Of a stretch of 64,000 nucleotides of DNA, positions 1 to 64,000 are shown piece by piece. Source of the DNA: Synechococcus sp. LTW-R (GTDB lineage: Bacteria > Cyanobacteriota > Cyanobacteriia > PCC-6307 > Cyanobiaceae); assembly GCF_014217875.1 (NCBI RefSeq), contig NZ_CP059060.1, positions 124,001 to 188,000 on the forward strand. The letters are read 5' to 3'. How positions within the stretch are numbered: the stretch's first letter is position 1; each line of letters opens with the position of its first letter. The notes under the pieces are model-generated. The model was not told where the DNA came from. It saw only the letters and a program-made list of their open reading frames with translations, and did not search any database. A program made the position numbers and the translations under genes.

Positions 1-39
1 GATGAATCTCTTCCGCCGCTCCTGCGCGGATCGCCTGCT

Positions 40-1719
40 CTAGGACGAGCAGCTGTAGTGGGAGAGGCCGCCGGCGTTGAAGAACTCGCGGGGCTTGAGT
101 TGGCCGTAGGTGGCGGCGAGTTTGGCGGGCGGGGAGACGTAGGGATCGCGGAAGACCGCCTGCAGTTCTCGGATCAAGCTCAGGTCGCCTCCTGCGGCGC
201 GCTCGTAGGCCGGCGCCACGAGCCATTCGCGCCAGGTGATCTGCGGATTGGCGCGCCGCATCGTCGCCTTGGCATCGCCGCTGGTCTGCCCATGCCAGCG
301 CTCGAGCCAGGCCGACCAGCGTTGCTCCAGCTCAGCGTCAATGGGTAGGTAGAAGGCGGCCTTGAGGGGCTCGATCTGTTCGGGGAGGTCCGAGAGCGCG
401 CGGAAGGTCGCGGTGTAATCAGCCCTCGAGCTGGCCAGCAATTGCAGCAGGTCCTTGAGCAGGACGTCGTCGTATCGGGGTAGCCCGAGCTTGCGGCACC
501 ACATCGCTTCGAGAGCCGTCCCCATCGCTTCGCTGAAGCCCTCACGCAGGGCATCGAGCTGCGCCAGGGCCTCCGCATCTCCCTCGAGCAGTGGTCGCAG
601 GGCGGACCAGAACATCTGGTAGTTGGCTTCCGCTGCCGCCGGTTGATTGAGGAAGCAGAAGTGCTCGCCGCCGCCGGTCCACGGCTGGAAGCGGGGATCG
701 AAGAGCTCGCAGAAACCGAAGGGGCCGTAGTCGAGGGTGTAGCCGCCGGCGGCGCAGTTGTCGCTGTTGAAGTTCCCCTGGCAGTAGCCGACGCGGATCC
801 AGTCCGCCACCAGTGACGTCAGGCGCTCCCTGAACAGCCGGGCCAACTCGAGGACCTGCTGCGGGAAGGGCAGGCCTGCGTTGATCTCGCCGCGGTAATT
901 CCGCTCGATCAGGTGAGCTGTGATCTGCTGCAGTTCACGTAGGGCGCCTGGGTGGGCGTTGCTTCGCGCCCGGCGGGCAAACAGTTCCAGTTGCCCCACC
1001 CGCAGGAAGGACGGCGCGACCCGGGTCGTGATCGCCGCCGGGTTGTTGACCATGACGTCCGGCTCAAACGAGCGGGACTGAGGCGAGTACCAGGGCCGCC
1101 TGACGCCTTCGGCTTGGGACACGTAGAGGGTGAGGGAGCGGGTTGTGGGCACCCCCAGGGCGTGCATGAACTCCTGGGCGAGGAACTCGCGCACGCTTGA
1201 GCGCAGCACGGCCCGGCCGTCCGCGCCGCGGCAGTAGGGGGTCGGGCCGCCCCCCTTGAGTTGCATCTCCCAGCGCTGGCCTTCAAAGAGGCCTTCGAAG
1301 ATCGAGATCGCCCGGCCGTCGCCGTAGCCATTGCCAGTGCCGAAGGGGCACTGCTGGATGTACTCGGTGCCGTAGATCGACAGGGCGTAGCCCGTCGCCC
1401 AGCCATAGGGGCGCATGGCACCGTGGGCAACGCTGCTGTCGCCGGAGAAGAGTCGGCGGAAATCCTCGTCCTGGGCGAGTTCGTCGCTGAGGCCGAGCTC
1501 GGCAAAGAGGCTGGCGCTGTGGGCGACGTACTCCGGCTCCGGCAGTGGGGTCGGCGTGACGGGGACGTAGTGCCCGGAATAGACCTGACGTGGCCGGTGG
1601 TCCTCGCCATCGCTACTGGCCTCGGGGTCCGCTTGGAGGGACTCCAGCAGGGAGTAGTCGACCTGACCTGCGAAGGCCTTAAAGCTCTCGATGACCCGGG
1701 CGTTCTCGCTGCTGTTCAT
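40..1719 (-). CDS. selO: Protein adenylyltransferase SelO (YdiU/UPF0061)
   Basis: This 559-aa protein belongs to the SelO pseudokinase family, which transfers AMP from ATP to Ser/Thr/Tyr of target proteins and is linked to redox stress. The family signature is clear: [11 protein letters not shown] at residues 154-164, then GRAVLRS, then [12 protein letters not shown] and the YGPFGF block. The C-terminus ends in Cys-Ser-Ser, the position of the redox Cys (selenocysteine in animals). I start at the ATG at 1719. The open frame runs 30 codons further upstream, but only through a terminator and the tRNA remnant. It is the last core gene before the integrated region and is transcribed away from it. 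Confidence 0.93.
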
Positions 1720-1732
1720 GGGGGTTGGGCAC

Positions 1733-1760
1733 AAAAAAGCCCAGGACAAGCCTGGGCTTT
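1733..1760 (-). terminator. Intrinsic terminator beyond tRNA-Ala remnant 1
   Basis: AAAGCCCAGG and CCTGGGCTTT pair around a 5-nt loop. On the minus strand the stem is followed by a T run, as expected for the terminator of a tRNA-Ala transcript. Each of the three tRNA 3' copies has its own, different hairpin terminator in this position. Confidence 0.75.
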
Positions 1761-1809
1761 CGGTAAGTGGAGCCAAGGAGACTCGAACTCCTGACCCCCT
1801 GCATGCCAT
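1756..1809 (-). repeat. Attachment-site copy 1 (3' part of tRNA-Ala)
   Basis: About 54 bases match the segment at 28444-28497, which contains the 3' end of the intact tRNA-Ala(GGC). The tRNA part starts at 1768 and covers the T arm, the variable loop and half of the anticodon arm. There is no 5' half of the gene here, so it is not a functional tRNA. This is the expected product of integration at a tRNA 3' end and marks the left edge of the accessory region. Confidence 0.88.
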
Positions 1810-1872
1810 TTAGGCGTTTTAAGGGGCAAGAATCCTTTCCTGTACTCAATTCTAACCAAATTATCACAAATT

Positions 1873-1895
1873 ATGTGCGCAGATATGTGCGCACA
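1873..1895 (+). promoter_or_regulatory. Paired arm-type-like sites, left element, att1 side
   Basis: ATGTGCGCA occurs at 1873 and again at 1885, exactly 12 bp apart and 64 bp from attachment copy 1. A related ATGCGCAGA pair with the same 12-bp period lies at the other end of the left element. The location and phasing suggest integrase arm binding; that role is inferred. Confidence 0.5.
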
Positions 1896-1910
1896 TCTGT
1901 CCTGCCTTGA

Positions 1911-2063
1911 TCACTGCCCCAACAGCTTCGCTTTGGCTGCCGAGAACTCTTCTTCGGTAAGTAGCCCCTGGTCTTTCATCGCGCCGAAGCCCAAAAAGCA
2001 AGCGACGCGTTTAAAGCTAAGTGGGCACCTCGAATCGCAAAGGTTGAAGCCGACTATCAATCA
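1911..2063 (-). pseudogene. C-terminal fragment of a SHOCT-domain protein
   Basis: The minus strand encodes a 50-residue open stretch whose last 22 residues, beginning MKDQGLLTEEEF and ending AKLLGQ, are a typical SHOCT (short C-terminal) domain. A stop lies just upstream at 2061-2063 and no N-terminal domain or start is seen. I read it as a remnant of a larger gene lost at the element edge. It overlaps no other convincing frame. Confidence 0.55.
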
Positions 2064-2082
2064 GCCGGCTGCTACTGACCCG

Positions 2083-2349
2083 TTAGGAGCTTATCGGTGC
2101 GCTTCTGCCTTGTCTGTGTGGTCCTGCATTAGCGACCACACCTGGCACCGTGCATCGCCTCTTCCGGCAGTAGTTATTCCGCTGCTGTTTGACGCATTTT
2201 CGCTCGTATCGTTCGCATAGTGCGTTGCAGTATTCCTCATCTGCAGGTCGCTGTATTTCCCGTAGACGATCACACTCAGGCTGGTGCGAGTGCCAGCAGA
2301 CATCGCAGTTGATGCGGCCATTCGCAGATTGGAACTGCCTTAAGTGCAA
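2083..2349 (-). CDS. Possible Cys-rich small protein
   Basis: An 88-aa frame starting at TTG. Its middle is rich in Cys and charged residues (CDVCWHSH, then further Cys up to YCRKRRC), unlike a random shadow frame. The tail is low in information and no family is recognised. The start is weak, so the call is tentative. Confidence 0.33.
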   Translation of the reverse strand: MHLRQFQSANGRINCDVCWHSHQPECDRLREIQRPADEEYCNALCERYERKCVKQQRNNYCRKRRCTVPGVVANAGPHRQGRSAPISS

Positions 2350-2351
2350 AC

Positions 2352-2549
2352 TTGATTATCTTGTTAGAGGACAATCCGACCCCAGTGTTGATTCATTCAG
2401 ACATTCTCAAAGGTGCCCAAGCACTAAACCATTCATTAGAGATCAGGCCCGAGTCCCTTCCAGAGCTTTTCCCGCTCTTCGCAGTTGGTCTGGTCATGAC
2501 TCAGCGTGAGCTGTTGATGCACCTATGGCGCCATGAGGTAGATGGCTAG
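2352..2549 (+). CDS. Possible small protein upstream of the TerS-like gene
   Basis: A 65-aa frame beginning at TTG that ends 8 nt inside the next gene, an arrangement compatible with translational coupling. The sequence is acidic to neutral and protein-like (LLEDNPTPVLIHSD; MTQRELLMHLWRHEVDG). No family is recognised and no strong ribosome site is seen. Confidence 0.35.
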   Translation: MIILLEDNPTPVLIHSDILKGAQALNHSLEIRPESLPELFPLFAVGLVMTQRELLMHLWRHEVDG

Positions 2550-2898
2550 AGCAACTGCCGCCACCATTGCTGACCGGGTCGAAACCCTTCAGCAGAAGAT
2601 CCTGGAGGGAGCATCGAATACCGTCTGTATCGCCTACGCGCGACATGAGTGGGGGGTCTCAAGGGCTCAGGCTTACCGACTGCTCAAGCGGGCTTGGCAT
2701 CAGATCGCCGAGGATATTGATCGTGTCGGGATCGACCGGCGCGAAATGTTGAGCTGGGCTATCCACCAGCTCCAGTCAGCGGCTGGGCTGGCCCTCAATC
2801 AGAAGAACCCTGGGGCGGTGGTCGGTGCCATAAGGGAGATGGATGTATTGCTTGGGCTTGGCGCCAGCCGCAACGCCCCGGGGCAGCGGTGGCGCTGA
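2542..2898 (+). CDS. Small helix-turn-helix protein, TerS-like layout (left element)
   Basis: A 118-aa protein with an N-terminal helical segment, an HTH-like stretch (WGVSRAQAYRLLKRAW, residues about 36-51) and a C-terminal helix (VVGAIREMDVLLGLG). The protein at 17102-17485 of the right element has the same order and spacing (WGCSRSTARRDCHWAH; SVGALRLLYDILLA), so the two are probably distant paralogues. Size and layout resemble small terminase subunits or other small phage DNA-binding proteins. If so, it could help package the element in a helper phage. That role is inferred. Confidence 0.65.
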   Translation: MARATAATIADRVETLQQKILEGASNTVCIAYARHEWGVSRAQAYRLLKRAWHQIAEDIDRVGIDRREMLSWAIHQLQSAAGLALNQKNPGAVVGAIREMDVLLGLGASRNAPGQRWR

Positions 2899-3114
2899 TC
2901 AGTTGTCCGTCAATTTGGTTCGGCTTTGGGAACCAGCTCTCTTGCAGCTGCTGCAATGCTCTTAATGGCCACTATTGGCTAAATCTCAGCGACTAAACCA
3001 GCCTAAGGAATTTTGCGCTGGCGCTAGATGAAACGTGCGCCTTCGGATGCCCCACACACCTTATGAGACTAAGGACCCTAAAGCATTTTGAGGCTACTAA
3101 GAGTGTAGGCGGAA

Positions 3115-3222
3115 TCACTGATCTTCTGTCCACAACTGCGAAGCCGCAAATCGCCAGGCGATAAGGGTGCTGAGAGATGCGCCGAAGGCAAGAAAAGCAA
3201 CCAGGAACTGATCAATGCTCAT
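3115..3222 (-). CDS. 35-aa single-pass membrane protein
   Basis: A complete 36-codon frame starts MSIDQFLVAFLAFGAS and ends QLWTEDQ. It has one hydrophobic helix, about residues 5-24, followed by a short polar tail. Codon use is protein-like and the segment is otherwise empty. No family is recognised. Many cyanobacterial membrane micro-proteins have this size. Confidence 0.5.
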   Translation of the reverse strand: MSIDQFLVAFLAFGASLSTLIAWRFAASQLWTEDQ

Positions 3223-3470
3223 AGCAATGCATCTATTCTCTTTGAATTATAAAGCCTTCATGGCAACTGGCGCCATTAATACAAATTCAAGAGTAGCAAT
3301 TAATACACCATTCGGCGGAACCGGAGCGCTGCACTCATTAACCAATGACTGATCGATCAACGATCTCCTTCAGAGGGAAATTGATCTGCGAGGCCTCGAA
3401 GGAAGAGACGAGTCAAGATCAAAGTGTCCACCACTCGAGCCCTCGTTGCGAACTGATTCGATTAAGCCAC

Positions 3471-3707
3471 TCAAGAATCTGCTGCCTTTTGTCTCCAATG
3501 GGTTCCATGATTTCGCAAGGCTTCGGCTTCCATCTCCCTTCGAATCTGCACGACTGCTTCGCGAACGAATGCCTTTTCGTTCTCCTGTGAGGCAATGATT
3601 TGCTTCGTTAGCGCACGCAAGACATCAATATCCTCACAGGCATCGATTTCTCGAAAGGCGGCCTCAAGGTGGAATTTTTGCTCTAGTGAAAGTCGGTGAT
3701 TAGCCAT
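3471..3707 (-). CDS. Conserved small protein, NblA-like pattern
   Basis: A 78-aa helical protein opening with LSLEQKFHLEAAFREID and continuing with LRALTKQIIASQENEKAF. The layout (LSLEQKF, then a helix with QxxxxxE) resembles the phycobilisome-degradation adaptor NblA. It is longer than typical NblA (about 60 aa), so I do not assign that function. It follows the 55-aa gene at 3761-3928 on the same strand, separated by a hairpin. Confidence 0.65.
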   Translation of the reverse strand: MANHRLSLEQKFHLEAAFREIDACEDIDVLRALTKQIIASQENEKAFVREAVVQIRREMEAEALRNHGTHWRQKAADS

Positions 3708-3716
3708 GGTGATACG

Positions 3717-3743
3717 AAAGAGGCCCCACTAACGTGAGGCCTG
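3717..3743 (-). terminator. Hairpin between two small minus-strand genes
   Basis: On the minus strand AGGCCTCAC pairs with GTGGGGCCT (one bulge) and is followed by CTTTC. It lies between the stop at 3761 and the start at 3707, so it may attenuate read-through from the upstream gene. Confidence 0.4.
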
Positions 3744-3760
3744 ATAAATCAGTGGAGTGC

Positions 3761-3928
3761 TTAACGAACTTCCGAAATTGTGTGAGGTGCAGCCGGAAAG
3801 CTTGTCGGCATAGGGTCCGGCAGTCCCTCGGCAAGAGCCTTCGCACGGATATACATCTGACTGTTGGTGGCGCCCTGAGCTTCCATTGCCTCGGCGACAA
3901 CAGCCCAGTTGCGGATCTCGGTAGTCAT
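3761..3928 (-). CDS. Conserved hypothetical small protein (55 aa)
   Basis: The protein begins MTTEIRNWAVVAEAMEAQG and contains QMYIRAKALAEGLPDPMPTS. I chose the ATG at 3928 over the one at 3955 because the sequence turns protein-like there. The short helical N-terminus and Pro-rich tail recall small proteins seen in marine picocyanobacteria. Function is unknown. Confidence 0.6.
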   Translation of the reverse strand: MTTEIRNWAVVAEAMEAQGATNSQMYIRAKALAEGLPDPMPTSFPAAPHTISEVR

Positions 3929-4057
3929 TGGAAGAAATGACGATTGGACCCGCAAACTTTCGCCACCTTGGCCGAGAGACGGTGAGGATGAAAACCGATC
4001 ACCTACCGAACATCGATTCCACTGCTTTCGTTGGTATGCATTTGCGCATCACGCCCA

Positions 4058-4080
4058 TAAAAAAAGCGGCCCGAAGGCCG
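4058..4080 (-). terminator. Minus-strand intrinsic terminator; otherwise empty 3929-4323
   Basis: CGGCC-CGAA-GGCCG is preceded on the plus strand by seven A's, so on the minus strand it is a stem with a GNRA-type loop followed by a T run. No convincing complete gene lies upstream of it on that strand. A minus frame ending at 4171 looks partly protein-like but has a doubtful start and an internal stop. The remaining sequence from 3929 to 4323 shows nothing else. Confidence 0.6.
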
Positions 4081-4323
4081 ACTAAAGCACTAAAAACCCA
4101 GTCCCAGTCAAAAAGTTATGCGATCGCGTCCTACGAAGCTTTCAGGGTGTCTGACCGCGATATCGATCGACTACAGCGCTTGGATACCAGTCGTGCCCGT
4201 AGCTAAGTCGGCATCGTCCGTGAGCTGGACGCGTTGGTCGGACTGCAAGCTCAGCCCCAGCAGCGCCCCTGACAACAGCTCAACCCTGTCAAGGTTGGAG
4301 AGCAAAGGCTTTTTCTTGATTCC

Positions 4324-4713
4324 ATGGTGGCTTTCGACCACAGCACCCCCTTCATGCTCTTGGCTCGTATCCACGTCAAGGAGGGACGTGTTGATGAGTA
4401 CTTGGAGTTGGCACGTGTTACCGATGCTGCAGTTCAAGCGAGCGAACCCGGAATGCTGCACCACACTTTCGATCAAGATCCAGATGATCCAATGGCATTC
4501 GTCTGGTCAGAGGTCTATGCGAACGATGCAGCCTTTGCCGCTCATGTCTCAAACCCCCCCGTTCAGGAGTATTTGCAGAAGCATGCAGAGCTTGGCGACG
4601 GCTTCAGCGTTGAGGTCTACGGAACTGTCGGCGATGAGTGCAAGGCTCTGATGGAGTCGTTCGGGCTCCCACTAAAAATCTTCAAAACGATGCTGGGTTA
4701 CAGCAGGGTCTGA
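4324..4713 (+). CDS. Antibiotic biosynthesis monooxygenase (ABM) domain protein
   Basis: A 129-aa protein with the ABM/dimeric alpha-beta barrel pattern: FMLLARIHVKEGRVDEYLEL at the start, then GMLHHTFDQD, then FVWSEVYANDAAFAAHVSNP. Such proteins act as small dimeric quinol oxygenases or related redox enzymes; the substrate here is unknown. The C-terminal 40 residues extend beyond the core domain. It is followed directly by the first full copy of the palindromic repeat. Confidence 0.8.
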   Translation: MVAFDHSTPFMLLARIHVKEGRVDEYLELARVTDAAVQASEPGMLHHTFDQDPDDPMAFVWSEVYANDAAFAAHVSNPPVQEYLQKHAELGDGFSVEVYGTVGDECKALMESFGLPLKIFKTMLGYSRV

Positions 4714-4723
4714 TTAATGGCTG

Positions 4724-4862
4724 AGCCCTTGCACTCCTAGGTCGATCAGAGCCATAACCACTGAGGACACGGTCCCCGCAGGCACTGTGATCCGAGACGG
4801 GGGAGTGCCAAGCTCCCCCAAAACACCCCCCGCTACTGAGCAGTGGGTCGGGAAGCTGTTGG
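4724..4862 (+). repeat. Palindromic island repeat, long copy 1
   Basis: The unit runs from CCCTTGCACT through GCCATAACC..CTGAGGAC, then GATCCGAGAC and a hairpin (GGGGGAG-TGCCAAG-CTCCCCC, 4799-4819), to the terminal hairpin CGCTACTGAGCAGTGGGTCGG and GCTGTTG. The same order of blocks recurs in other copies of the accessory region. It lies between the ABM gene and the lipoprotein gene; the region 4714-5136 holds only repeats. Confidence 0.8.
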
Positions 4863-5043
4863 TTTGGCACAGACGTCGGTAACTGAAAGATGCCACTGAA
4901 GTGATTTCGGGCACCGGCGGGTACCAGCACTCTCCATACCGTTATGGGGAGGGAAAACACGACGGCCTTCTGCTCGTGCTCGGCAGAAGGTTTTCTCTCT
5001 TACAGGAGGGAGGAAGGGGGGCAATACGGGAGCCCCCTCTCCT

Positions 5044-5084
5044 CAACACTCCCCGCCACTGAGCAGTGGGTCAGGAAGCTGTTG
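5044..5084 (+). repeat. Palindromic island repeat, short copy 2
   Basis: Only the terminal hairpin is present: CAACACTCCCCGCC, then ACTGAGCAGT, then GGAAGCTGTTG. It immediately precedes the lipoprotein gene. Confidence 0.8.
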
Positions 5085-5136
5085 ATGCCTTTTGGTGGAC
5101 CCTTGGCTAGTGCTGGAGGATCCCTGCTCGCCGCTC

Positions 5137-5313
5137 ATGAAAGCCATTCTTTCCCTTCTGTTGCTTACGGCGCTCATTGCAGCCTGTAGCAGCACTGGAC
5201 TGTCACCAGAGCGACAAGCCTGCCTTGAGAAAGCGACCTCAGAAGCTGAGCGGATCGAGTGCAACAAGCAGTCAGCCATTGACGCTGACAAGAAAGCAGA
5301 AGCATCGAAGTAG
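5137..5313 (+). CDS. Small lipoprotein (58 aa)
   Basis: The signal peptide MKAILSLLLLTALIAAC has a lipobox (LIAAC, Cys17), so the protein should be lipid-anchored after signal peptidase II cleavage. The mature part is about 42 residues, polar, with two more Cys (RQACLEKA and IECNKQ) that could form a disulfide. I start at the ATG at 5137, not the upstream in-frame start at 5092 that lacks a signal. The gene fits exactly between repeat copies 2 and 3. No family is assigned. Confidence 0.75.
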   Translation: MKAILSLLLLTALIAACSSTGLSPERQACLEKATSEAERIECNKQSAIDADKKAEASK

Positions 5314-5319
5314 TCCTTG

Positions 5320-5356
5320 CACTCCCCGCTACTGAGCAGTGGGTCGGGAGCTGTTG
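5320..5356 (+). repeat. Palindromic island repeat, short copy 3
   Basis: CACTCCCCGCTACTGAGCAG through GGTCGGGAGCTGTTG, starting 7 nt after the lipoprotein stop codon. Confidence 0.8.
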
Positions 5357-5374
5357 CCGGATTTCGCATGCGTT

Positions 5375-5452
5375 GCCATAACACCTGAGGACGAGACGTG
5401 AACTCCTCGATCCGTGTGGCGGCGGCTGGGTGCCCCCAGTCGCCAACAACAC
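5375..5452 (+). repeat. Palindromic island repeat, partial copy 4
   Basis: It carries the GCCATAACaCCTGAGGAC block, GATCCG, a GC-rich hairpin (GGCGGCGGCTGGG / CCCCAGTCGCC) and a terminal ACAACAC. The last hairpin of the family is missing. Confidence 0.55.
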
Positions 5453-5662
5453 CCTTCCGGCGCTTCTCTTCTGAAGCTGGAGGGGCTGTTGGGCGTCACC
5501 CTTCTTCCTCTTCCCAGCGCAAACGTCGGTGGGCAGTGCACAGCTCACACCTGCACGGCAATGAAATGTCGCCACCTATCCAGCAGTTGTAGGGACACAG
5601 TTGAACGATCGGATCGTCTCCCTAGCGTTGATAAGGGATGTAGAACTCAGAAGGGCGACGAC

Positions 5663-6496
5663 ATGAGCCAAGTATCAAGGCTCGCAAGGGAGGTGACGCT
5701 TGACGATGTGTGGTCGTCTTCAGTGCACAGCGAAATTTGCTGTCTGATCTACGCCACCCAAAACGGCTGGAAGCTCCCCATCCTTTTTGAAGAAATGGGT
5801 GTGCCCTATGACTGGGCACTGGTGGACTTCGAGAAGAATGAACAGCGTAGTAAAGGTTTTCTTTCGATCAACCCAAATGGACGAATTCCTGCACTGATTG
5901 ACCGTGGGAGCGGAGTAGCAGTCGCCGAATCGGGAGCCATCTTGGAGTACTGCGCGACTCGCTTCGCTAGCCCCTTGCTGCCATCTCCCGATGAGGACCT
6001 GAAGCTTCACTTACAGACGAAGCAGTGGCTCTATTGGCAGGTCAGCGGCCTAGGACCTGCGATGGGACAAGCCATGTACTTTCAGCGAATAGCCAAGGTT
6101 CGCGGTCGCAACGATCCCTTCGCCATTGGTCGATTCATCGCAGAAGCGGAACGTTGTTTGCAAATGCTCGATGATCAGCTCACGTCATCGGGCGGCCCCT
6201 TTCTGCTCGGCCAGCGCTGCACACTTGTGGATGTCGCCTGTTTCCCCTACTGCGCTAGTGCCTATTGGGCAAATGTCGACATCTCCGCGATGAGCCATTT
6301 GCTCGCCTGGATCGAGATGCTGCACCAACGTCCGTCCTTCAGTACCGGACTAGCGCTGCCTTTTTCTCGGACTGCTTTTTTTGGCCCTCCGTATGCAACA
6401 CCGGAAGAAATCGAGGCGGAGATAGCGCGTAACGCCGGTCAGTTCGCTGTAATTTCCAAATCTCCCAGTGAGCTGCCCGAACTGTCGGCACCTTGA
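5663..6496 (+). CDS. Glutathione S-transferase family protein (YghU/Nu-class-like)
   Basis: A 277-aa protein with an N-terminal thioredoxin fold (NGWKLPILFEEMGVPYDW, KGFLSINPNGRIPAL, then the AESGAILEYCA helix) and an all-helical C-terminal domain. The INPNGRIPALID motif contains the cis-Pro that binds glutathione. The pattern is closest to YghU/YfcG-type GSTs with disulfide reductase activity. I start at the ATG at 5663; the 83 codons upstream in frame run through repeat DNA. It lies between repeat copies 4 and 5 and is probably single-transcript cargo. Confidence 0.85.
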   Translation: MSQVSRLAREVTLDDVWSSSVHSEICCLIYATQNGWKLPILFEEMGVPYDWALVDFEKNEQRSKGFLSINPNGRIPALIDRGSGVAVAESGAILEYCATRFASPLLPSPDEDLKLHLQTKQWLYWQVSGLGPAMGQAMYFQRIAKVRGRNDPFAIGRFIAEAERCLQMLDDQLTSSGGPFLLGQRCTLVDVACFPYCASAYWANVDISAMSHLLAWIEMLHQRPSFSTGLALPFSRTAFFGPPYATPEEIEAEIARNAGQFAVISKSPSELPELSAP

Positions 6497-6599
6497 TCCT
6501 GGCGGGTAGTGATTCCCGGAAGGGGCACTTTTTTTGTGGGCTTGAACCCCACCCCCACCTGGGCCATGGCCGAGCTGGGCGCCGAACCAGCGCGATCCG

Positions 6600-6628
6600 A
6601 GGTGGGGGAGTGCCAGGCTCCCCCACCT
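6600..6628. repeat. Palindromic island repeat, internal hairpin only (copy 5)
   Basis: A perfect 11-bp stem (AGGTGGGGGAG / CTCCCCCACCT) around TGCCAGG, preceded by GATCCG as in the long copies. It is downstream of the GST gene. The rest of 6497-6799 shows no gene. Confidence 0.6.
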
Positions 6629-6799
6629 CAATGATCCTGGCTGGGCGCTGAGAGGAAGGGACGTGCTTGTGTTCAACCTCCACCCTCACAGGAAACAGGC
6701 CCTTAGGTCGGCCCTCAGCGGAGGGGAAGCGTCGTCGGCAAGAAGTTTCGTCAATTGCTAGCAGCAAATACCCTCCGCCGTGGGAAAGTTCACAGTCAT

Positions 6800-6961
6800 A
6801 TGCACGATCTACAGACTCCCTTTAGGTTCTTTGGCGAACTGGTCGTCGGATCCGCCTTGCTCCTCATGGCTCGATCACTCAAAGAAGTCGGATTACTCGC
6901 TGCAGCGTTCTTGGTCGGCCTCGTCGCGCTCGAAACCTGTTTGCGCATGAACGGTCTGTAA
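6800..6961 (+). CDS. Small hydrophobic membrane protein (53 aa)
   Basis: It starts MHDLQTPFRFFGELVVGSAL and ends ETCLRMNGL, with two hydrophobic segments (about residues 12-24 and 30-45). An in-frame TTG at 6755 would add 15 residues without a clear ribosome site. Family and function are unknown. Confidence 0.5.
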   Translation: MHDLQTPFRFFGELVVGSALLLMARSLKEVGLLAAAFLVGLVALETCLRMNGL

Positions 6962-7004
6962 GGGAACCAGCTCCCTCCCTGTAACCGTGACACCACTGCG
7001 CTTC

Positions 7005-7214
7005 ATGACTGAATGGCTTGAGAGCCCGTGCGGCAATGGGATTGCCCGCTTTTCTGGTAGTGGTCTAGGCCGAACTGAGGTCACAAAAGCGCGCAAAGCG
7101 GGTTGGTCTGATCCTCTGGTCGAGCGGCACGATGTGATGAGCCAGTCGCAAGCCCAACTGCACTGGCATGGGTTACGCCGTGAGGGATGGACGGTCACTA
7201 ACCCACAGTGGTGA
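7005..7214 (+). CDS. Hypothetical small protein (69 aa)
   Basis: The frame begins MTEWLESPCGNGIARFSG and ends HGLRREGWTVTNPQW. Trp and Gly content and the basic middle look protein-like. A GTG at 6987 is an alternative start. No family is recognised. Confidence 0.38.
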   Translation: MTEWLESPCGNGIARFSGSGLGRTEVTKARKAGWSDPLVERHDVMSQSQAQLHWHGLRREGWTVTNPQW

Positions 7215-7705
7215 AACCAGGGCGGGCAGAAAACTGGCCTTGAGAGCTGAGGGAAGGAAGTGACTCAGGCAACTGTCGTGTCAGTCCTGGAAGTAACAGC
7301 TCCTGGGTCGGGCTAGGGGAGGAAGCCGCGTAGGGGGAGCTGCACTTTCACCATCAGGTGTTTCCCAGGGAAAGCAGCACTGGCGATTACTGCTTTCTAG
7401 GGCAGCATTTCAAATGGAAAGCGTCCGCGCACTATGCGCAAATCTTCTTAACTAATGTGATCTCGGATCCATATTGGAGCGGTTGATAATGCCGCTTTTG
7501 CTGGAAGCCTAAAAACCACAGGTCGCTCATCTTCTGGATCAGTGCAAGGGTTAAAGACTCTGTTCTTGCAAAAGAACAATAAGTTTGTTTTCCAGCTTGC
7601 CTTGGATAGGCCAGTTTTAGGTTGAATCCTTTTGGCACCTTCGCTGATACCTATCTGTTGATTGGTTGCGAGTGGGGTGATCCATGTTTTGATTGCAATG
7701 GGTGT
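7215..7705. other. Gap with no supported gene
   Basis: I see no convincing coding frame, repeat copy or terminator. A 68-codon minus frame at 7432-7638 is not persuasive. The G-rich stretch near 7300-7360 has no recognisable RNA motif. Confidence 0.5.
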
Positions 7706-8200
7706 ATGAGTATTAACGAGGAAACGTCTGAGATTCCATTTCTGGATCCTGAGAATCCATTAGCGACAGGTGCCTTGGAGGCTCAAGGCGGAAAGAAGTC
7801 AACTTTCTCCCTCACACCAGCACAAGGGGGTGAACTTGTTGCGGCGCCATCCTCGGAGACCGCAAGAGAATACGAAGTGGATTTCGCCAAGTCTCTTGAG
7901 CAATTTCTTCATGGGATAAAGCTTCTTGAGCAATTTGGCTTTTCCGAAATTAGGCAGACATATCCTGTAATTCTGGCATTGATGTGGTCATTGCTGGTTG
8001 GAGGCTCTCTTGCAGTTGGAATAAGCTGTATTACATCCATTAACAACCTTCCTGTTCTTGGGGGTGTATTTGAGAGGTTTCTTGAATTGGCTGGCTTTGC
8101 TTGGGTGGCTCGCTTTGCGGCATCAAAGCTTTTGTTGCATCAAACAAGAGCGGAACTCTTCTCAAGGATCGCAAAGATCAAGAAAGACTTGCTTAGCTGA
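7706..8200 (+). CDS. CAAD-domain membrane protein
   Basis: A 164-aa protein whose C-terminal half matches the CAAD domain (cyanobacterial aminoacyl-tRNA synthetase appended domain). It has two membrane helices (YPVILALMWSLLVGGSLAV and LPVLGGVFERFLELAGFAWV) followed by RFAASKLLLHQTRAEL and a basic tail. Stand-alone CAAD proteins sit in the thylakoid membrane. The N-terminal about 70 residues are polar and disordered-looking. An in-frame start at 7622 would add 28 odd residues, so I use the ATG at 7706. Base composition is lower in GC than the core genes, which suggests transfer. Confidence 0.82.
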   Translation: MSINEETSEIPFLDPENPLATGALEAQGGKKSTFSLTPAQGGELVAAPSSETAREYEVDFAKSLEQFLHGIKLLEQFGFSEIRQTYPVILALMWSLLVGGSLAVGISCITSINNLPVLGGVFERFLELAGFAWVARFAASKLLLHQTRAELFSRIAKIKKDLLS

Positions 8201-8221
8201 GGATGCTGACTAGAGAACCCC

Positions 8222-8299
8222 TCGATCCGAGACGGGTAAGTGCCAAGCTCCCCCAATCCAACACTCCCCGCTACTGAGCAGTGGGTCGGGGAGCTGTTG
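8222..8299 (+). repeat. Palindromic island repeat, copy 6
   Basis: GATCCGAGACGGG, the internal hairpin remnant (AAGTGCCAAGCTCCCCC) and a perfect terminal palindrome: CAACACTCCCCG, then CGGGGAG-C-TGTTG with one bulged base (8259-8299). It follows the CAAD gene directly. Confidence 0.85.
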
Positions 8300-8374
8300 C
8301 GGTAGGGCAATCACCCCAGGCAACCGCCCGTTGAAAGGGAGGCAATACAGGAGACTTGTCTTGGCGGATCCCCC

Positions 8375-8482
8375 AACTCTTGGGTGATAACACGAGGAAA
8401 GTGCGGTGAGGGATTCCCCAAGTCCGCCACTGTCCCGCAACTGTGATGGGGCGTGCCCCTCAGTCAGAACACTCACCGTCAG
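8375..8482 (+). promoter_or_regulatory. Cobalamin (B12) riboswitch
   Basis: The region contains the ordered conserved blocks of a cobalamin riboswitch: GGTGATAACACGAGGAAAG, GGTGAGGGATTCC, then the core CCGCCACTGTCCCGCAACTG and TGATGGGG, and the downstream AGTCAGAACACTCACCG. It ends about 38 nt before the start of the porin-like gene, so it probably controlled that gene in response to adenosylcobalamin or a related corrinoid. Exact stem boundaries are estimated by eye. Confidence 0.85.
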
Positions 8483-8519
8483 CTAACTAACTCTTTCTCG
8501 GCGAGGACCGAGTCATCAA

Positions 8520-8867
8520 ATGCAAAAGAAGCTACTCATCATTGCCACAATTAGTGGGCTTTCACCGGCGGCAGGACTTGCAGGTCCATATATCAATGCT
8601 GAACCAATGCTGGATGGCTAGGCAATGACTATCAAGAGGCTACAACCGATTTACACCTAGGCTTTGAGGACAAACTGGGGGTATATCCAGGCAGGTCCCG
8701 CTCTGGCTCTGATCGATGATGCCAATGCGAACATGGCATTGTCGGGGAAGACTGGCGTCGGCATGGACGTCACTGAGTCCCTCAATCTCTATGGCGAGTT
8801 ATCGGCATTGACATCAAGAGGAGGGAATCTTTACTTTGCAAAAGTTGGAGCAAAATACAAGCTCTAA
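8520..8867 (+). pseudogene. Frameshifted small porin-like outer-membrane protein
   Basis: The frame opens with a signal peptide (MQKKLLIIATISGLSPAAG, then LAGPYINAEP), stops at a TAG near 8620, and resumes in other frames as LGNDYQEATTDLHLGFEDK and WGYIQAGPALALIDDANANM. It ends FAKVGAKYKL, a typical beta-barrel terminus. Together these parts resemble the roughly 110-130-aa single-barrel outer-membrane proteins of picocyanobacteria. At least two frame disruptions make it a pseudogene unless sequencing error is involved. It lies directly behind a B12 riboswitch. Confidence 0.75.
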
Positions 8868-8961
8868 TCCCTGGCTGAGGTTGCGCGATTAAACGGCGGC
8901 AGACACACTGAACTGGTGCGTCCCACGAATCTGGTTGGTCCTTACCTCCAGGCTCGTCCTA

Positions 8962-9117
8962 GTGGATGTGCCACCCCCTTGCACTGACGGCAACACCAAG
9001 GCCATAACCGCCGAGGGAGCGGCAGGTGCAAGCGCCGTTATCCGGGGGTGGGGCGGAGTGCATTTCGCCTCCAACCCAACACTCCCCGCTACTGAGCAGT
9101 GGGTCGGGGAACTGTTG
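8962..9117 (+). repeat. Palindromic island repeat, full-length copy 7
   Basis: The longest plus-strand copy. It has the left end GTGGATGTGCCACCCCCTTG, then GACGGCAACACCAAGGCCATAACCG, an internal stem (GGGGCGGAGTGCATTTCGCC) and the terminal palindrome CAACACTCCCCG..CGGGGAACTGTTG at 9077-9117. The left end matches the minus-strand copy at 19096-19247 closely, so together they define a unit of about 155 bp. Confidence 0.85.
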
Positions 9118-9321
9118 TGGCAGTGGTTTTGAGACGCCGGAGATCTTGTCCAGCGGGGCCTTGTCCAGACCCCGATCCGATGTCGTATCGCTGAGGTTCC
9201 GGCCAGGTGGCCGGTGGTGAGACGCCAAAACCCCGCGCCCGCGGGGATTGAGACTCCCCGCCGCCAGCGAACTGTCCTGCATCACTGCCTATCCAGCCGG
9301 TACGCCGTGGCTGTCCGTGGA

Positions 9322-9359
9322 CAAGAAAACCCCTCCGTTCGAAAAGAAGTGCGGAGGGG
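9322..9359 (-). terminator. Minus-strand hairpin with T run; otherwise empty 9118-9516
   Basis: CCCCTCCG and CGGAGGGG flank a 14-nt loop, and on the minus strand the stem is followed by TTTTCTT. A second perfect small hairpin, TAGCCCCC-AA-TGGGGGCTA, sits near 9421-9440. I see no gene between 9118 and 9516. Confidence 0.5.
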
Positions 9360-9516
9360 CATCAACCCCACTGTCCGGTGAGGGTCGATGACATTGTCTT
9401 CGTTGTCAGTGGACTCTCGATAGCCCCCAATGGGGGCTAATGAAAATCCGGCACGCCATCAAGTTTGCGGGTGTCTGAAGAGGGAACGCTCATCCGAGGC
9501 TATGAGCGGCCTCCCT

Positions 9517-9720
9517 TTACAGACACGCTGTCTTGACTATCGGAGGTCCGGCCCTGAAAGGCAATGCGCATAAAGCCTGATTGCCGTCTGATCGAATCAG
9601 GTCGATGGTGGGTTCATCGATCTCGGAGGCGTTTTGGACGACACTCCACCTCAGAAGCATCAGTGAGCTAGCTGACTGCAGACCCCTGCTCCACAGTTCT
9701 TTCTCATCCACCACGGGCAC
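9517..9720 (-). CDS. Hypothetical small protein
   Basis: A 67-aa frame from GTG at 9720, or 47 aa from the ATG at 9660 (MLLRWSVVQNASEIDEPT). The segment SEIDEPTIDLIRSDGNQALC reads like real protein. No family is recognised and the start is uncertain. Confidence 0.38.
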   Translation of the reverse strand: MPVVDEKELWSRGLQSASSLMLLRWSVVQNASEIDEPTIDLIRSDGNQALCALPFRAGPPIVKTACL

Positions 9721-10172
9721 GTCCTAAATCTCGGTTCTGCCGGGGGACACTCCATCCGCACCCAGTGAGGTGCCCTAGGGAGTAAGAAGGCCCGCCAACT
9801 GGAAGATCAGCCCCAGGCGTCGAGATCAGAAGCTCCCTCCATCTCTTTCGTCCATCAAGCAATGGGTGTTTCCCATGCATGAACGACCTAGGTAGGCCGT
9901 CTCTTCCACCGGGGAGGGGCGGCCTTACTTAATGAGTCGTAATTGGCGTTGCGTCTTGCGGTCGGCAGACCAAGAAAGAGGCTGCCGTATCTCTGCTCAG
10001 GCACGAACAAGGCGCAGCGAATCTTAAGAGACCCCGTCGGCATCGTCTGGCAATGGCTGGGCTATTGCCTCATAGCCGCTCCGCAGGAATGCGTCGCAAG
10101 TGCGACTAGGCACTTCTACAGATGTATTCATGGCCCATTTCGTAGAGAGTGAAGCCAGCTAAGGAGGGATGC
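9721..10172. other. Gap with no supported gene
   Basis: No convincing frame is present; the 69-codon frame at 9943-10152 lacks protein-like features. An imperfect hairpin (AGGCCG..CGGCCT) lies near 9894-9925. Confidence 0.45.
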
Positions 10173-10331
10173 ATGGACGTGATCACCGATGGCATCCTCA
10201 TCGCCCTTTACCTCTGGGCAACAGTCGCAGTCATCAAGCAAGGGACCTGGAACAAGCCAGAAGCTTCATGCGACGTGTACCTCCGAGAAGAGGACGGCAG
10301 ACCGATGACCGACTGCGGATCAGCTGCGTGA
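10173..10331 (+). CDS. Small membrane protein with strong ribosome site (52 aa)
   Basis: A full AAGGAGG at 10161-10167, 5 nt before ATG, decides this start over the in-frame ATG at 10149. The protein begins MDVITDGILIALYLWATVAV, one membrane helix, and continues with a polar tail (VYLREEDGRPMTDCG). Function is unknown. Confidence 0.62.
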   Translation: MDVITDGILIALYLWATVAVIKQGTWNKPEASCDVYLREEDGRPMTDCGSAA

Positions 10332-10609
10332 GGTCTCCTGAGGGGATGTTTTCTTGGGCGCAGGCTTCTTGGCCTCCGCCTTGTCGTGCTGGTGGTGCTA
10401 AGCGTTAGGGTTGTCGCAGAACATGATTAGCAAAGACTGCTGTCTACAGCGTGCACCCGAATTTGTTTTCAGCTCATTCGTACAAGAACTTATGCAGGGC
10501 TTCACAAACCGAAGCCACAGGACAAAAGAAGACAGCCGAGTGATTCCCCCAAGGCTTCAAGCATGAGCTCCTTGCGGCGTTCCCAATGCCCCGACTCACT
10601 AAGCAGTAG

Positions 10610-10798
10610 TCAGTGAAGATGCTGCTCTTGAGAATCTTCAAGGATGATGGCTTGTTGTGGCCCGGGATAATTACCAAGCTCAGACAACAGCCTCTGCTTC
10701 TCGTCTCTAACTCGAAGCAACGCTGCAACCAGCTCAGCCTCTGACTGCTCAAGGTCAGCAATTTGATTAGCAATAACTGTAGGAAGTTGGAGCTCCAT
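10610..10798 (-). CDS. Small coiled-coil protein (62 aa)
   Basis: MELQLPTVIANQIADLEQSE, then LVAALLRVRDEKQRLLSEL, gives a continuous helix with heptad-like Leu spacing. The tail is acidic. A GGGGG tract precedes the ATG at 10798. No family is assigned. Confidence 0.55.
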   Translation of the reverse strand: MELQLPTVIANQIADLEQSEAELVAALLRVRDEKQRLLSELGNYPGPQQAIILEDSQEQHLH

Positions 10799-10944
10799 AC
10801 TTGACCCCCGTTTAGAATTAGTTGTTTTCGCGATGCTCAGAAACCGAGAATTCAGGATCGGGGTACCATCGGCACTCCAAGATGAAGCCCTCACGTCGGA
10901 AGCTGAGCATTGCCATCACAAAAGGCCATTTGGCACGGGCATGA

Positions 10945-11124
10945 TCATTCGAGAACCTCTACGTCCTGCTCCAAATCTTTTAAGCGCCTGATAGCCAATT
11001 CAAAGTTGGCAAGATGGATGCACACGCCATGGTGTGTGCAGGCAACGAAGAGGGGTTGCCTAGTCAAGCCTTCAACCTCGTGGATAGTCGAATGCTTTGC
11101 CGTGACTTGCAATAAATGGGCCAT
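10945..11124 (-). CDS. Hypothetical small protein (59 aa)
   Basis: A complete frame of 60 codons begins MAHLLQVTAKHSTIHEVEG, contains FVACTHHGVCIHLANFELA and ends DLEQDVEVLE. Two Cys and three His in the middle could bind metal or form a disulfide; the C-terminal third is a charged helix. Codon use and composition look genuine. No family is recognised. Confidence 0.58.
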   Translation of the reverse strand: MAHLLQVTAKHSTIHEVEGLTRQPLFVACTHHGVCIHLANFELAIRRLKDLEQDVEVLE

Positions 11125-11410
11125 GTTCTTTCGGCTAGTGAGTATTACTACTTATTTTCTCTGCTTGCATTCAGTATTCTCTTAGGGATTTCCCGCGTCC
11201 CCCGAGAAAAACATCAAAGTTTATGCCTAGGTATTTCTTGCTACCCCTCGTCTGGCGGCCGTTCAAGAGAAGTTAGTGGCTGGATTGTCCCGACCAGCTA
11301 GTCAAAGGCTGTCGGCAGAGGTAAGACCTGATCAGATGCTGAATGACTGGGGGCTTGCGAGCACCTTGTTCTGAATTACCCCATATAGAGGCGAAACGAA
11401 GCACCGGCAA

Positions 11411-11524
11411 ATTGCCCCCATTTGGGGCTATGGGCACGACTAGGAGCAGAAGGAGAGTGATCAAGCCCCCAGGGAGGGGGCACCGAAGAGCAGACGGCCC
11501 CCGTTGACGGACGGGGTCTTTTTC
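11411..11524 (+). ncRNA. Putative small RNA with terminator (copy 1)
   Basis: About 108 bp are nearly identical to 27675-27783. The sequence folds into three local hairpins: CCCCCATTTGGGG, GCCCCC-AGGGA-GGGGGC (about 11465-11481), and CCCCGT-TGACGG-ACGGGG followed by TCTTTTTCTT (11499-11524), a good intrinsic terminator. No frame is conserved. Conservation between the two elements plus the terminator suggests a plus-strand small RNA. Its target and promoter are unknown. The rest of 11125-11628 shows no gene. Confidence 0.5.
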
Positions 11525-11591
11525 TTGCCTCTCCACGGCGTAAGGCTCTTGAAGCGAAGATTTTGTGGGGCCTCACAGCCCGAGAACAGCA

Positions 11592-11622
11592 ATAAAAAAC
11601 CGCGGTAGCTTCTCCGCGGTTT
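11592..11622 (-). terminator. Terminator of the truncated integrase
   Basis: AACCGCGG and CCGCGGTT pair around 8 nt, with six T's following on the minus strand. It lies 7 nt past the stop of the integrase fragment. Confidence 0.8.
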
Positions 11623-11628
11623 GAGGTC

Positions 11629-12075
11629 CTACCCGGGCGTCTTCCTCCCGAATGGGGTCTCCAGTACCCGCTGCATGTGGCAGTTCAGATCCTTGAGGGT
11701 TGTTCCACGACGGTTGGCTCGTGAGGCAATGAATTCCTCCACCACCAGCGGCCACCCTTGATCTGCCACGGGCTTGGAGGACGTTGCCGGAGCTGCCTCT
11801 CTGGCGCTCCATAGCGCCTTCGCATCAGCCAGGGAGCAATGCCGGCTATCCACCAGCTCTTTGATGCTGCAGACCGCCGTGAGGATCGCTGCGGAGTCGG
11901 TGGCGGACCATCCCGTGCCCAGCATCACGTTCTGCCTGGGATTCGCCTGCTGCCTGCCCTCGTTGAAGCGCCTTGTGAGCTGGCAATCACCATTGCGCTC
12001 GGCAATGCCCCAGCCAGGTCCGCAGGAGTGCTTGATCTGCCGTCTCAAGCCCTGAAACCACTGTTCCCGACTCAT
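11629..12075 (-). pseudogene. Truncated tyrosine integrase, N-terminal part only (left element)
   Basis: The 148 residues from MSREQWFQGLRRQIKHS match the N-terminal half of the intact integrase at 12451-13683, block by block. GWSATDSAAILTAV matches TWTADNATAILNTV, VDSRHCSLADAKAL matches MDSRKVSLKEAARL, and TSSKPVADQGWPLVVEEF matches TSAKKVADKGWDAVAADF. It ends before the catalytic domain, so Arg, His and Tyr active residues are all missing. A terminator follows at once. It lies next to attachment copy 2, the normal site for an integrase. It could be a decayed gene or a retained DNA-binding regulator. Confidence 0.85.
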
Positions 12076-12156
12076 GTGCGCAGAAATTTCCCCATGCGCA
12101 GAATCATGCGCAGAAATGGGGTTCTTTGGGATGCCCCGGGTAGGACAACATGCGCA
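12074..12156 (+). promoter_or_regulatory. Arm-type-like sites, left element, att2 side
   Basis: ATGTGCGCAGA at 12074, CATGCGCAGA at 12093 and 12105 (12-bp period), and again at 12149. They overlap the start region of the truncated integrase and lie 50-130 bp from attachment copy 2. Binding by the left integrase and autoregulation are inferred. Confidence 0.5.
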
Positions 12157-12171
12157 GACGCTGCGTCCGAG

Positions 12172-12201
12172 ACACAAAAAAACCCAGTCAGTGACTGGGT
12201 T
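12172..12201 (-). terminator. Intrinsic terminator beyond tRNA-Ala remnant 2
   Basis: AACCCAGTCA pairs with TGACTGGGTT, and seven A's on the plus strand give a T run on the minus strand. The sequence differs from the terminators at copies 1 and 3, so each element end seems to have brought its own. Confidence 0.8.
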
Positions 12202-12206
12202 CTCTC

Positions 12207-12254
12207 AGTGGAGCCAAGGAGACTCGAACTCCTGACCCCCTGCATGCCATGCAG
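12207..12254 (-). repeat. Attachment-site copy 2 (3' part of tRNA-Ala)
   Basis: About 48 bases are identical to 28454-28501 in the intact tRNA gene, from just outside the 3' end to past the anticodon stem. Beyond 12254 the match stops. It separates the truncated integrase on the left from the intact integrase on the right and so marks the junction of two tandem elements. Confidence 0.88.
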
Positions 12255-12379
12255 TTAGTTGCTCGCTGAGTAACAACGGTCAAATCCCCGGGAATACTAG
12301 GGCAGAAGCTCGTTCAGCACTATAGCAAGGCCAAAGACGGCGCACAGGACTTGAGGGTTCTTGTTGCTTCTTGCATGGC

Positions 12380-12402
12380 TTTGGCGCACAATTTGGCGCA
12401 CA
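12380..12402 (+). promoter_or_regulatory. Paired arm-type-like sites, right element, integrase end
   Basis: TTTGGCGCACA at 12380 and 12392, 12 bp apart, about 125 bp from attachment copy 2 and 48 bp upstream of the integrase start. The same motif pair lies at 28348-28370 beside the intact tRNA. Confidence 0.6.
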
Positions 12403-12450
12403 GCCGCTGACCACCTGCATCCCTTGGCCAAAGTCATCTGGTCGGACAAC

Positions 12451-13683
12451 ATGCGGCAGGTGCTAAAGCGTGAGCACGGCAAAGGCTGGTCAGTCAGAGA
12501 TCACCGTGGCCGGGTGCAGCTGACGCGGATTTTTGAAGACCGCTCACGCAGTGCCGTTTACCTGCCACTGACTTGGACAGCCGATAACGCCACGGCGATC
12601 CTCAACACGGTTGCTGCAATCCACGACCTGATGGATTCGCGCAAGGTCAGCTTGAAAGAAGCTGCCCGGTTGAACACTCAGGCGTTGGCAGAGCCAGCCA
12701 CCAGCGCCAAGAAGGTGGCGGATAAAGGCTGGGATGCAGTTGCCGCCGACTTCCTTAAGAGCCGTGGTGACAGGCGCAGCAGCACTCTCAGGGACTTGAA
12801 GCTGCGGGTTGAACGTGCTGTTGCAGTCATCAACCAGAAGCCCAAGCCACGCGACGGCATGAGCGTGTTGGAGGCGTACGCAGCCGCCTACTTCAAAGAG
12901 ATGGCACCAGGTGGTCAGGGGCGCAAACGGAATCTCAACGACGTTGTGGCGTTCCTTCAGTTCGCTGTTGACCGCAGCGGTGCACCAGACCGTTTTTTGC
13001 CACCGCCTAAAGACCGCATCAATGAGTTGATCGGCACCAGCCCGACATCAACAACAGAACGGCTCACACCACCGATCAAGGCAGACCAGTTCACCGCTCT
13101 GCTGGATGCGCTGGAAGCTGATGGTCGCCATGACCTGAAACTGGCAGTAGCGCTGGTTGGGTATCTCGGGTTGCGGCCTGCAGAGCTGGCTGTGCTGCGT
13201 ATTGGCGATGACGGCAAGGCAAGGGTCGGCAGCATCAAGCGCAACATCCAAACGATGCAGCAGGCAGAGAAGCCGCCACGGTTGGTGATGCCCCTTGAGA
13301 TTGAAGGCAGAAACAACGAAGGCGCTCGAGCTGTCGCTCAGTTCGCCAGTGGCCTAGTGAAGCTGCCGAAAGCACTACGGAAGCAGATTGATTTGGTTGA
13401 GGACAAAGGACGTTTTCAGGACGTTGGTGCTGAATTTGCCCAGCAGCTCTCACGCTGTACACATTGGCAGGCGATGAGAAATATCGACCCGCGCATCACT
13501 GCTTACAGCCTGCGCCACGGATTTGCCTGGCGGGCAACAGTTGGCGAAAACAAGCTTCCGGTGCGAACTGCTGCAGCATTGATGGGGCACACGATGCAAG
13601 TGCACCACAGGCATTACGGCGCTTGGGTTGATGAAGCCGCCATTGAAGAAGCGGTGGGGATGCACAACGCTGCCGTCGCTTGA
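12451..13683 (+). CDS. int: Tyrosine recombinase/integrase (right element)
   Basis: A 410-aa site-specific recombinase. The N-terminal arm-binding and core-binding region covers roughly residues 1-190. The catalytic domain has the first Arg in LGLRPAELAVLR, the His-box in AYSLRHGFAWRA, the GH of ALMGHTMQVHH, and the nucleophile Tyr in RHYGAW near the end. All key residues appear present, so it may be active. I use the ATG at 12451; the in-frame region up to 12361 runs over the arm-type sites. It should act on the tRNA-Ala(GGC) 3' end, copies of which flank its element. Confidence 0.92.
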   Translation: MRQVLKREHGKGWSVRDHRGRVQLTRIFEDRSRSAVYLPLTWTADNATAILNTVAAIHDLMDSRKVSLKEAARLNTQALAEPATSAKKVADKGWDAVAADFLKSRGDRRSSTLRDLKLRVERAVAVINQKPKPRDGMSVLEAYAAAYFKEMAPGGQGRKRNLNDVVAFLQFAVDRSGAPDRFLPPPKDRINELIGTSPTSTTERLTPPIKADQFTALLDALEADGRHDLKLAVALVGYLGLRPAELAVLRIGDDGKARVGSIKRNIQTMQQAEKPPRLVMPLEIEGRNNEGARAVAQFASGLVKLPKALRKQIDLVEDKGRFQDVGAEFAQQLSRCTHWQAMRNIDPRITAYSLRHGFAWRATVGENKLPVRTAAALMGHTMQVHHRHYGAWVDEAAIEEAVGMHNAAVA

Positions 13684-13844
13684 ACCTGATTTGGTTGTTG
13701 CAAGTTCCAGCAAGTTCCGTGTATAAGTTGAGCAACTCAGAGGTCACCCCGGTCTGGTAACTCTGCCGGGTTCCCCTCCTAGCGACTGCGACACCCATCT
13801 GTGTCTGCGGGGACGGAGCTAATAGATCACCCCGAAACGACGGA

Positions 13845-14096
13845 ATGGCTCGTAACGCAGACAATCGCAAAGGGAAAAGGCGTCCTATTCGCCTGCCTCA
13901 GAACCTCACCGTCAAAGAACGGCAGGTGGTCATGAGGCTGGCGGAAATGATGTCCCAGGTCTGCAGCAACGCAACTCCAGAACAACTGGCTGAGCTTGCC
14001 GCTGACCCTGAGTTTGCATCTGCTCCGCGTTGCTTCAGAGCAGCCATGAGGTCGTTCGGGACACCGCTCCCGACCAATGCAAACCCAATGGTTTAA
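13845..14096 (+). CDS. Small basic protein of the element operon (83 aa)
   Basis: A very basic N-terminus (MARNADNRKGKRRPIRLPQN) is followed by a helical segment (VKERQVVMRLAEMMSQV) and a C-terminal helix. It may bind nucleic acid. It overlaps the next gene by 20 nt, which places it first in the integrase-distal operon. No family is recognised. Confidence 0.65.
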   Translation: MARNADNRKGKRRPIRLPQNLTVKERQVVMRLAEMMSQVCSNATPEQLAELAADPEFASAPRCFRAAMRSFGTPLPTNANPMV

Positions 14097-14313
14097 AACG
14101 TCTGAAGCTGCAAGGCTCTGCGGCGTTTCTAGTTACTGGCTGAAGGGCAACCGTGACATCAGCGGTGGCTTCCTTGTGGTCGATAAGCACTGGATTCCTG
14201 GCATCACGCCAACGTCACCAATCCGCTGGAACGTTGCGTTGGTTCTGGAAGCCATGCGCTACCACGGCATGAATCGCATCAAAGGCGATCAGCTGTTGGA
14301 GGCCGTGCAGTGA
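14077..14313 (+). CDS. Excisionase-like winged-helix/MerR-type DNA-binding protein
   Basis: A 78-aa protein starting MQTQWFKTSEAARLCGVSSY. The pattern 'xxSEAARLCGVSxxWL' is the helix-turn-helix of MerR-like excisionases, followed by a short beta wing (GGFLVVDKHWIPG). Its position between the integrase and the replication genes fits a recombination directionality factor. It overlaps both neighbours (20 nt before, 4 nt after). Confidence 0.72.
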   Translation: MQTQWFKTSEAARLCGVSSYWLKGNRDISGGFLVVDKHWIPGITPTSPIRWNVALVLEAMRYHGMNRIKGDQLLEAVQ

Positions 14314-14534
14314 TCAAGCGCGCCACCTTCGTTGACGGCAAAAAAGTGCCGGTCAACCTCAATGCTCATGAGCGGATGGTCCGGTCAGCAGCAATGGCTG
14401 ATGCGTGCCGCTCCGCACTGCAGCAGAAGCACCTGACTCCAGTTGCGCGGGAGATGTACGAAGACTCCCTGCTTCGGCACACGCAGGACTGGATCCGTTT
14501 CAAGAAACAAGCCGACCAACAAGCAGAAAAATGA
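14310..14534 (+). CDS. Small helical protein of the element operon (74 aa)
   Basis: The GTG start overlaps the previous stop (GTGA) and its own stop overlaps the primase start (ATGA), so it is translationally coupled on both sides. The sequence is helical and charged (AHERMVRSAAMADACRSAL; DWIRFKKQADQQAEK). It could be a primase partner; function is unknown. Confidence 0.68.
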   Translation: MIKRATFVDGKKVPVNLNAHERMVRSAAMADACRSALQQKHLTPVAREMYEDSLLRHTQDWIRFKKQADQQAEK

Positions 14535-15664
14535 CCCACAACCCAATGGGTCGCGGGCCACTCCCTGCCAAGGATGTGGTCAATTTAGGCGACCTTCTGC
14601 CACCGGAGCAGTGCGTCAAAGCACTGAAAACCCCTGTAGCACCTGAAGAAAAACTGCCTGGCTGGGCTCAATGTGCGCCAGAGAGTGCGCCAAACAGTCC
14701 TAGACGGCTCACCATCGATGAATCACAAGCCCGCAGGCATCTGTGGTTGCTGAACCTTGATCCACGCGTGACCAACATCCGCGCCATTGGTCACAAGGGG
14801 ATGAACCCCAGAAAGGCCATCAACGGCATCTTCTCGGATGACATTCATCGTGCTGAGCAATGGCATCGCCAAGGGTGTGGCCTTTATCTACAGGTCAACC
14901 GTGGCGGCACCAAGAAGGCACAGGTCACTGAGTGCATGGCACTGTTTCTGGAATACGACGACCGGCCTGTGCTGAAGCAAGTCGGCATCTGGGATGACCT
15001 TGGCCTTCCATATCCCACTTTTCAGGTGGACACAGGTGGGCGATCAATTCACCACTACTGGACCTTCAAAACCCCAATAGAGCCAGCACGTTGGGAGCAG
15101 CTGATGGCACGGCTGCACTTGCTTGCCGTTGGTTGCGACACCAGCTGCAAAGGTCTGCCCCGAATGATGCGGATGGCTGGTGCCTGGTACATCGATGGCA
15201 ACGGCACAGCGGTCTGCAGATCTGAGATTTGCGGTGATTGCTGTGATCGCTACCCAGCGGAGCTGTTTGAAGACCTGCTGCCTCCTTTGCACAACCCGTG
15301 CAAGGAATACAGCAGTGCACCAGCGGTAACAACTGCGCGTCCAGCTGTTGCCCGGGCACGTTCTGGCAACTGCACCTTGTCAGTGCGGCAGATCGCTGAA
15401 GCTCTAGATCACATCCCACGCCGTGTCGCTGGCCAAGGCACTTACGGCACCTACCTGCGGATCTTGTGGGGGCTGAAAGCAGCCATTACTGAAGCCGGTG
15501 GTGATGAAGACCTCGCCATCCGGTTGATGGAAGCTCACAGCCCTTCGGAAGTCTCCGGTTGGGACGTTGCACAGGTGGCTCGCAGTGGTGGCGAGCACAT
15601 CGGTCCAGGGACGTTCTTTCACCACGCCAAGCAATACGGGTGGAGTCGTCATGCAGAACGCTGA
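14531..15664 (+). CDS. AEP/RepB-like primase of an integrative element
   Basis: A 377-aa protein. Residues about 115-220 look like an archaeo-eukaryotic-type primase core: ALFLEYDD (acidic pair, 141-144) followed by the GGRSIHHYWTF strand with His (172-177), then GLPRMMRMAGAWY. A Cys pair (CGDCCD) and a helical C-terminal domain with GTYGTYLRILWGLKA follow. It would start replication of the excised element. The start at 14531 gives an ATGA overlap. The motif reading is by eye, so the family name is likely rather than certain. Confidence 0.72.
   Translation: MTHNPMGRGPLPAKDVVNLGDLLPPEQCVKALKTPVAPEEKLPGWAQCAPESAPNSPRRLTIDESQARRHLWLLNLDPRVTNIRAIGHKGMNPRKAINGIFSDDIHRAEQWHRQGCGLYLQVNRGGTKKAQVTECMALFLEYDDRPVLKQVGIWDDLGLPYPTFQVDTGGRSIHHYWTFKTPIEPARWEQLMARLHLLAVGCDTSCKGLPRMMRMAGAWYIDGNGTAVCRSEICGDCCDRYPAELFEDLLPPLHNPCKEYSSAPAVTTARPAVARARSGNCTLSVRQIAEALDHIPRRVAGQGTYGTYLRILWGLKAAITEAGGDEDLAIRLMEAHSPSEVSGWDVAQVARSGGEHIGPGTFFHHAKQYGWSRHAER
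14673..14692 (-). promoter_or_regulatory. Arm-motif pair inside the primase gene
   Basis: GTGCGCCA occurs at 14673 and 14685, again with a 12-bp period. It is the reverse complement of the right-element arm motif. Being inside a coding region it may be incidental or an extra binding site. Confidence 0.35.
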
Positions 15665-16955
15665 TCTGGAGAACATCGTTAGTTCTGCTGAAGCCGACAA
15701 CCCGGTACTGAAGACCAAAGACTTCATTGACCGGGCAACGAAGCTCAAGGAGAACCTCGACAAGGGGGTGGAACGCGTTGATGCCATCGATGACCCAACG
15801 TTGCGGTCTGTGGCTCTGATCCAGCTACAGGACGAATTGGGCCTCAATTGCAATGAGTTCCTGCGCCTGGTGGAACTGCTGTCCAAATTCAAAGGGGAGC
15901 AGCCACCAGACGACTTTGATGAACTGCGCAAGTGGACATCAAAGCGTCGAAAACCGCCTGTTGTGGAAGACCTGCTTGGCTCCAGCTGCCTAACCGTTTG
16001 GGCCGCTGACGGCGGTTCAGGCAAAAGCTGCGGTGCTTATGAAATCGCAGAAGCAATCACCACTGGTGGCAAGTTCGCTGGTCAATTTCAAGCGCAGGTC
16101 GGTGATGTGGTGTTCGTCCAAGAAGACGAATCACCCACAGATGCCGAGGTGAAGTGGCAACGCATGGGTTTTAATCCCTACGGCAAACGACTGCACCTGA
16201 TGTGGTCGTTCACTCCGCTGATGATTCCTGAGCTGAAAGCCAAGATCCAAGCCACCAACGCAAAGGCTGTGGTGATGGATTCGCTCATCAGCATTGCTGG
16301 CGGAACCATCTCGCCAAAAGACGCTGAGTTTGCGCTGCTGCTCTACCGGCTCAACAAATTGGCGTCAGAGATGGGGGTAGCGATCCTGCTGATTCACCAC
16401 CTCACCAAGGACAGCAACCGCCAAGAAGTCACCAAGGAAGCCATCTACGGCAGCGCGTTTATCTTCGCAGCCACAGCTGATTGCTGGGGCTACTGGCGGG
16501 CCGATGAAGAAGGAAAACCGCAGTTCAAATTGCGGGTGCTGAAGGCTCGTTCCAACACTGTGGAGCTGGGAACCATCTACGTCTTCAACGGCAACGAAGA
16601 AGACCACCGACTGACGTTCAAAGGCTTTGGTGATCGGGTGGTGAGCCTTGATGAGCTGAAGACCAAACGGGACATGGTGATGGCCTTGCTGCACCGTGAC
16701 GGCAGCCAGAAATGGTCTGGTGCTGACATCAGCGAGTTCTTCGGTTGGGGTGGCAGCCGTTACGCCGAAAACGTGTTGGCAAAGCTCTACGAACAGCGTT
16801 GCGGCGTTGATCGCGTGCCCATGCCCAGCACTGGTGGCAGGCGGAAATACGCCTACTTCAGCGTTCTGGGTGGAGAAGTGAAAAAGTCCGACTTCCCCAC
16901 AGCTTCTACACCCCCTAAAACCGGGTCAGAAGCCAGTGGTGAAAGGGACTGGTAA
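15651..16955 (+). CDS. RepA-like hexameric ATPase/helicase (AAA_25 type)
   Basis: A 434-aa RecA-fold ATPase. Walker A is AADGGSGKS at 118-126; a Walker B-like strand is KAVVMDSLIS; then come the LLIHHLTKD and IYGSAFIFAATADCWGYW motifs found in RepA/DnaB-type helicases of plasmids and satellites. The C-terminus carries a winged-helix segment (RDMVMALLHRDGSQKWSG). The ATG at 15651 overlaps the primase by 14 nt, so primase and helicase form one module. Confidence 0.8.
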   Translation: MQNADLENIVSSAEADNPVLKTKDFIDRATKLKENLDKGVERVDAIDDPTLRSVALIQLQDELGLNCNEFLRLVELLSKFKGEQPPDDFDELRKWTSKRRKPPVVEDLLGSSCLTVWAADGGSGKSCGAYEIAEAITTGGKFAGQFQAQVGDVVFVQEDESPTDAEVKWQRMGFNPYGKRLHLMWSFTPLMIPELKAKIQATNAKAVVMDSLISIAGGTISPKDAEFALLLYRLNKLASEMGVAILLIHHLTKDSNRQEVTKEAIYGSAFIFAATADCWGYWRADEEGKPQFKLRVLKARSNTVELGTIYVFNGNEEDHRLTFKGFGDRVVSLDELKTKRDMVMALLHRDGSQKWSGADISEFFGWGGSRYAENVLAKLYEQRCGVDRVPMPSTGGRRKYAYFSVLGGEVKKSDFPTASTPPKTGSEASGERDW

Positions 16956-17075
16956 GGGGCTTTCACACACTTCTTACTCCTCGTGATACTGAATGACCTG
17001 CTGCTGGTAATGCAGTGGGTCATTCAATTAAGACCAGGTGCAACAGCAGGACTTCTACACATCCTTTCGCACATA

Positions 17076-17097
17076 TGTGCGCCAATTGGTGCGCCAG
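17076..17097 (-). promoter_or_regulatory. Arm-motif pair at end of replication operon
   Basis: GTGCGCCA at 17077 and 17089 (12-bp period), the inverted form of the right-element motif. It lies between the converging helicase and TerS-like genes. Confidence 0.42.
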
Positions 17098-17101
17098 AGC
17101 A

Positions 17102-17485
17102 TCAAGACTTGGTGTTGGCGTGCCGGACGCCCCAGCCGGTGCGCCTTGCCCTAATGGCTTCGTTGTCCAGTTTCCGCGCTAACAGAATGTCGTACAGCAA
17201 CCTCAGCGCGCCAACGCTGGCTGAAAACTGTTTGTCGTGTTCGGCTTTAAGGCTGATGCGTTGAAGGCTGGTGCAGAGATGAGTCACTAGGTGCTGAGCA
17301 TCGTGCGCATCCAGGCCCAGCTGAAGCTCGCCATGTGCCCAGTGACAGTCCCGTCTTGCAGTTGATCTGGAGCACCCCCACTTCTGCATCACATACGCCA
17401 CGGTGTCGGCGAAGCCATGCCCATCGCTGATCTTCGTGAGGGCAGCTTCCCTACGGCGTTTGCGTTCGGCTTTGGTTGTGCGCAT
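17102..17485 (-). CDS. Small helix-turn-helix protein, TerS-like layout (right element)
   Basis: A 127-aa protein with a basic start (MRTTKAERKRRREAAL), an HTH-like segment (MQKWGCSRSTARRDCHWAH) and a helical C-terminus (SASVGALRLLYDILLARKL). It parallels the left-element protein at 2542-2898. It faces the replication operon, and its upstream side holds palindromes and repeats. It could be a small terminase subunit that redirects a helper phage's packaging, or a repressor of the operon. Confidence 0.7.
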   Translation of the reverse strand: MRTTKAERKRRREAALTKISDGHGFADTVAYVMQKWGCSRSTARRDCHWAHGELQLGLDAHDAQHLVTHLCTSLQRISLKAEHDKQFSASVGALRLLYDILLARKLDNEAIRARRTGWGVRHANTKS

Positions 17486-17560
17486 TGGTGCCTAATCGAA
17501 TGGTGTCTTGATGCTTAAAACGATTGCTCTGCAGAAGCTTTGGGGCTGGACAAGATCCAA

Positions 17561-17785
17561 TGGTCACTGACCTATAGGTGACCAGTGAATGGTCTGTTTA
17601 GACAGCAGGCAGGCTGAGGCAAGAGGTTTGTCAGCTGTGATCCCACCTTGAAATGTGTGCTTGAGTGTCTGAAGTCTTCAAATCCATTGCGCTTTAATGG
17701 ATCTAAGTAGACATAGGCAGTAACTAGTGTTGTCTGCATGTCTAGGTAGACGTACTGATTGCATTATCTATCTGGAGGTAGACAA
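17561..17785. promoter_or_regulatory. Palindrome- and repeat-rich control region or origin
   Basis: Nested palindromes (TGGTCAC..GTGACCA, 17561-17584, enclosing ACCTATAGGT) are followed by CTGTTTAGACAG (17594-17605). Then come three GTAGAC repeats at about 17707, 17740 (a perfect GTCTA-GG-TAGAC palindrome, 17740-17751) and 17777. There is no gene between 17486 and 18005. The layout suits operators of a repressor or iterons of a replication origin. Confidence 0.5.
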
Positions 17786-18005
17786 TCTGCTCAGTACCGG
17801 CGTGGGTTTGTCGGTCGTTATGGGAGACCCGAGCCTCTGGGAGTCCAACACCAGGGGCTTTTCCTTGACCGCCTGCTCAACGTGAAGGTGGTCCATTGCC
17901 TGATAACCCTTTCTGGGAAGTAGCTCGACTTTCCCGCTTGATATTTCCGGGCGCGGAACGGGGCACAGAACACCGCTTTTCTGGCTCTATGTGCATGATG
18001 CAGAA

Positions 18006-18194
18006 ATGGCAGTGAATCTGAATACCGCTTCAAGCGACGAAGACCTTGCGATGCTGTGGCCGAACACCCTCCACACCCGATGGGGGCAAGAGGGGTTCAT
18101 GGGCGGCATCGGCGCCAAGGGCGACGACTTTGTTTGTCGCTGCTCAATGTGCGCCAAGATCCGGCGCGACCGTTGGGAGAAGGAGCCTTACTGA
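18006..18194 (+). CDS. Small protein with Cys-rich tail (62 aa)
   Basis: It starts MAVNLNTASSDEDLAMLWPN and ends with CRCSMCAKIRRDRWEKE, a C-x-C-x2-C cluster that may bind zinc. A GTG at 17991 would add five residues. It is followed 3 nt later by another short frame. Confidence 0.55.
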   Translation: MAVNLNTASSDEDLAMLWPNTLHTRWGQEGFMGGIGAKGDDFVCRCSMCAKIRRDRWEKEPY

Positions 18195-18197
18195 TCA

Positions 18198-18359
18198 GTG
18201 AAGACTCCAAAGCCACGAGCCCTCACCTATACGGAAATGATGAACGGGGGGAAGCAGCAGCTCGATTCAGAAGCTCCAGACGGTGAGAGCCTGAAGCTGT
18301 TCTGCCGTTGCATCGGAGAGATCAGGCTTCAGGTTCAGATGGAGGGGGTGCAGGGGTAG
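18198..18359 (+). CDS. Possible small protein (53 aa)
   Basis: A GTG-initiated frame 3 nt after the previous stop, beginning MKTPKPRALTYTEMMNGG with LFCRCIGEIRLQVQ in the tail. Its end overlaps the convergent gene at 18322-18768 by 38 nt. Coupling and composition favour a real gene. Confidence 0.42.
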   Translation: MKTPKPRALTYTEMMNGGKQQLDSEAPDGESLKLFCRCIGEIRLQVQMEGVQG

Positions 18360-18768
18360 GCGGGTCCAGAGATTGAGAGAGAAGGTTGGCCAACTCCTTC
18401 CTTTGTGCCGCATCGATGCACTTCTCTGTCTTCTTAAGTGCCAAAAGCTTGATCTTCTCGTTGTCCGAGCCGTTCGGGGCTTCCTGTTTCTCCTTATCAG
18501 AATTCAAAAAACCTTGCGCAAAGAGCCCGCCCAAGGATTTCACTAAGGCACTTGGAAGCGCGATGTCGACAGCACTCTTTACTGAGACGCCATCTTCAAT
18601 GGCCTCGCAGAATGCTGCAGAAAAGTTTTTTGCAAGTGCATAATCTCCCGGCCCTATCTCAAGACCTCCTGAAGTAGGGCTTGCTGCTGCAAACGAGCTC
18701 CCCGCCCAACTCAGCAGGAATGAGACCGACGCGATCAGGGCGAAAATCCTCTGGGTCCAGGTCTTCAT
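18322..18768 (-). CDS. Secreted hypothetical protein (148 aa)
   Basis: A signal peptide (residues 1 to about 27, cleavage near SSFAAA) is followed by a mainly helical mature domain with two Cys (AAFCEAIED and TEKCIDAAQ), which could form a disulfide, and a Pro-rich tail. No family is recognised. It is probably periplasmic. Confidence 0.7.
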   Translation of the reverse strand: MKTWTQRIFALIASVSFLLSWAGSSFAAASPTSGGLEIGPGDYALAKNFSAAFCEAIEDGVSVKSAVDIALPSALVKSLGGLFAQGFLNSDKEKQEAPNGSDNEKIKLLALKKTEKCIDAAQRKELANLLSQSLDPPTPAPPPSEPEA

Positions 18769-18798
18769 GGGGTCTACCGGTCCGCTGGGTAACGATTA

Positions 18799-19065
18799 TC
18801 AGAAATACCGCCTGTAGGGCCGACCATCCTTTGTGCGAGCGTCTGTGTATCGCCCTCCTCTGGGCCCCTCCTTTTCTTGAACCTGCTTAGGCGGTAGAGC
18901 GCCCGTCATCTTCCACTCATGCCTCTCTTCTTCCACGGAAGGCGACGAGGTTTCATGAGCCTCACGTATGTAGTCGGCCATCGACTGCTTGGGTTCGGCT
19001 GGCGGCTTCGGGGCGGCCTCTATTCGAACCCATTCCCCAGCCTCGTTGAGCTTGTAATGACCCAT
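18799..19065 (-). CDS. Hypothetical polar protein (88 aa)
   Basis: It starts MGHYKLNEAGEWVRIEA and ends TDARTKDGRPYRRYF. It is charged, Pro-rich and likely disordered in the middle. The ATG at 19065 is used because the in-frame region upstream is repeat DNA. It lies between the secreted protein and palindromic repeat copy 8. Confidence 0.6.
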   Translation of the reverse strand: MGHYKLNEAGEWVRIEAAPKPPAEPKQSMADYIREAHETSSPSVEEERHEWKMTGALPPKQVQEKEGPRGGRYTDARTKDGRPYRRYF

Positions 19066-19095
19066 GCCCCCAGCTTGGCTCAGGTCACGCTCACG

Positions 19096-19247
19096 CAACA
19101 GCTCCCCGACCCACTGCTCAGTAGCGGGGAGTGTTGAGGTGGGGGAGTTTGGCATTCCCCCGTCTCGGATCACGTAGGAACGACCACCGTGTCCTCAGCG
19201 GTTATGGCCTTAGTGTTGCCGTCAGTGCAAGGGGGTGGCACATCCAC
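19096..19247 (-). repeat. Palindromic island repeat, full-length copy 8 (inverted)
   Basis: A minus-strand copy with all blocks: the terminal palindrome (19096-19136), the internal hairpin GGGGGAG..TTCCCCC, TCTCGGATCAC, CCTCAGCGGTTATGGCC, and the end GTTGCCGTCAGTGCAAGGGG. It ends 9 nt before the DUF3721 gene. Confidence 0.85.
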
Positions 19248-19256
19248 AATGAAGAG

Positions 19257-19490
19257 ATGACCAAAGTCGCTGCTGCTGTACTGCTTGCTTCGTCTCTCAT
19301 TGCTACAGGCGTTCGAGCAGAAGAACCGGACGGCAACTACACCTTTGCCACTAAGGCAGAAGCCCTGCAACGGGCAAAGGAGACGGGCTGCGAAGGCGCT
19401 TACGAATGGTTTGGTGTCTGGTCACCCTGTGAAGAAGACGGTGGCGAAGACGATCACAGCGGCCATGACCACAGCGGCCACAGCCACTAG
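19257..19490 (+). CDS. Secreted DUF3721-like protein with His-rich tail
   Basis: A 77-aa protein with a signal peptide (MTKVAAAVLLASSLIATGVR, cleaved near AEE). A DUF3721-type core follows: FATKAEALQRAKETGCEGAY, then FGVWSPC. The C-terminus is rich in His and Asp (DDHSGHDHSGHSH) and probably binds metal in the periplasm. I start at 19257; the in-frame extension upstream is repeat DNA. Confidence 0.78.
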   Translation: MTKVAAAVLLASSLIATGVRAEEPDGNYTFATKAEALQRAKETGCEGAYEWFGVWSPCEEDGGEDDHSGHDHSGHSH

Positions 19491-19502
19491 CCAACAGATC
19501 CC

Positions 19503-19592
19503 GGGTCGGGAGTGTTGAGTTGGGGGCGAAATGCACTCCGCCCCCGTCTCGGACAACGACCTATGCACCGGTCGCCTCCTCAGTCGTTATGC
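19503..19592 (-). repeat. Palindromic island repeat, partial copy 9 (inverted)
   Basis: GGGTCGGGAGTGTTGA, a hairpin GGGGGCG..CGCCCCC, TCTCGGACAACG and CCTCAGTCGTTATGCC keep the block order of the minus-strand copies. The left half of the terminal palindrome is lost. Confidence 0.65.
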
Positions 19593-19693
19593 CTGTGGTC
19601 AGGCCGTGCAGACATCAGCAAATCTGCTCAGCAGGTTTTATATCCCCATAAGCCATGACAAAGGGGAGCCTTGGCAGGCTTCTAGGGAGACAG

Positions 19694-19718
19694 AGTCGGC
19701 TTGATGAGCCGACTTTTT
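19694..19718 (+). terminator. Strong intrinsic terminator; otherwise empty 19593-19994
   Basis: AGTCGGCT-TGATG-AGCCGACT followed by TTTT. It could end a read-through from the DUF3721 gene or an unseen small RNA starting near 19620. No gene is visible in the rest of this gap. Confidence 0.75.
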
Positions 19719-19994
19719 CATGACAGCTAGGCGTGCCGCCATCACATGAGATCTGGATACTGATCCGCTCCCTGTGGACAGGTACCCCATAGAGCTGGCA
19801 AACACTTAAGCCTCAGCATTCACGACGCAAATTTCTGAAGCCACTTCACGTACCCACAAGGACTCCAGAAGCCCCCGTGCCCCTTCTGCGTTGAACGTCT
19901 ACGGGAGCCATTAACGACCCACCCGAGAGCCTCTGCAGCCCCTTGAGACGGCGCTCAGCTGTAAGTCAATGTGTCAATCAATCGGATCCGAAAG

Positions 19995-20888
19995 CTAACT
20001 TTTAAAGCTAAGCCTCTGATAGCAGAGCGAGAGCCACTGCTGAAAGAAGAGGTTTCGGTGCGATCTCCAAAGAGTAACAGGCTCCTGATCATTGAAGTTG
20101 AAAGGTGGTGGTACATCGCCCCGACCACGGTCCCTCTCCATTTCAGCAAGAAGCCTATCTACATTATATTCAGGATGGCCAAGATGCATGAGCTGCTTTT
20201 GATCAGGAGTTTCAAAAATGGTGTAGCCAACATCCTGACCATGAGCTAGCAGCCTCAACCTACCTTGAATCTCGGCTTTTTCCATCTCTTGATCATCTAG
20301 CGTTGCGTGTCGGCTTTGTGGGCAGACAAAAGTATCGTCTTGACCGTTGATAATGGGATTTCCTGGAGCGAGTGACTTAAGAGGGAACACCCCAAACAAT
20401 TTTTGGGACAATGGTCGCTTATCAACTCCTGCTAGATAAGCCAATGCAAAACCAGCCCAGCAAAGACCAAGGGTGCTAGCACAGTGAGTACGAGATTCAT
20501 TAATGACCTTTACTAGCTCTTCCCAGTAATTAACCTCTTCAAACTGCAAATGCTCTACTGGCGCGCCAGTAATAATTAGAGCATCTAAAAAGTCATTCGA
20601 ATTCGCCTCTTCCCAAGAAACATATATACGGTCTAAATGGTCCCGATCCCAAGTCTTGTAGTCATGACTTGAAAGTCGAATCCATACAGGCTCGATCTGG
20701 AGAGGGGATAGCCCAAGTGGATGCAGCAGGTTGAATTCATACTGCATCCCCAAGGGCATAATATTTACTATCCCAACTCGAAGTGGCCTAATATCTTGCC
20801 TCTCAGCTAGAGATGGATCAATCCAAAGAACACCAGCCCTTTGAAGAGAATCAATCTTATTGTACTTTCTTGGAAGTATGAGCGACAA
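19995..20888 (-). CDS. metA: Homoserine O-acyltransferase, MetA family
   Basis: A 297-aa enzyme that acylates homoserine, the first committed step of methionine synthesis. Seen: NIMPLG near the N-terminus, TGAPVEHLQFEEVNYWEEL, the catalytic Cys143 in GLCWAG, and the GHPEYN motif. The length is normal. Whether acetyl- or succinyl-CoA is used cannot be read safely. It lies 8 nt downstream of metY and both are visibly richer in A+T than the core genes, which suggests import from a low-GC picocyanobacterium. Confidence 0.9.
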   Translation of the reverse strand: MSLILPRKYNKIDSLQRAGVLWIDPSLAERQDIRPLRVGIVNIMPLGMQYEFNLLHPLGLSPLQIEPVWIRLSSHDYKTWDRDHLDRIYVSWEEANSNDFLDALIITGAPVEHLQFEEVNYWEELVKVINESRTHCASTLGLCWAGFALAYLAGVDKRPLSQKLFGVFPLKSLAPGNPIINGQDDTFVCPQSRHATLDDQEMEKAEIQGRLRLLAHGQDVGYTIFETPDQKQLMHLGHPEYNVDRLLAEMERDRGRGDVPPPFNFNDQEPVTLWRSHRNLFFQQWLSLCYQRLSFKS

Positions 20889-20896
20889 CTTGCCAC

Positions 20897-22336
<1,440 letters not shown>

Positions 22337-22348
22337 TTGGTTTCCAGT

Positions 22349-22753
22349 TCAAGCGGCAGAGCCTTGAAGTACAAGGATCCAAGTTAATGCCGTTAGCAAA
22401 GCAACTGAAACCGGAAGCAACAGTAGTAACAGATGGCCAGAGCGATTCTCCGGTTGATCTGAGATATCGGGATCTTCAGATTCGGAGAGAGACATTAGAA
22501 CGTGCTCCAACATGGATAGATGAGTTCGATAGTCAGCAATAGAACATGTCGAACGAATCTTATCCTTCACATTTTCGCAAAATAAAGATCTCAGATTCAT
22601 TAATGTCGTGATATCAAGATTATGTTTACGATGAACCATCAATAAGCTTCGCTTTCGTGAGGCTAAATTATGCAAGCCACTGAGGTCGTACCAGTTTTGC
22701 TGCCAACTTAATTCTGAGATTTTCCGAAAAACTTGCTGATGCACTTTTATCAC
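22349..22753 (-). CDS. Hypothetical tail-anchored membrane protein (134 aa)
   Basis: A soluble, helical N-terminal part (MIKVHQQVFRKISELSWQQN) is followed by a C-terminal membrane helix (GHLLLLLLPVSVALLTALTW, residues about 105-127). It is AT-rich like metA-metY. No family is recognised. Confidence 0.65.
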   Translation of the reverse strand: MIKVHQQVFRKISELSWQQNWYDLSGLHNLASRKRSLLMVHRKHNLDITTLMNLRSLFCENVKDKIRSTCSIADYRTHLSMLEHVLMSLSESEDPDISDQPENRSGHLLLLLLPVSVALLTALTWILVLQGSAA

Positions 22754-22797
22754 TCAAGGTTTTTCTCCACTCACAGTTTGATTTTTGAAGACGCCGC

Positions 22798-22953
22798 TTA
22801 GTCTTCTGTCAATCTTTTGTCTACCTTTGCCTGCAAAGCTGAAAGCTGCTTTTCGATGTACCTTGCAAGTTTCTGATCGCCAGCGCGCTTTGCTTGATGC
22901 AAATGAAAAATCAGGCTGTCGTAGGCGTCCTTGGCTGAAGACTTCTTGGCCAT
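22798..22953 (-). CDS. 51-aa micro-protein B, copy 1
   Basis: It begins MAKKSSAKDAYDSLIFHLHQ and contains AKRAGDQKLARYIEKQL. The gene at 25787-25942 encodes a clear paralogue of the same length with the shared core FHLHQAxRAGDQKLA. Conservation of the protein in two separate copies shows the frame is real. It follows the 22-aa peptide gene after exactly 31 nt. The fold is probably helical; function is unknown. Confidence 0.8.
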   Translation of the reverse strand: MAKKSSAKDAYDSLIFHLHQAKRAGDQKLARYIEKQLSALQAKVDKRLTED

Positions 22954-22984
22954 GAGTAGCAATGCACAAAAATTCCGCTGTTAC

Positions 22985-23053
22985 TTAGACGTCTCGGAGC
23001 AAGGAGCTTGCGATCCAGGCTGCAAATAAGAACGCGCCAATGAAACCGGCCAT
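22985..23053 (-). CDS. 22-aa membrane micro-protein A, copy 1
   Basis: MAGFIGAFLFAAWIASSLLRDV is one short membrane helix with an Arg-Asp end. The copy at 25687-25755 has the same length and differs at six positions, all conservative or small-to-small changes. The gene is preceded by an HLR1-like repeat and followed after 31 nt by micro-protein B. Photosynthetic complexes contain subunits of this size, but no such identity is claimed. Confidence 0.72.
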   Translation of the reverse strand: MAGFIGAFLFAAWIASSLLRDV

Positions 23054-23074
23054 AGCAATCGGAGATCCGACTCA

Positions 23075-23092
23075 AATGTAACGGTGTGTAAC
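23075..23092 (-). promoter_or_regulatory. HLR1-like element (RpaB site), copy 1
   Basis: Read on the minus strand: GTTACACA-CC-GTTACATT. This matches the HLR1 consensus, two (G/T)TTACA(T/A)(T/A) repeats separated by 2 bp, at 15 of 16 fixed positions. It ends 21 nt before the start codon of micro-protein A. HLR1 is bound by the response regulator RpaB and controls high-light genes in cyanobacteria. Confidence 0.65.
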
Positions 23093-23548
23093 GACAAGCG
23101 TGGCTTCTCGCTTGGGCGGAGGCCAATCAACAGAAATTTGCTTTGCCGCACCGCCTCACTTACAGGACTCCAGTTGACCCACACCAGGTGTCTGTTTGCT
23201 GGCATCAGCTGGCGGCACCACTACAGCTGGTGCCAGCGTTAGCCAGTACTGGGCGACCCTCAATGAACCCAGCCGTGCTCACCCGCTTGGACCAGCTGGA
23301 GCAGGAATGGCAGCAGCGTCTACTGATGCAACCAAGAAGCGGTCCAACGGACAAAAAAAGAGACGGGTACCAACCCGCCTCGGTTTCTCCCTTGAAACCC
23401 ACTCGTAGGTCTCAAAGAGATAGTGCGACCAGGCGTTAAGTGGTGACGTGTCTTTGGTCACCCCTTGATCGTTGTGTGTGGGACTGAGGACTCTTCCTGA
23501 GGTTCCCAAGGCAGCCAGCCGAAAGCGACTCACCAGCAACAAGCCAAG
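23093..23548. other. Gap with no supported gene
   Basis: Two overlapping plus frames (23143-23439 and 23196-23408) compete and neither is persuasive. A weak stem CGGGT-ACCA-ACCCG lies at about 23364-23377. Confidence 0.4.
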
Positions 23549-23584
23549 AAAAAACCTCCATGGGATGACTGACCACGGAGGTTT
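23549..23584 (-). terminator. Minus-strand intrinsic terminator
   Basis: AACCTCCATGG and CCACGGAGGTT form an extended stem with six T's following on the minus strand. About 120 nt further right, AAGGGCGGC-ACTCAC-GCCGCCCTT (23702-23725) is a perfect 9-bp hairpin without a T run. No coding frame between 23585 and 23833 is convincing. Confidence 0.62.
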
Positions 23585-23833
23585 GCGGTCTCCTCAGACG
23601 ACGCCCAACAGATCTATTCGGGGTCTTGTATCCACACGAGTAGGACAACCGTCACTGGGGGTTCGGTCAAGAACACTCACCCCAGGAAACCGCCCATTGA
23701 GAAGGGCGGCACTCACGCCGCCCTTGGCACCTGACCCGTCGAAAGAGAAGCAGGGTCTGCTGGTGTCTGAACCCTTGATAGGTCGCCCAACAGGCAGGCG
23801 ACACCAGCAAAAACACTCAACCTCGAAGCACAT

Positions 23834-23859
23834 AAAAAAGGCGGTGCGCTAACACCGCC
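23834..23859 (-). terminator. Terminator of the Cys-rich gene pair
   Basis: GGCGGTG-CGCTAA-CACCGCC preceded on the plus strand by six A's. It lies about 90 nt beyond the stop of the downstream Cys-rich gene. Confidence 0.72.
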
Positions 23860-23946
23860 TCTCCTCCCCAAGACGAAACTCACCACGGAACATCTGATCC
23901 AGTTGTGGTTCAAGGGGATACAGAAGGCATCAGTACAAGCACTCGT

Positions 23947-24126
23947 TCAAGAGGGACTGGATCCCTGCTCCCAGTTCCAGCACTTCACTGATGACACCTT
24001 CGGTCTAGGGATAGAACCCTCATGAAGGTGGCAGTAGGTGCTGTCGTAGTGACGGCAGTAGAGGCGGCAGTTCAGACCTGTTCCCGAAGTCCGGAGCAGT
24101 CCATAAGGAAGAACGTCGTTGGTCAT
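23947..24126 (-). CDS. Cys-rich small protein 2 (59 aa)
   Basis: It starts MTNDVLPYGLLRTSGTG, then LNCRLYCRHYDSTYCHLH, and ends with VKCWNWEQGSS. Its start shares one base with the stop of the upstream Cys-rich gene (TGATG), so the two are coupled. The C-x3-C-x7-C-..-K-C-x2-W pattern resembles that of its neighbour, hinting at a common zinc-binding fold. Confidence 0.62.
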   Translation of the reverse strand: MTNDVLPYGLLRTSGTGLNCRLYCRHYDSTYCHLHEGSIPRPKVSSVKCWNWEQGSSPS

Positions 24127-24356
24127 CACGCTGCCTCTGGGCACCACCCAACCTGCTTTTCCCGTCTGGTCATCCAGTGACGGCACTTCTTGGTCAGGTG
24201 CTCTCCCTGTTGCAGTTGCTTGGACTGCAGTCGGCACCCCAGCAGTGTTCGGCAGTGGGCGTCTGTCCCATATGTGAAGTGCTGGCAGGTAATGCAGACC
24301 CGGCCTGACCTGGAGGCGCGTAATGCCCTCGATTCCATGAACTCCCAGTCCTCCAT
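24126..24356 (-). CDS. Cys-rich small protein 1 (76 aa)
   Basis: After a helical N-terminus come CITCQHFTYGTDAHCRTLLG, then C, KKCRHWMTRR and WCPEAA: six Cys and two His in a pattern suited to a small zinc ribbon. I use the ATG at 24356. No known family is assigned. Confidence 0.65.
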   Translation of the reverse strand: MEDWEFMESRALRASRSGRVCITCQHFTYGTDAHCRTLLGCRLQSKQLQQGEHLTKKCRHWMTRREKQVGWCPEAA

Positions 24357-24530
24357 GCACGCTCCGCCTAAGTACACCTGCACTACTAAAAACGGCGTTC
24401 GTTCCGTAAGGCTTTTCAGGAAGGCTTCAGGTCTCGGGGAATCCGGAAGAAATTCCTGAAGCCGGAGTACGTAGGCCCATGGACGCGGCTAGCCCCTAGG
24501 GGTGCCTTTGTCTGGACGACGCAGAGTTTG

Positions 24531-24770
24531 ATGGTCAACGTGTCCTCAGACTCCTTGCAGGTGCTCCTGGTGGCAGCTCAGCGTTGGTTACTAGCTCTCG
24601 CCGGCATAGGCCTTGTGGCGCTGGTTGCACTGATGACCAGGCTTCTTCCTGCGGTGAATCAGACCCAGCGCCTGCTCGACTGCGTTGAGCGCTAGAAGCA
24701 GGCTTACGTCGAAAGTGCGATCCCGGAGATCGCTGAGATCGATGCGTATGACCCTTGCAAGGGGTTGTAG
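24531..24770 (+). pseudogene. Small membrane protein gene with internal stop
   Basis: The frame begins MVNVSSDSLQVLLVAAQRWL, has a membrane helix (residues about 12-42) and reaches NQTQRLLDCVER. A TAG follows at 24693-24695, then the same frame continues KQAYVESAIPEIAEIDAYDP and CKGL to a second stop. The continuation reads as genuine protein, so I take this as one 79-codon gene with a nonsense mutation. A 54-aa truncated product is still possible. Confidence 0.6.
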
Positions 24771-25029
24771 GCAGGCCTGATGCCAGGCACGCTCTGACCA
24801 TTCAAGTCACATCAACCAACAGGAATTCGGTTAACTGGCCAACAAGAGACCAACCCAAACCAATCGACGACAATTACTTGAGCTATCAGTCAAGCCGATT
24901 GCTATTACTGGAGTTGGAGAACTACGCTGAATAGTCTTGCCGTTTAAGCTGATCCGAGACTCTTTGCTCTATTCCGAAGAGCACCGAGGTGAGATGAGGC
25001 ACAAGGCTTTGGGAACTGATGGACTGCTA

Positions 25030-25230
25030 TCAGTTCCCTGAGCGAATCCAGTCTTTTAAAAGCTGCGTGACATTGACTTCTTTCAGTTCCTCATCAGCAA
25101 TCGCAGCAACTCTCCGAACGTCTCGCTGAGTCTTCACCACCTTTGCAATAGCGTGTTCTGCATCCATCGCCCGAACCGGTTGGATGCTGCAGCGATTCGA
25201 GTCGCAATAGAACACCGAATACGCCGTCAT
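25030..25230 (-). CDS. Hypothetical small protein (66 aa)
   Basis: It starts MTAYSVFYCDSNRCSIQPV, then AMDAEHAIAKVVKTQRDVR and a helical tail ending LKDWIRSGN. The beta-strand opening followed by an A-x-x-A helix looks like a small alpha/beta domain. No family is recognised. Confidence 0.6.
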   Translation of the reverse strand: MTAYSVFYCDSNRCSIQPVRAMDAEHAIAKVVKTQRDVRRVAAIADEELKEVNVTQLLKDWIRSGN

Positions 25231-25350
25231 GCCAATCCAAGGAAATGGTGTGGGCCGCGATGTGAGGAGTGCGACCCTGCGCTGCCGATAGGACCACGGG
25301 GAGGTAAGGACCTCGTCCGTCTGGTTGGGTCAGCACCGTTCGGTCATGGC

Positions 25351-25641
25351 TCAAGTCGCTCCTTGGGTGCAATAGCCAAGCAGCAAAGGTGGTACTGCAG
25401 GCTTTCGAAACCGTGGGACACAGCAGCTTTCCTCCCCCGCTGGGACTGCGTTGGTCTGTGGTGCCTTCAGCTCTGGAATGGACTCAAACGCTGAAGGAGC
25501 GAATGTGAATCGTCTGTCGCGTTCTGCCAAGCCCTGAGAGGGGGGCGCACTTTTCATGCGGTGGCCGGACGCGTCGGTCAAATCCGCTGCTTCGCACAAG
25601 ATTTGGACAGGCAAGCTCTGCCCCAGGAACCGAACTCGCAT
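25351..25641 (-). CDS. Possible hypothetical protein (96 aa)
   Basis: The frame from the ATG at 25641 (MRVRFLGQSLPVQILCEAAD) runs away from the HLR1-like element. The N-terminal third is protein-like and the rest is Pro/Ser-rich. GGAGG lies directly against the ATG, too close for a normal ribosome site. Confidence 0.32.
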   Translation of the reverse strand: MRVRFLGQSLPVQILCEAADLTDASGHRMKSAPPSQGLAERDRRFTFAPSAFESIPELKAPQTNAVPAGEESCCVPRFRKPAVPPLLLGYCTQGAT

Positions 25642-25646
25642 CCTCC

Positions 25647-25664
25647 GTAACACTCCGTTACATT
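25647..25664 (+). promoter_or_regulatory. HLR1-like element (RpaB site), copy 2
   Basis: GTAACACT-CC-GTTACATT: the second half is a perfect HLR1 repeat and the first has two mismatches. It ends 22 nt before the ATG of micro-protein A copy 2, almost the same distance as in copy 1, while the DNA around it has diverged. Confidence 0.58.
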
Positions 25665-25686
25665 TGTCCGGCAGCTGCTTTTTCTG

Positions 25687-25755
25687 ATGGCTGGTTTCGT
25701 AGGCGTCCTTCTCTTTGCCGCATGGGTTGTGGGATCCCTGTTCCGCGATGTCTGA
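25687..25755 (+). CDS. 22-aa membrane micro-protein A, copy 2
   Basis: MAGFVGVLLFAAWVVGSLFRDV, the paralogue of the peptide encoded at 22985-23053. One membrane helix fills nearly the whole chain; the ends (MAGF and RDV) are identical. It is followed after 31 nt by micro-protein B copy 2. Confidence 0.72.
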   Translation: MAGFVGVLLFAAWVVGSLFRDV

Positions 25756-25786
25756 CCACAACCAACGCTTCTAGAGGCTCTTTCGC

Positions 25787-25942
25787 ATGGCTAAACCAAC
25801 TTCCTCAAAGCAGATTTACGAGGCCCTCTGCTTCCACCTCCATCAAGCTCAACGCGCAGGTGATCAGAAGCTTGCGGGTTGCATCACAAAGAGAATTGAG
25901 GCTCTCCATCTAGATGCTGAGGCTGGCCTAAGCGTCAGGTAG
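25787..25942 (+). CDS. 51-aa micro-protein B, copy 2
   Basis: It begins MAKPTSSKQIYEALCFHLHQ and contains AQRAGDQKLAGCITKRIEAL. It aligns without gaps to the protein at 22798-22953. It has two Cys that copy 1 lacks. Confidence 0.8.
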   Translation: MAKPTSSKQIYEALCFHLHQAQRAGDQKLAGCITKRIEALHLDAEAGLSVR

Positions 25943-26089
25943 GTCCAGCCTGACAAAGACCGGATTGGCCTTGGAAACGCACCGCTTAGTCAGCGTCATC
26001 TGCTCTTCATCTCCTTGATGAGACATGACCCCATATGGGGGTTTTGGGCTAAGGAGGTTCTGGTGATGATGACCTCGAAACGTCAGTCC

Positions 26090-26122
26090 ATCCCCTCGGA
26101 CGCCTGCCCGGGGGGATTTTTT
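26090..26122 (+). terminator. Terminator downstream of micro-protein cassette copy 2
   Basis: ATCCCC(T)CGG pairs with CCCGGGGGGAT, followed by six T's. Between 25943 and 26090 there is a second small stem (CCCCATATGGGG) and an AAGGAGG not followed by a credible frame; the interval may be a 3' UTR or a small RNA. Confidence 0.7.
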
Positions 26123-26168
26123 ATGGACTTCACTCGTTCGGCAGCCCTCTTCTTGGTGCCAAGGGGAT

Positions 26169-26246
26169 TGGGTCGGGGGGTCGGATAAGTCCCCCCTGCT
26201 CGGACAACGGCGGAATGTTCTCGGCCGTCTCCTCGCTGGTTATGGC
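26169..26246 (-). repeat. Palindromic island repeat, partial copy 10 (inverted)
   Basis: GGGTCGGGGGGTC, CTCGGACAACGG and GTCTCCTCGCTGGTTATGGC keep the order of the inverted copies at 19096 and 19503. It lies downstream of psbA. Confidence 0.55.
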
Positions 26247-26280
26247 TCCGGTGGCCTCGCAACTGCAAGCCCAAACAACA

Positions 26281-26308
26281 AAAAGCCCCCGCTTTCGCGG
26301 GGGCTTTT
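26281..26308 (-). terminator. psbA terminator
   Basis: AAAAGCCCCCGC-TTTC-GCGGGGGCTTTT, a perfect 12-bp stem about 50 nt past the psbA stop. It can work on both strands. Confidence 0.88.
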
Positions 26309-26359
26309 GATTCAACACTCCTCGAAGTTCGAGAAGAAGCTGAATCTTGGGGTTCAGCC

Positions 26360-27439
26360 TCAGCCGATGGCGGGAGCAGTCAGAGCCACGGGGGTGGACT
26401 CAGCAGCAGCCAGGTCGAGGGGGAAGTTGTGAGCGTTGCGCTCGTGCATCACTTCCATACCGAGGTTGGCGCGGTTCAGCACGTCAGCCCAGGTGTTCAG
26501 CACACGACCCTGGGAATCCAGGATCGACTGGTTGAAGTTGAAGCCGTTCAGGTTGAACGCCATGGTGCTAACGCCCAGGGCGGTGAACCAGATACCAACC
26601 ACAGGCCAGGCAGCCAGGAAGAAGTGCAGGCTGCGGCTGTTGTTGAAGGAGGCGTATTGGAAGATCAGGCGACCGAAGTAACCGTGGGCAGCCACGATGT
26701 TGTAGGTCTCTTCCTCTTGGCCGAACTTGTAGCCGTAGTTCTGGGACTCGCTCTCGGTGGTTTCACGCACCAGGGAGGAGGTCACCAGGGAGCCGTGCAT
26801 GGCGGAGAACAGGGAACCACCGAACACACCAGCCACACCAAGCATGTGGAAGGGGTGCATCAGGATGTTGTGCTCAGCCTGGAACACCAGCATGTAGTTG
26901 AAGGTGCCGGAGATGCCCAGGGGCATGGCGTCCGAGAAGGAGCCCTGACCGAAGGGATACACCAGGAACACTGCGGAAGCAGCAGCCACGGGTGCGCTGT
27001 AAGCAACGCAGATCCAGGGGCGCATGCCGAGGCGGTAGGAGAGTTCCCACTCACGACCCATGTAGGCGTAGATGCCGATGAGGAAGTGGAAAACAACCAG
27101 CTGGAAAGGACCGCCGTTGTACAGCCACTCGTCGAGGCTGGCGGCTTCCCAGATGGGATAGAAGTGCAGGCCGATGGCGTTGCTGGAGGGGATAACAGCA
27201 CCAGAGATGATGTTGTTTCCGTAGATCAGGGAGCCAGCAACAGGCTCACGGATGCCGTCGATGTCGACGGGGGGTGCTGCGATGAACGCAACGATGAAGC
27301 AGATGGTGGCGGCCAGCAGGCAGGGAATCATCAGAACGCCGAACCAACCCACATAGAGGCGGTTGTCGGTGCTGGTGACCCACTCGCAGAACTGGTTCCA
27401 CGCAGAAGCGCCTTGGCGCTGCTGGATGGTGGTCGTCAT
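26360..27439 (-). CDS. psbA: Photosystem II D1 protein, high-light (Glu130) form
   Basis: A 359-aa D1 protein, the reaction-centre subunit of photosystem II that binds P680, the primary acceptor pheophytin, QB and most ligands of the Mn cluster. Five membrane helices are evident. Residue 130 is Glu (YMGRE), the mark of the high-light D1:2 isoform. The C-terminus [18 protein letters not shown] carries the extension cleaved after Ala344. It lies inside the right element, between attachment copies 2 and 3, so excision of the element would remove it. No RNA or protein anomaly is seen. Confidence 0.98.
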
Positions 27440-27674
27440 GAGTACGGGAAAGAAAGGCTCAACGGACTAGCCGTCAGAGCGGGGATGCAAAACGGCCCTG
27501 TTGGGCTGTTGCACCTGAAGTTATGGGCACTGACCAAGAACTGGGAACCCTTTTGGCGATCGCCTCTGGCGATCACAGCGATAACCAGAGCTGATCAGCC
27601 CCGTCATGACTGAGCTCTTGCGATCATCTGAGGCTGAATCGCCCCCAAATGGGGACACGGCCGTCAGCGGCTGG
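27440..27674 (-). promoter_or_regulatory. psbA upstream region
   Basis: This is the leader and promoter region of psbA on the minus strand. It contains the HIP1-like palindrome GGCGATCGCC (27555-27564). I could not place a clear -35/-10 pair or an HLR1 repeat by eye. No gene is present between 27440 and 27809. Confidence 0.4.
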
Positions 27675-27783
27675 ATTGCCCCCATTTGGGGGCTATGGGC
27701 ACGGCTAGGTGCAGAAGGAGAGTGATCGAAGTCCCCAGGGAGGGGGCACCGAAGAGCAGACGGCCCCCGTTGACGGACGGGGG
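27675..27783 (+). ncRNA. Putative small RNA, copy 2 (terminator decayed)
   Basis: Nearly identical to 11411-11517, with the same three hairpins and only a few single-base changes and one insertion. After the last stem the T run of copy 1 is replaced by TCCCAC, so termination may be lost here. Confidence 0.42.
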
Positions 27784-27800
27784 TCCCACATGCCGTGGAG

Positions 27801-27837
27801 CCCCCCCCACTACTGAGCAGTGGGTCGGGGAGCAGTA
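27801..27837 (+). repeat. Palindromic island repeat, short copy 11
   Basis: CCCCCCCACTACTGAGCAGT, then GGGTCGGGGAG, then CAGTAG. It lies at the truncated 3' end of the rmuC fragment and supplies the last codons and stop of that frame. Confidence 0.75.
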
Positions 27838-28280
27838 GGTGTTCGTCCGAGCTGGACAGCCTCCTTCATTTCGGTGCGGGCTTGGTTCTGCTGAGAGTTC
27901 AGCTTCTCGGCTGCTTCCGCCGCTTGGGTGCTGAGGATCTCTTTCTGAGCCCGGGTCTCTTCCAGAGTTGCCTTGGTTGTGGCTTCGGACGGCTTGAGTT
28001 CATCGCGCTCCTTGGTGACGGCATTGAGCTGGGTGCGGCTAACCGCTGCCGTCTCACGCGCCTCCTGGAGCTGCTCCTGCTGGCTCCTGAGTTCTTCCTT
28101 CTGAGCCTCTAGTTGCTTGCTGAACTGCTCCAGACCTGCGTCCGCCTTGCTCAGGCGCTCCTCCAGCAGGCGTTCAGTGCTGCCGTTCGGGGCTGAGGAG
28201 GCTCTGCTGCGCCTTGAGATGATGTACCCGGCGATGAAGCCAGCCAGGACCCCAGTGACGAACAGAAGGACTTCTGCCAT
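27810..28280 (-). pseudogene. rmuC: Truncated RmuC (N-terminal membrane helix and coiled coil)
   Basis: The 156-aa frame starts MAEVLLFVTGVLAGFIAGYI, a membrane anchor, and continues as a long coiled coil (SKQLEAQKEELRSQQEQLQE; RETAAVSRTQLNAVTKERDE). This is the N-terminal layout of RmuC, a DNA recombination protein of about 400-500 aa. The nuclease-like domain is absent, and the frame ends inside palindromic repeat copy 11. The break coincides with the repeat, which suggests rearrangement there. Confidence 0.6.
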
Positions 28281-28347
28281 TGCTCTGTAGGTGCAGCAGG
28301 ACCTTCCTAGCCCTTAAAGCTGCCTCCAGCTCCTCCTCTTGCACTCA

Positions 28348-28370
28348 TTTGGCGCACTCTTTGGCGCACA
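28348..28370 (+). promoter_or_regulatory. Paired arm-type-like sites, right element, tRNA end
   Basis: TTTGGCGCAC at 28348 and 28360 (12-bp period), 86 bp from the 3' end of the intact tRNA-Ala. This is the same motif and orientation as the pair at 12380-12402 at the other end of the element. Confidence 0.6.
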
Positions 28371-28421
28371 AACAATGTGAAACAGCCTTCTGCGGCGCTT
28401 CTTCCTCTTTGGCAAGGCACT

Positions 28422-28447
28422 AAAAAACCCGGTCGTGGACCGGGCTT
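28422..28447 (-). terminator. tRNA-Ala terminator
   Basis: AACCCGGTC-GTG-GACCGGGCTT with a T run on the minus strand, 9 nt past the tRNA 3' end. Confidence 0.85.
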
Positions 28448-28501
28448 TCGGTAAGTGGAGCCAAGGAGACTCGAACTCCTGACCCCCTGCATGCCATGCA
28501 G
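28444..28501 (-). repeat. Attachment-site copy 3 (within intact tRNA-Ala)
   Basis: The tRNA-proximal copy: it shares 54 bases with copy 1 (down to the GCTTTCGGTAAG flank outside the gene) and 48 with copy 2 (up to the GCAG of the anticodon stem). It is the right boundary of the accessory region. Confidence 0.88.
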
Positions 28502-28528
28502 GTGCTCTACCAGCTGAGCTATGGCCCC
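28456..28528 (-). tRNA. tRNA-Ala (anticodon GGC)
   Basis: A 73-nt cloverleaf. The acceptor strand GGGGCCA pairs with TGGCTCC (one G-U) with discriminator A. The D arm is AGCTCAGCTGGTAGAGC; the anticodon stem CCTGC/GCAGG encloses the loop ATGGCAT, anticodon GGC. The T arm contains the GTTCGAGTC motif. CCA is not encoded. The 3' half is duplicated at 12207 and 1756. Confidence 0.95.
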
Positions 28529-28618
28529 TTTCGGTATCGATGAACTCGCCTGGCGCTGGTCGTCAGGGATGGCCCGAAGGCCGCGTCGTCGATGGAGAGA
28601 GCTTACACCGCAGAGGGT

Positions 28619-29245
28619 TTAAACCTGACGCCAGACTGCCACGAGCTTCCCTTGGATGGCCACTTGGTCGGCATCCACGAGGATCGGTTCGTAGGCGGGA
28701 TTGGCGGCCTCAAGACGCACCTGCCGGCCGTCGCGGTGGAAGTGCTTGAGGGTGGTGCCGCTGCCGGGCACCAGGGCGCTGACGATCGTGCCCTCCCGCA
28801 GTCGGCTTGGCTCCTTGACGGGCTCCATCAAAACGACGTCACCGTCGGCGATGTGGGCGTCCACCATCGAGTCGCCGTTGACCGTCAGGGCGAAGAGGCC
28901 GCGGGTGGCCAGCACCGGCTCGAGCTCCAGCCGCTCCTCGACGTCGTCAAAGGTTTCGACCAGGCCACCGGCAGCCACGGCACCCAGGACCGGAATGCCG
29001 CCACCCAGGGCGTCGCCGAGTAGTTGCAGGGTTCGGGCCTGACCTTCCTTCCAGGTGATCCAGCCCTTCTGTTGGAGGTGGCGCAGGCGGCTCTGAATCG
29101 GCGCCGGAGAGCGAAGCCCCATCGCCTCCATCATTTGGCGGATCGAGGGGCTGTGGCGGTGTTCGCCGATGTACTCGGAGAGCCAGTCGTAGAGCTCTTG
29201 CTGGGCGGTGGTCAGGGGCTCAGGCGATCCAGCGGGCACCGGCAA
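28619..29245 (-). CDS. lexA: LexA repressor
   Basis: A 208-aa SOS repressor. The N-terminal winged helix (PSIRQMMEAMGLRS) is followed by a self-cleavage site Ala92-Gly93 (AVAAGGL), the catalytic Ser126 (NGDSMVD) and Lys167 (TLKHFHRDG). All the residues needed for RecA-stimulated autocleavage are present. The frame starts at TTG (29245); a GTG two codons later is an alternative. An SOS-box-like motif lies 15-28 bp upstream, so autoregulation is likely. Confidence 0.93.
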   Translation of the reverse strand: MPVPAGSPEPLTTAQQELYDWLSEYIGEHRHSPSIRQMMEAMGLRSPAPIQSRLRHLQQKGWITWKEGQARTLQLLGDALGGGIPVLGAVAAGGLVETFDDVEERLELEPVLATRGLFALTVNGDSMVDAHIADGDVVLMEPVKEPSRLREGTIVSALVPGSGTTLKHFHRDGRQVRLEAANPAYEPILVDADQVAIQGKLVAVWRQV

Positions 29246-29259
29246 TGCATTTGTTCGTC

Positions 29260-29273
29260 AATACATTTGTACC
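29260..29273 (-). promoter_or_regulatory. SOS box upstream of lexA
   Basis: GGTACAAATGTATT on the minus strand matches the cyanobacterial LexA box RGTACNNNDGTWCB with one mismatch (C to T near the end). It lies in the 55-nt gap between argF and lexA. Confidence 0.72.
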
Positions 29274-29300
29274 GCCGGGGCTCTGCTTTGGCAACCGGCT

Positions 29301-30245
29301 TCAGGAGAGCAGGGCCGCCAGCAGGGCCTGCTGGGCGTGCAGACGGTTTTCGGCTTGATCGAAGATCCGGCTGCTGCTTCCTTCCATGGCGCCAGCGCTT
29401 ATCTCCAGGCCGCGGTAGGCGGGCAGGCAGTGGAGAACGATCGCTTTGGGATCGGCCTCGGCCACCAGCTCCTCATTGAGACACCAGCCGCTGAAGGCTT
29501 GCTCCCGCTCGCTCTTCTCCTCTTCTTGGCCCATCGAGGCCCAGACATCGGTGTAGAGGGCATGGGCGCCGCGGACGGCGGCGACCGGTTCTTGAATGAC
29601 CTCGATGCTGCAGCGATCGCCCGCCAGAGCCCGGGATTGCTGCAGAACGCCAGCGTCGGGTTCGTAGCCCTTGGGGCAGCCCACGCGGATGTTCACCCCG
29701 AGCAGGGCACCGCAGAGCATCAGTGAGTGGGCGACGTTGTTGCCGTCTCCGACATAGGAGAGGGTGAGCCCTTCGATGGAGCCGAAGGCTTCCTGCAGGG
29801 TTAGGAAATCGGCGAGGGCCTGGCAGGGGTGCTCGAGGTCGGTCAAGGCATTGATGACCGGAATCGAGGCCCAGTGGGCGTACTCCGCCAGCTCCTCTTG
29901 GGCAAAGGTGCGGATCGAGAGGGCGTTGACGTAGCGGCTCAGCACCCGGGCGGTGTCCGCCACGGGCTCTCCACGGCCCACTTGGCTGACCTGGGGATTG
30001 AGGTCGATGGTCTGGCCGCCCAGGCGGGCCATGGCCACGCTGAAACTCACCCGGGTGCGGGTGGAGGCCTTGCTGAAGATCAGGCCCAGTACTTTCCCGC
30101 TGAGGTCCACGCGGGTGCGGCCGGCCTTCAGGTCCGCCGCCAGCTCCAGCAGGGCTTGGGTTTGCTCCGCCGTGACATCAGCCGACGAGAGGAAGTCGCG
30201 TCCGCTGAGGCCGGCGAGGGAGGGATAGCCGCTGAGGGCAGCCAT
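29301..30245 (-). CDS. argF: Ornithine carbamoyltransferase
   Basis: A 314-aa enzyme joining carbamoyl phosphate and ornithine to citrulline in arginine synthesis. STRTR at 61-65 binds carbamoyl phosphate, HPCQ is at 139-142, and HCLPAYRG near residue 272 is the ornithine loop. The length is typical. It lies between ftsH and lexA on the same strand. Confidence 0.96.
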   Translation of the reverse strand: MAALSGYPSLAGLSGRDFLSSADVTAEQTQALLELAADLKAGRTRVDLSGKVLGLIFSKASTRTRVSFSVAMARLGGQTIDLNPQVSQVGRGEPVADTARVLSRYVNALSIRTFAQEELAEYAHWASIPVINALTDLEHPCQALADFLTLQEAFGSIEGLTLSYVGDGNNVAHSLMLCGALLGVNIRVGCPKGYEPDAGVLQQSRALAGDRCSIEVIQEPVAAVRGAHALYTDVWASMGQEEEKSEREQAFSGWCLNEELVAEADPKAIVLHCLPAYRGLEISAGAMEGSSSRIFDQAENRLHAQQALLAALLS

Positions 30246-30306
30246 GGGCCCGTCTTCAAAGAACCCTTATCTGAGATGACGGGCCCCCGCGTCAACCCCT
30301 TGGGGC

Positions 30307-32187
30307 TCAAGCGATCGCCTTAGCGTCCTCGGGCATGACGCTGCTGGCGAGCAGATCCTTGAGGTCATCGCCTTCGATCACCTCTTTTTCGAGGATCTGT
30401 TGGGAGATGCTCTCCATCAGCTCGCGGTTGTGGCGAAGGATGGACAGGGCCCGGTCATGGGCGCGGTCCACCAGGGTGCGCACCTCCTTGTCGATCGCCT
30501 GGGCGGTGGCATCGCTCACGGAACGGCGCGGGTTGTTGGCCCCGCCGAGGAAGCGGCTGCCGCCCTGCTTGTCGTAGGCGAGGGGGCCAAGGATGTCGCT
30601 CATCCCGTAGGTCCCGACCATCTGCTCGGCGATGTCCGTGGCGCGCTGCAGGTCGTTGGCGGCGCCGGTGGTGACTGCACCAAAGACGATCTCCTCAGCG
30701 CTGCGGCCGCCCAGCAGGGTGGCGATCTGTCCCTCGAGGTCTTCCTTGGAATTGAGGAAGCGCTCCTCGGTGGGCAGCTGCAGGGTGTAACCCAGGGCGG
30801 CCATGCCGCGGGGAACGATCGAGATCTTGGCGACCTTGCTGCCGCCGGGCATCAGGTGGCCAACGATGGCGTGACCCACCTCGTGATAAGCCACAACCTT
30901 TTTCTCGTCGGGCTGGAGCACGCGGCTCTTTTTCTCGAGGCCAGCCACGACACGCTCGATCGCCTCATTGAGGTCGCCTTGCTCCACGCAGGTGCGCTTG
31001 GCACGGGCGGCGAGCAGAGCTCCTTCGTTGACGAGGTTGGCCAGGTCCGCACCGGCGAAGCCGCTGGTGGCTTGGGCGATCCGGTCGAGATCCACACCCG
31101 GGGCCAGCTTCACCTTGCGGGCATAGATATCGAGGATGGTCTTGCGGCCGGAGAGGTCCGGGCGGTCCACCAGCACCTGGCGGTCGAAGCGACCGGGGCG
31201 CAGCAGGGCGGCGTCGAGGGTTTCCGGTTGGTTTGTGGCGGCCAGCACGATCACCGGCTTGTCCTTGGCGGCAAAGCCATCCATCTCGGTGAGCAGCTGG
31301 TTGAGGGTCTGCTCGCGTTCGTCGTTGCCGCCGACGACGCCCATCGAACCCGCACGGCTCTTGCCGATCGCATCGAGTTCGTCGATGAAGATGATGCAGG
31401 GCGCTTTTTTCTTGGCCTCTTCAAAGAGGTCCCGCACGCGGGCGGCACCGGCGCCAACGAAGAGTTCAACGAACTCCGAGCCGCTGATGATGAAGAAGGG
31501 AACGCCCGCTTCACCGGCGACGGCTTTGGAGAGCAGGGTCTTACCGGTGCCGGGAGGGCCCACCAGCAGAACGCCCTTGGGGATGCGGGCGCCGATCGCG
31601 GTGTAGCGCTCGGATGACTTCAGGAAGTCGACGATCTCGGTCAGTTCCTGCTTGGCCTCGTCCACGCCGGCGACGTCGGCAAAGGTGATCCGGGATTCTT
31701 CATCCGGGACATAGACCTTGGCCTTGCTCTTGGTGAAGCTCAGGGCACCCTGGGCGCCACCCATGGAGCGGCGGGCGAAGAACTGCAGCACCAAGATGAA
31801 GATCAGGGGCGGCACGATCCAGCTCAGGGCTGTCGTGATGAAGCTGGGCTTCTGGGGCGGGGCGGCGGCGAACTCAACGCCGTGCTCCTCGAGCCGCTTC
31901 GGCAGATCCATGTCGAAGATCGGCGTCGTGGCGAGCACCGAGGGGGCGTCGTCTTCCGGAGGCGCCTTGAGCTCGTAGCGGATCTGCTCTTGGGTGATGT
32001 AGGCGCGGCGGACATTGCCGTCGTCCACCTGGCTCACGAAGAGGGAATAGGGAACCCGGGGCACCTGCTGCATGCCCTGGTTGGGCAGGAAGCTGCTCAC
32101 GAGAAGGAGCACGCCAAAGCCAATCAGGAGCAGATTGACGAGGCCGAAGCGCCGGTTCGGGGGCGTGTCGTCCTTGCGGATAGGCAT
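30307..32187 (-). CDS. ftsH: ATP-dependent zinc metalloprotease FtsH
   Basis: A 626-aa membrane AAA protease. There are two membrane helices (about 14-34 and 116-138) with a lumenal or periplasmic domain between them. Walker A is GPPGTGKT at 210-217, Walker [12 protein letters not shown], the arginine finger lies in LRPGRFDR, and the zinc site is [10 protein letters not shown]. In cyanobacteria such proteases remove damaged D1 and other membrane proteins. I start at MPIRKDD (32187), eight codons inside the open frame. Confidence 0.96.
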
Positions 32188-32270
32188 GCGACGGGTGCGC
32201 GTTTGCCCCAAACTAGGGTTGTCTACAGGCCCCAGTGGGGGGTGAGAACCGAACGGGAGCGCTCCAGGCC

Positions 32271-32918
32271 ATGTGCGGTCGTTACTCCCTGACCTCTCGC
32301 CTCGATCAACTGCTCCCCAAGCTCGGCGGGAGCTTGCCCGATGGCTTGCTGGCCCACTACGCCCCGCGCCCCCTGATCCGCCCCGGGGAACCCGTGCTGG
32401 CCCTGCGGCAGGAGCACGGTCAGATCAGTCCTGCGCTGATGCTCTGGGGCTTGCTGCCGGAGTGGAGCAAGGATCCCTTGAACGGACCTAGGCCCTTCAA
32501 CGCCCGCTCGGAGACAGTGGCCGAGAAGGCCAGCTTCCGCGGCGCCTGGCGCCATCGCCGTTGCCTGCTGCCGGCCGATGGCTTCTACGAAAAGGGTCAC
32601 CGTCTGGCCCCGATCGACGGACGGCCGTTTTGGCTCGCCGGCATTTGGGACCGCTGGATTGGCCCCGATGGCAGTGAAGTGGAGACCTGCTGCGTGCTCA
32701 CCACGACCCCCAATGCCCTGGTGGCGCCGCTCCATGACCGGATGCCGGTGGTCGTTCCGGAGGGTCTGGAGGAGGCCTGGATGGAGCCCGTGGATGGTCC
32801 TGGCCTGCGGGCCCTGGAGCCGTTGATGCAGGGCTGGTCGCCAGAAGGCTGGGCCGCTGAGGCCCCGCTCAAAGCCAAGCCCAAGAGCAAAACGGAGCAG
32901 TTGCCCCTGTTTGGTTGA
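32271..32918 (+). CDS. SRAP/HMCES-family abasic-site protein (YedK-like)
   Basis: A 215-aa protein of the SOS-response-associated peptidase family, which crosslinks to abasic sites in single-stranded DNA through Cys2. MCGRYSL gives the Cys2 N-terminus, so the start is fixed at 32271. Asn77 lies in FNARSET, Glu107 in GFYE and His155 in LHDRMPVV, completing the active site. It is divergent from ftsH and near lexA. No SOS box is seen in front. Confidence 0.92.
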   Translation: MCGRYSLTSRLDQLLPKLGGSLPDGLLAHYAPRPLIRPGEPVLALRQEHGQISPALMLWGLLPEWSKDPLNGPRPFNARSETVAEKASFRGAWRHRRCLLPADGFYEKGHRLAPIDGRPFWLAGIWDRWIGPDGSEVETCCVLTTTPNALVAPLHDRMPVVVPEGLEEAWMEPVDGPGLRALEPLMQGWSPEGWAAEAPLKAKPKSKTEQLPLFG

Positions 32919-32933
32919 TCGCCAGACTGGGCC

Positions 32934-33680
32934 ATGGCCCGCGCGAACCCCCGCCATCTCGGCTACCGCCTGCTGTTGGCGAACGGCCTGACGGTGATCG
33001 GTTGTCTGATGCTGCCTGCAGGCATGCGTCAGTTGTCGGCCCTGGGCTATCTGGCGATGCCGTGGGTCTTGCTCTTCAGCCTGGGGGCGCGGGTGGAGCC
33101 CGGCCGCTGGTCGCGGCAACGCACCCGGGCCTACCGCTTGCTGGCGGTGCTCACCTTCGCCTCATCCCTCGGCTGGTATTTCACGAGTGCGCAGGAAAGC
33201 CGTGCGGGCTTACCGCTGCTCGTGGTCTGGACGCTCCTGGTGGCCTGGAGCTGCGAGCGCCTGATCCGCAACTTGGCGAAGGACCGCGCCATCAGCCGTG
33301 ATGTCTTGATGGGAGCCTTGGCGGGTTACCTGTTGCTGGGCCTGGCTGCGGGACTGCTGTTTGCGGTGCTGGAGTCGCTGGCGCCGGGCAGCTTTGTGAA
33401 CACCGTCGCCACCGATGTGTCGCTCCTGCATGGTGCCGCGGGGCCGGCGGCCAAGATTTTCTCGCTGGATTTTGCTGAGCTCAACTACTACGCCTTCATC
33501 ACCCTGACGACGACCGGCTATGGCGACATCAGCCCGGTGACGCCCCAGAGCCAGCTGTTGAGCGTGATGGTGGCGGTCTCCGGGACGGTCTACCTAGCCC
33601 TGGTGATGGGTCTGTTAATCAGCCGCTACACCGTCCAGGACGCGGAAGAGGAGATCGCCGAAGAGCGCGAAGACTCCTAG
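32934..33680 (+). CDS. Potassium channel (two-TM pore type, extra helices)
   Basis: A 248-aa membrane protein with about six hydrophobic segments. The pore loop carries the K+ selectivity filter TTTGYGD (in FITLTTTGYGDISP), followed by a last helix and a charged tail. It is probably a voltage-independent K+ channel of the plasma or thylakoid membrane. Its 3' end overlaps the convergent ribD stop by 4 nt. Confidence 0.88.
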   Translation: MARANPRHLGYRLLLANGLTVIGCLMLPAGMRQLSALGYLAMPWVLLFSLGARVEPGRWSRQRTRAYRLLAVLTFASSLGWYFTSAQESRAGLPLLVVWTLLVAWSCERLIRNLAKDRAISRDVLMGALAGYLLLGLAAGLLFAVLESLAPGSFVNTVATDVSLLHGAAGPAAKIFSLDFAELNYYAFITLTTTGYGDISPVTPQSQLLSVMVAVSGTVYLALVMGLLISRYTVQDAEEEIAEEREDS

Positions 33681-34759
33681 CGCTGCAGCTCGATCAGCCA
33701 GTCCTTGCCGAGGGACTGGAGCCGTTGCTGGCCCCATGGCTCGGCTTGGTTGACATCGACCAAGCCGAGGTCGCCCAGGGGGGTGCGAGCGGCCAATCCC
33801 CCGAGCAGGGTTGGGGCGATGACGCCAGCCACCTGTTGCACGCACCCGTCAAGCAGGGCGGCGGCGGCGAGCTCCGGGCCGCATTCCCAGAGCACCTGAT
33901 TGCAGCCCCGCTGGGCCAAGAGTTCGAGGGCGGCCTTCGGTTGGCAGTCCGGCAGGGCGAGGTGCTCGATCCCCAGGTGATCCAGCTGCTGTTGCCGTTC
34001 AGGGGGAGCGTCGCTGCCGTGGAGCACCAGGGTGGCGGCCTCGCTTTGGTCCCAGAGCTGGGCCGTGCTGGGCAGATCCAGGCTGTGGCTGAGCACAACC
34101 CGCAGCGGTTCAGGGCTGCGCTGCCCGCGGCTGGTGAGCAGGGGATTGTCAGCGCGGAGGGTTCCGCCGCCGACGAGGACCGCGTCGCATTGGGCCCGCA
34201 GCCGATGCACCCAGGCGCGGGCCGGTGGACCGGAGATCCATTGACTGGAGCCGTTGGGTAGGGCGGTGCGGCCATCGAGGCTCATCGCCCACTTGAGGAT
34301 TCCCCAGGGGCGCCCGGTCTGCACCCGCTGGATGAAGCTGCGGTTGAGGGCTTGGGCCTCCGCTTCGCAGACCCCGCTGATCACCTCGATGCCGGCGGCC
34401 TGGAGTTGGGCGATGCCGCCTCCGGCGACCCGTGGATCGGGATCCCGCATCGCGACGACAACGCGGCTGACGCCCGCGGCCATCAGCGCTTCACTGCAGG
34501 GGGGTGTGCGGCCGTGGTGGCAGCAGGGCTCCAGGGTGACGATGGCGGTGCCGCCTTGGGCCCGCGCGCCGGCTTGGCGCAGGGCGTGGACCTCCGCGTG
34601 GGGTGTGCCGGCTTGGCGGTGAAAGCCCTCGCCAACCAAGGCGCCGGACCGATCCAGAACGAGGCAGCCCACCAGCGGGTTGGGGCTCGTGCGTCCGGCC
34701 CCGAGGGAGGCCAGCTGCAGGGCCCGCTGCATCCAGGGCCGCCAGGCGCCGCTGCTCAT
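33677..34759 (-). CDS. ribD: Bifunctional riboflavin deaminase/reductase RibD
   Basis: A 360-aa enzyme catalysing two steps of riboflavin synthesis: pyrimidine deamination and ribosyl side-chain reduction. The N-terminal deaminase has the zinc motifs HAEVHAL and LEPCCHHGRTPPC; the reductase domain begins near WGILKWAMSLDGR. The ATG at 34759 gives an ATGA overlap with the upstream DUF3122 gene, so I prefer it to the ATG at 34792. Confidence 0.95.
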   Translation of the reverse strand: MSSGAWRPWMQRALQLASLGAGRTSPNPLVGCLVLDRSGALVGEGFHRQAGTPHAEVHALRQAGARAQGGTAIVTLEPCCHHGRTPPCSEALMAAGVSRVVVAMRDPDPRVAGGGIAQLQAAGIEVISGVCEAEAQALNRSFIQRVQTGRPWGILKWAMSLDGRTALPNGSSQWISGPPARAWVHRLRAQCDAVLVGGGTLRADNPLLTSRGQRSPEPLRVVLSHSLDLPSTAQLWDQSEAATLVLHGSDAPPERQQQLDHLGIEHLALPDCQPKAALELLAQRGCNQVLWECGPELAAAALLDGCVQQVAGVIAPTLLGGLAARTPLGDLGLVDVNQAEPWGQQRLQSLGKDWLIELQR

Positions 34760-35244
34760 CCGGCGTCGCGCCAGCTCGGCAGGCTGCGCCATTCACCCAC
34801 CACAAAGGGAGGAACGGGCAGCTCGACGAACACTCCCGGGAGCTCAAGGCGGAGGGGGCGGTTCTGGTGCAGGTCGGCCAGGAGGGGATTGAGGTCAAAC
34901 TCGGCCGCGGCATCCCGGCCATCGCTCGCCAGCTTCGGGTTGGCGGTGGTGATGTCCTCCAGTTCCCAGGTGCCTCGCCCGGAGTGCACGATCAGCGAGG
35001 TGGGGTGATCGAGGCGCACGCGGCCCGGATAGCCCACGATCCGCAGGGTCACTGGGCCGCCTGGGGGACCAGAGCGGTAGGCGACGGCCTGCCAGCTCTG
35101 GTAGTCCAGATCCCTGAGGCTTTCCAGGCTGCGGACGATCTCCGTGCCGTTCTCATCGGGGTGCAGATGCACCTGGGCGTTGGCGGGTTGCAGGGGGAAA
35201 ACCAGCAAGACCGCAGCCAAGAAGAGACCGAACCAGTGCTTCAC
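34756..35244 (-). CDS. DUF3122 secreted protein
   Basis: A 162-aa cyanobacterial protein with a signal peptide (MKHWFGLFLAAVLLVFPLQP, cleaved near ANA). The mature part has LDYQSWQAVAYRSGPPGG and VRLDHPTSLIVHSGRG, typical of the DUF3122 family. It is probably periplasmic or lumenal. It is coupled to ribD by a 4-nt overlap. No function is known. Confidence 0.8.
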   Translation of the reverse strand: MKHWFGLFLAAVLLVFPLQPANAQVHLHPDENGTEIVRSLESLRDLDYQSWQAVAYRSGPPGGPVTLRIVGYPGRVRLDHPTSLIVHSGRGTWELEDITTANPKLASDGRDAAAEFDLNPLLADLHQNRPLRLELPGVFVELPVPPFVVGEWRSLPSWRDAG

Positions 35245-35295
35245 CGAAGACGCGCTTTCGTTTCCCCAGCGTATGAAAGCTGAGTGGGCGAGGAG

Positions 35296-36897
35296 CTAGC
35301 TGCGGGGCTGGCTCTGAAACCCGTCGCAGCCGATTGAGCTCGATCGGGAGACCAGAGCGGTGAGCCGGTCCATGACTAATGCAGGGGTCTCAAAGCGGTA
35401 GGTGACCAACCCCTCATGGTTCGACGTTGGTGTGATCTGCAGCCCTCCGTAGCGCTGGACGAATCGATCCACGAACTCCGGCTCGATGGTTGTTTTCCGA
35501 ATGATGGCTTCGGGCTCTCCTGCTCGAAGTGCAACGGCGAGGTCACTTTTGGAGTAATGCCAGAGCCAGGGGTTGCCATCAGAGGCGATTGGCAGAGTTC
35601 GAATCGTCCCGCCCGAAAACAGCTCTAACTGAAGAGGGTCAAGGCTGGAATCGACGAGATAGAAATGCTGTTGGCCGTCATTGAGTTGAAGAAGAGCGGC
35701 CTTCGGCTGCCATTGCGAGGCGAGGTTCAGGCTGGCTTGAACCGCAGGCAGGCACAGGTTGATCAGGATGACTGTGGCGGTCATCGAAATCCCACGGAGA
35801 AGCTTGTTTGAGGGGAAGACCGCTCTTTCGCTCAGAAATAAGGCTGAGATCGATAGTAGGAATGGTGAGATGAGAAGCGGTAGAAGGATGTATTTGGCCG
35901 AGTTCAGTCTGTGGTCTGAAATGTATGTCAATGAGGCAATCGTTAAAGCGCTGCCGAGGGCGCTGCCCATCAACAGCGTTGCTGCTTGATGGGATTTGCG
36001 GTTGATGAGGCTCGCCCACAAGCTCACCGCATACGCCAGTCCGCAGAGCAGGAGAAGGGGGCTCCCTTCCTTTGGATCAAGGGAGCTGTGGAGCTTGATC
36101 GACTCGGTCAGGACGCTCAGATTCGCTGTCAGCGAGTTTCTGCACTCGGTTGGAACGGTATTCAGCAGGATGTAACCGAGCAGGCAGCCAACGGCAGAGG
36201 ACAGGCAAAGCCGCAGCCAGTTGTTGTGGGCCGCTTGGATTCTTGTTCGGTTCAGTGCAGCGATGGCAATCGAGAGTGCAGTGAACGGGAAGAGAAAGGT
36301 GATCAGAAAAAAGAGGTTGTCAAAGCAGAAGAGAGCCGCTCCGCCAATCGTCGCGATCGCCGTCATGCGCCTCCAGGGTTTCTCTACTTGATATGCGATC
36401 CAGGACCAGGCGATGAAGGTTGCTGTGATGTTCCCGCCATGGTGGATTGGCATCGTGGCTAATCCTGCAGTGGTGCTGAACTGCGGAATCCATGCCCCAA
36501 TGCCAACCACTGCGATGGAGCTCAGCAGGCAGCAGCTCCAGAACGAACGCTTGATGATTTGGCTGACAAAGAGTGCACCGGAACAGCCCAGCCAGGCCCC
36601 ATTCAGGATGCTTGAGGCAAACATCCACTGCTTGATGTCTGTGCGGAGCCCACTCGTGATGAGTGCGTCTAAGTAGTCGGGGAACAGGCTGGGCAGCCTT
36701 GAAAACCTCGGGACACTGCTTAGTCCGCCACTGAAGAGCGTCTGAATTTGTAGGTAAGGCCTCAGGTGGTCGCCGATAAAAATCGACTGCGTTTCACTCC
36801 AAAACCCACGCGATGCAGAGGCCCAGGCGAGGGTGATCAGTAGGGCTCCAGCAATCAAGCTCCCGGCCCGGCTGATGTTTGCCCAGGGTCTAACCAC
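35296..36897 (-). CDS. Polytopic membrane protein, unknown (533 aa)
   Basis: At least ten hydrophobic helices, with an early polar loop after helix 1 (FIGDHLRPYLQIQTLFSGG) and a soluble C-terminal part of about 150 residues. The plan recalls GT-C type glycosyltransferases, but I see no clear signature, so no function is given. It overlaps the upstream GH116 gene by 8 nt and is lower in GC than its neighbours, which hints at later acquisition. Confidence 0.68.
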   Translation of the reverse strand: MVRPWANISRAGSLIAGALLITLAWASASRGFWSETQSIFIGDHLRPYLQIQTLFSGGLSSVPRFSRLPSLFPDYLDALITSGLRTDIKQWMFASSILNGAWLGCSGALFVSQIIKRSFWSCCLLSSIAVVGIGAWIPQFSTTAGLATMPIHHGGNITATFIAWSWIAYQVEKPWRRMTAIATIGGAALFCFDNLFFLITFLFPFTALSIAIAALNRTRIQAAHNNWLRLCLSSAVGCLLGYILLNTVPTECRNSLTANLSVLTESIKLHSSLDPKEGSPLLLLCGLAYAVSLWASLINRKSHQAATLLMGSALGSALTIASLTYISDHRLNSAKYILLPLLISPFLLSISALFLSERAVFPSNKLLRGISMTATVILINLCLPAVQASLNLASQWQPKAALLQLNDGQQHFYLVDSSLDPLQLELFSGGTIRTLPIASDGNPWLWHYSKSDLAVALRAGEPEAIIRKTTIEPEFVDRFVQRYGGLQITPTSNHEGLVTYRFETPALVMDRLTALVSRSSSIGCDGFQSQPRS

Positions 36898-39406
36898 TCG
36901 CCTCCGCCCCTGGGATCCGCTGCCAATCGGTGTGGGTCGCCCAGACCCCCCAGATCGCCATCGCCCGCAGGTAGTGGCAGGCGCGGAAGGTGTTCACCGC
37001 CGTGATCGCTTCGGGGGTGCGGAACTGCAGGCCGCCGGAATACACCTGATGGACCACTGCTGAGGTGATCGCCAGGGCGGTCTCGGTCTCGCCCATCAGC
37101 CGGAAATAACTGGCGATGCCGAAGTTGATCCCGGTCCAGACCTCCAGCGGGTGTGTGCCGTTGGGGTCCAACGGGGTGCCGTCGCGGCGCAGGCCATTGG
37201 CCACGCCGAGGCTGCCGCCTTCGAACGTCTCGAAGCAGGACTCCCGCACGGCATTCAAGGTGCTGCGGCTGTTGGCCTCGCTCACCACCGGCTCCAGGCC
37301 CAGCAGGCGTGCATAGAAGTCACCGCAGAGCTGGTCGGCCATCACCACGGGCGTGCCGCTCTCGGCGTCGATGTCGTAGTACTCGCCGTTCCAGAGGAGC
37401 GTGTCGAAGTTCCCTCGCGATTGCGCCAGCCAACCGCTGAATTCCTGTTGCTCAGCCGAGGTGTCGAGGCCGGTGCTCAGTTGCAGCTGCTGGGCGATCG
37501 CCAGGGCCGCTTCCAGTGCGGCAATCCAGAGGGCGCCGCAGTAGGCGCTGACGCCCTTCAGCGGCCAGTCATCAAAGGTCTGATCCGGCGCACCGCCGTT
37601 GTCGGGCAGGCCGTCGTTGTTGATGTCGAAGGTCTTCAGGTACCGCAGCGCCTCCACGGCCGCCGGCCAGCACTCCGCCAGGAAGCGCAGGTCCTCGCCA
37701 TTGGGGGCGAGCTTGAAGGTGCGCCAGACCTGCAGGACGTAATCGCTCGCCAGGTCCTTCCAGAGGTTGCAGTCCTGGTAGGCCGTGTAGTTCGTGGCAT
37801 CCCACGGGCGCTCGTTGGGGGCCCCCAGGTCGTGGGGTGTGGCGCCCTTCACCTTGCGGGCGGCTTCGACGCGGCCCTTGCCCTGGGTGAAGTACCAACC
37901 AATCGGCCGCGGCGTGGCGTCGGCTGCGGGGATCGCCCGGGCAAAGCTCCGCAGCACCGCCTTGTCGAGCTCCGGCCAGAGCTGCAGCAGCGCCAGGGAG
38001 CCGTAGAGCCGCACATCCAGGCTTTCGTACCAGGCGTAGTCCAGGCACTCCAGGACCCCGAAGCGGCCCACGGGGTCTTCGCGGCTGGCGGCACTCCAGA
38101 GGCTGCCGCCGCTGCAGAGGTCATAGAGCTCGTTGAAGAGCGCCATCCGCAGCGGCTCCGGCAGATCGCTGCGCTCCAGCACCGGCTGCTGCCAGGCCTC
38201 GATCTGCGCTTTCCACTGGCGCCAGTGGGTCAGCCCCTCTGCGGCAATGGCGGCGGCGTTCTGGCCGCTGGTCCCAAAGAAATCGGTGTAGCGGCGCAGG
38301 GCGCTCGTGCCGGTGGCGAAGGCCGTGACCGGTAGATCCCAGCTGATGACCACCGGAATCTCGATGCTCTGGCCAGGCTCCAGCCGGCAGCGGACCGCCA
38401 GGGCGGCACTGACCGGTTCGGCGGCGCCGCTGCGGCGGTTGTTGTTGCTCTCGGGGATCGAGCCATCGCGGCTGAAGCTGCCCCAGAGCTCTGAGCCATC
38501 GCTCGTGGGAGTCCAGCGGCTGCAGCGTTGGATGCTCACCCCGGGCTGTTCGCTGGTGGCGATGCACCATTGGCCCTCGCCTTCCCGCACCGGGCTGGAG
38601 ACGTCACCCCCGAGGACGACTCCCTTGCAGTTGCCGTCCTCGATCCATGCGTTGCGGTGCCCTTCGCTCTTGCCGATGGCCGGGGCGTAGTTGTGCTCCG
38701 GGCTGCCGTCATCGCGGAAGTGCACCTCGGCGGAGGAGTCGGTGTTGGTGAACCAACCGCAGGTGTTCCGCCAGCTGAGCATCAAGGAGAGATCCAGCGG
38801 CTGGCTGCTGGGGTTGCGCAGGGTCCAGACGAACACCGCCAGCGGATAGCTGGTCTGCTGGTAGTTGCCCGGCAGGATCGGGCTGAAGGCCTCGCAGCTG
38901 ACCTCGGCGTCAAAGACCCCTTCGTAGTGCGTCCAGCTCAGGGGGTAGCGGGCGGCGTAGGTGCCGGTCTTCTTCGTCTCCGTGCTGGCGGGATACCAAT
39001 CCCAGCTCTGCAGCGGTTTGTCGGCCTCGGGCCGGGAGGCATCGCGGCTGGACTCGACCGCGAGGGCGTGGGCGCGGCTGCTGTTGCCGTTGCTCTCAAA
39101 CAGGGAGAACTGGCAATCGGGCAACACCCCGAACCAGTGCTCACCGCCGTCGAGGTGCCAGAGGTTGAAGGAGCCATCTGGGGCGCGACCGATGCAGCCG
39201 GCGCCAAAGCCACCGAGGGGCATGCCGTGGTTGGGGCCGTCGTCGAGGTTGCTCGCGTAGCGAACCGTGTAGGGAGAGCTCCAGCCCTGACCTAAGGGGC
39301 GGCTCCAGCTCGCGGTCGGGGGCTGCCAGGTGGCGGGACGTTTGGAGCGACGGAGTCCGGCGCGGCGCAGCAGGGACTTCAGGGCGGACAGGCCGAGGCG
39401 CGCCAT
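36890..39406 (-). CDS. GH116 family glycoside hydrolase (GBA2-like)
   Basis: An 838-aa protein of the beta-glucosidase/glucosylceramidase family GH116. The N-terminal beta domain contains GMPLGGFGAGCIGR and NLWHLDGG; the C-terminal (alpha/alpha)6 domain contains WYESLDVRLYGSLALL (nucleophile Glu region) and NNDGLPDNGGAPDQTFDDWP (acid/base Asp region). There is no signal peptide, so the enzyme is probably cytosolic. The substrate in cyanobacteria is uncertain; a glucosylated lipid or beta-glucoside is likely. Confidence 0.9.
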   Translation of the reverse strand: MARLGLSALKSLLRRAGLRRSKRPATWQPPTASWSRPLGQGWSSPYTVRYASNLDDGPNHGMPLGGFGAGCIGRAPDGSFNLWHLDGGEHWFGVLPDCQFSLFESNGNSSRAHALAVESSRDASRPEADKPLQSWDWYPASTETKKTGTYAARYPLSWTHYEGVFDAEVSCEAFSPILPGNYQQTSYPLAVFVWTLRNPSSQPLDLSLMLSWRNTCGWFTNTDSSAEVHFRDDGSPEHNYAPAIGKSEGHRNAWIEDGNCKGVVLGGDVSSPVREGEGQWCIATSEQPGVSIQRCSRWTPTSDGSELWGSFSRDGSIPESNNNRRSGAAEPVSAALAVRCRLEPGQSIEIPVVISWDLPVTAFATGTSALRRYTDFFGTSGQNAAAIAAEGLTHWRQWKAQIEAWQQPVLERSDLPEPLRMALFNELYDLCSGGSLWSAASREDPVGRFGVLECLDYAWYESLDVRLYGSLALLQLWPELDKAVLRSFARAIPAADATPRPIGWYFTQGKGRVEAARKVKGATPHDLGAPNERPWDATNYTAYQDCNLWKDLASDYVLQVWRTFKLAPNGEDLRFLAECWPAAVEALRYLKTFDINNDGLPDNGGAPDQTFDDWPLKGVSAYCGALWIAALEAALAIAQQLQLSTGLDTSAEQQEFSGWLAQSRGNFDTLLWNGEYYDIDAESGTPVVMADQLCGDFYARLLGLEPVVSEANSRSTLNAVRESCFETFEGGSLGVANGLRRDGTPLDPNGTHPLEVWTGINFGIASYFRLMGETETALAITSAVVHQVYSGGLQFRTPEAITAVNTFRACHYLRAMAIWGVWATHTDWQRIPGAEASG

Positions 39407-39433
39407 GGGGCAGCTATTAGTGCCGCCAGCTTG

Positions 39434-39685
39434 TCAGAGTTGAGAGGGGTTCGCCCGTTCGTTCGCCTCCTGTTCCACCAGCGCATCCAGGGTTGCCGCG
39501 GAACGCACCAAAGCCTGGTAGCGCTGCACCACGCGCCGGTTTCGCTCCAGCCAGCCCGCGGGGTTGCCTTGGGCCACCGCCAGGCTGCCGCTGTTGTCGT
39601 CATCGAGCAGATCCAGGTCGCTTTGTTGGGCGATCAGCGCCACGACCAACTCATGCAGGCGTTGACGGCGATCGGAGGGGTTCAT
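39434..39685 (-). CDS. Conserved hypothetical helical protein (83 aa)
   Basis: MNPSDRRQRLHELVVALIAQ followed by a Gln- and Arg-rich helix (RNRRVVQRYQALVRSAA). It is divergent from cobL with a 22-nt gap. No family name is known to me. Confidence 0.65.
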   Translation of the reverse strand: MNPSDRRQRLHELVVALIAQQSDLDLLDDDNSGSLAVAQGNPAGWLERNRRVVQRYQALVRSAATLDALVEQEANERANPSQL

Positions 39686-39707
39686 CGCTCAGCAGCAGAA
39701 TGCACCC

Positions 39708-40937
39708 ATGATTGAGGTGATTGGCACCGACGCGGGCGCTCCGGCATCGCTGCCCCTCGACAAGCAGCAGCTGCTTCGCCAGGCGCCCCTGGTGGCGGCC
39801 CCCCGTCGCCTGCATGACGCTCTGCAGGGCTGGAGCAGCGCCCCCCTGATCGCCAGTGACCAGCCAGAAGCCCTGATCGATCAGCTCCAGGGGGCCGAGG
39901 CGGCGGTGGTTCTGGCCAGTGGTGACCCCCTCTGGTTCGGCATTGGCCGGCTCCTGATCCAGGGACTGGGCGTTGAGCGTTTGCGCTTCCACCCCTCCCC
40001 CTGTTCCCTGCAACTCGCCTTCTCCCGGCTGGCCCGTCCTTGGCAGAACGCCAGCTGGATCAGCCTCCACGGCCGTGACCCCGGGGTCCTGGCGTCTCGC
40101 CTGCAGCAGCGCCCGGAGGCCCTGGCGGTGCTGACCGACCCCAGCCGCGGCGGGGTGGCGGAAGTGCGGGAGCTGCTGCGGGCCTCCGGGCTGGAGCAGG
40201 CCTATGGCCTTTGGCTCTGTGAGCGGCTCGGACATCCCGAGGAGCGGGTGCAGCGGTTGGCTCCCGCGGCTGCGCTGCCTGCGGATCTGGATCCCTTGCA
40301 TCTCGTGGTCCTGCTGGCGGAGCAGCCCGATCCCCAACCGCCGGAGTCCTTGCCGCTCTTGGGGCTCGCCGACGGTGCCTACCTGCAGCATCCGGATCGC
40401 CCCGGGCTGATGACCAAGCGTGAGGTCCGCATTCAGCTGCTGGCTGACCTCGACTTACCGGCCTCTGGGGTGCTCTGGGATCTGGGGGCCGGGGTGGGCT
40501 CCATTGGTCTGGAGGCCCTGCGCCTGCGGCCTGGGCTGTCTCTCTGGGCGCTCGAGCAGCGGGGTGGTTCAGCGGCGTTGATCCGCGCCAACGCCGAGCG
40601 GCTCGGGGTAACGCCAGCGGGGGTGATTGAAGGTCGCGCCCCGGAGGCCTTGGCGGATCTGCCCGACCCCGATCGGGTCTTGATCGGCGGCGGCGGTCGC
40701 GATCGTGTGGCCCTGCTCGAGGCCGTGTTGGCGCGCCTGAATCCCGGCGGACGGGTGGTCATTCCCCTGGCCACCGTGGAGGCCTTGGCGGACCTGCGTC
40801 CGGTTTTAGAGCGAGCCGGCCTGGTGGTCGGCATCGCTCAGCACCAGGCCTGGCGGGGCTCCGCCCTGGCGGATGGCACCCGGCTGGCGCCCCTTAATCC
40901 GGTGCTGATCCTGCGGGGACAGAAGCAATCGGGCTGA
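39708..40937 (+). CDS. cobL: Precorrin-6Y C5,15-methyltransferase (decarboxylating), CobL/CbiET
   Basis: A 409-aa fusion of CbiE and CbiT for cobalamin or pseudocobalamin synthesis. The N-terminal tetrapyrrole methylase contains ASGDPLWFGIGR and HPSPCSLQLAFSRL; the C-terminal SAM methyltransferase has DLGAGVGSIGLEAL and LIGGGGRD. The organism therefore makes a corrinoid, relevant to the B12 riboswitch at 8375. Its 3' end overlaps the convergent DUF192 gene by 44 nt. Confidence 0.93.
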   Translation: MIEVIGTDAGAPASLPLDKQQLLRQAPLVAAPRRLHDALQGWSSAPLIASDQPEALIDQLQGAEAAVVLASGDPLWFGIGRLLIQGLGVERLRFHPSPCSLQLAFSRLARPWQNASWISLHGRDPGVLASRLQQRPEALAVLTDPSRGGVAEVRELLRASGLEQAYGLWLCERLGHPEERVQRLAPAAALPADLDPLHLVVLLAEQPDPQPPESLPLLGLADGAYLQHPDRPGLMTKREVRIQLLADLDLPASGVLWDLGAGVGSIGLEALRLRPGLSLWALEQRGGSAALIRANAERLGVTPAGVIEGRAPEALADLPDPDRVLIGGGGRDRVALLEAVLARLNPGGRVVIPLATVEALADLRPVLERAGLVVGIAQHQAWRGSALADGTRLAPLNPVLILRGQKQSG

Positions 40938-41331
40938 TCACAGCGGGCATGCCGACGCGGATGCCCAGGCGCTTGGCTTCCCCGGCCCCGAGCTCCACGA
41001 CGCCGTCGCCGGGTTCCTGGGGGCCGTAGCTGCGGCAGGGCAGGTGCGGACAGGGCGTCGTGTTGGCCTCAATGGCGATCACCCGGTTGCCATGGAGGAA
41101 GATCATGTCGAGTGGCGCCGGGGTTTTGTGCATCCAAAAGCGGAGCGGTTGCGGTGTGGGGAAGGGAAACCACATCCCGCGCAGCGGTGCGAGGGGCGGC
41201 CTGCCCTGCAGGCCCATGCGCTGCTGCTCTTGGCTGCGGGCCACCTCCAGGGCAATGCAGGGTTGCTCCGCCGCGACACACCACTGGGCCTCAAGGGGGA
41301 GCTGTTGCGGCGGAAGGGCAGGGGTTGGCAT
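40894..41331 (-). CDS. DUF192 family protein
   Basis: A 145-aa protein with the DUF192 core: QEQQRMGLQGRPPLAPLRGM, MHKTPAPLDMIFLHGNRVIA and the PGDGVVELGAGEAKRLG end. Function is unknown. It lies 4 nt from the response-regulator gene on the same strand. Confidence 0.85.
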   Translation of the reverse strand: MPTPALPPQQLPLEAQWCVAAEQPCIALEVARSQEQQRMGLQGRPPLAPLRGMWFPFPTPQPLRFWMHKTPAPLDMIFLHGNRVIAIEANTTPCPHLPCRSYGPQEPGDGVVELGAGEAKRLGIRVGMPAVISPIASVPAGSAPD

Positions 41332-41335
41332 CGCG

Positions 41336-42007
41336 TCAGCCCAGCTGGGGTGGTCCGTCGCTGAGGCAGTAGCCCCTGCCGCGGACGGTGTGGATCAGCC
41401 GCTTGCCGCCCTCGGCCTCCAGCTTTTGGCGCAGGTAGCGGATGTAGACCTCGATCACGTTGCTGGCGGCCCCCTGCTGATCGCGCCAGACCGTCGCCAG
41501 GATCCGCTCGCGGCTGACCACCTCGCGGGCGTGCTCCATCAGCAGCTCCAGCAGCGCGTATTCCCGTGCGGTCAAGGCGATCGTCGTGCCCTGGCGGCGC
41601 ACCTCATGGCGGCTCGGGACGATGGTCAGGTCCCCCAGTTGCAGGAGATCCCGCGGCGGCCGCTGTTTGTCCTGCAGCTTGAGGTGCACCCGCAGCCGGG
41701 TCAGCAGGTCGCTGGCGCCGGCTGAGGACAACCAGAAGTCGTCGCCCCCCTGGAGTAACACCTCGGAGCGGGCCGGAACGCTGTCCTCAACGATGTCCAG
41801 CAGCAGGGGAACCGGTCCCAGGTTGTGGCGGAGCTCCTGGATCCGGGCTCCCCAATCAGTGGAGAGCACCACCAGCTCGCAGCCGTCCTCTGCGGCCTGC
41901 TTCAGGCCGGGTTCGCCAAGCAGGGGGGCGTAGCCGGAGGCACTCAGACGCTCGGCGAGGGCTTCGGACGTCTCCCCCAGGAGCAGGACACAGACGTCGT
42001 TCATCAA
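41336..42007 (-). CDS. OmpR/PhoB-type response regulator with degenerate receiver
   Basis: A 223-aa protein. The C-terminal winged-helix DNA-binding domain is well conserved ([40 protein letters not shown]). The N-terminal receiver lacks the acidic pocket (VLLLGETSE instead of ILVVDD) and the conserved Lys (DDFWLSSAG), so aspartyl phosphorylation is unlikely. It may work phosphorylation-independently, by redox or a ligand. Its start overlaps the nadK stop (ATGA). Confidence 0.86.
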
Positions 42008-42915
42008 GCGCCGCTGCCGGGCTTGGCCACGTGGGGCAGGCCCCAGCCGAGCTTGTTGCGCAGCACCTGGAAGAACTCATGGTCCGCCAGGCGCACGAAG
42101 CGCACGGGGTGCTCGCTGCGGCGGATTAGGACCCGATCCTCCGGCCAGACGTAGCAACCGGCGCTGCCGTCCACGACCATCATCAGCCGCTCGGGGGTGG
42201 CCGGGAAGACTGTCACCGGCTCGTGATCACTGAAGACCAGGGCCCGAGACGCCAGGGAGTGGGGGGCGATCGGGGTGAGCTGCAGCACCGGGCAGTCGGG
42301 GCTGATCACCGGTCCGCCGGCGCTCAGGGCGTAAGCGGTGGAGCCGGTCGGGGTCGAAAGGATGACGCCATCGGCGGCGATGTCCACCGGGGCGTGGCGG
42401 CCGACGGCGATCTCGAAATGGCACATCGAGGTGATGGGCTCGCGGTGCAGCGCCATCTCGTTCAGGCAGAGCAGCTCCCAGCGGCGCTGGTCCCCGCGCA
42501 TCACGGTCACCACCAACGTGGTCCGCTCCTCGACGGTCCAGTCGCCGGCGATCACCTGGTCGAGGGCTTCCTCAAGCTTGGGGAGGTAGGTCTCCGCCAG
42601 GAAGCCCAGGTGCCCCGTGTTGATCGTCAGGATCGGCACGTCGATCGGTGCCGTCATCCGGGTGGCCGACAGCACGGTGCCGTCGCCCCCAAGCACCATC
42701 GCCATGTCCATCCCCGCTTCGAAGTGGGGGGGGACGCAGGCAACGTGCCCTTTGCTGCGCAGGTGCTGCTCAGGGTTGGCGAAACCGACCATCCCGGCGG
42801 CACTGCTGGCGCGCAGCACGTCGTAATCCGCCTCCTTAAGGCGGGCCTCAATGGTGTCGGCAGTGGACAGGGCCAGGTCCTTGCCGTCGTTAATGATCAG
42901 TCCGACGCAGGGCAA
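42004..42915 (-). CDS. nadK: NAD kinase
   Basis: ATP-NAD kinase making NADP+. GGDGT ([13 protein letters not shown]) binds the phosphate donor; [10 protein letters not shown] and [16 protein letters not shown] are further family motifs. I use the TTG at 42915 (reading [15 protein letters not shown]), because the longer frame to 43005 would run into pheS. Length 303 aa, normal for the family. Confidence 0.93.
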
Positions 42916-42952
42916 AGAGCGGCTCAGGTGGTCCCCCCAGAGTTTATGGGGA

Positions 42953-43960
42953 TCAGAACTGTTCGAGGAAACGCAGGTCGCTGGTGAAGAGGCGACGGAT
43001 GTCATCGATGCCGTGGCGCACCATGCAGAAGCGCTCCACCCCCAGGCCAGCGGCGAATCCGCTGTAGCGCTCTGGGTCGATGCCCATGCCCTGGAGCACC
43101 GCCGGATCGACCATGCCGCAGCCCATCACCTCGAGCCAGCGGCCGCGCCACTGCACGTCCACCTCTGCGGAGGGCTCGGTGAAGGGGAAGTAGCTGGCGC
43201 GGAAGCGCACTGGCAGATCACCAAAGAACTGCTGCAGGAACGAGGTCACCGTGCCGCGGAGGTGGCTGAAGTCCAGGCCCTCATCGATGGCCAGCACCTC
43301 GACTTGGTGGAAGACCGGGGAATGGGTGGCGTCGACGGCATCGCGGCGATAGACGCGGCCCGGGGCAATGATCCGGATTGGCGGGGCGTTGTTCTCCAGG
43401 TGGCGGATCTGCACCGGTGAGGTGTGGGTGCGCAGCAGCTGGTGATCACCCAAGTAAAAGGTGTCCTGCATGTCCCGGGCCGGGTGATGCTCGGGGATGT
43501 TCAGGGCGGTGAAGTTATAGAAGTCGCTCTCGATCTCAGGCCCTTCTTCCACCTGGTAACCCAGGCCCGAGAAAATATCGACGATCTCTTCCACCGTGCT
43601 GATCAGGGGGTGGCGGTGGCCCACCGGCGTGAAGCTGGCCGGCATGGTCACGTCCAGGGTCTCGCTGGCGATGCGCTCGGCCATGGCCGCGCTCTTCACC
43701 GCTTTGAGGCGATCGCTCAGCAGGGTTTGCACCTGCTCTTTAAGGACGTTCGCTCGTTGTCCTACCAGCGGACGTTCGTCGCCGGGCAGCTTGCCCATCG
43801 CGCCGAGCACCCCGGAGAGGCGACCCTTCTTGCCCAACAGACCAACGCGCAGGTCTTCGAGGGCGGCGGCATCAGCGGCGGCAGCGATCTCTTGGGCGGC
43901 CTGGGCCTCCAGCTGATCCAGTTGATCGGTGAGCTGCTGCAGGCTGACGGTGGCGCTCAA
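42953..43960 (-). CDS. pheS: Phenylalanyl-tRNA synthetase alpha subunit
   Basis: A 335-aa class II synthetase subunit. After the N-terminal coiled coil comes the catalytic domain: [19 protein letters not shown], motif 2 in [17 protein letters not shown], and motif 3 in [18 protein letters not shown]. The beta subunit is not in the window, as is usual in cyanobacteria. Confidence 0.97.
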
Positions 43961-44029
43961 GGATCGGCTTCAACGACCGCCGACTTTAGGTAGACGCCTG
44001 CTTAGCCTCGGGCCAGGCGAGAGGACAGC

Positions 44030-44818
44030 GTGCGGATCCTGATCAGTAATGACGATGGCGTCTTCGCTGATGGCATCCGTGCCTTGGCGGCTGAAGCCCT
44101 GCGGCGAGGGCACCAGGTCACGGTGGTTTGCCCTGATCAAGAGCGCTCCGCCACGGGCCATGGCCTGACCCTGCAATCCCCCCTGCGGGCGGAGCGGGCC
44201 GATGAGCTCTTTGCCGATGGCGTCACGGCCTGGGCCTGCAGCGGCACCCCCAGCGACTGCGTCAAGTTGGCCCTGTTTGCCCTGCTGGAGGAGTGGCCTG
44301 ACATGGTCCTCTCCGGCATTAACCACGGCCCCAACCTCGGCACCGACACCTTGTATTCGGGCACGGTCAGTGCCGCGATGGAGGGCACGATCGAAGGCCT
44401 GCCCGCCCTGGCGGTGAGCTGCGCGGATTACAAGTGGCGCGAGTTCGAGGCCTCCGCCCGCATCGCCTTGGATGTGGCCGAGCAGAGCCGCCGCGAAGAC
44501 TGGGATAAGGGGATGCTGCTGAACCTCAACGTTCCGGCTCTGCCCCTGGAGTCCATCGGCCAGCTGCGCTGGTGCCGCAAGGCGGTGCGCCGCTACACCG
44601 ATCAATTCGTCAAGCGCAGCGACCCTCGGGGCCGCACCTACTTCTGGTTGGCCGGCGAGGTGGCCAATGACCTGGAGGCCGAGGTGGCGGGGCCCAAGGA
44701 GTGGCCCATCGATGTGGCCCACGTGGCGGATGGCGGCGTCTCGCTGACCCCGCTGCAGCCCGAGCTGTTCTGGCGCGGCGATCTCTCAGCCCTGAAGCAG
44801 CCTCACTTCGCGCGGTAG
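44030..44818 (+). CDS. surE: 5'-nucleotidase SurE
   Basis: A 262-aa metal-dependent nucleotidase. [15 protein letters not shown] gives the Asp pair, [12 protein letters not shown] and [19 protein letters not shown] the rest of the active site. It starts at GTG. The 3' end overlaps the convergent DUF3611 gene by 16 nt. Confidence 0.95.
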
Positions 44819-45378
44819 ATCCGCTGCAGGAACCAGAGCGAGAAGATCAGGCCGATGGTGTGGGCGAAGAGCACCTGGGTGTTGCTCAGTACCGAGAGCA
44901 TCTCGATCGAGGTGATCGGGTAGCCCACCAAGCTGCGCGCGCTGGTTCCGCCCACCGGAGAGCCAAAGAAGCCCGGGGCTTGCAGCGAGGCCTGAACAAA
45001 GAGGCTGCCGGCGAGGGACTGGTAGCCCACTGAGGCAAAGACCAGGCCCAGAACGTCCGCGAGCAGTCCCCGTTTGATCAGCTTTGCGGCCTCGCTGCGG
45101 CTGGGCTTGGCGCTGCTGCCCAGCGCTCGGCCGAGGCGAACGATCAGCCAGCCCTGCCAGAGGCTGTAGAGCAGCACAAAGAAGGAGAGGGTCGTCAGCG
45201 ACAGGCCCGGGCCCAGGCCCAGGGCGCGCTCGGAATTGCGGGCCAGGCTGCCGCCGATGTTGTTGAAGAGCAGGACTCCCACCACGACGATCCCCAGGGC
45301 GGTCTGGGTCCAGAAGCGAATCCAGGCCATCCGCCTCAGCCCTAGGGAGAGCAGCTGAAAGTCGAGGCGATCGGCCAT
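44803..45378 (-). CDS. DUF3611 membrane protein (Tic21/PIC1-like)
   Basis: A 191-aa protein with four membrane helices ([76 protein letters not shown]). Chloroplast relatives are Tic21/PIC1, linked to protein import or iron transport; the cyanobacterial role is unsettled. I start at MADRLDF (45378). Confidence 0.83.
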
Positions 45379-45494
45379 GGGACGTGGGGGGATGCCCAAA
45401 CCTGCCATGGGAGAATGACTCTGGCGAGGCCTCGAGCGCTTTTGGTTGTGATTGCAGCGCTCAAGATTGAGCCCCTGTCCGCTGGCGCAGCTCT

Positions 45495-46433
45495 GTGATT
45501 CCGCTGCTCGAGCCAGGGCAAGCGAAGGGGCCCACGGCGGTGGCCCTCGGCAGCTTTGACGGTCTGCATCCAGGCCACCGCAGCGTGATTGCGGCCGTCA
45601 CCGACCGCGCCGGCCAACGGGGCCTGGTGCCCACTGTGGTGAGTTTCTGGCCCCACCCGCGGGAGGTCCTCTTCGGCGAGCCCCGCTTGCGGCTGGACTT
45701 GCCCGCCGAGAAATTGGCCCTGCTGGAGCCCCTGGGGATCGAGCAGCTGGTGCTGGTGCCCTTCACCCGTGCGCTGGCTGCCCTCTCACCGGAAGCCTTT
45801 GTCCACGAGGTGCTGCATGGGCAGCTCCAGGCCGGCCTGGTGGTGGTGGGCGAGAACTTCCGGTTTGGGGCGGGCCGAAGCGGCACGACCGAGACCCTGC
45901 GGCAACTGGGAGCCGAGCGGGGCATCGACGTTCAGATCCAACCCCTGCTCGCGGAAGGGAGTGAGCAATTCAGCAGCAGTCGCATCCGCCGTGCCCTCGC
46001 GGGCGGGGACCTCAAGGAGGCGACCAGGCTCCTGGGCCGCCCCTATCGCTTTGGCGGCAGCGTGGTCAGCGGCCGTGGCTTAGGGCGTCAGCTGGGCTGG
46101 CCCACGGCCAACCTGCAGGTGGATGGCCGCAAGTTCCTGCCCCTGGAAGGGGTCTATGCCGCTTGGGCCTGGCTGGGGGATGAGCGGCTTCCGGCGGTGA
46201 TGAACCTGGGCCCTCAGCCCACGGTGGATCCCACGGCGCCCTCGGCCGTCGAAGTCCATCTGCTGGGGCGCAGCCTCGACCTCAACGGCAAAGAGCTGTT
46301 TGTGGAGCCGGTGGAGTTGCTGCGTAGGCAGCAGCGCTTCGAGAACCTTGAGGCCCTGGTGCAGCAGATCCAGCGGGATGCGGAGCGAGCGGCGGCGCTG
46401 CTGGACTCAGCTGCCGGGGTAGGCGTTGGTTAG
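45495..46433 (+). CDS. ribF: Riboflavin kinase/FAD synthetase RibF
   Basis: A 312-aa bifunctional enzyme making FMN and FAD. The N-terminal adenylyltransferase has GSFDGLHPGHRSVI and SSSRIRRAL; the C-terminal kinase has GRQLGWPTANLQ and GVYAAWAWLGDERLPAVMNL. It starts at GTG. Confidence 0.96.
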   Translation: MIPLLEPGQAKGPTAVALGSFDGLHPGHRSVIAAVTDRAGQRGLVPTVVSFWPHPREVLFGEPRLRLDLPAEKLALLEPLGIEQLVLVPFTRALAALSPEAFVHEVLHGQLQAGLVVVGENFRFGAGRSGTTETLRQLGAERGIDVQIQPLLAEGSEQFSSSRIRRALAGGDLKEATRLLGRPYRFGGSVVSGRGLGRQLGWPTANLQVDGRKFLPLEGVYAAWAWLGDERLPAVMNLGPQPTVDPTAPSAVEVHLLGRSLDLNGKELFVEPVELLRRQQRFENLEALVQQIQRDAERAAALLDSAAGVGVG

Positions 46434-46547
46434 GCCCCAGCTGATGAAGGCGGCGATCGCCCCCAGCAGCAGAATCCCTGAGATCAGCACCACCATTGGG
46501 CTGTCGGATTCGCCCTGGGCCATCGCCATTCCTGTTGGATTGCGCAT
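46407..46547 (-). CDS. Small single-pass membrane protein (46 aa)
   Basis: It begins MRNPTGMAMAQGESDSP, followed by a membrane helix (MVVLISGILLLGAIAAFISW) and LTNAYPGS. ATGs at 46529 and 46523 are alternative starts. It overlaps the end of ribF by 27 nt on the opposite strand. The much longer minus frame continuing upstream is a shadow of thiE. Confidence 0.68.
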   Translation of the reverse strand: MRNPTGMAMAQGESDSPMVVLISGILLLGAIAAFISWGLTNAYPGS

Positions 46548-46583
46548 CAAACCTAAGCAGAGAGTCCTGCCCCTGCAGACGCC

Positions 46584-47648
46584 ATGACCACACCTGAACA
46601 GCCGGCTGCGGTTTTGCGGTTGCTGGACGCCAACCTCGACCGCGCCCGCGAGGGGTTGCGGGTGATCGAGGACTGGTGCCGTTTTGGCCTCGATCGGGCC
46701 GATCTGGTGGCCCGCAGCAAGGACATGCGCCAGCGCTTGGGGCGTCTGCATGACGAGCGCTACAAGCAGGCCCGCGACGCCGCCGGTGATGTCGCGACGG
46801 GGATGGCCCATCCGGCCCAGCGGGAGCGCGAACAGCCGCAGGCCGTGGTTGCAGCCAACTGCGGCCGGGTCCAGGAGGCCCTGCGGGTCTTGGAGGAATT
46901 CGGGCGGGGGTTGGATGATCGCCTGGCTGAGGAGGCCGCGGCGGTTCGCTACGCCCTCTACGACCTGGAGGTAGATGTGATCCGAGCCAGTGCCGGCGGG
47001 CAGGAGCGGCGCGAACGCCTGCGGGCGGCGCGCCTGTATCTCGTGACCAGTCCGTCGCCTCGGCTGGAGGCCGTCGTGGAGGCGGCGCTCGAGGGGGGCG
47101 TCCGTTTGGTGCAGTACCGCGCCAAGGACGGAAGCCTGGCGCCCGACGGCCAACCGATCACCGATGCCGTTCGTCTGCAGCAGGCCCAGGCGTTGCGCCA
47201 GCTCTGCAGCCGCTATGGCGCCCTCTTTCTGGTCAATGACCGCATCGACATCGCCCTGGCGGTGGATGCCGATGGCGTGCACCTCGGCCAGGGGGATCTG
47301 CCGCCGGCCCTGGCCCGGCAACTGCTCGGCCCGGAGAAGTTGATTGGCCGCAGCACCCACGCCCTGGCGCAGTTGCAGCAGGCGATGCGCGATGGCTGTG
47401 ATTACGTCGGCGTTGGGCCGGTGAATGCCACCCCGACCAAGCCTGGCCGTGAGCCGGTTGGGCTCGATTACGTCCGGCAGGCCGCCGCGGAAAGCGCCAT
47501 CCCCTTCTTTGCCATCGGGGGGATTGAGGCGGCGAACCTGCAGGCCGTGTTGGACACCGGTGCCACCCAGGTGGCAGTCGTGCGGGCGATCACCGAGGCT
47601 GCGGATCCGGCCCAGGCCGCCCGGGACCTGCTGGAGATGCTGCAGTGA
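46584..47648 (+). CDS. thiE: Thiamine-phosphate synthase, two-domain ThiE
   Basis: A 354-aa protein. The N-terminal helical domain (about 1-140, ANLDRAREGLRVIEDWCRFG) is the cyanobacterial extension. The C-terminal TIM barrel joins HMP-PP and thiazole phosphate: VQYRAKDGS, FLVNDRIDIALAVDADGVHL, GRSTHALAQL, DYVGVGPVNATPTKPG. It overlaps thiS by 4 nt. Confidence 0.95.
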   Translation: MTTPEQPAAVLRLLDANLDRAREGLRVIEDWCRFGLDRADLVARSKDMRQRLGRLHDERYKQARDAAGDVATGMAHPAQREREQPQAVVAANCGRVQEALRVLEEFGRGLDDRLAEEAAAVRYALYDLEVDVIRASAGGQERRERLRAARLYLVTSPSPRLEAVVEAALEGGVRLVQYRAKDGSLAPDGQPITDAVRLQQAQALRQLCSRYGALFLVNDRIDIALAVDADGVHLGQGDLPPALARQLLGPEKLIGRSTHALAQLQQAMRDGCDYVGVGPVNATPTKPGREPVGLDYVRQAAAESAIPFFAIGGIEAANLQAVLDTGATQVAVVRAITEAADPAQAARDLLEMLQ

Positions 47649-47851
47649 TTGAGATCCGCGTCAACGGCGAAGCCACCAGCTGCCCCGAGGGTTTGAACCT
47701 GGTGGAGATGCTCGAGCACCTCGGCTACCGCCCCCAGCTGGTGGTGGTGGAGTTCAACGGCGAGATCCTGCCGCGGGCCCGCTGGGCGGAACAGCCGGTT
47801 CGGGAAGCCGATGGTCTCGAGGTGGTCACCATCGTCGGCGGGGGTTCTTAG
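47645..47851 (+). CDS. thiS: Sulfur carrier protein ThiS
   Basis: A 68-aa ubiquitin-like sulfur carrier for thiazole synthesis. MIEIRVNGEATSCPEGLNLV opens the beta-grasp fold. The end reads VVTIVGGGS, so a Ser follows the usual C-terminal Gly-Gly. It would need trimming, or the Gly register is shifted. It is coupled to thiE (ATGA-type overlap). Confidence 0.9.
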   Translation: MIEIRVNGEATSCPEGLNLVEMLEHLGYRPQLVVVEFNGEILPRARWAEQPVREADGLEVVTIVGGGS

Positions 47852-47875
47852 ATTCCATCGAGCTAGAGCTCCGCC

Positions 47876-48832
47876 GTGGCCGCTTCACGTCCCTCCTCGC
47901 TCGTGCGCCGGCTGCTCAGTGGCTTGATGGTTCCGGCCCTGGTGCTCACGCTCCTCTTGGCGGTTCCCCAGGCGAGTCAGGCCGCCAGCGGTGGTCGCAT
48001 TGGTGGTGGCAGCTTCCGCTCCGCTCCGATGCCCCGCAGCTATGGCGGGGGTGGCTACCGGGGCGGCTACCGGGGCGGCGGTTATCAGCGCGGCTATGGC
48101 AGCGGCTTCGGCTTCCCCTTTGTGGTGCCCTTCTTCTTCGGCGGCGGCGGCCTCTTTGGCTTCTTGATCCTGATGGCCGTGGTCGGTTTGCTGGTGAACG
48201 CGGTGCGCGGCGGTGGCGGTGTGTCCTTGCCGGCGGGCATGCAGGGCGGTTCCATCGACCGCGCGCCGAGCGATGGTCCGGTCTCGATCGCCCAACTCCA
48301 GGTGGGCCTGTTGGCTTCGGCCCGGGAGCTGCAGCAGGACCTGCGCGACCTCGCCGGCCAGGCCGACACCAGCACCAGCAGCGGCCTGCAGCGCGTCTTG
48401 CAGGACAGCACACTCGCCCTGTTGCGCCAGCCTGATCTTTGGGTCTACGCCAATGCTGAGGTGGGGCATGTCCCCTTCCAGGCGGCGGAATCCACCTTCA
48501 ATCGCCTCTCGATGACCGAGCGCAGCAAGTTGCGCAGCGAGGTCACCAGCAACGTCTCGGGAACGGTGAGCACCAACGCCAGTGCCAAGGCCGGTGATGC
48601 CGATGCCGTCAGCGATTACATCGCGGTCACCCTCCTGGTGGCGAGCCGCACGCGCCTGAACCTCAAGCCGGTGAATGGTTCCGAGGAATTGCGCGAGACC
48701 CTGCGCATCCTGGGCTCCGTGCCCTCCAGCCAACTCTTGGCCCTCGAGGTGATCTGGCAGCCCGATGGCGCGGGTGACGTGCTGAGTGCCGATGAGCTGA
48801 TCACGGCCTACCCGCAGCTCAAGCACCTCTGA
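47876..48832 (+). CDS. DUF1517 membrane protein
   Basis: A 318-aa protein starting at GTG. A signal or anchor helix (VPALVLTLLLAVPQASQA) is followed by a Gly/Tyr/Arg-rich segment (GGGGYRGGYRGGG), a second membrane helix (LFGFLILMAVVGLLVNAV) and a soluble C-terminal domain with VSDYIAVTLLVASRTRL. This is the typical plan of DUF1517 thylakoid or envelope proteins. Confidence 0.87.
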   Translation: MAASRPSSLVRRLLSGLMVPALVLTLLLAVPQASQAASGGRIGGGSFRSAPMPRSYGGGGYRGGYRGGGYQRGYGSGFGFPFVVPFFFGGGGLFGFLILMAVVGLLVNAVRGGGGVSLPAGMQGGSIDRAPSDGPVSIAQLQVGLLASARELQQDLRDLAGQADTSTSSGLQRVLQDSTLALLRQPDLWVYANAEVGHVPFQAAESTFNRLSMTERSKLRSEVTSNVSGTVSTNASAKAGDADAVSDYIAVTLLVASRTRLNLKPVNGSEELRETLRILGSVPSSQLLALEVIWQPDGAGDVLSADELITAYPQLKHL

Positions 48833-48955
48833 ATTCGCTCTTCAGGTTTGCTCAAGATTTAGGGAATTAAAGAAACTCTTCGGCTCCTGATCGCCTCAAC
48901 TGGTTGTTGATCAGGGGGTTCAATCCGTAAAGTCGGAGAACTTCTTTTTTCATCC

Positions 48956-49120
48956 GTGTCCAGCCCGCGCCACAACGCCGAGACCTCCGCCATGAAGTGG
49001 CAGGCCAACGGTGAGCTGACGGGCGTGGACCTGCAGTCTCTGCTCAGTCGCCTGAACAAGGTGGAGACTGAAGAGCGGGCCCGTGAGCTGGAGTGGCTGA
49101 GCCGTCACGACGCGGTATAG
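48956..49120 (+). CDS. Conserved small hypothetical protein (54 aa)
   Basis: A GTG-started frame reading MSSPRHNAETSAMKWQANGE, then LQSLLSRLNKVETEERAREL and a final EWLSRHDAV. The high-GC codon use matches the core genome. It is probably soluble and helical; function is unknown. Confidence 0.62.
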   Translation: MSSPRHNAETSAMKWQANGELTGVDLQSLLSRLNKVETEERARELEWLSRHDAV

Positions 49121-49235
49121 GCGCTAGCGCGGCCGCCCAGCCGAGCCAATCCTGAAGGTCAGCCGCAGATTCGTCTCGCATCCGTTGCACCCCTCAGGGG
49201 TGCTCAGCACACTGCGGAGCACCGGCGTGGCGTGC

Positions 49236-49394
49236 ATGGCTCGGCGATCGATGCAGTGGGTGAACACCCCCGTGTTGATGGAGGCTTTGGACCGCTATGA
49301 ACAGGGGCGTCTGCCCCGCTCGATGCGTCTCTGGGTGGAGGCGGTGCTGGATCTGGAGCGCCCGCTTACCGCTCCGCTTCGGCCCCACTGCTGA
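49236..49394 (+). CDS. Small hypothetical protein (52 aa)
   Basis: MARRSMQWVNTPVLMEALDR, then YEQGRLPRSMRLWVEAVLDL. The frame overlaps the 3' end of larB by 29 nt in convergent orientation. An upstream start at 49185 adds 17 less protein-like residues. Confidence 0.55.
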   Translation: MARRSMQWVNTPVLMEALDRYEQGRLPRSMRLWVEAVLDLERPLTAPLRPHC

Positions 49395-50046
49395 GCAGGA
49401 TCCGCAGGGCGGCCATCGCGGCGCCATAGCCGTTGTCGATGTTCACCACGCTCAGGCCTGGGGCGCAGCTGGCCAGCATTCCGTGCAGGGCCGCCTGGCC
49501 GCCGGCACTCACGCCGTAGCCGACGCTCACCGGGACCCCGATCACTGGTTGGGGCAACAATCCGGCCAGCACAGTGGGCAAGGCTCCCTCCATTCCCGCG
49601 CAGGTGATCAGCACCCGGGCCTGGCGCAGGCGATCGAGTTGCCCCAGCAAGCGGTGGAGCCCCGCGACGCCCACATCAAGCACGCGCTCGCAGGCGATGC
49701 CATGCCACCGCAGGGCCAGTTGCGCTTCCGCGGCAACCGGCAAATCACTGGTGCCGCCACTGACCACCACCACCTCCCCCAACTCCGGACGGAGTGGGGC
49801 CGCAGCGCCCAGGCTGAGGCAGCGCGCCTCGGCGTGGAACTGAAGCTGCGGTTCATCCGGCAGGAGCGCTGCAACGGCTTGGGCCTTGGCGGGATCCACC
49901 CGGGTGGCCAGGGCCAATTCGCCGCTGCGCTGCTGCCGCACCAGGATCGCCGCGATCTGCTCGGCGGTTTTGTGCTCTCCCCAAATCGCTTCGGCCATGC
50001 CGAGGCGTTGCCGCCGCTCGAGATCCAGGCGGGCCAGCTCGCTCAT
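49366..50046 (-). CDS. larB: LarB, nickel-pincer cofactor synthesis (AIR-carboxylase-like)
   Basis: A 226-aa protein with the PurE-like C-terminal fold: VVVSGGTSDLPVAAEA, ITCAGMEGALPTVLAGL and GVPVSVGYGVSAGGQAAL. LarB carboxylates and hydrolyses nicotinate adenine dinucleotide for the lactate racemase cofactor. It is coupled to the upstream TIGR03792 gene by a 4-nt overlap. Confidence 0.9.
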   Translation of the reverse strand: MSELARLDLERRQRLGMAEAIWGEHKTAEQIAAILVRQQRSGELALATRVDPAKAQAVAALLPDEPQLQFHAEARCLSLGAAAPLRPELGEVVVVSGGTSDLPVAAEAQLALRWHGIACERVLDVGVAGLHRLLGQLDRLRQARVLITCAGMEGALPTVLAGLLPQPVIGVPVSVGYGVSAGGQAALHGMLASCAPGLSVVNIDNGYGAAMAALRILLSSGAEAER

Positions 50047-50474
50047 GCCGCCGGGATCAGTTCCCCTTCAAAGACAAGGGGGAATGGGTTGCCCTGGCGT
50101 TGGCCCGTGGCCTCGCGCGCGAGTTCTTCAAAGCGCGTTTGCACCGCTTCCACATCCGCCTCGGGGATGGCTTTCCATTGTTCGCGGCTGGCCCAGCGGA
50201 TCAGCAGCGTGCCTTCTTCGCGCGCGCTGTCCCAGAGCAGTTCGCGGCCCAGGAAGCCGTCTTGCTTCTGCAGCCAGGGTTCCCAACTGCCCTGCTCGGC
50301 CTCGAGCCAGGCCTGGCGACCATCCGCCGGCACCTTGATGCGCAGGTGCTCGACGACGACCACCTCGAGCTGACCGCCGGGCTGATCCGTGGCGGCGATC
50401 GCCACGTCGGGATGGCCGGCCAGCAGCATCGTCAGGCAAAGCACGAGTGCGGCGACCCTAGCGAGCAGGCTCAT
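50043..50474 (-). CDS. TIGR03792 family secreted protein
   Basis: A 143-aa protein with a signal peptide (residues about 1-28, cleaved near VAIAA). The mature domain contains [20 protein letters not shown] and [19 protein letters not shown], an ABM-like alpha-beta fold specific to cyanobacteria. ATGA overlaps link it to ispF and larB, so the three form one transcript. Confidence 0.85.
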
Positions 50475-50956
50475 GGGCGTTGCAGCAGGGCCACGGCCTG
50501 GGAGGAGATGCCTTCTTCGCGGCCCTCGGCGCCCAGCTTTTCATTGGTGGTGGCCTTCACCCCCACCTGATCGGGCTCCAGGCCCATTCGGGCCGCGATC
50601 GCAGAACGCATCGCTTCGATGTGGGGTTTGAGCTTCGGCCGCTCGGCGATCACAACGGAATCGACGTTGACCACGCTCCATCCACGCTCCTTAACGAGGG
50701 CGACGACCTGCTCCAGCAGCACCAGGCTGTCGGCCCCTTTCCATTGGGGGTCGTCGGGGGGGAAGTACTTGCCGATGTCCCCCAGGGAGAGGGCCCCGAG
50801 CAAGGCATCCATGATCGCGTGCACGAGCACATCGGCATCGCTGTGGCCATCGAGCCCCAGGCCGGCGGGGTGCTCTAACCGTTGGCCCCCCAGGATCAGC
50901 GGCCGACCCGGCACCAGCCGGTGGATGTCGTAGCCATTGCCGATCCGCAGCTGCAT
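50471..50956 (-). CDS. ispF: 2-C-methyl-D-erythritol 2,4-cyclodiphosphate synthase
   Basis: A 161-aa MEP-pathway enzyme. GYDIHRL and [20 protein letters not shown] provide the metal ligands; [19 protein letters not shown] is the substrate loop. The length is typical. Confidence 0.97.
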
Positions 50957-50984
50957 GGGTGCCGGTTGCGCTTGGTTTTGGAAC

Positions 50985-51410
50985 CTAGGCGTTCGGCAGC
51001 ACCTGCAGGTTGGTGCCGTCTCGGCCCATCACCAGCACCTGGCTGCCGGGCCTGAGTGCTTGGCCAGGCTCCAGGTTCTCCGCCGCCCAGCTTTGGCCAT
51101 GCCAGAGGACCCGCCCCTGGTCGCTTCCGGCATCAAAGCCACTGATCACCTCTGCGTACTGGGCCGCGTCGCTTTGGCGGATGGCCCGCTCCCGTTTGCG
51201 CGCCGACCAGCGCTGCAGCAGCACAAGTAGGGCGAGTGAGCCGGCGGCAAACAGCAGCAGCTGCAGCCCCAGGCTCAGGGGCAACCAGGCGCAGAGCAGC
51301 GAGACCAGCAGGGCGGCGAGGGCCGCGGCGAGCAGGCCGTCGAACTCCACCCCGAGCCACTCGAGGGCCAAGAGGGCCAAGGCAACCAGAAACCAGAGCA
51401 GCGCAGTCAC
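50985..51410 (-). CDS. NfeD-family membrane protein
   Basis: A 141-aa protein with two or three membrane helices followed by a C-terminal OB-fold ([19 protein letters not shown], then QSWAAEN). I start at GTG 51410 rather than the in-frame ATG at 51467, which would run into the divergent SPFH gene. NfeD proteins usually pair with SPFH partners, and here the neighbour is one. Confidence 0.82.
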
Positions 51411-51466
51411 GGGGTTGCGATCAGGCAGCTGCTGCCTAGCTTGAAGGCGACGGAGCGATTGGGCCA

Positions 51467-52378
51467 ATGGAAGCGCTGTTTGGCTTGCCGGCCCTCGTGG
51501 TGATGGCCTTTTTGGGGCTCAACAGCATCAAGGTCACCAGCGGCGGCCAGTCCCGCCTGGTGGAGAGGCTCGGCAAGTACGACCGGCAACTGCAGCCCGG
51601 CCTCTCCCTGGTGCTCCCCGTGGTGGAGCGGGTGGTCAGCCATGAGTCCCTGAAGGAGCGGGTGCTCGACATTCCGCCTCAGCAGTGCATCACCCGCGAC
51701 AACGTCGCCATTGAGGTGGACGCGGTCGTCTACTGGCAGTTGCTGGAGCACGAGCGGGCCTACTACTCCGTCGACAACCTGCAGGCGGCGATGGTGAATC
51801 TGGTGCTGACCCAGATCCGCGCCGAGATGGGCAAGCTCGACCTCGATCAAACCTTCACTACCCGCCAGGAGGTGAATGAGGCGCTGCTGCGGGAATTGGA
51901 TTCCGCCACCGACCCCTGGGGCGTGAAGGTCACCCGAGTGGAACTCCGCGACATCCAGCCCTCCCGCGGAGTGCAGCAGGCGATGGAGCAGCAGATGACT
52001 GCCGAGCGGGAGAAGCGCGCGGCGATCCTGCGCTCAGAGGGCGAGAAGGAGTCCCAGCTCAACGCGGCCCGGGGCCGCGCCGAAGCCCTCGTGCTCGATG
52101 CCAAGGCCAAGCAGGAGGCCCTGCTGCTGGAGGCGGAAGCCCAGGCCAAGCAGCAGGCCCTCTTGGCCCAGGCCCGCGCCGATGCCGCCACCCGTTTGGC
52201 CGTGGCGATTCAGGAGAATCCCGAGGCGGCCGAGGCGATGCGTTTGCTGCTGGCCGGCGATTGGATGGCGATGGGCGAGCAGATGGCCCAGGCACCCGGC
52301 GGCAGCGTCTTGATGGTGGACCCCCAAAGCCCGGCCGCCTTGATCTCGGCGCTGAAGGGCTTCCAGCAGAAGGGTTAG
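51467..52378 (+). CDS. SPFH/Band 7 (stomatin-like) protein
   Basis: A 303-aa protein with an N-terminal membrane segment, an SPFH domain (GGQSRLVERLGKYDRQLQPG; CITRDNVAIEVDAVVYWQL) and a long Ala/Gln/Glu coiled coil (EALLLEAEAQAKQQALLAQA). It probably forms membrane microdomain oligomers with the divergent NfeD protein. Its stop overlaps the convergent trmD stop by 4 nt. Confidence 0.93.
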   Translation: MEALFGLPALVVMAFLGLNSIKVTSGGQSRLVERLGKYDRQLQPGLSLVLPVVERVVSHESLKERVLDIPPQQCITRDNVAIEVDAVVYWQLLEHERAYYSVDNLQAAMVNLVLTQIRAEMGKLDLDQTFTTRQEVNEALLRELDSATDPWGVKVTRVELRDIQPSRGVQQAMEQQMTAEREKRAAILRSEGEKESQLNAARGRAEALVLDAKAKQEALLLEAEAQAKQQALLAQARADAATRLAVAIQENPEAAEAMRLLLAGDWMAMGEQMAQAPGGSVLMVDPQSPAALISALKGFQQKG

Positions 52379-53070
52379 CTCTGCTGCTCCGCTTGCCAAC
52401 GGGCGTAGAGGTCAGGCCGGCGCTCGCGGGTGCGCTCCTGCTGCTGTTCGGCCCGCCAGCGGGCAATGGCGCCGTGGTCGCCGCTGCGTAGGACATCCGG
52501 GACGCCCATGCCGCGGAAATCCGCCGGGCGCGTGTAGTGGGGATGCTCCAGCAGCAGCGCGCTGTGGCTCTCCTCCTCTAGGCAGGCTTCGGTGCCGACG
52601 GTGCCCGGCAGTAGGCGGACCACGCCGTTGATGATCGTCATCGCCGGCAGTTCGCCGCCGGTCAGCACGAAGTCGCCAATCGAGACCTCCTCATCGGCCA
52701 AGGAGCGAATGCGCTCATCGAATCCCTCGTAGTGACCGCAGAGGAAGACCAGCTGGTCGTAATCCGCCGCCCAGCGGCGCAGGTCCACCTGACGCAGGGG
52801 TTGTCCCTGGGGTGACATCAAGAGGGTGCGCCGGCGCGGTTGCACCGGGATCGACTCAAAGGCGGCAAAGACCGGCTCCGGCTTGAGCACCATCCCGGCA
52901 CCGCCGCCATAGGGCTCGTCATCCACCTTGCGGTAGCGATCCGTGGCGAAGTCCCGCGGGTTGTGAACGTGAAGTTCAGCGCGGCCGGCGGCGAAGGCGC
53001 GGCCGATGACCCCAAGCCCCTGCAGCGGCGCAAAGGCCTCCGGGGTCAGGCTGACCACATCGAGGCGCAT
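52375..53070 (-). CDS. trmD: tRNA (guanine37-N1)-methyltransferase
   Basis: A 231-aa SPOUT methyltransferase. YGGGAGMVLKPEPV, LCGHYEGFDERI and EEVSIGDFVLTGGELPAM form the trefoil-knot SAM site. It methylates G37 of tRNAs reading CNN codons and Pro. Confidence 0.97.
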   Translation of the reverse strand: MRLDVVSLTPEAFAPLQGLGVIGRAFAAGRAELHVHNPRDFATDRYRKVDDEPYGGGAGMVLKPEPVFAAFESIPVQPRRRTLLMSPQGQPLRQVDLRRWAADYDQLVFLCGHYEGFDERIRSLADEEVSIGDFVLTGGELPAMTIINGVVRLLPGTVGTEACLEEESHSALLLEHPHYTRPADFRGMGVPDVLRSGDHGAIARWRAEQQQERTRERRPDLYARWQAEQQS

Positions 53071-53073
53071 CGC

Positions 53074-53538
53074 TTAGGCGGCGGGCCGGCTGACCCGGCG
53101 GATTTCAGAACTGAAGCTGGCGCGGCCTGGGGTGCCATCGGCGGGCTGCTCGATGGTGGAGCGCAGGCGCAGGTTGGGCTTGTTGAACCAGATCCGCTCG
53201 CGGATCTCGCTGTCGTCCTGCTCGAGGATCAGCTCGAGGCTGCTGTCGGGCCAGAGGGTCCAGCGGCCCTGCTGCTCGCCGGCTTGGAACTGGCCGTCGG
53301 CCTCGAACTGCAATTGCTTTGGGGCCTGGTCCTTCGGGCCCACGCTTAGGCCGCCGGGGTTGCCCTCGAGGTGGCGCACCACGAGTTCGCCGCGTTCACT
53401 GCTGTGCCATTCATCGCCCTCACCGCCTTCGCTGTCGTCGCCAAGGACAAAGCGGGATCGCAGGCACATCCACTCGCCTTCGCAGAGCTGCAGGAAGGCT
53501 TCGATCGAGTCCGGGGGAAAGGAGGCGGTGTCGCTCAT
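53074..53538 (-). CDS. CpeS/CpcS-like phycobiliprotein lyase
   Basis: A 154-aa lipocalin-type protein. The opening SIEAFLQLCEGEWMCLRSRF and the later GRWTLWPDSSLELI, then RIWFNKPNLRLRST, match the CpeS family, which attaches bilins to phycobiliprotein Cys84-type sites. Which subunit and bilin it serves cannot be told. It lies between trmD and era. Confidence 0.76.
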   Translation of the reverse strand: MSDTASFPPDSIEAFLQLCEGEWMCLRSRFVLGDDSEGGEGDEWHSSERGELVVRHLEGNPGGLSVGPKDQAPKQLQFEADGQFQAGEQQGRWTLWPDSSLELILEQDDSEIRERIWFNKPNLRLRSTIEQPADGTPGRASFSSEIRRVSRPAA

Positions 53539-53550
53539 CGGGGGATTCTC

Positions 53551-54534
53551 TCAGCTGTCGCCGCGGTACCCGAGTTCCGCCAGCCGCGAGGAGCTGCGGC
53601 GCCAGTTGGGAACGACCTTGACAAAGAGCTCCAGGTAGACCGGGCCGGAGATCAGCTTTTGCATCTGCTGGCGGGCGCCCGTTCCGATCTGGCGCAGCAT
53701 TCGGCCGCCCTTGCCGATCAGGATTCCCTTCTGACTGGTGCGCTCCACCAACACGGTGGCCAGGACCGCGGTGCGCTCCTTGTCATCGACGACCCGCTCG
53801 ATTTGCACGGCGACCGAGTGGGGAATCTCTTCGCGGGTGTGCTGCAGGACCTGCTCGCGGATCAGTTCCGCCAGCAATAGCTGCTCCGGTTGGTCGCTGA
53901 CCGCATCGGGCGGATACAGGTGCGGCCCCTCGGGTAGCTCGGCCGCCAGGGCATTGACGAGCGCTTCGGTGCCGTCGCCATTGAGGGCGCTGACGGGGTG
54001 GAGGGGCCAACCGGGCACGAGTTCGCGGTAGCTGGCCTCCAGCTCGGCCGCCTGGGCGGGGTCGACGAGATCGCATTTGTTCAGGGCGACCTGGACGGGC
54101 ACCTTGGTGCGCTCGAGCAGCTCGACGATGAAGCCATCCCCGCGGCCGGCGGCTTGGCTGCCATCCACGAGCAGAAGCACCTGATCGACTTCACCGATGG
54201 CGCCACGGGCGGTCTGTACGAGCCGCTCCCCCAGCAGGTGATGGGGCTTGTGGATCCCGGGGGTGTCCACGAGCACCAGCTGGGCCGTGGGCGTGGTGAG
54301 GATCGCCCGCAGCCGATTGCGGGTGGTTTGGGCCACCGGGGAGGTGATCGCCACCTTCTCGCCGACCAACTGATTCATCAGGGTGGACTTGCCCACGTTG
54401 GGCCGTCCCACCAGGGCGACAAAGCCTGAACGAAAGCCTTCGGGGCTCTGCCCCAGGGTGAAGCCACCGGCAACGGCCTCGGCCGGCAGATCGCTGAGAT
54501 CTGGGAAAGGCGGCAGCTGGTCGTGTGACTCCAT
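53551..54534 (-). CDS. era: GTPase Era
   Basis: A 327-aa 16S rRNA-binding GTPase. G1 is GRPNVGKST (43-51), then DTPGIHKPHH and NKCDLVD; the C-terminal KH domain contains GILIGKGGRMLRQIG. I start at MESHDQL (54534). The N-terminal extension of about 37 residues is somewhat long. Confidence 0.95.
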   Translation of the reverse strand: MESHDQLPPFPDLSDLPAEAVAGGFTLGQSPEGFRSGFVALVGRPNVGKSTLMNQLVGEKVAITSPVAQTTRNRLRAILTTPTAQLVLVDTPGIHKPHHLLGERLVQTARGAIGEVDQVLLLVDGSQAAGRGDGFIVELLERTKVPVQVALNKCDLVDPAQAAELEASYRELVPGWPLHPVSALNGDGTEALVNALAAELPEGPHLYPPDAVSDQPEQLLLAELIREQVLQHTREEIPHSVAVQIERVVDDKERTAVLATVLVERTSQKGILIGKGGRMLRQIGTGARQQMQKLISGPVYLELFVKVVPNWRRSSSRLAELGYRGDS

Positions 54535-54563
54535 AGCCTCACCTTGGCAGTTCAACCTCCCCC

Positions 54564-55091
54564 ATGACCGAAGCCGCCCCGCTGGAGCCCACGTTTCAAC
54601 AGGCGATGGAGATCACAGCCCAATGGCTGGCGCTCTGGGAAAACGGTGAACTCAGCGATGAGGTGATCGGCGATCGAATCTCTGAGTTGGTGGCCAGCCG
54701 TGATGGCGCCCGGGGGTTCTTTGTTGTCTCCCTGGCGGGCGATTGTCCGTTGATGGATCGCCTGCCGGATCCGGTCGTCTTTGCCCTGCGCCAGGCCGGC
54801 GACGGGGTGGTGGACCTCAGTGCTCGGAACCTGGCGATGAGCACGGCGATGGCGCTGCACCACGAGCGCAATGCCGATGCGGCTCAGCAGGCGGGATCGG
54901 AGCGGGTGCAATCCCGCTGCACCGAACTCCTGCGGGTCCTGGAGCCGGAAGCCGTGAAGGGGCGGCTCGAAACCTTGCTGGAGGCCACCGAGGGCCGCGG
55001 CGAGGACGTGGCCTTCCTGAAACGCTGGGGCTACGACGCCGGTCAGACCGCGGCGATTGCTGAGGCGGTGTTGGCCGTCGCCGAAGGCTGA
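54564..55091 (+). CDS. Conserved hypothetical cyanobacterial protein (175 aa)
   Basis: A helical protein: TFQQAMEITAQWLALWENGE, FVVSLAGDCPLMDRLPDPVV, RVQSRCTELLRVLEPEAVKG. It is divergent from era with a 29-nt gap. No function is known. Confidence 0.75.
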   Translation: MTEAAPLEPTFQQAMEITAQWLALWENGELSDEVIGDRISELVASRDGARGFFVVSLAGDCPLMDRLPDPVVFALRQAGDGVVDLSARNLAMSTAMALHHERNADAAQQAGSERVQSRCTELLRVLEPEAVKGRLETLLEATEGRGEDVAFLKRWGYDAGQTAAIAEAVLAVAEG

Positions 55092-55112
55092 GGTCCCTCG
55101 CGAGCGGCCAAT

Positions 55113-55139
55113 AAAAAAGCGCCCCGCGAGGGGCGCTTT
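55113..55139. terminator. Bidirectional terminator between convergent genes
   Basis: AAAGCGCCCC-GCGA-GGGGCGCTTT with an A run before and T-rich sequence after. It serves the 175-aa gene and the BI-1 gene. Confidence 0.9.
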
Positions 55140-55163
55140 GTGGTTTCAAGGGGTTGATCTGGA

Positions 55164-55898
55164 TCAGTCGCGGCGACCGCCACCGTTGAGGGCGATCACC
55201 AGGCGCAGGATGAAGATGAACAGGTTGATGTAGGTCAGGTACATGCTCAGCGCACCGGCCAGGTACTGGTCGTCGCTGTAGGTGCGGGGCATCGTGTAGA
55301 AGTCCACGAAGGCGGCGCCCACGAAGATCACGGTGCCGAAGCCGGCGATGAGCAGCTCCATGCCGCCCATGCCGAAGCCGGGCACGAAGATGCCGCCGAC
55401 GATCTGGACGACCATGGCGATCACCAGGCCGAGGATGCCCAGCCCGACCACGCCGCTGAGGGCCTGACCGACGCTGTCGCTCATGCGACGCCCCATGACG
55501 GAGGCCGCCACGAAGGTGACGCCGGTGGCCAGGGCGGCGGTGCCGATGGCGCCGATGCCCGCGGTGCCGATGGCCAGGGCCACGATGCCGCTCAGGGTGA
55601 AGCCGGTGATCAGGCTGTAGGCCGCCATCAGCGGCAGCGCGGTGCTGTTGTTCCCCTTCAGGGCCACGTTCTGGGCCACGAAGAAGAGGATGAAGTTGCC
55701 GATCAGGGCCACCCAGAACAGGGGCATGAATCCGGCGGGGTTGCTGGCCAACAGGGCCAGACCACCCATGACGCCACCGGCGGTGAGCACCATGCCGCCG
55801 CCCACGTAGGGCAGCGCCTTATTGACCACGTTGGGCCCCACGAGGGCGCTGGATTGCGCCTCGCGGATGGCCTCCTGGAAATTGCTGCTGGCCGGCAT
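55164..55898 (-). CDS. Bax inhibitor-1 (YccA/BI-1) family membrane protein
   Basis: A 244-aa protein with seven membrane helices (KALPYVGGGMVLTAGGVMGG and PLMAAYSLITGFTLSGIVAL among them). It ends with a short polar tail. BI-1 family proteins are pH-sensitive Ca2+ leak channels or protease regulators. I start at MPASSNF (55898). Confidence 0.9.
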   Translation of the reverse strand: MPASSNFQEAIREAQSSALVGPNVVNKALPYVGGGMVLTAGGVMGGLALLASNPAGFMPLFWVALIGNFILFFVAQNVALKGNNSTALPLMAAYSLITGFTLSGIVALAIGTAGIGAIGTAALATGVTFVAASVMGRRMSDSVGQALSGVVGLGILGLVIAMVVQIVGGIFVPGFGMGGMELLIAGFGTVIFVGAAFVDFYTMPRTYSDDQYLAGALSMYLTYINLFIFILRLVIALNGGGRRD

Positions 55899-55973
55899 GG
55901 CACAGAGAATGACTGGCTTCATCCTGCCAGCGATCTCCGGGTTGTGTGCCCTTTGGGGGTGTGGATCCCCCGA

Positions 55974-56957
55974 CTAACGCCGGGCCTTGGCCGCATCCCG
56001 GGCGGCGTAGGCGGTGACCAGGCGCTGCACCAGGGGATGGCGCACCACGTCAGCGGCACTCAGCCGGCAGACCGCGATGCCCTCGACCCCCTCCAGCACC
56101 TGGGCGGCTTCGATTAAGCCGCTCAGTTGCCCCTGGGGCAGATCGATCTGGGTGGGGTCCCCGGTGACGACCATCTTTGACCCCTCCCCCAGGCGGGTCA
56201 GCACCATTCGCATCTGGGCCGGGGTGGTGTTCTGGGCCTCATCGAGGATCACGAAGGCCTCGGCCAGGGTGCGACCGCGCATGTAGGCCAGGGGGGCCAC
56301 CTCGATCACGTTCTTCTCGATCAGGGCTGCGGTGCGCTCCTGGCCAAGCAGGCTGTGGAGAGCGTCGTAGAGGGGGCGCAGGTAGGGGTCGACCTTCTGC
56401 TGGAGATCCCCGGGCAGAAAGCCCAGGCGCTCGCCGGCTTCCACGGCGGGGCGGGTCAGGATCAGCCGCTCCACCTTGCGTTCCTGCAGCGCGCGCACCG
56501 CCTGAACGGCCGCCAGGAAGGTCTTGCCCGTGCCGGCGGGGCCCAGGGCAAAGGTGAGGTCGTGGCGTTCGATCGCCTCGACGTAGGTCTTTTGTTTGAG
56601 GGTGCGGGGGCGCAGCAGTTTGCCGTTCTGGCTGCGGGCCAGAACCTGCTTGCCCAGTTGTTGGTGTTCCTCCCCGCGGCCCGTATCCAGGGCGGAGAGT
56701 GCGGTCTGCACATCCACCTGGGTGACGCTCTGCCCCTCTTGCCAGAGGGGACGCAGCAGTTCCACGAGGCCCGCGGCCCGCTCTAGCTGGGTGGGGCGGC
56801 CCCGCAGTTGCAGCGAAAGACCCCGCAACACCAGCGAAGCACCAGTCAGGGCTTCAAGGCGATGCAGGGTCGATTCAGCTTCCCCGGCCAGGGCCATGGC
56901 GGCGTCCTGGTCGGGAAGGTCGATGGTGAAGGCCGTGAGGCTTTCAGCCCCGGGCAT
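55974..56957 (-). CDS. phoH: PhoH family ATPase/RNase-like protein
   Basis: A 327-aa PhoH-like protein. Walker A is LGPAGTGKTFLA, Walker B FVILDEAQNT, followed by TRLGEGSKMVVTGDPTQIDL. The N-terminal about 110 residues are a KH-like RNA-binding part. It lies 11 nt from rpsP and may share a transcript with it. Confidence 0.93.
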   Translation of the reverse strand: MPGAESLTAFTIDLPDQDAAMALAGEAESTLHRLEALTGASLVLRGLSLQLRGRPTQLERAAGLVELLRPLWQEGQSVTQVDVQTALSALDTGRGEEHQQLGKQVLARSQNGKLLRPRTLKQKTYVEAIERHDLTFALGPAGTGKTFLAAVQAVRALQERKVERLILTRPAVEAGERLGFLPGDLQQKVDPYLRPLYDALHSLLGQERTAALIEKNVIEVAPLAYMRGRTLAEAFVILDEAQNTTPAQMRMVLTRLGEGSKMVVTGDPTQIDLPQGQLSGLIEAAQVLEGVEGIAVCRLSAADVVRHPLVQRLVTAYAARDAAKARR

Positions 56958-56968
56958 GGGGGAAGGCC

Positions 56969-57379
56969 TCAGGCTTCAGTGGCTTCTTCAGCGGGAGCTT
57001 CTTCGGCGGCAGCGGCGGCTTCTGCAGCAGCAGCGGCCTCAGCAGCCTTGGCTTCTGCAGCTTCCTTGGCGGCCTGCTTAGCAGCAGCTTCGCGGATGGC
57101 AGCTTGCTTCTTCTGGCCGACGACCACGGAAGAACGCACTTTCTTCTCGATCAGACCGCCGCGCTCGAGCAGGGTTTGAACGACCTCGGTGGGCTGGGCG
57201 CCCTGGGCGAGACGGGCACGGATGGCCTCGGTGTCGAGACGGGTCTCCTTGGTGCGGGGGTTGTAGAAGCCCAGCTCCTCGAGGGGACGACCGTCGCGGC
57301 GTGAGGTGCTGTTGCAGGCCACCAGGCGGAAGCTCGCTTCCCGCTTCTTACCGAACCGCTTCAGGCGGAGCTTGATCAT
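56969..57379 (-). CDS. rpsP: 30S ribosomal protein bS16
   Basis: [30 protein letters not shown] and [11 protein letters not shown] are diagnostic. At 136 aa it is longer than the usual 80-90 because of an Ala/Glu-rich tail, a common feature in picocyanobacteria. Confidence 0.96.
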
Positions 57380-57470
57380 TGTGGCCTTGCCTTGCTGACT
57401 GGATAAACGCGCGGTGACTCCCCAGGGAATCGCGCGCAAACGCTAACAATACTCTCTGGGGTGACGCCTC

Positions 57471-58946
57471 TCAGAGCTCGCCGAAGCCTTTGCGCTTCTT
57501 GGCGGGTTTGGGGGCTTTGGGCATGCCGCCGCCACGGCCACCACGGCCGGCGGGAGCGCCGCCCATGCCAGGCATTCCACCCATGCCGGGCATCCCGCCC
57601 ATGCCAGGCATTCCAGGCATGCCGGGCATTCCCGGCATGCCGCCACCGCGGGTCATTTGCTGCATGAAGCCGCGCATCTGCTGGAAGTTCTGCAGCACCT
57701 TGTCCACATCGGCCGGGGTGTGGCCACTGCCGCTGGCGATGCGGCGCCGGCGGGAGGGATTGGCGGCGAGCAGGTCGGGGTCGCTGCGCTCCGCCTCGGT
57801 CATGGAGCCGATCATCGCTTCGATCTTCTTGAGCTGCTCTTCGCCCTGCTTGAGCATCCCGTCGTCGATCTTGTTCATCCCCGGGATCATTTTCATGAGA
57901 CCGCCCAGGGAGCCCATGCGCTTGATCAGGCGCATCTGCTTGACGAAGTCTGAGAAGTCGAAGGTGGCTTCCTGGAGCTTCTGCTGCATCTTGGCCACAT
58001 CGGCCAGCTCGACCTCCTTCTGGGCCTTCTCAACCAAGGTGAGGACGTCGCCCATGCCGAGGATCCGGCTGGCCATCCGTTCGGGGTGGAAGGGCTGCAG
58101 CGCCTCCACCTTTTCCCCGGTACCGATGAATTTGATCGGTGCCCCGCTGACCTTTCGTATCGAGAGGGCCGCGCCGCCGCGGGAGTCACCGTCGAGCTTG
58201 GTGAGCACCGCACCGGTGATGCCCACCTGATCGTGGAAGGCGCGGGTGAGTTCGGCGGCCTCCTGGCCGATCATCGAGTCCACCACCAGCAGCACCTCAT
58301 CGGGCTGGACGGCCTCTCGGATCCGGACCATCTCGTCCATCATCGAGGTGTCGATCTGGAGGCGACCGGCGGTGTCCACCAGGACGGTGTCGAAGCCCTC
58401 GGCCTTGGCCTTCTCAATGCCTGCGGCGGCAATGGCTTCCGGCTTGGCTTCGGTGCCCAGGCTGAAGACCTCAACGCCGATCTGGCTGCCGAGGGTTTTC
58501 AGCTGGTCGATGGCCGCCGGGCGGTAGACGTCGGCGCCCACCAGCAGGGCCTTGCGTCCTTTCTCCTTGAGGTGAAGGCCGAGCTTGGCGGTGGCGGTGG
58601 TTTTACCTGCACCCTGCAGGCCCGCCATCAAGACGACGGCTGGGGCCCCTTCTTTGCCGGCAGCCGCCAGAGGAGCGTTCTCGCCGCCCATGGTGTCCAC
58701 GAGCTGCTCGTGGACCACCTGGATGAATTTCTGGTCCGGGCTGATGCCCCGCACCACCTCTTCGCCGAGGGCCTTCTTGCGGACCTCTTCGACGAAGTCC
58801 TTGACCACCGGAAGGCTGACGTCGGCTTCGAGCAGAGCCCGTCGCACGTCCTTGAGTGCCCCCTCGATATTGCCTTCGTTGATGGCCCCCTGACCGCGCA
58901 GGTTCTTGACGGCATCTTCAAACCGTTGGGAGAGCTCGTCGAACAT
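57471..58946 (-). CDS. ffh: Signal recognition particle GTPase Ffh
   Basis: A 491-aa protein. The N domain is followed by the G domain (AGLQGAGKTTATAKL; VDTAGRLQID; TKLDGDSRGGAALS) and the Met-rich M domain that binds SRP RNA and signal peptides. The C-terminus has repeated MPGM units (residues about 440-475) and a basic end (KPAKKRKGFGEL). Confidence 0.97.
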   Translation of the reverse strand: MFDELSQRFEDAVKNLRGQGAINEGNIEGALKDVRRALLEADVSLPVVKDFVEEVRKKALGEEVVRGISPDQKFIQVVHEQLVDTMGGENAPLAAAGKEGAPAVVLMAGLQGAGKTTATAKLGLHLKEKGRKALLVGADVYRPAAIDQLKTLGSQIGVEVFSLGTEAKPEAIAAAGIEKAKAEGFDTVLVDTAGRLQIDTSMMDEMVRIREAVQPDEVLLVVDSMIGQEAAELTRAFHDQVGITGAVLTKLDGDSRGGAALSIRKVSGAPIKFIGTGEKVEALQPFHPERMASRILGMGDVLTLVEKAQKEVELADVAKMQQKLQEATFDFSDFVKQMRLIKRMGSLGGLMKMIPGMNKIDDGMLKQGEEQLKKIEAMIGSMTEAERSDPDLLAANPSRRRRIASGSGHTPADVDKVLQNFQQMRGFMQQMTRGGGMPGMPGMPGMPGMGGMPGMGGMPGMGGAPAGRGGRGGGMPKAPKPAKKRKGFGEL

Positions 58947-59006
58947 GGGGGCGCCTGTGATCGACCGATCGTAAAAAGCGACCGTCTCTTGGGGGCGTCC
59001 GAGGGC

Positions 59007-61004
<1,998 letters not shown>

Positions 61005-61145
61005 ATTGAGCTCGGATTGGCGGGCGCTAATCGGACGTGACTGTAGGCAGAGTCTTCGGTTTTGGCCGTCCTTCGTGCACCTTTTGGAGATGGACCCCGT
61101 ACAGTCAGCCCAGCATCAGAGTCCCCGGAGAGCAGGACCTCAGCC

Positions 61146-62255
61146 ATGACACAGGCCGATCTTGGACAGGGCGTCGCCACCAGTGGTGCTCCCTCCTGCT
61201 CCGCCGATGTCAATCAGGTCGGCTTGCACGCCGAGCGGCTGATGAACCTCTATCCCTCCACGCCGGCAACGGTGACGCGGGATGAGGGCCTGATGCTGTA
61301 CCGCGACATGACCCTCGGCCGGCGCTTCGAAGACAAGTGCGCCGAGATGTACTACCGCGGAAAGATGTTCGGATTTGTTCACCTCTACAACGGCCAAGAG
61401 GCCGTGAGCACAGGGGTGATCAAGGCGATGAAGATGCAGCACGACTGGTTCTGCAGCACCTATCGCGATCACGTCCACGCCCTGAGCTGCGGCGTGCCGG
61501 CCCGTGAGGTGATGAGCGAGCTCTTCGGTAAGGAGACCGGCTGCAGCAAGGGCCGTGGCGGATCCATGCACCTCTTCTCCAAGGAGCACCACCTACTGGG
61601 TGGTTATGCCTTCATCGGCGAAGGCATTCCCGTGGCCCTGGGTGCGGCCTTCACCAGCCGCTACAAGCGCGACGCCCTGGGCGACTCCAGCAGCGACGCC
61701 GTGACCGCGGCCTTCTTCGGCGACGGCACCTGCAACATCGGTCAGTTCTATGAGTGCCTGAACATGGCGGCGCTCTGGAAGCTGCCGATCATCTTCGTGG
61801 TCGAGAACAACAAGTGGGCCATTGGCATGGACCACAACCGCGCCACCAGCGATCCAGAGATCTGGCGTAAGGCGGCAGCCTTCGGCATGGCCGGTGAAGA
61901 GGTCGATGGCATGGATGTCCTGGCGGTTCGCGGTGCTGCCCAGCGCGCGATCGAGCGGGCCCGCGCCGGCGAAGGTCCCACGGTGCTCGAGTGCCTGACC
62001 TACCGCTTCCGCGGCCACTCCCTGGCGGACCCCGACGAACTGCGAGCGGAGGCCGAGAAGGAGTTCTGGGCCCAGCGCGATCCGATCAAGCGTCTGGCGG
62101 CCCACCTGATCGAGCAGAACTTGGCGACGGCGGACGAACTGAAGGCGATCGAGAAGGAGATCGACGCCGAGGTGGTCGATTGCGTCGAGTTCGCCCTGGC
62201 GGCGCCCGAGCCCAAGCCGGAAGAACTGACCCGCTACATCTGGGCTGAGGACTGA
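61146..62255 (+). CDS. pdhA: Pyruvate dehydrogenase E1 component, alpha subunit
   Basis: A 369-aa TPP enzyme subunit. [32 protein letters not shown], the TPP/Mg motif [16 protein letters not shown] to VVENN, and the HDR-type phosphorylation loop region (RGHSLADPD). I start at MTQADLG (61146). Confidence 0.97.
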
Positions 62256-62265
62256 TCGTCCCTGC

Positions 62266-63180
62266 TTAAAGCCCGTGTAAACGGGCTTGCTCGTTGGCGG
62301 CCCGGAAGACCAGGCCGTGGCGGATCACGAGGGGCTTGAGGTCGTCGTAGCCGCCGCCGATCACGGTGGCGATCGGGATGTTGCGCCGCAGGCAGCTGTC
62401 CAGTACCAACCGGTCGCGGTTCAGTAAGCCCTGGTCGCTGAGTTGGAGCCGGCCGAGCCGGTCCTCACGGTGGGGGTCCACGCCGGCGTTGTAGAGCACG
62501 AGATCCGGTTGCTCTTGATCGAGCAGGGTTGGAATCAGATCGCCGATCGCCTCTAGATAGGCGTCGTCTTCAAGACCATCGTCTAAGGCGAGGTCGACGT
62601 CGCTTTGTTGCTTGCGCAGTGGAAAGTTGCTGCCGCAGTGCACCGAGAGGGTGAAGACCCGGGGCTCATCGGCAAAGATCGCGGCGGTGGCATCCCCCTG
62701 GTGCACATCCAGATCGATCACCATCAGCCGCTGCACCCGCCCTTCGGCCAGCAGCACCTGGGCGGTGACCGCGCAGTCGTTGAAGATGCAGAAGCCGCTG
62801 CCGTGGTCGGGGTAAGCGTGGTGGGTGCCACCGGCCAGGTGGCAGGCCACCCCGTGCTCCAGGGCCAGCCGGGCCGTGAGCAGGGTTCCGCCCACCGCCA
62901 GCCAGGTGCGCTGCACCAAGGGGGTCGTGGCCGGCAGGCCGATGCGGCGCTGCTCAGCCGGCAGCAGTTCACCCCTTGCAAAAGCCTGGTGGTACTGGCG
63001 GCTGTGGGTCAGCTCAAGCCAGCGCCTGGGCACCGGCAGCGGGCGATGGATCTGCTCATCCCGCGCAATCCCTTGCTCCTCCAGGAGGGTCCGCAGGAGT
63101 TTGAATTTCGCCATCGGGAAGCGATGACTACTGGGCAAGGGGGCCGAGTAGGCCGGGTGGTAGACGAGCGGCAGGCGCAC
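62266..63180 (-). CDS. Histone deacetylase superfamily hydrolase
   Basis: A 304-aa zinc hydrolase of the HDAC/acetoin-utilisation/polyamine-deacetylase family. Motifs: LVYHPAYSAPLPSSHRFPM, LAGGTHHAYPDHGSGFCIFN (charge-relay His pair), VIDLDVHQGDATAAIF (Zn Asp and His) and YNAGVDPHREDRLG. The natural substrate is unknown. It converges on pdhA with a 10-nt gap. Confidence 0.92.
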   Translation of the reverse strand: MRLPLVYHPAYSAPLPSSHRFPMAKFKLLRTLLEEQGIARDEQIHRPLPVPRRWLELTHSRQYHQAFARGELLPAEQRRIGLPATTPLVQRTWLAVGGTLLTARLALEHGVACHLAGGTHHAYPDHGSGFCIFNDCAVTAQVLLAEGRVQRLMVIDLDVHQGDATAAIFADEPRVFTLSVHCGSNFPLRKQQSDVDLALDDGLEDDAYLEAIGDLIPTLLDQEQPDLVLYNAGVDPHREDRLGRLQLSDQGLLNRDRLVLDSCLRRNIPIATVIGGGYDDLKPLVIRHGLVFRAANEQARLHGL

Positions 63181-63189
63181 CGGGCGTGA

Positions 63190-63360
63190 TCAGTCCTCGT
63201 CGCCGTCGAACTCTTCGTCGAAGAGGGTGTCCCGCAGCAGCCGGTCGACGAGCAGCCCCATGTCATCGAGCTGGAGTTGCTGCATCAGCAGCTCGAGTTC
63301 TTTGATCACCGGCTCCGAGAGCCGAAGGGTGATCGGAAGAGTGTCTTCTCCGCCGAGCAT
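63190..63360 (-). CDS. Small ribbon-helix-helix-like protein (56 aa)
   Basis: The frame starts MLGGEDTLPITLRLSEPVIK and continues ELELLMQQLQLDDMGLLVDR to an acidic tail (FDEEFDGDED). Strand LPITLRL followed by two helices is the ribbon-helix-helix plan, although the acidic tail is unusual for a DNA-binding protein. It lies 9 nt upstream of the HDAC gene on the same strand. Confidence 0.68.
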   Translation of the reverse strand: MLGGEDTLPITLRLSEPVIKELELLMQQLQLDDMGLLVDRLLRDTLFDEEFDGDED

Positions 63361-63431
63361 TGCGGGTGGGTGCTGACTGAACGAAGTCTGACGGAAACCG
63401 GGCTACAAAGGAGTGCAATCTATGGATCGCG

Positions 63432-63656
63432 ATGGCTCCGGTTTGGTTGGTGATCTTGTTTTGGTCCGGGTCCGTCCATGGCGGCACCGCCATGCAAACC
63501 CTGCCGATGAAGACCTTCGCCGACTGCCAGAAGTCCCGCGACATGCTGATGGCCCAGCTCAAGACGAGCCCGGTCAGCAAGAGCAAGGCCCTCAATAGCT
63601 TCTGCATTTCGGGATCCGAGCTGCCAGCGGCGGCAGCCCCGGTTCCCGAGTCCTAG
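63432..63656 (+). CDS. Small secreted hypothetical protein (74 aa)
   Basis: It starts MAPVWLVILFWSGSVHGGTA, a likely signal peptide, then LPMKTFADCQKSRDMLMAQL and a final NSFCISGSELPAA. The two Cys in the mature part could pair. It overlaps the convergent sigma-factor stop by 4 nt. Confidence 0.65.
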   Translation: MAPVWLVILFWSGSVHGGTAMQTLPMKTFADCQKSRDMLMAQLKTSPVSKSKALNSFCISGSELPAAAAPVPES

Positions 63657-64000
63657 ATCGCGGTCGGCAGGCGCCGGGTGAGGTGGCGCAGCTTGCGCAG
63701 GGCCTTGAGCTCGACCTGGCGCACCCGCTCGCGGGAGACCTCGAGCATCCGGCCGATTTCAGCGAGGGTGTGGCGCTCCTCGCCCTCGAGGCCAAAGCGC
63801 AGTTCCAGCACCTGACGCTCCTGGTCGGTCAGGTGCGTGAGCCAGCGGCCGAGCTGCTCTTGATGGATGCCGCGCTCCACCTGATCGAGGGGTTCGCTGT
63901 TGGTCTGATCGGCAATCAGCTCGCCGAGGAAACTGCGGCCCTCTTCGCCATTGACTGGGGCATCCAGGCTGGAGGTGGTGAGGGCCTGGCGCAGCAGCGA
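63653..64000 (-). CDS. RNA polymerase sigma factor, sigma-70 type (C-terminal part)
   Basis: The visible 115 residues are regions 3.2 to 4.2. SLLRQALTTSSLDAPVNGEE lies at the window edge, then LTDQERQVLELRFGLEGEER, and the -35 binding helix-turn-helix TLAEIGRMLEVSRERVRQVE. It ends RKLRHLTRRLPTAI. The start lies beyond 64000. The pattern fits a SigA-like group 1 or group 2 factor. Confidence 0.93.
   Translation of the reverse strand, partial: SLLRQALTTSSLDAPVNGEEGRSFLGELIADQTNSEPLDQVERGIHQEQLGRWLTHLTDQERQVLELRFGLEGEERHTLAEIGRMLEVSRERVRQVELKALRKLRHLTRRLPTAI

Follow-up and report, generated by a model that had tools for sequence, protein, structure and literature searches.

Two inverted copies of a small two-gene unit in Synechococcus sp. 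LTW-R probably represent an RpaB-controlled high-light module that is related to hli operons and, on mobile DNA, was recruited to a new partner gene. The hli/scp (HLIP) operons are central to photoprotection, and a peptide of about 25 amino acids accompanies them in many picocyanobacterial genomes; if made, this peptide would fill a gap among the small components of the high-light response. In the window, that is, the whole 64,000-nt stretch of DNA analysed here, a relative of the peptide occurs free of hli genes, with its own putative promoter, on a mobile island beside psbA. The two units, denoted A and B, offer two clean constructs to probe the role of the peptide without hli genes, and possibly a case of mobile DNA exploiting a host stress promoter. 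Among the matches listed in open-licence PMC literature, no description of either the hli-operon peptide or the two-gene cassette was found.

Two inverted units and their reading frames

Each unit comprises an HLR1-like element followed by two short open reading frames (ORFs):

23075..23092, minus strand: HLR1-like element of unit A, GTTACACACCGTTACATT, with 1 mismatch to KTTACAWWNNKTTACAWW
22985..23053, minus strand: 22-aa one-helix peptide of unit A, MAGFIGAFLFAAWIASSLLRDV, a relative of the hli-operon micropeptides
22798..22953, minus strand: 51-aa protein of unit A, a predicted two-helix hairpin
25647..25664, plus strand: HLR1-like element of unit B, GTAACACTCCGTTACATT, with 2 mismatches
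25687..25755, plus strand: ORF of the 22-aa one-helix peptide of unit B, MAGFVGVLLFAAWVVGSLFRDV
25787..25942, plus strand: ORF of the 51-aa protein of unit B

The four ORFs are present exactly where a sequence-only reading of this DNA had put them, including the 31-nt spacer that separates the 22-aa and 51-aa ORFs in units A and B alike. The HLR1 matches claimed in that reading were also reproduced, with 15 of 16 consensus positions in unit A and 14 of 16 in unit B, at distances from the ATG of 21 nt and 22 nt, respectively. Between the units lie 2.5 kb without a convincing gene.

The paired proteins are conserved beyond random divergence. In the 51-aa gene, 27 of 52 codons (stop included) have the same meaning in A and B, compared with 14.5 expected. 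When identical base changes were placed at random, a procedure that disregards the clustering of substitutions, none of 20,000 simulations matched the observed residue conservation of the 51-aa gene without an internal stop, and 124 of 20,000 kept equally many residues of the 22-aa gene without one. Of the 91 nucleotide differences between the coding parts, 46 are at third positions (binomial p 0.0005), and 10 of the 31 spacer nucleotides are identical. Both frames and the promoter were kept while the spacer diverged to this extent, and the duplication thus seems to date back far enough that neutral DNA would have been scrambled.

The 51-aa protein appears to be an orphan. The unit A protein was modelled as a two-helix hairpin with a mean pLDDT of 85, and a fold search of this model in the PDB returned 0 matches at E<=0.001, the best (0.86) being generic helical hairpins. 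A family scan at E<=0.01 recovered the protein in 1 of 400 genomes, Synechococcus sp. LTW-R itself, which was also the only one among 25 genus genomes with a match better than E 0.09 (0.004 with a profile). No homologues were found in phages, viral contigs or GTDB contigs, sets that perhaps do not include this genome and its nearest kin, and none of 146 pattern matches in GTDB contigs was confirmed. Because no relative was found outside the LTW-R genome, the constraint on the 51-aa protein is read from one pair of paralogues. The sequence-only reading had named a lack of further homologues with this pairing as an outcome that would refute it, and for the pairing this is the outcome obtained: it turned up nowhere else in family or genus genomes, GTDB or viral contigs, or phages.

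Several candidate relatives of the 51-aa protein were rejected. Loose matches occurred in 11 of the 25 genus genomes at E<=1 and in 23 of 25 by profile at E<=10, the own genome included; the best of those elsewhere mostly involved one 34-residue stretch in ORFs of ~920-980 aa, at E 0.005 upwards, and were judged to be due to chance. DUF6435 (PF20027) was matched weakly, by residues 8-41 of the unit B protein alone (E 0.06, 13.8 bits with a cut-off of 26.9), and unit A gave no match.

Relatives of the 22-aa peptide in hli operons

By sequence comparison, the 22-aa peptide is a divergent member of an unannotated family of one-helix peptides of about 25 aa found in hli operons. The sequence-only reading had described a duplicated micro-protein cassette; the conserved pair stands, but the 22-aa peptide is not confined to the cassette, having relatives inside hli operons. 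Ungapped BLOSUM62 scores with five hli-operon peptides were 39-50, compared with shuffle means of 15-18, and 0 or 1 of 2,000 shuffles reached those scores. A peptide profile (A4) matched units A and B with E 6.4e-11 and 5.5e-12, respectively, A4 itself containing both sequences.

The peptide HMM detected matches in 43 of 400 Cyanobiaceae genomes at E<=1e-3, seven of the 43 having contributed sequences to the HMM. At the same threshold, a class-level scan yielded matches in 7 of 388 genomes, all seven within Cyanobiaceae. An hli match was located no more than 125 nt away in all 30 peptide loci considered (the best locus in each of 30 genomes). For the sequences tried, the hli-operon peptide matched no Pfam or NCBIfam model, and with a nine-peptide alignment as the query, no match was obtained in viral contigs. 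Out of 30 peptide-pattern loci opened, two (L038 and L040) were taken up, both with hli context; from the eight pattern matches in six genus genomes, G209 and G258 were set aside as long ORFs, MoaC by eye.

The 64-kb window contains no hli match on either strand, so that units A and B have no adjacent hli gene, whereas all 30 family loci have one; a shared function is therefore not guaranteed. The hallmark of HLIPs is a chlorophyll-binding ExxNGRxAMxG helix (Pfam PF00504), and no Pfam match was found for the four unit proteins save DUF6435 at E 0.06. The units resemble hli/scp operons in the HLR1-like element near the start codon and in the peptide, which in those operons lies among hli genes, but differ from them in the lack of hli, the new 51-aa second gene and the island location.

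Other genes are preceded by one-helix peptides as well. According to passages of PMC5126843 and PMC12850537, SliP4 (HliR1) of Synechocystis 6803 is a 37-aa one-helix peptide, RpaB-controlled and high-light-induced, that is encoded upstream of sodB; a part of PMC5126843 reports no homologue beyond Synechocystis. The likeness to our units considered here is one of layout, with a one-helix peptide encoded ahead of another gene; in contrast to SliP4, the peptide described here is 22 aa long, is apparently related to hli-operon peptides and occurs in a picocyanobacterium. An independent layout in G105 consists of HLR1, 25 nt, a 30-aa peptide, 55 nt and DoxX, with no hli match on the DoxX strand of the 2,992 bases examined, and hints at portability of the module.

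HLR1-like elements and the proposed mechanism

HLR1 was scored against the consensus KTTACAWW-N2-KTTACAWW, with 16 specified positions, as given in a section of PMC13421787. With up to 2 mismatches, the whole genome contains 6 HLR1-like sites, compared with 5 for the backward-read pattern, and the unit B site is at chance level by this genome count alone; with up to 3 mismatches, the 64-kb window contains 3 sites vs 1.19 expected, and 12 of 100 shuffles reach 3. With 1 mismatch, there are 2 sites in the genome and 0 in the control, namely, that of unit A and one at the head of an orf38-orf25-hli-hli operon. What gives the motif weight is where it sits and that it is conserved, rather than any individual match. 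Across the genus, five of the 12 sites with at most 1 mismatch head hli operons; the other seven precede unit A, a helicase-like ORF identified by eye (L109), a conserved 100-aa ORF (L114, L115), a conserved small ORF (L112, L113) and, in one case, no clear gene (L110).

The position of the element is similar in hli operons, where the site ends 23-24 nt upstream of the first start codon in 33 of 37 cases (21-22 nt in units A and B) and the best site carries the -10-like TAnnnT at its 3' end in 35 of 37; these operons are related to one another, and the counts are therefore non-independent. Within 600 nt upstream of the peptide, 21 of 38 operons have a best site with no more than 2 mismatches; the other strand gives 0 of 38 and the backward pattern 2 of 38. 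The final six bases of the site are TACATT in both units (23080-23075 in A and 25659-25664 in B) and fit a -10 box. For RpaB/HLR1-repressed promoters, the criterion applied was overlap of the site with the core promoter or TSS (-38 to +23). Passages of PMC6331805 and PMC13421787 associate HLR1 inside the core promoter with repression relieved by high light, and list hli/scp genes as RpaB-HLR1 targets in other cyanobacteria. Together, the simulations and the hli-operon element at similar spacing support the earlier proposal that an HLR1-type element precedes a pair of conserved coding frames. In many hli operons, the first HLR1 repeat is more variable than the second.

We infer that a single mRNA, with two cistrons and controlled by RpaB, is transcribed from each unit. 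At low light, RpaB would occupy the HLR1 repeats, the second of which overlaps the putative -10 box, and block RNA polymerase. In high light, RpaB would leave, and behind a leader of ~15 nt the 22-aa membrane peptide would be made, followed by the soluble 51-aa helical hairpin, its presumed co-expressed partner. For the peptide, the most likely location would be the thylakoid membrane, together with HLIP complexes or those of photosystem II assembly/repair. The promoter-peptide module may have originated in an hli operon, joined a new gene on the psbA-bearing tRNA-Ala island and been duplicated there; the reverse direction or a shared ancestor are alternatives to this descent.

Other readings of the same data were weighed. 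The 22-aa ORF could mainly be a light-regulated leader for 51-aa expression, with the peptide itself doing little, as might be suggested by the equal spacers, by the first cistron right behind the promoter, by the similar peptide ahead of the unrelated DoxX gene in G105, and by hliR1/sliP4, whose transcripts read through into sodB (part of PMC5126843). We consider this unlikely given that the peptide is kept as a protein between the units and is conserved across hli operons, where it lies downstream of other ORFs instead of leading. The repeats might be bound by another regulator, or amount to no more than a -10 box preceded by a repeat that arose by chance. The 6 sites against 5 controls would fit this reading, as would the unit B mismatches, both of which fall in the first repeat, which varies more than the second in many hli operons; nevertheless, the occurrence of nearly the same element, at nearly the same spacing, ahead of 33 of 37 hli operons and the hli/scp targets of RpaB cited above make it distinctly improbable.

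It is less plausible still that the units are what is left of a decaying hli operon and of island genes drifting to loss, with the conservation due to recent duplication only: the 2.5 kb without a convincing gene and the 51-aa partner known from one genome are in line with decay, but both reading frames and the promoter have been retained next to a scrambled spacer. A one-helix peptide and a small soluble protein, duplicated in a tRNA-Ala island, also bring to mind a toxin-antitoxin-like pair, with the hydrophobic 22-aa peptide as the membrane toxin and the 51-aa protein as the soluble antitoxin. This possibility appears the most far-fetched because the relatives of the peptide sit in hli operons with no 51-aa-like protein in the loci examined, the promoter shares the HLR1/-10 layout of these operons, and DUF6435 at E 0.06 is the sole family match.

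The tRNA-Ala island

Units A and B lie, together with psbA, in an island inserted at tRNA-Ala:

26360..27439, minus strand: psbA (D1), neighbour of unit B (Pfam Photo_RC 5.8e-90)
28455..28528, minus strand: tRNA-Ala(GGC), the gene at which the island inserted
12209..12254: att-like repeat between two tandem island elements, identical over 46 bp to the 3' end of tRNA-Ala
1728..1809: third tRNA-Ala 3'-end-like copy, where the island ends on the left
12361..13683, plus strand: tyrosine-recombinase-like integrase belonging to the inner island element; its Phage_integrase match (E 3.9e-5, 23.9 bits) falls short of the Pfam cut-off of 27.1
15567..16955, plus strand: AAA ATPase near the integrase (AAA_25 E 5.9e-19), presumably a replication helicase

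In an Rfam scan of window positions 20000-29500, tRNA-Ala alone scored above the gathering score. The sequence beside 1728..1809 directly abuts tRNA-Ala in G009, an empty site. There is a bolder and rather doubtful extension of the recruited-module reading, in which HLR1 and an hli-type micropeptide would form a portable light-stress module that picocyanobacteria and their mobile islands place before unrelated genes, such as those of the 51-aa hairpin and, in G105, DoxX. Each new protein would then be made in high light along with the peptide, which would bring it to HLIP/photosystem II repair sites, and the 51-aa protein would be a new island-borne effector of D1 turnover, encoded near psbA.

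Tycheposons and similar tRNA-associated genomic islands are known from picocyanobacteria. The island described here shares with them the tRNA 3'-end repeats, an integrase-like gene, an AAA ATPase and cargo genes, and differs in the cargo, which consists of psbA, metA/metY and the micro-cassettes. This island setting had not been part of the sequence-only reading.

The duplicated unit and its two reading frames

The sequence-only reading described two inverted two-gene units in the window, and their coordinates proved exact:

23075-23092, minus strand, HLR1-like site of unit A
22985-23053, minus strand, 22-aa gene of unit A
22798-22953, minus strand, 51-aa gene of unit A
25647-25664, plus strand, HLR1-like site of unit B
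25687-25755, plus strand, 22-aa gene of unit B
25787-25942, plus strand, 51-aa gene of unit B

In both, an HLR1-like double repeat, the type of element recognised by the regulator RpaB, is followed by a gap of 21 or 22 nt and a hydrophobic 22-aa ORF, which a 31-nt spacer separates from a 51-aa ORF. The two 51-aa proteins are 51% identical, and third codon positions are over-represented among the coding differences between the units (46 of 91, p 0.0005). When the same base changes were put at random positions, in a simulation that leaves clustering of changes outside the model, as many residues were kept without a stop in 0 of 20,000 placements for the 51-aa frame and in 124 of 20,000 for the 22-aa frame; the inter-gene spacer is identical at 10 of 31 positions. 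The protein conservation previously claimed is borne out by these results, and both frames look like constrained genes. The 2.5 kb between the units (23100-25640) contain no convincing gene and are unmatched in the tRNA-Ala regions of the eight relatives compared.

An AlphaFold2 model of the 51-aa protein, with the two paralogues as input, predicts helices at residues 7-24 and 27-50 (mean pLDDT 85), for which the PDB returned generic hairpins, none significant. The protein is hydrophilic, with a net charge of +2 in unit B and +4 in unit A. The search for further homologues with the same pairing, suggested in the sequence-only reading, yielded no convincing relative of the 51-aa protein in family and genus genomes, GTDB contigs, viral contigs, phages or the examined loci, and therefore the pairing appears, on present data, peculiar to LTW-R or its nearest relatives, which may be missing from some collections.

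A micropeptide family of hli operons

The part of widest interest is the family of one-helix micropeptides of about 25 aa in operons of hli (HLIP) genes, of which the 22-aa peptides are divergent members. A degenerate pattern combining units A and B with the hli peptide occurs in the LTW-R genome at exactly those three places, with no control match. Against five hli-operon peptides, the unit peptides score 39-50, compared with shuffle means of 15-18, and such scores were reached by 0-1 of 2,000 shuffles. At E<=0.1, a nine-peptide profile, built with both units included, matches 71 of 400 genomes; 43 of them match at E<=1e-3, seven of these being profile sources. An hli match lies within 125 nt of the peptide in 30 of 30 loci selected by peptide, each the best place in its genome. 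Conversely, the peptide is found in 21 of 80 named loci selected by hli, some of which lack their upstream part (for example L118 and L120) and some of which contributed to the profile. Hosts include Cyanobium strains, Synechococcus WH 5701 and Microcystis elabens FACHB-917; the profile gave no match in the hli loci of WH7803 and RCC307. A class-wide draw produced peptide matches in 7 of 388 genomes, all of the same family.

The usual operon order is HLR1, 47-aa Hli, 38-aa membrane ORF, 25-aa peptide and 78-aa Hli; in LTW-R and three related genomes (G009, G092, G269), the 38-aa ORF comes first and the leading Hli is absent. The micro-ORFs tried had no Pfam match and none above cut-off in NCBIfam. 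The ORF ahead of the 25-aa peptide, 38-42 aa long, is a second membrane micro-ORF with a conserved sequence, roughly M.TDYTAAI..V..LVVLLTGM..FVLSRPSDLAP, and Pfam matched none of three sequences tried:

G000:C1:252530-252762 (L020/L201), LTW-R example
L040, L117, L171 and others, further loci with examples

Among 22 further peptide places listed, with two repeats and units A and B counted in, 19 lie beside an hli match, the exceptions being unit A, unit B and a locus of genome G105 (L245:876-1684). There, an HLR1 site with 1 mismatch precedes, by 25 nt, a 30-aa peptide and, after another 55 nt, a DoxX protein (Pfam E 2.8e-20), and that strand of the sequence examined gave no hli match; this is an independent instance of HLR1 and peptide ahead of an unrelated gene. 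The whole 64-kb window contains no hli match.

HLR1-like sites and predicted regulation

At up to 2 mismatches, the LTW-R genome holds 6 HLR1-like sites versus 5 for the backward-read pattern, and the motif taken alone is weak evidence. With 1 mismatch there are 2 sites, that of unit A and G000:C1:252745-252762, versus 0 controls; the unit B site is one of four with 2 mismatches. Across 25 genus genomes, 12 sites have 0-1 mismatch, versus 1 control. The second LTW-R site heads an operon in which a 38-aa membrane ORF and the 25-aa peptide MALTALLLFAGWIAASLLKPTPQQS are followed by two hli genes; their PF00504 matches have E values of 3.1e-4, narrowly short of the Pfam cut-off, and 1.5e-5. Corresponding operons in G009, G092 and G269, and likewise an hli operon in G218, have 0-1 mismatch sites 23-24 nt ahead of the first start codon; thus, of the 12 sites in the genus, five stand at the head of hli operons, one is that of unit A and six lie elsewhere. 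At L114 and L115 (G189, G218), a conserved 100-aa ORF (VMFLSFFGFLFAALSFVQVPQWDN...) has a GTG start 9 nt after the HLR1-like site, and at L112 and L113 (G165, G092), TTTACAAAATTTTACAGA stands ahead of a small ORF with a conserved C-terminal part (..NWLKIA...WF.ARAKAIAEGRPDPLAEL..).

The hli operons are related to each other and the following promoter counts are accordingly non-independent: in 21 of 38 distinct peptide-bearing operons, the best site within 600 nt ahead of the peptide carries 2 mismatches or fewer (controls: 0 on the opposite strand, 2 read backwards). Of these operons, 37 had sufficient upstream sequence, and the best site within 75 nt ends 23 or 24 nt ahead of the first ORF in 33 of them. 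The exceptions are L198 and L199 (33 nt), L223 (1 nt) and L186 (19 nt, 8 mismatches), the last with a probably misassigned start. TAnnnT fits the last six bases of the best site in 35 of 37 operons, and the second HLR1 repeat is a putative -10 element. With or without peptide, the 180-nt stretch scanned around the point where the first hli match begins contains a site of 2 mismatches or fewer in 32 of 75 hli loci (from the 80 named), versus 2 on the other strand. According to two papers (PMC6331805, PMC13421787), HLR1 of the Synechocystis scp genes lies 3-13 bp from the TSS, and sites overlapping -38 to +23 are assigned to repression that is lifted by high light.

The best-supported reading is a predicted RpaB-repressed bicistron, opened by high light, on a psbA island. 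RpaB would hold the bicistron repressed until high light lifts the repression; the products would be a membrane micropeptide of the hli type together with a new, soluble hairpin protein, and the bicistron would have been carried and duplicated on the island together with psbA. The firmest part, judged from sequence, is the RpaB/high-light regulation, which we consider quite probable; placing the peptide with HLIP/PSII is a reasoned guess with roughly even chances. The proposed mode of action resembles that of SliP4, described in PMC5126843 and PMC12850537 as a high-light peptide with one helix, controlled by RpaB, whose gene stands ahead of a second gene; the likeness is one of working and not a claim of SliP4 identity.

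The tRNA-Ala island

Sequence matching window 1-1809 directly abuts tRNA-Ala and lexA in G009, an empty site, and the LTW-R insert between those flanks is about 26.6 kb:

1728-1809, tRNA-Ala(GGC) 3'-end copy, by sequence match
12209-12254, tRNA-Ala(GGC) 3'-end copy, by sequence match
28455-28528, tRNA-Ala(GGC) 3'-end copy, by sequence match
28416-29293, tRNA-Ala and lexA, by match to G009

By these matches, the predicted island (1728-28528) is two tandem elements with three tRNA 3'-end copies, and the inner element contains an integrase-like gene, an AAA ATPase, metA, a metY-like gene, units A and B, and psbA. The same site in G092 (L101:14726-19056) holds psbA (93%), the orange carotenoid protein (OCP), a desaturase-family protein and FRP. 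Over the roughly 20 kb compared, no psbA match is located beside tRNA-Ala in G236, and the sole match in G009 (68%) lies about 6 kb from it. Light-protection genes thus occupy the site in LTW-R and G092, and psbA is absent there in G009 and G236.

The metA (HTS) and metY-like genes (19995-22225, minus strand) have a GC content of about 43-47%, compared with about 55% in the flanks, and of the 25 genus genomes, three match the metY-like gene, LTW-R counted and one match weak. Just outside the inner element, 11629-12177 (minus strand) looks, by eye against 12361-13683, like an integrase N-terminal remnant.
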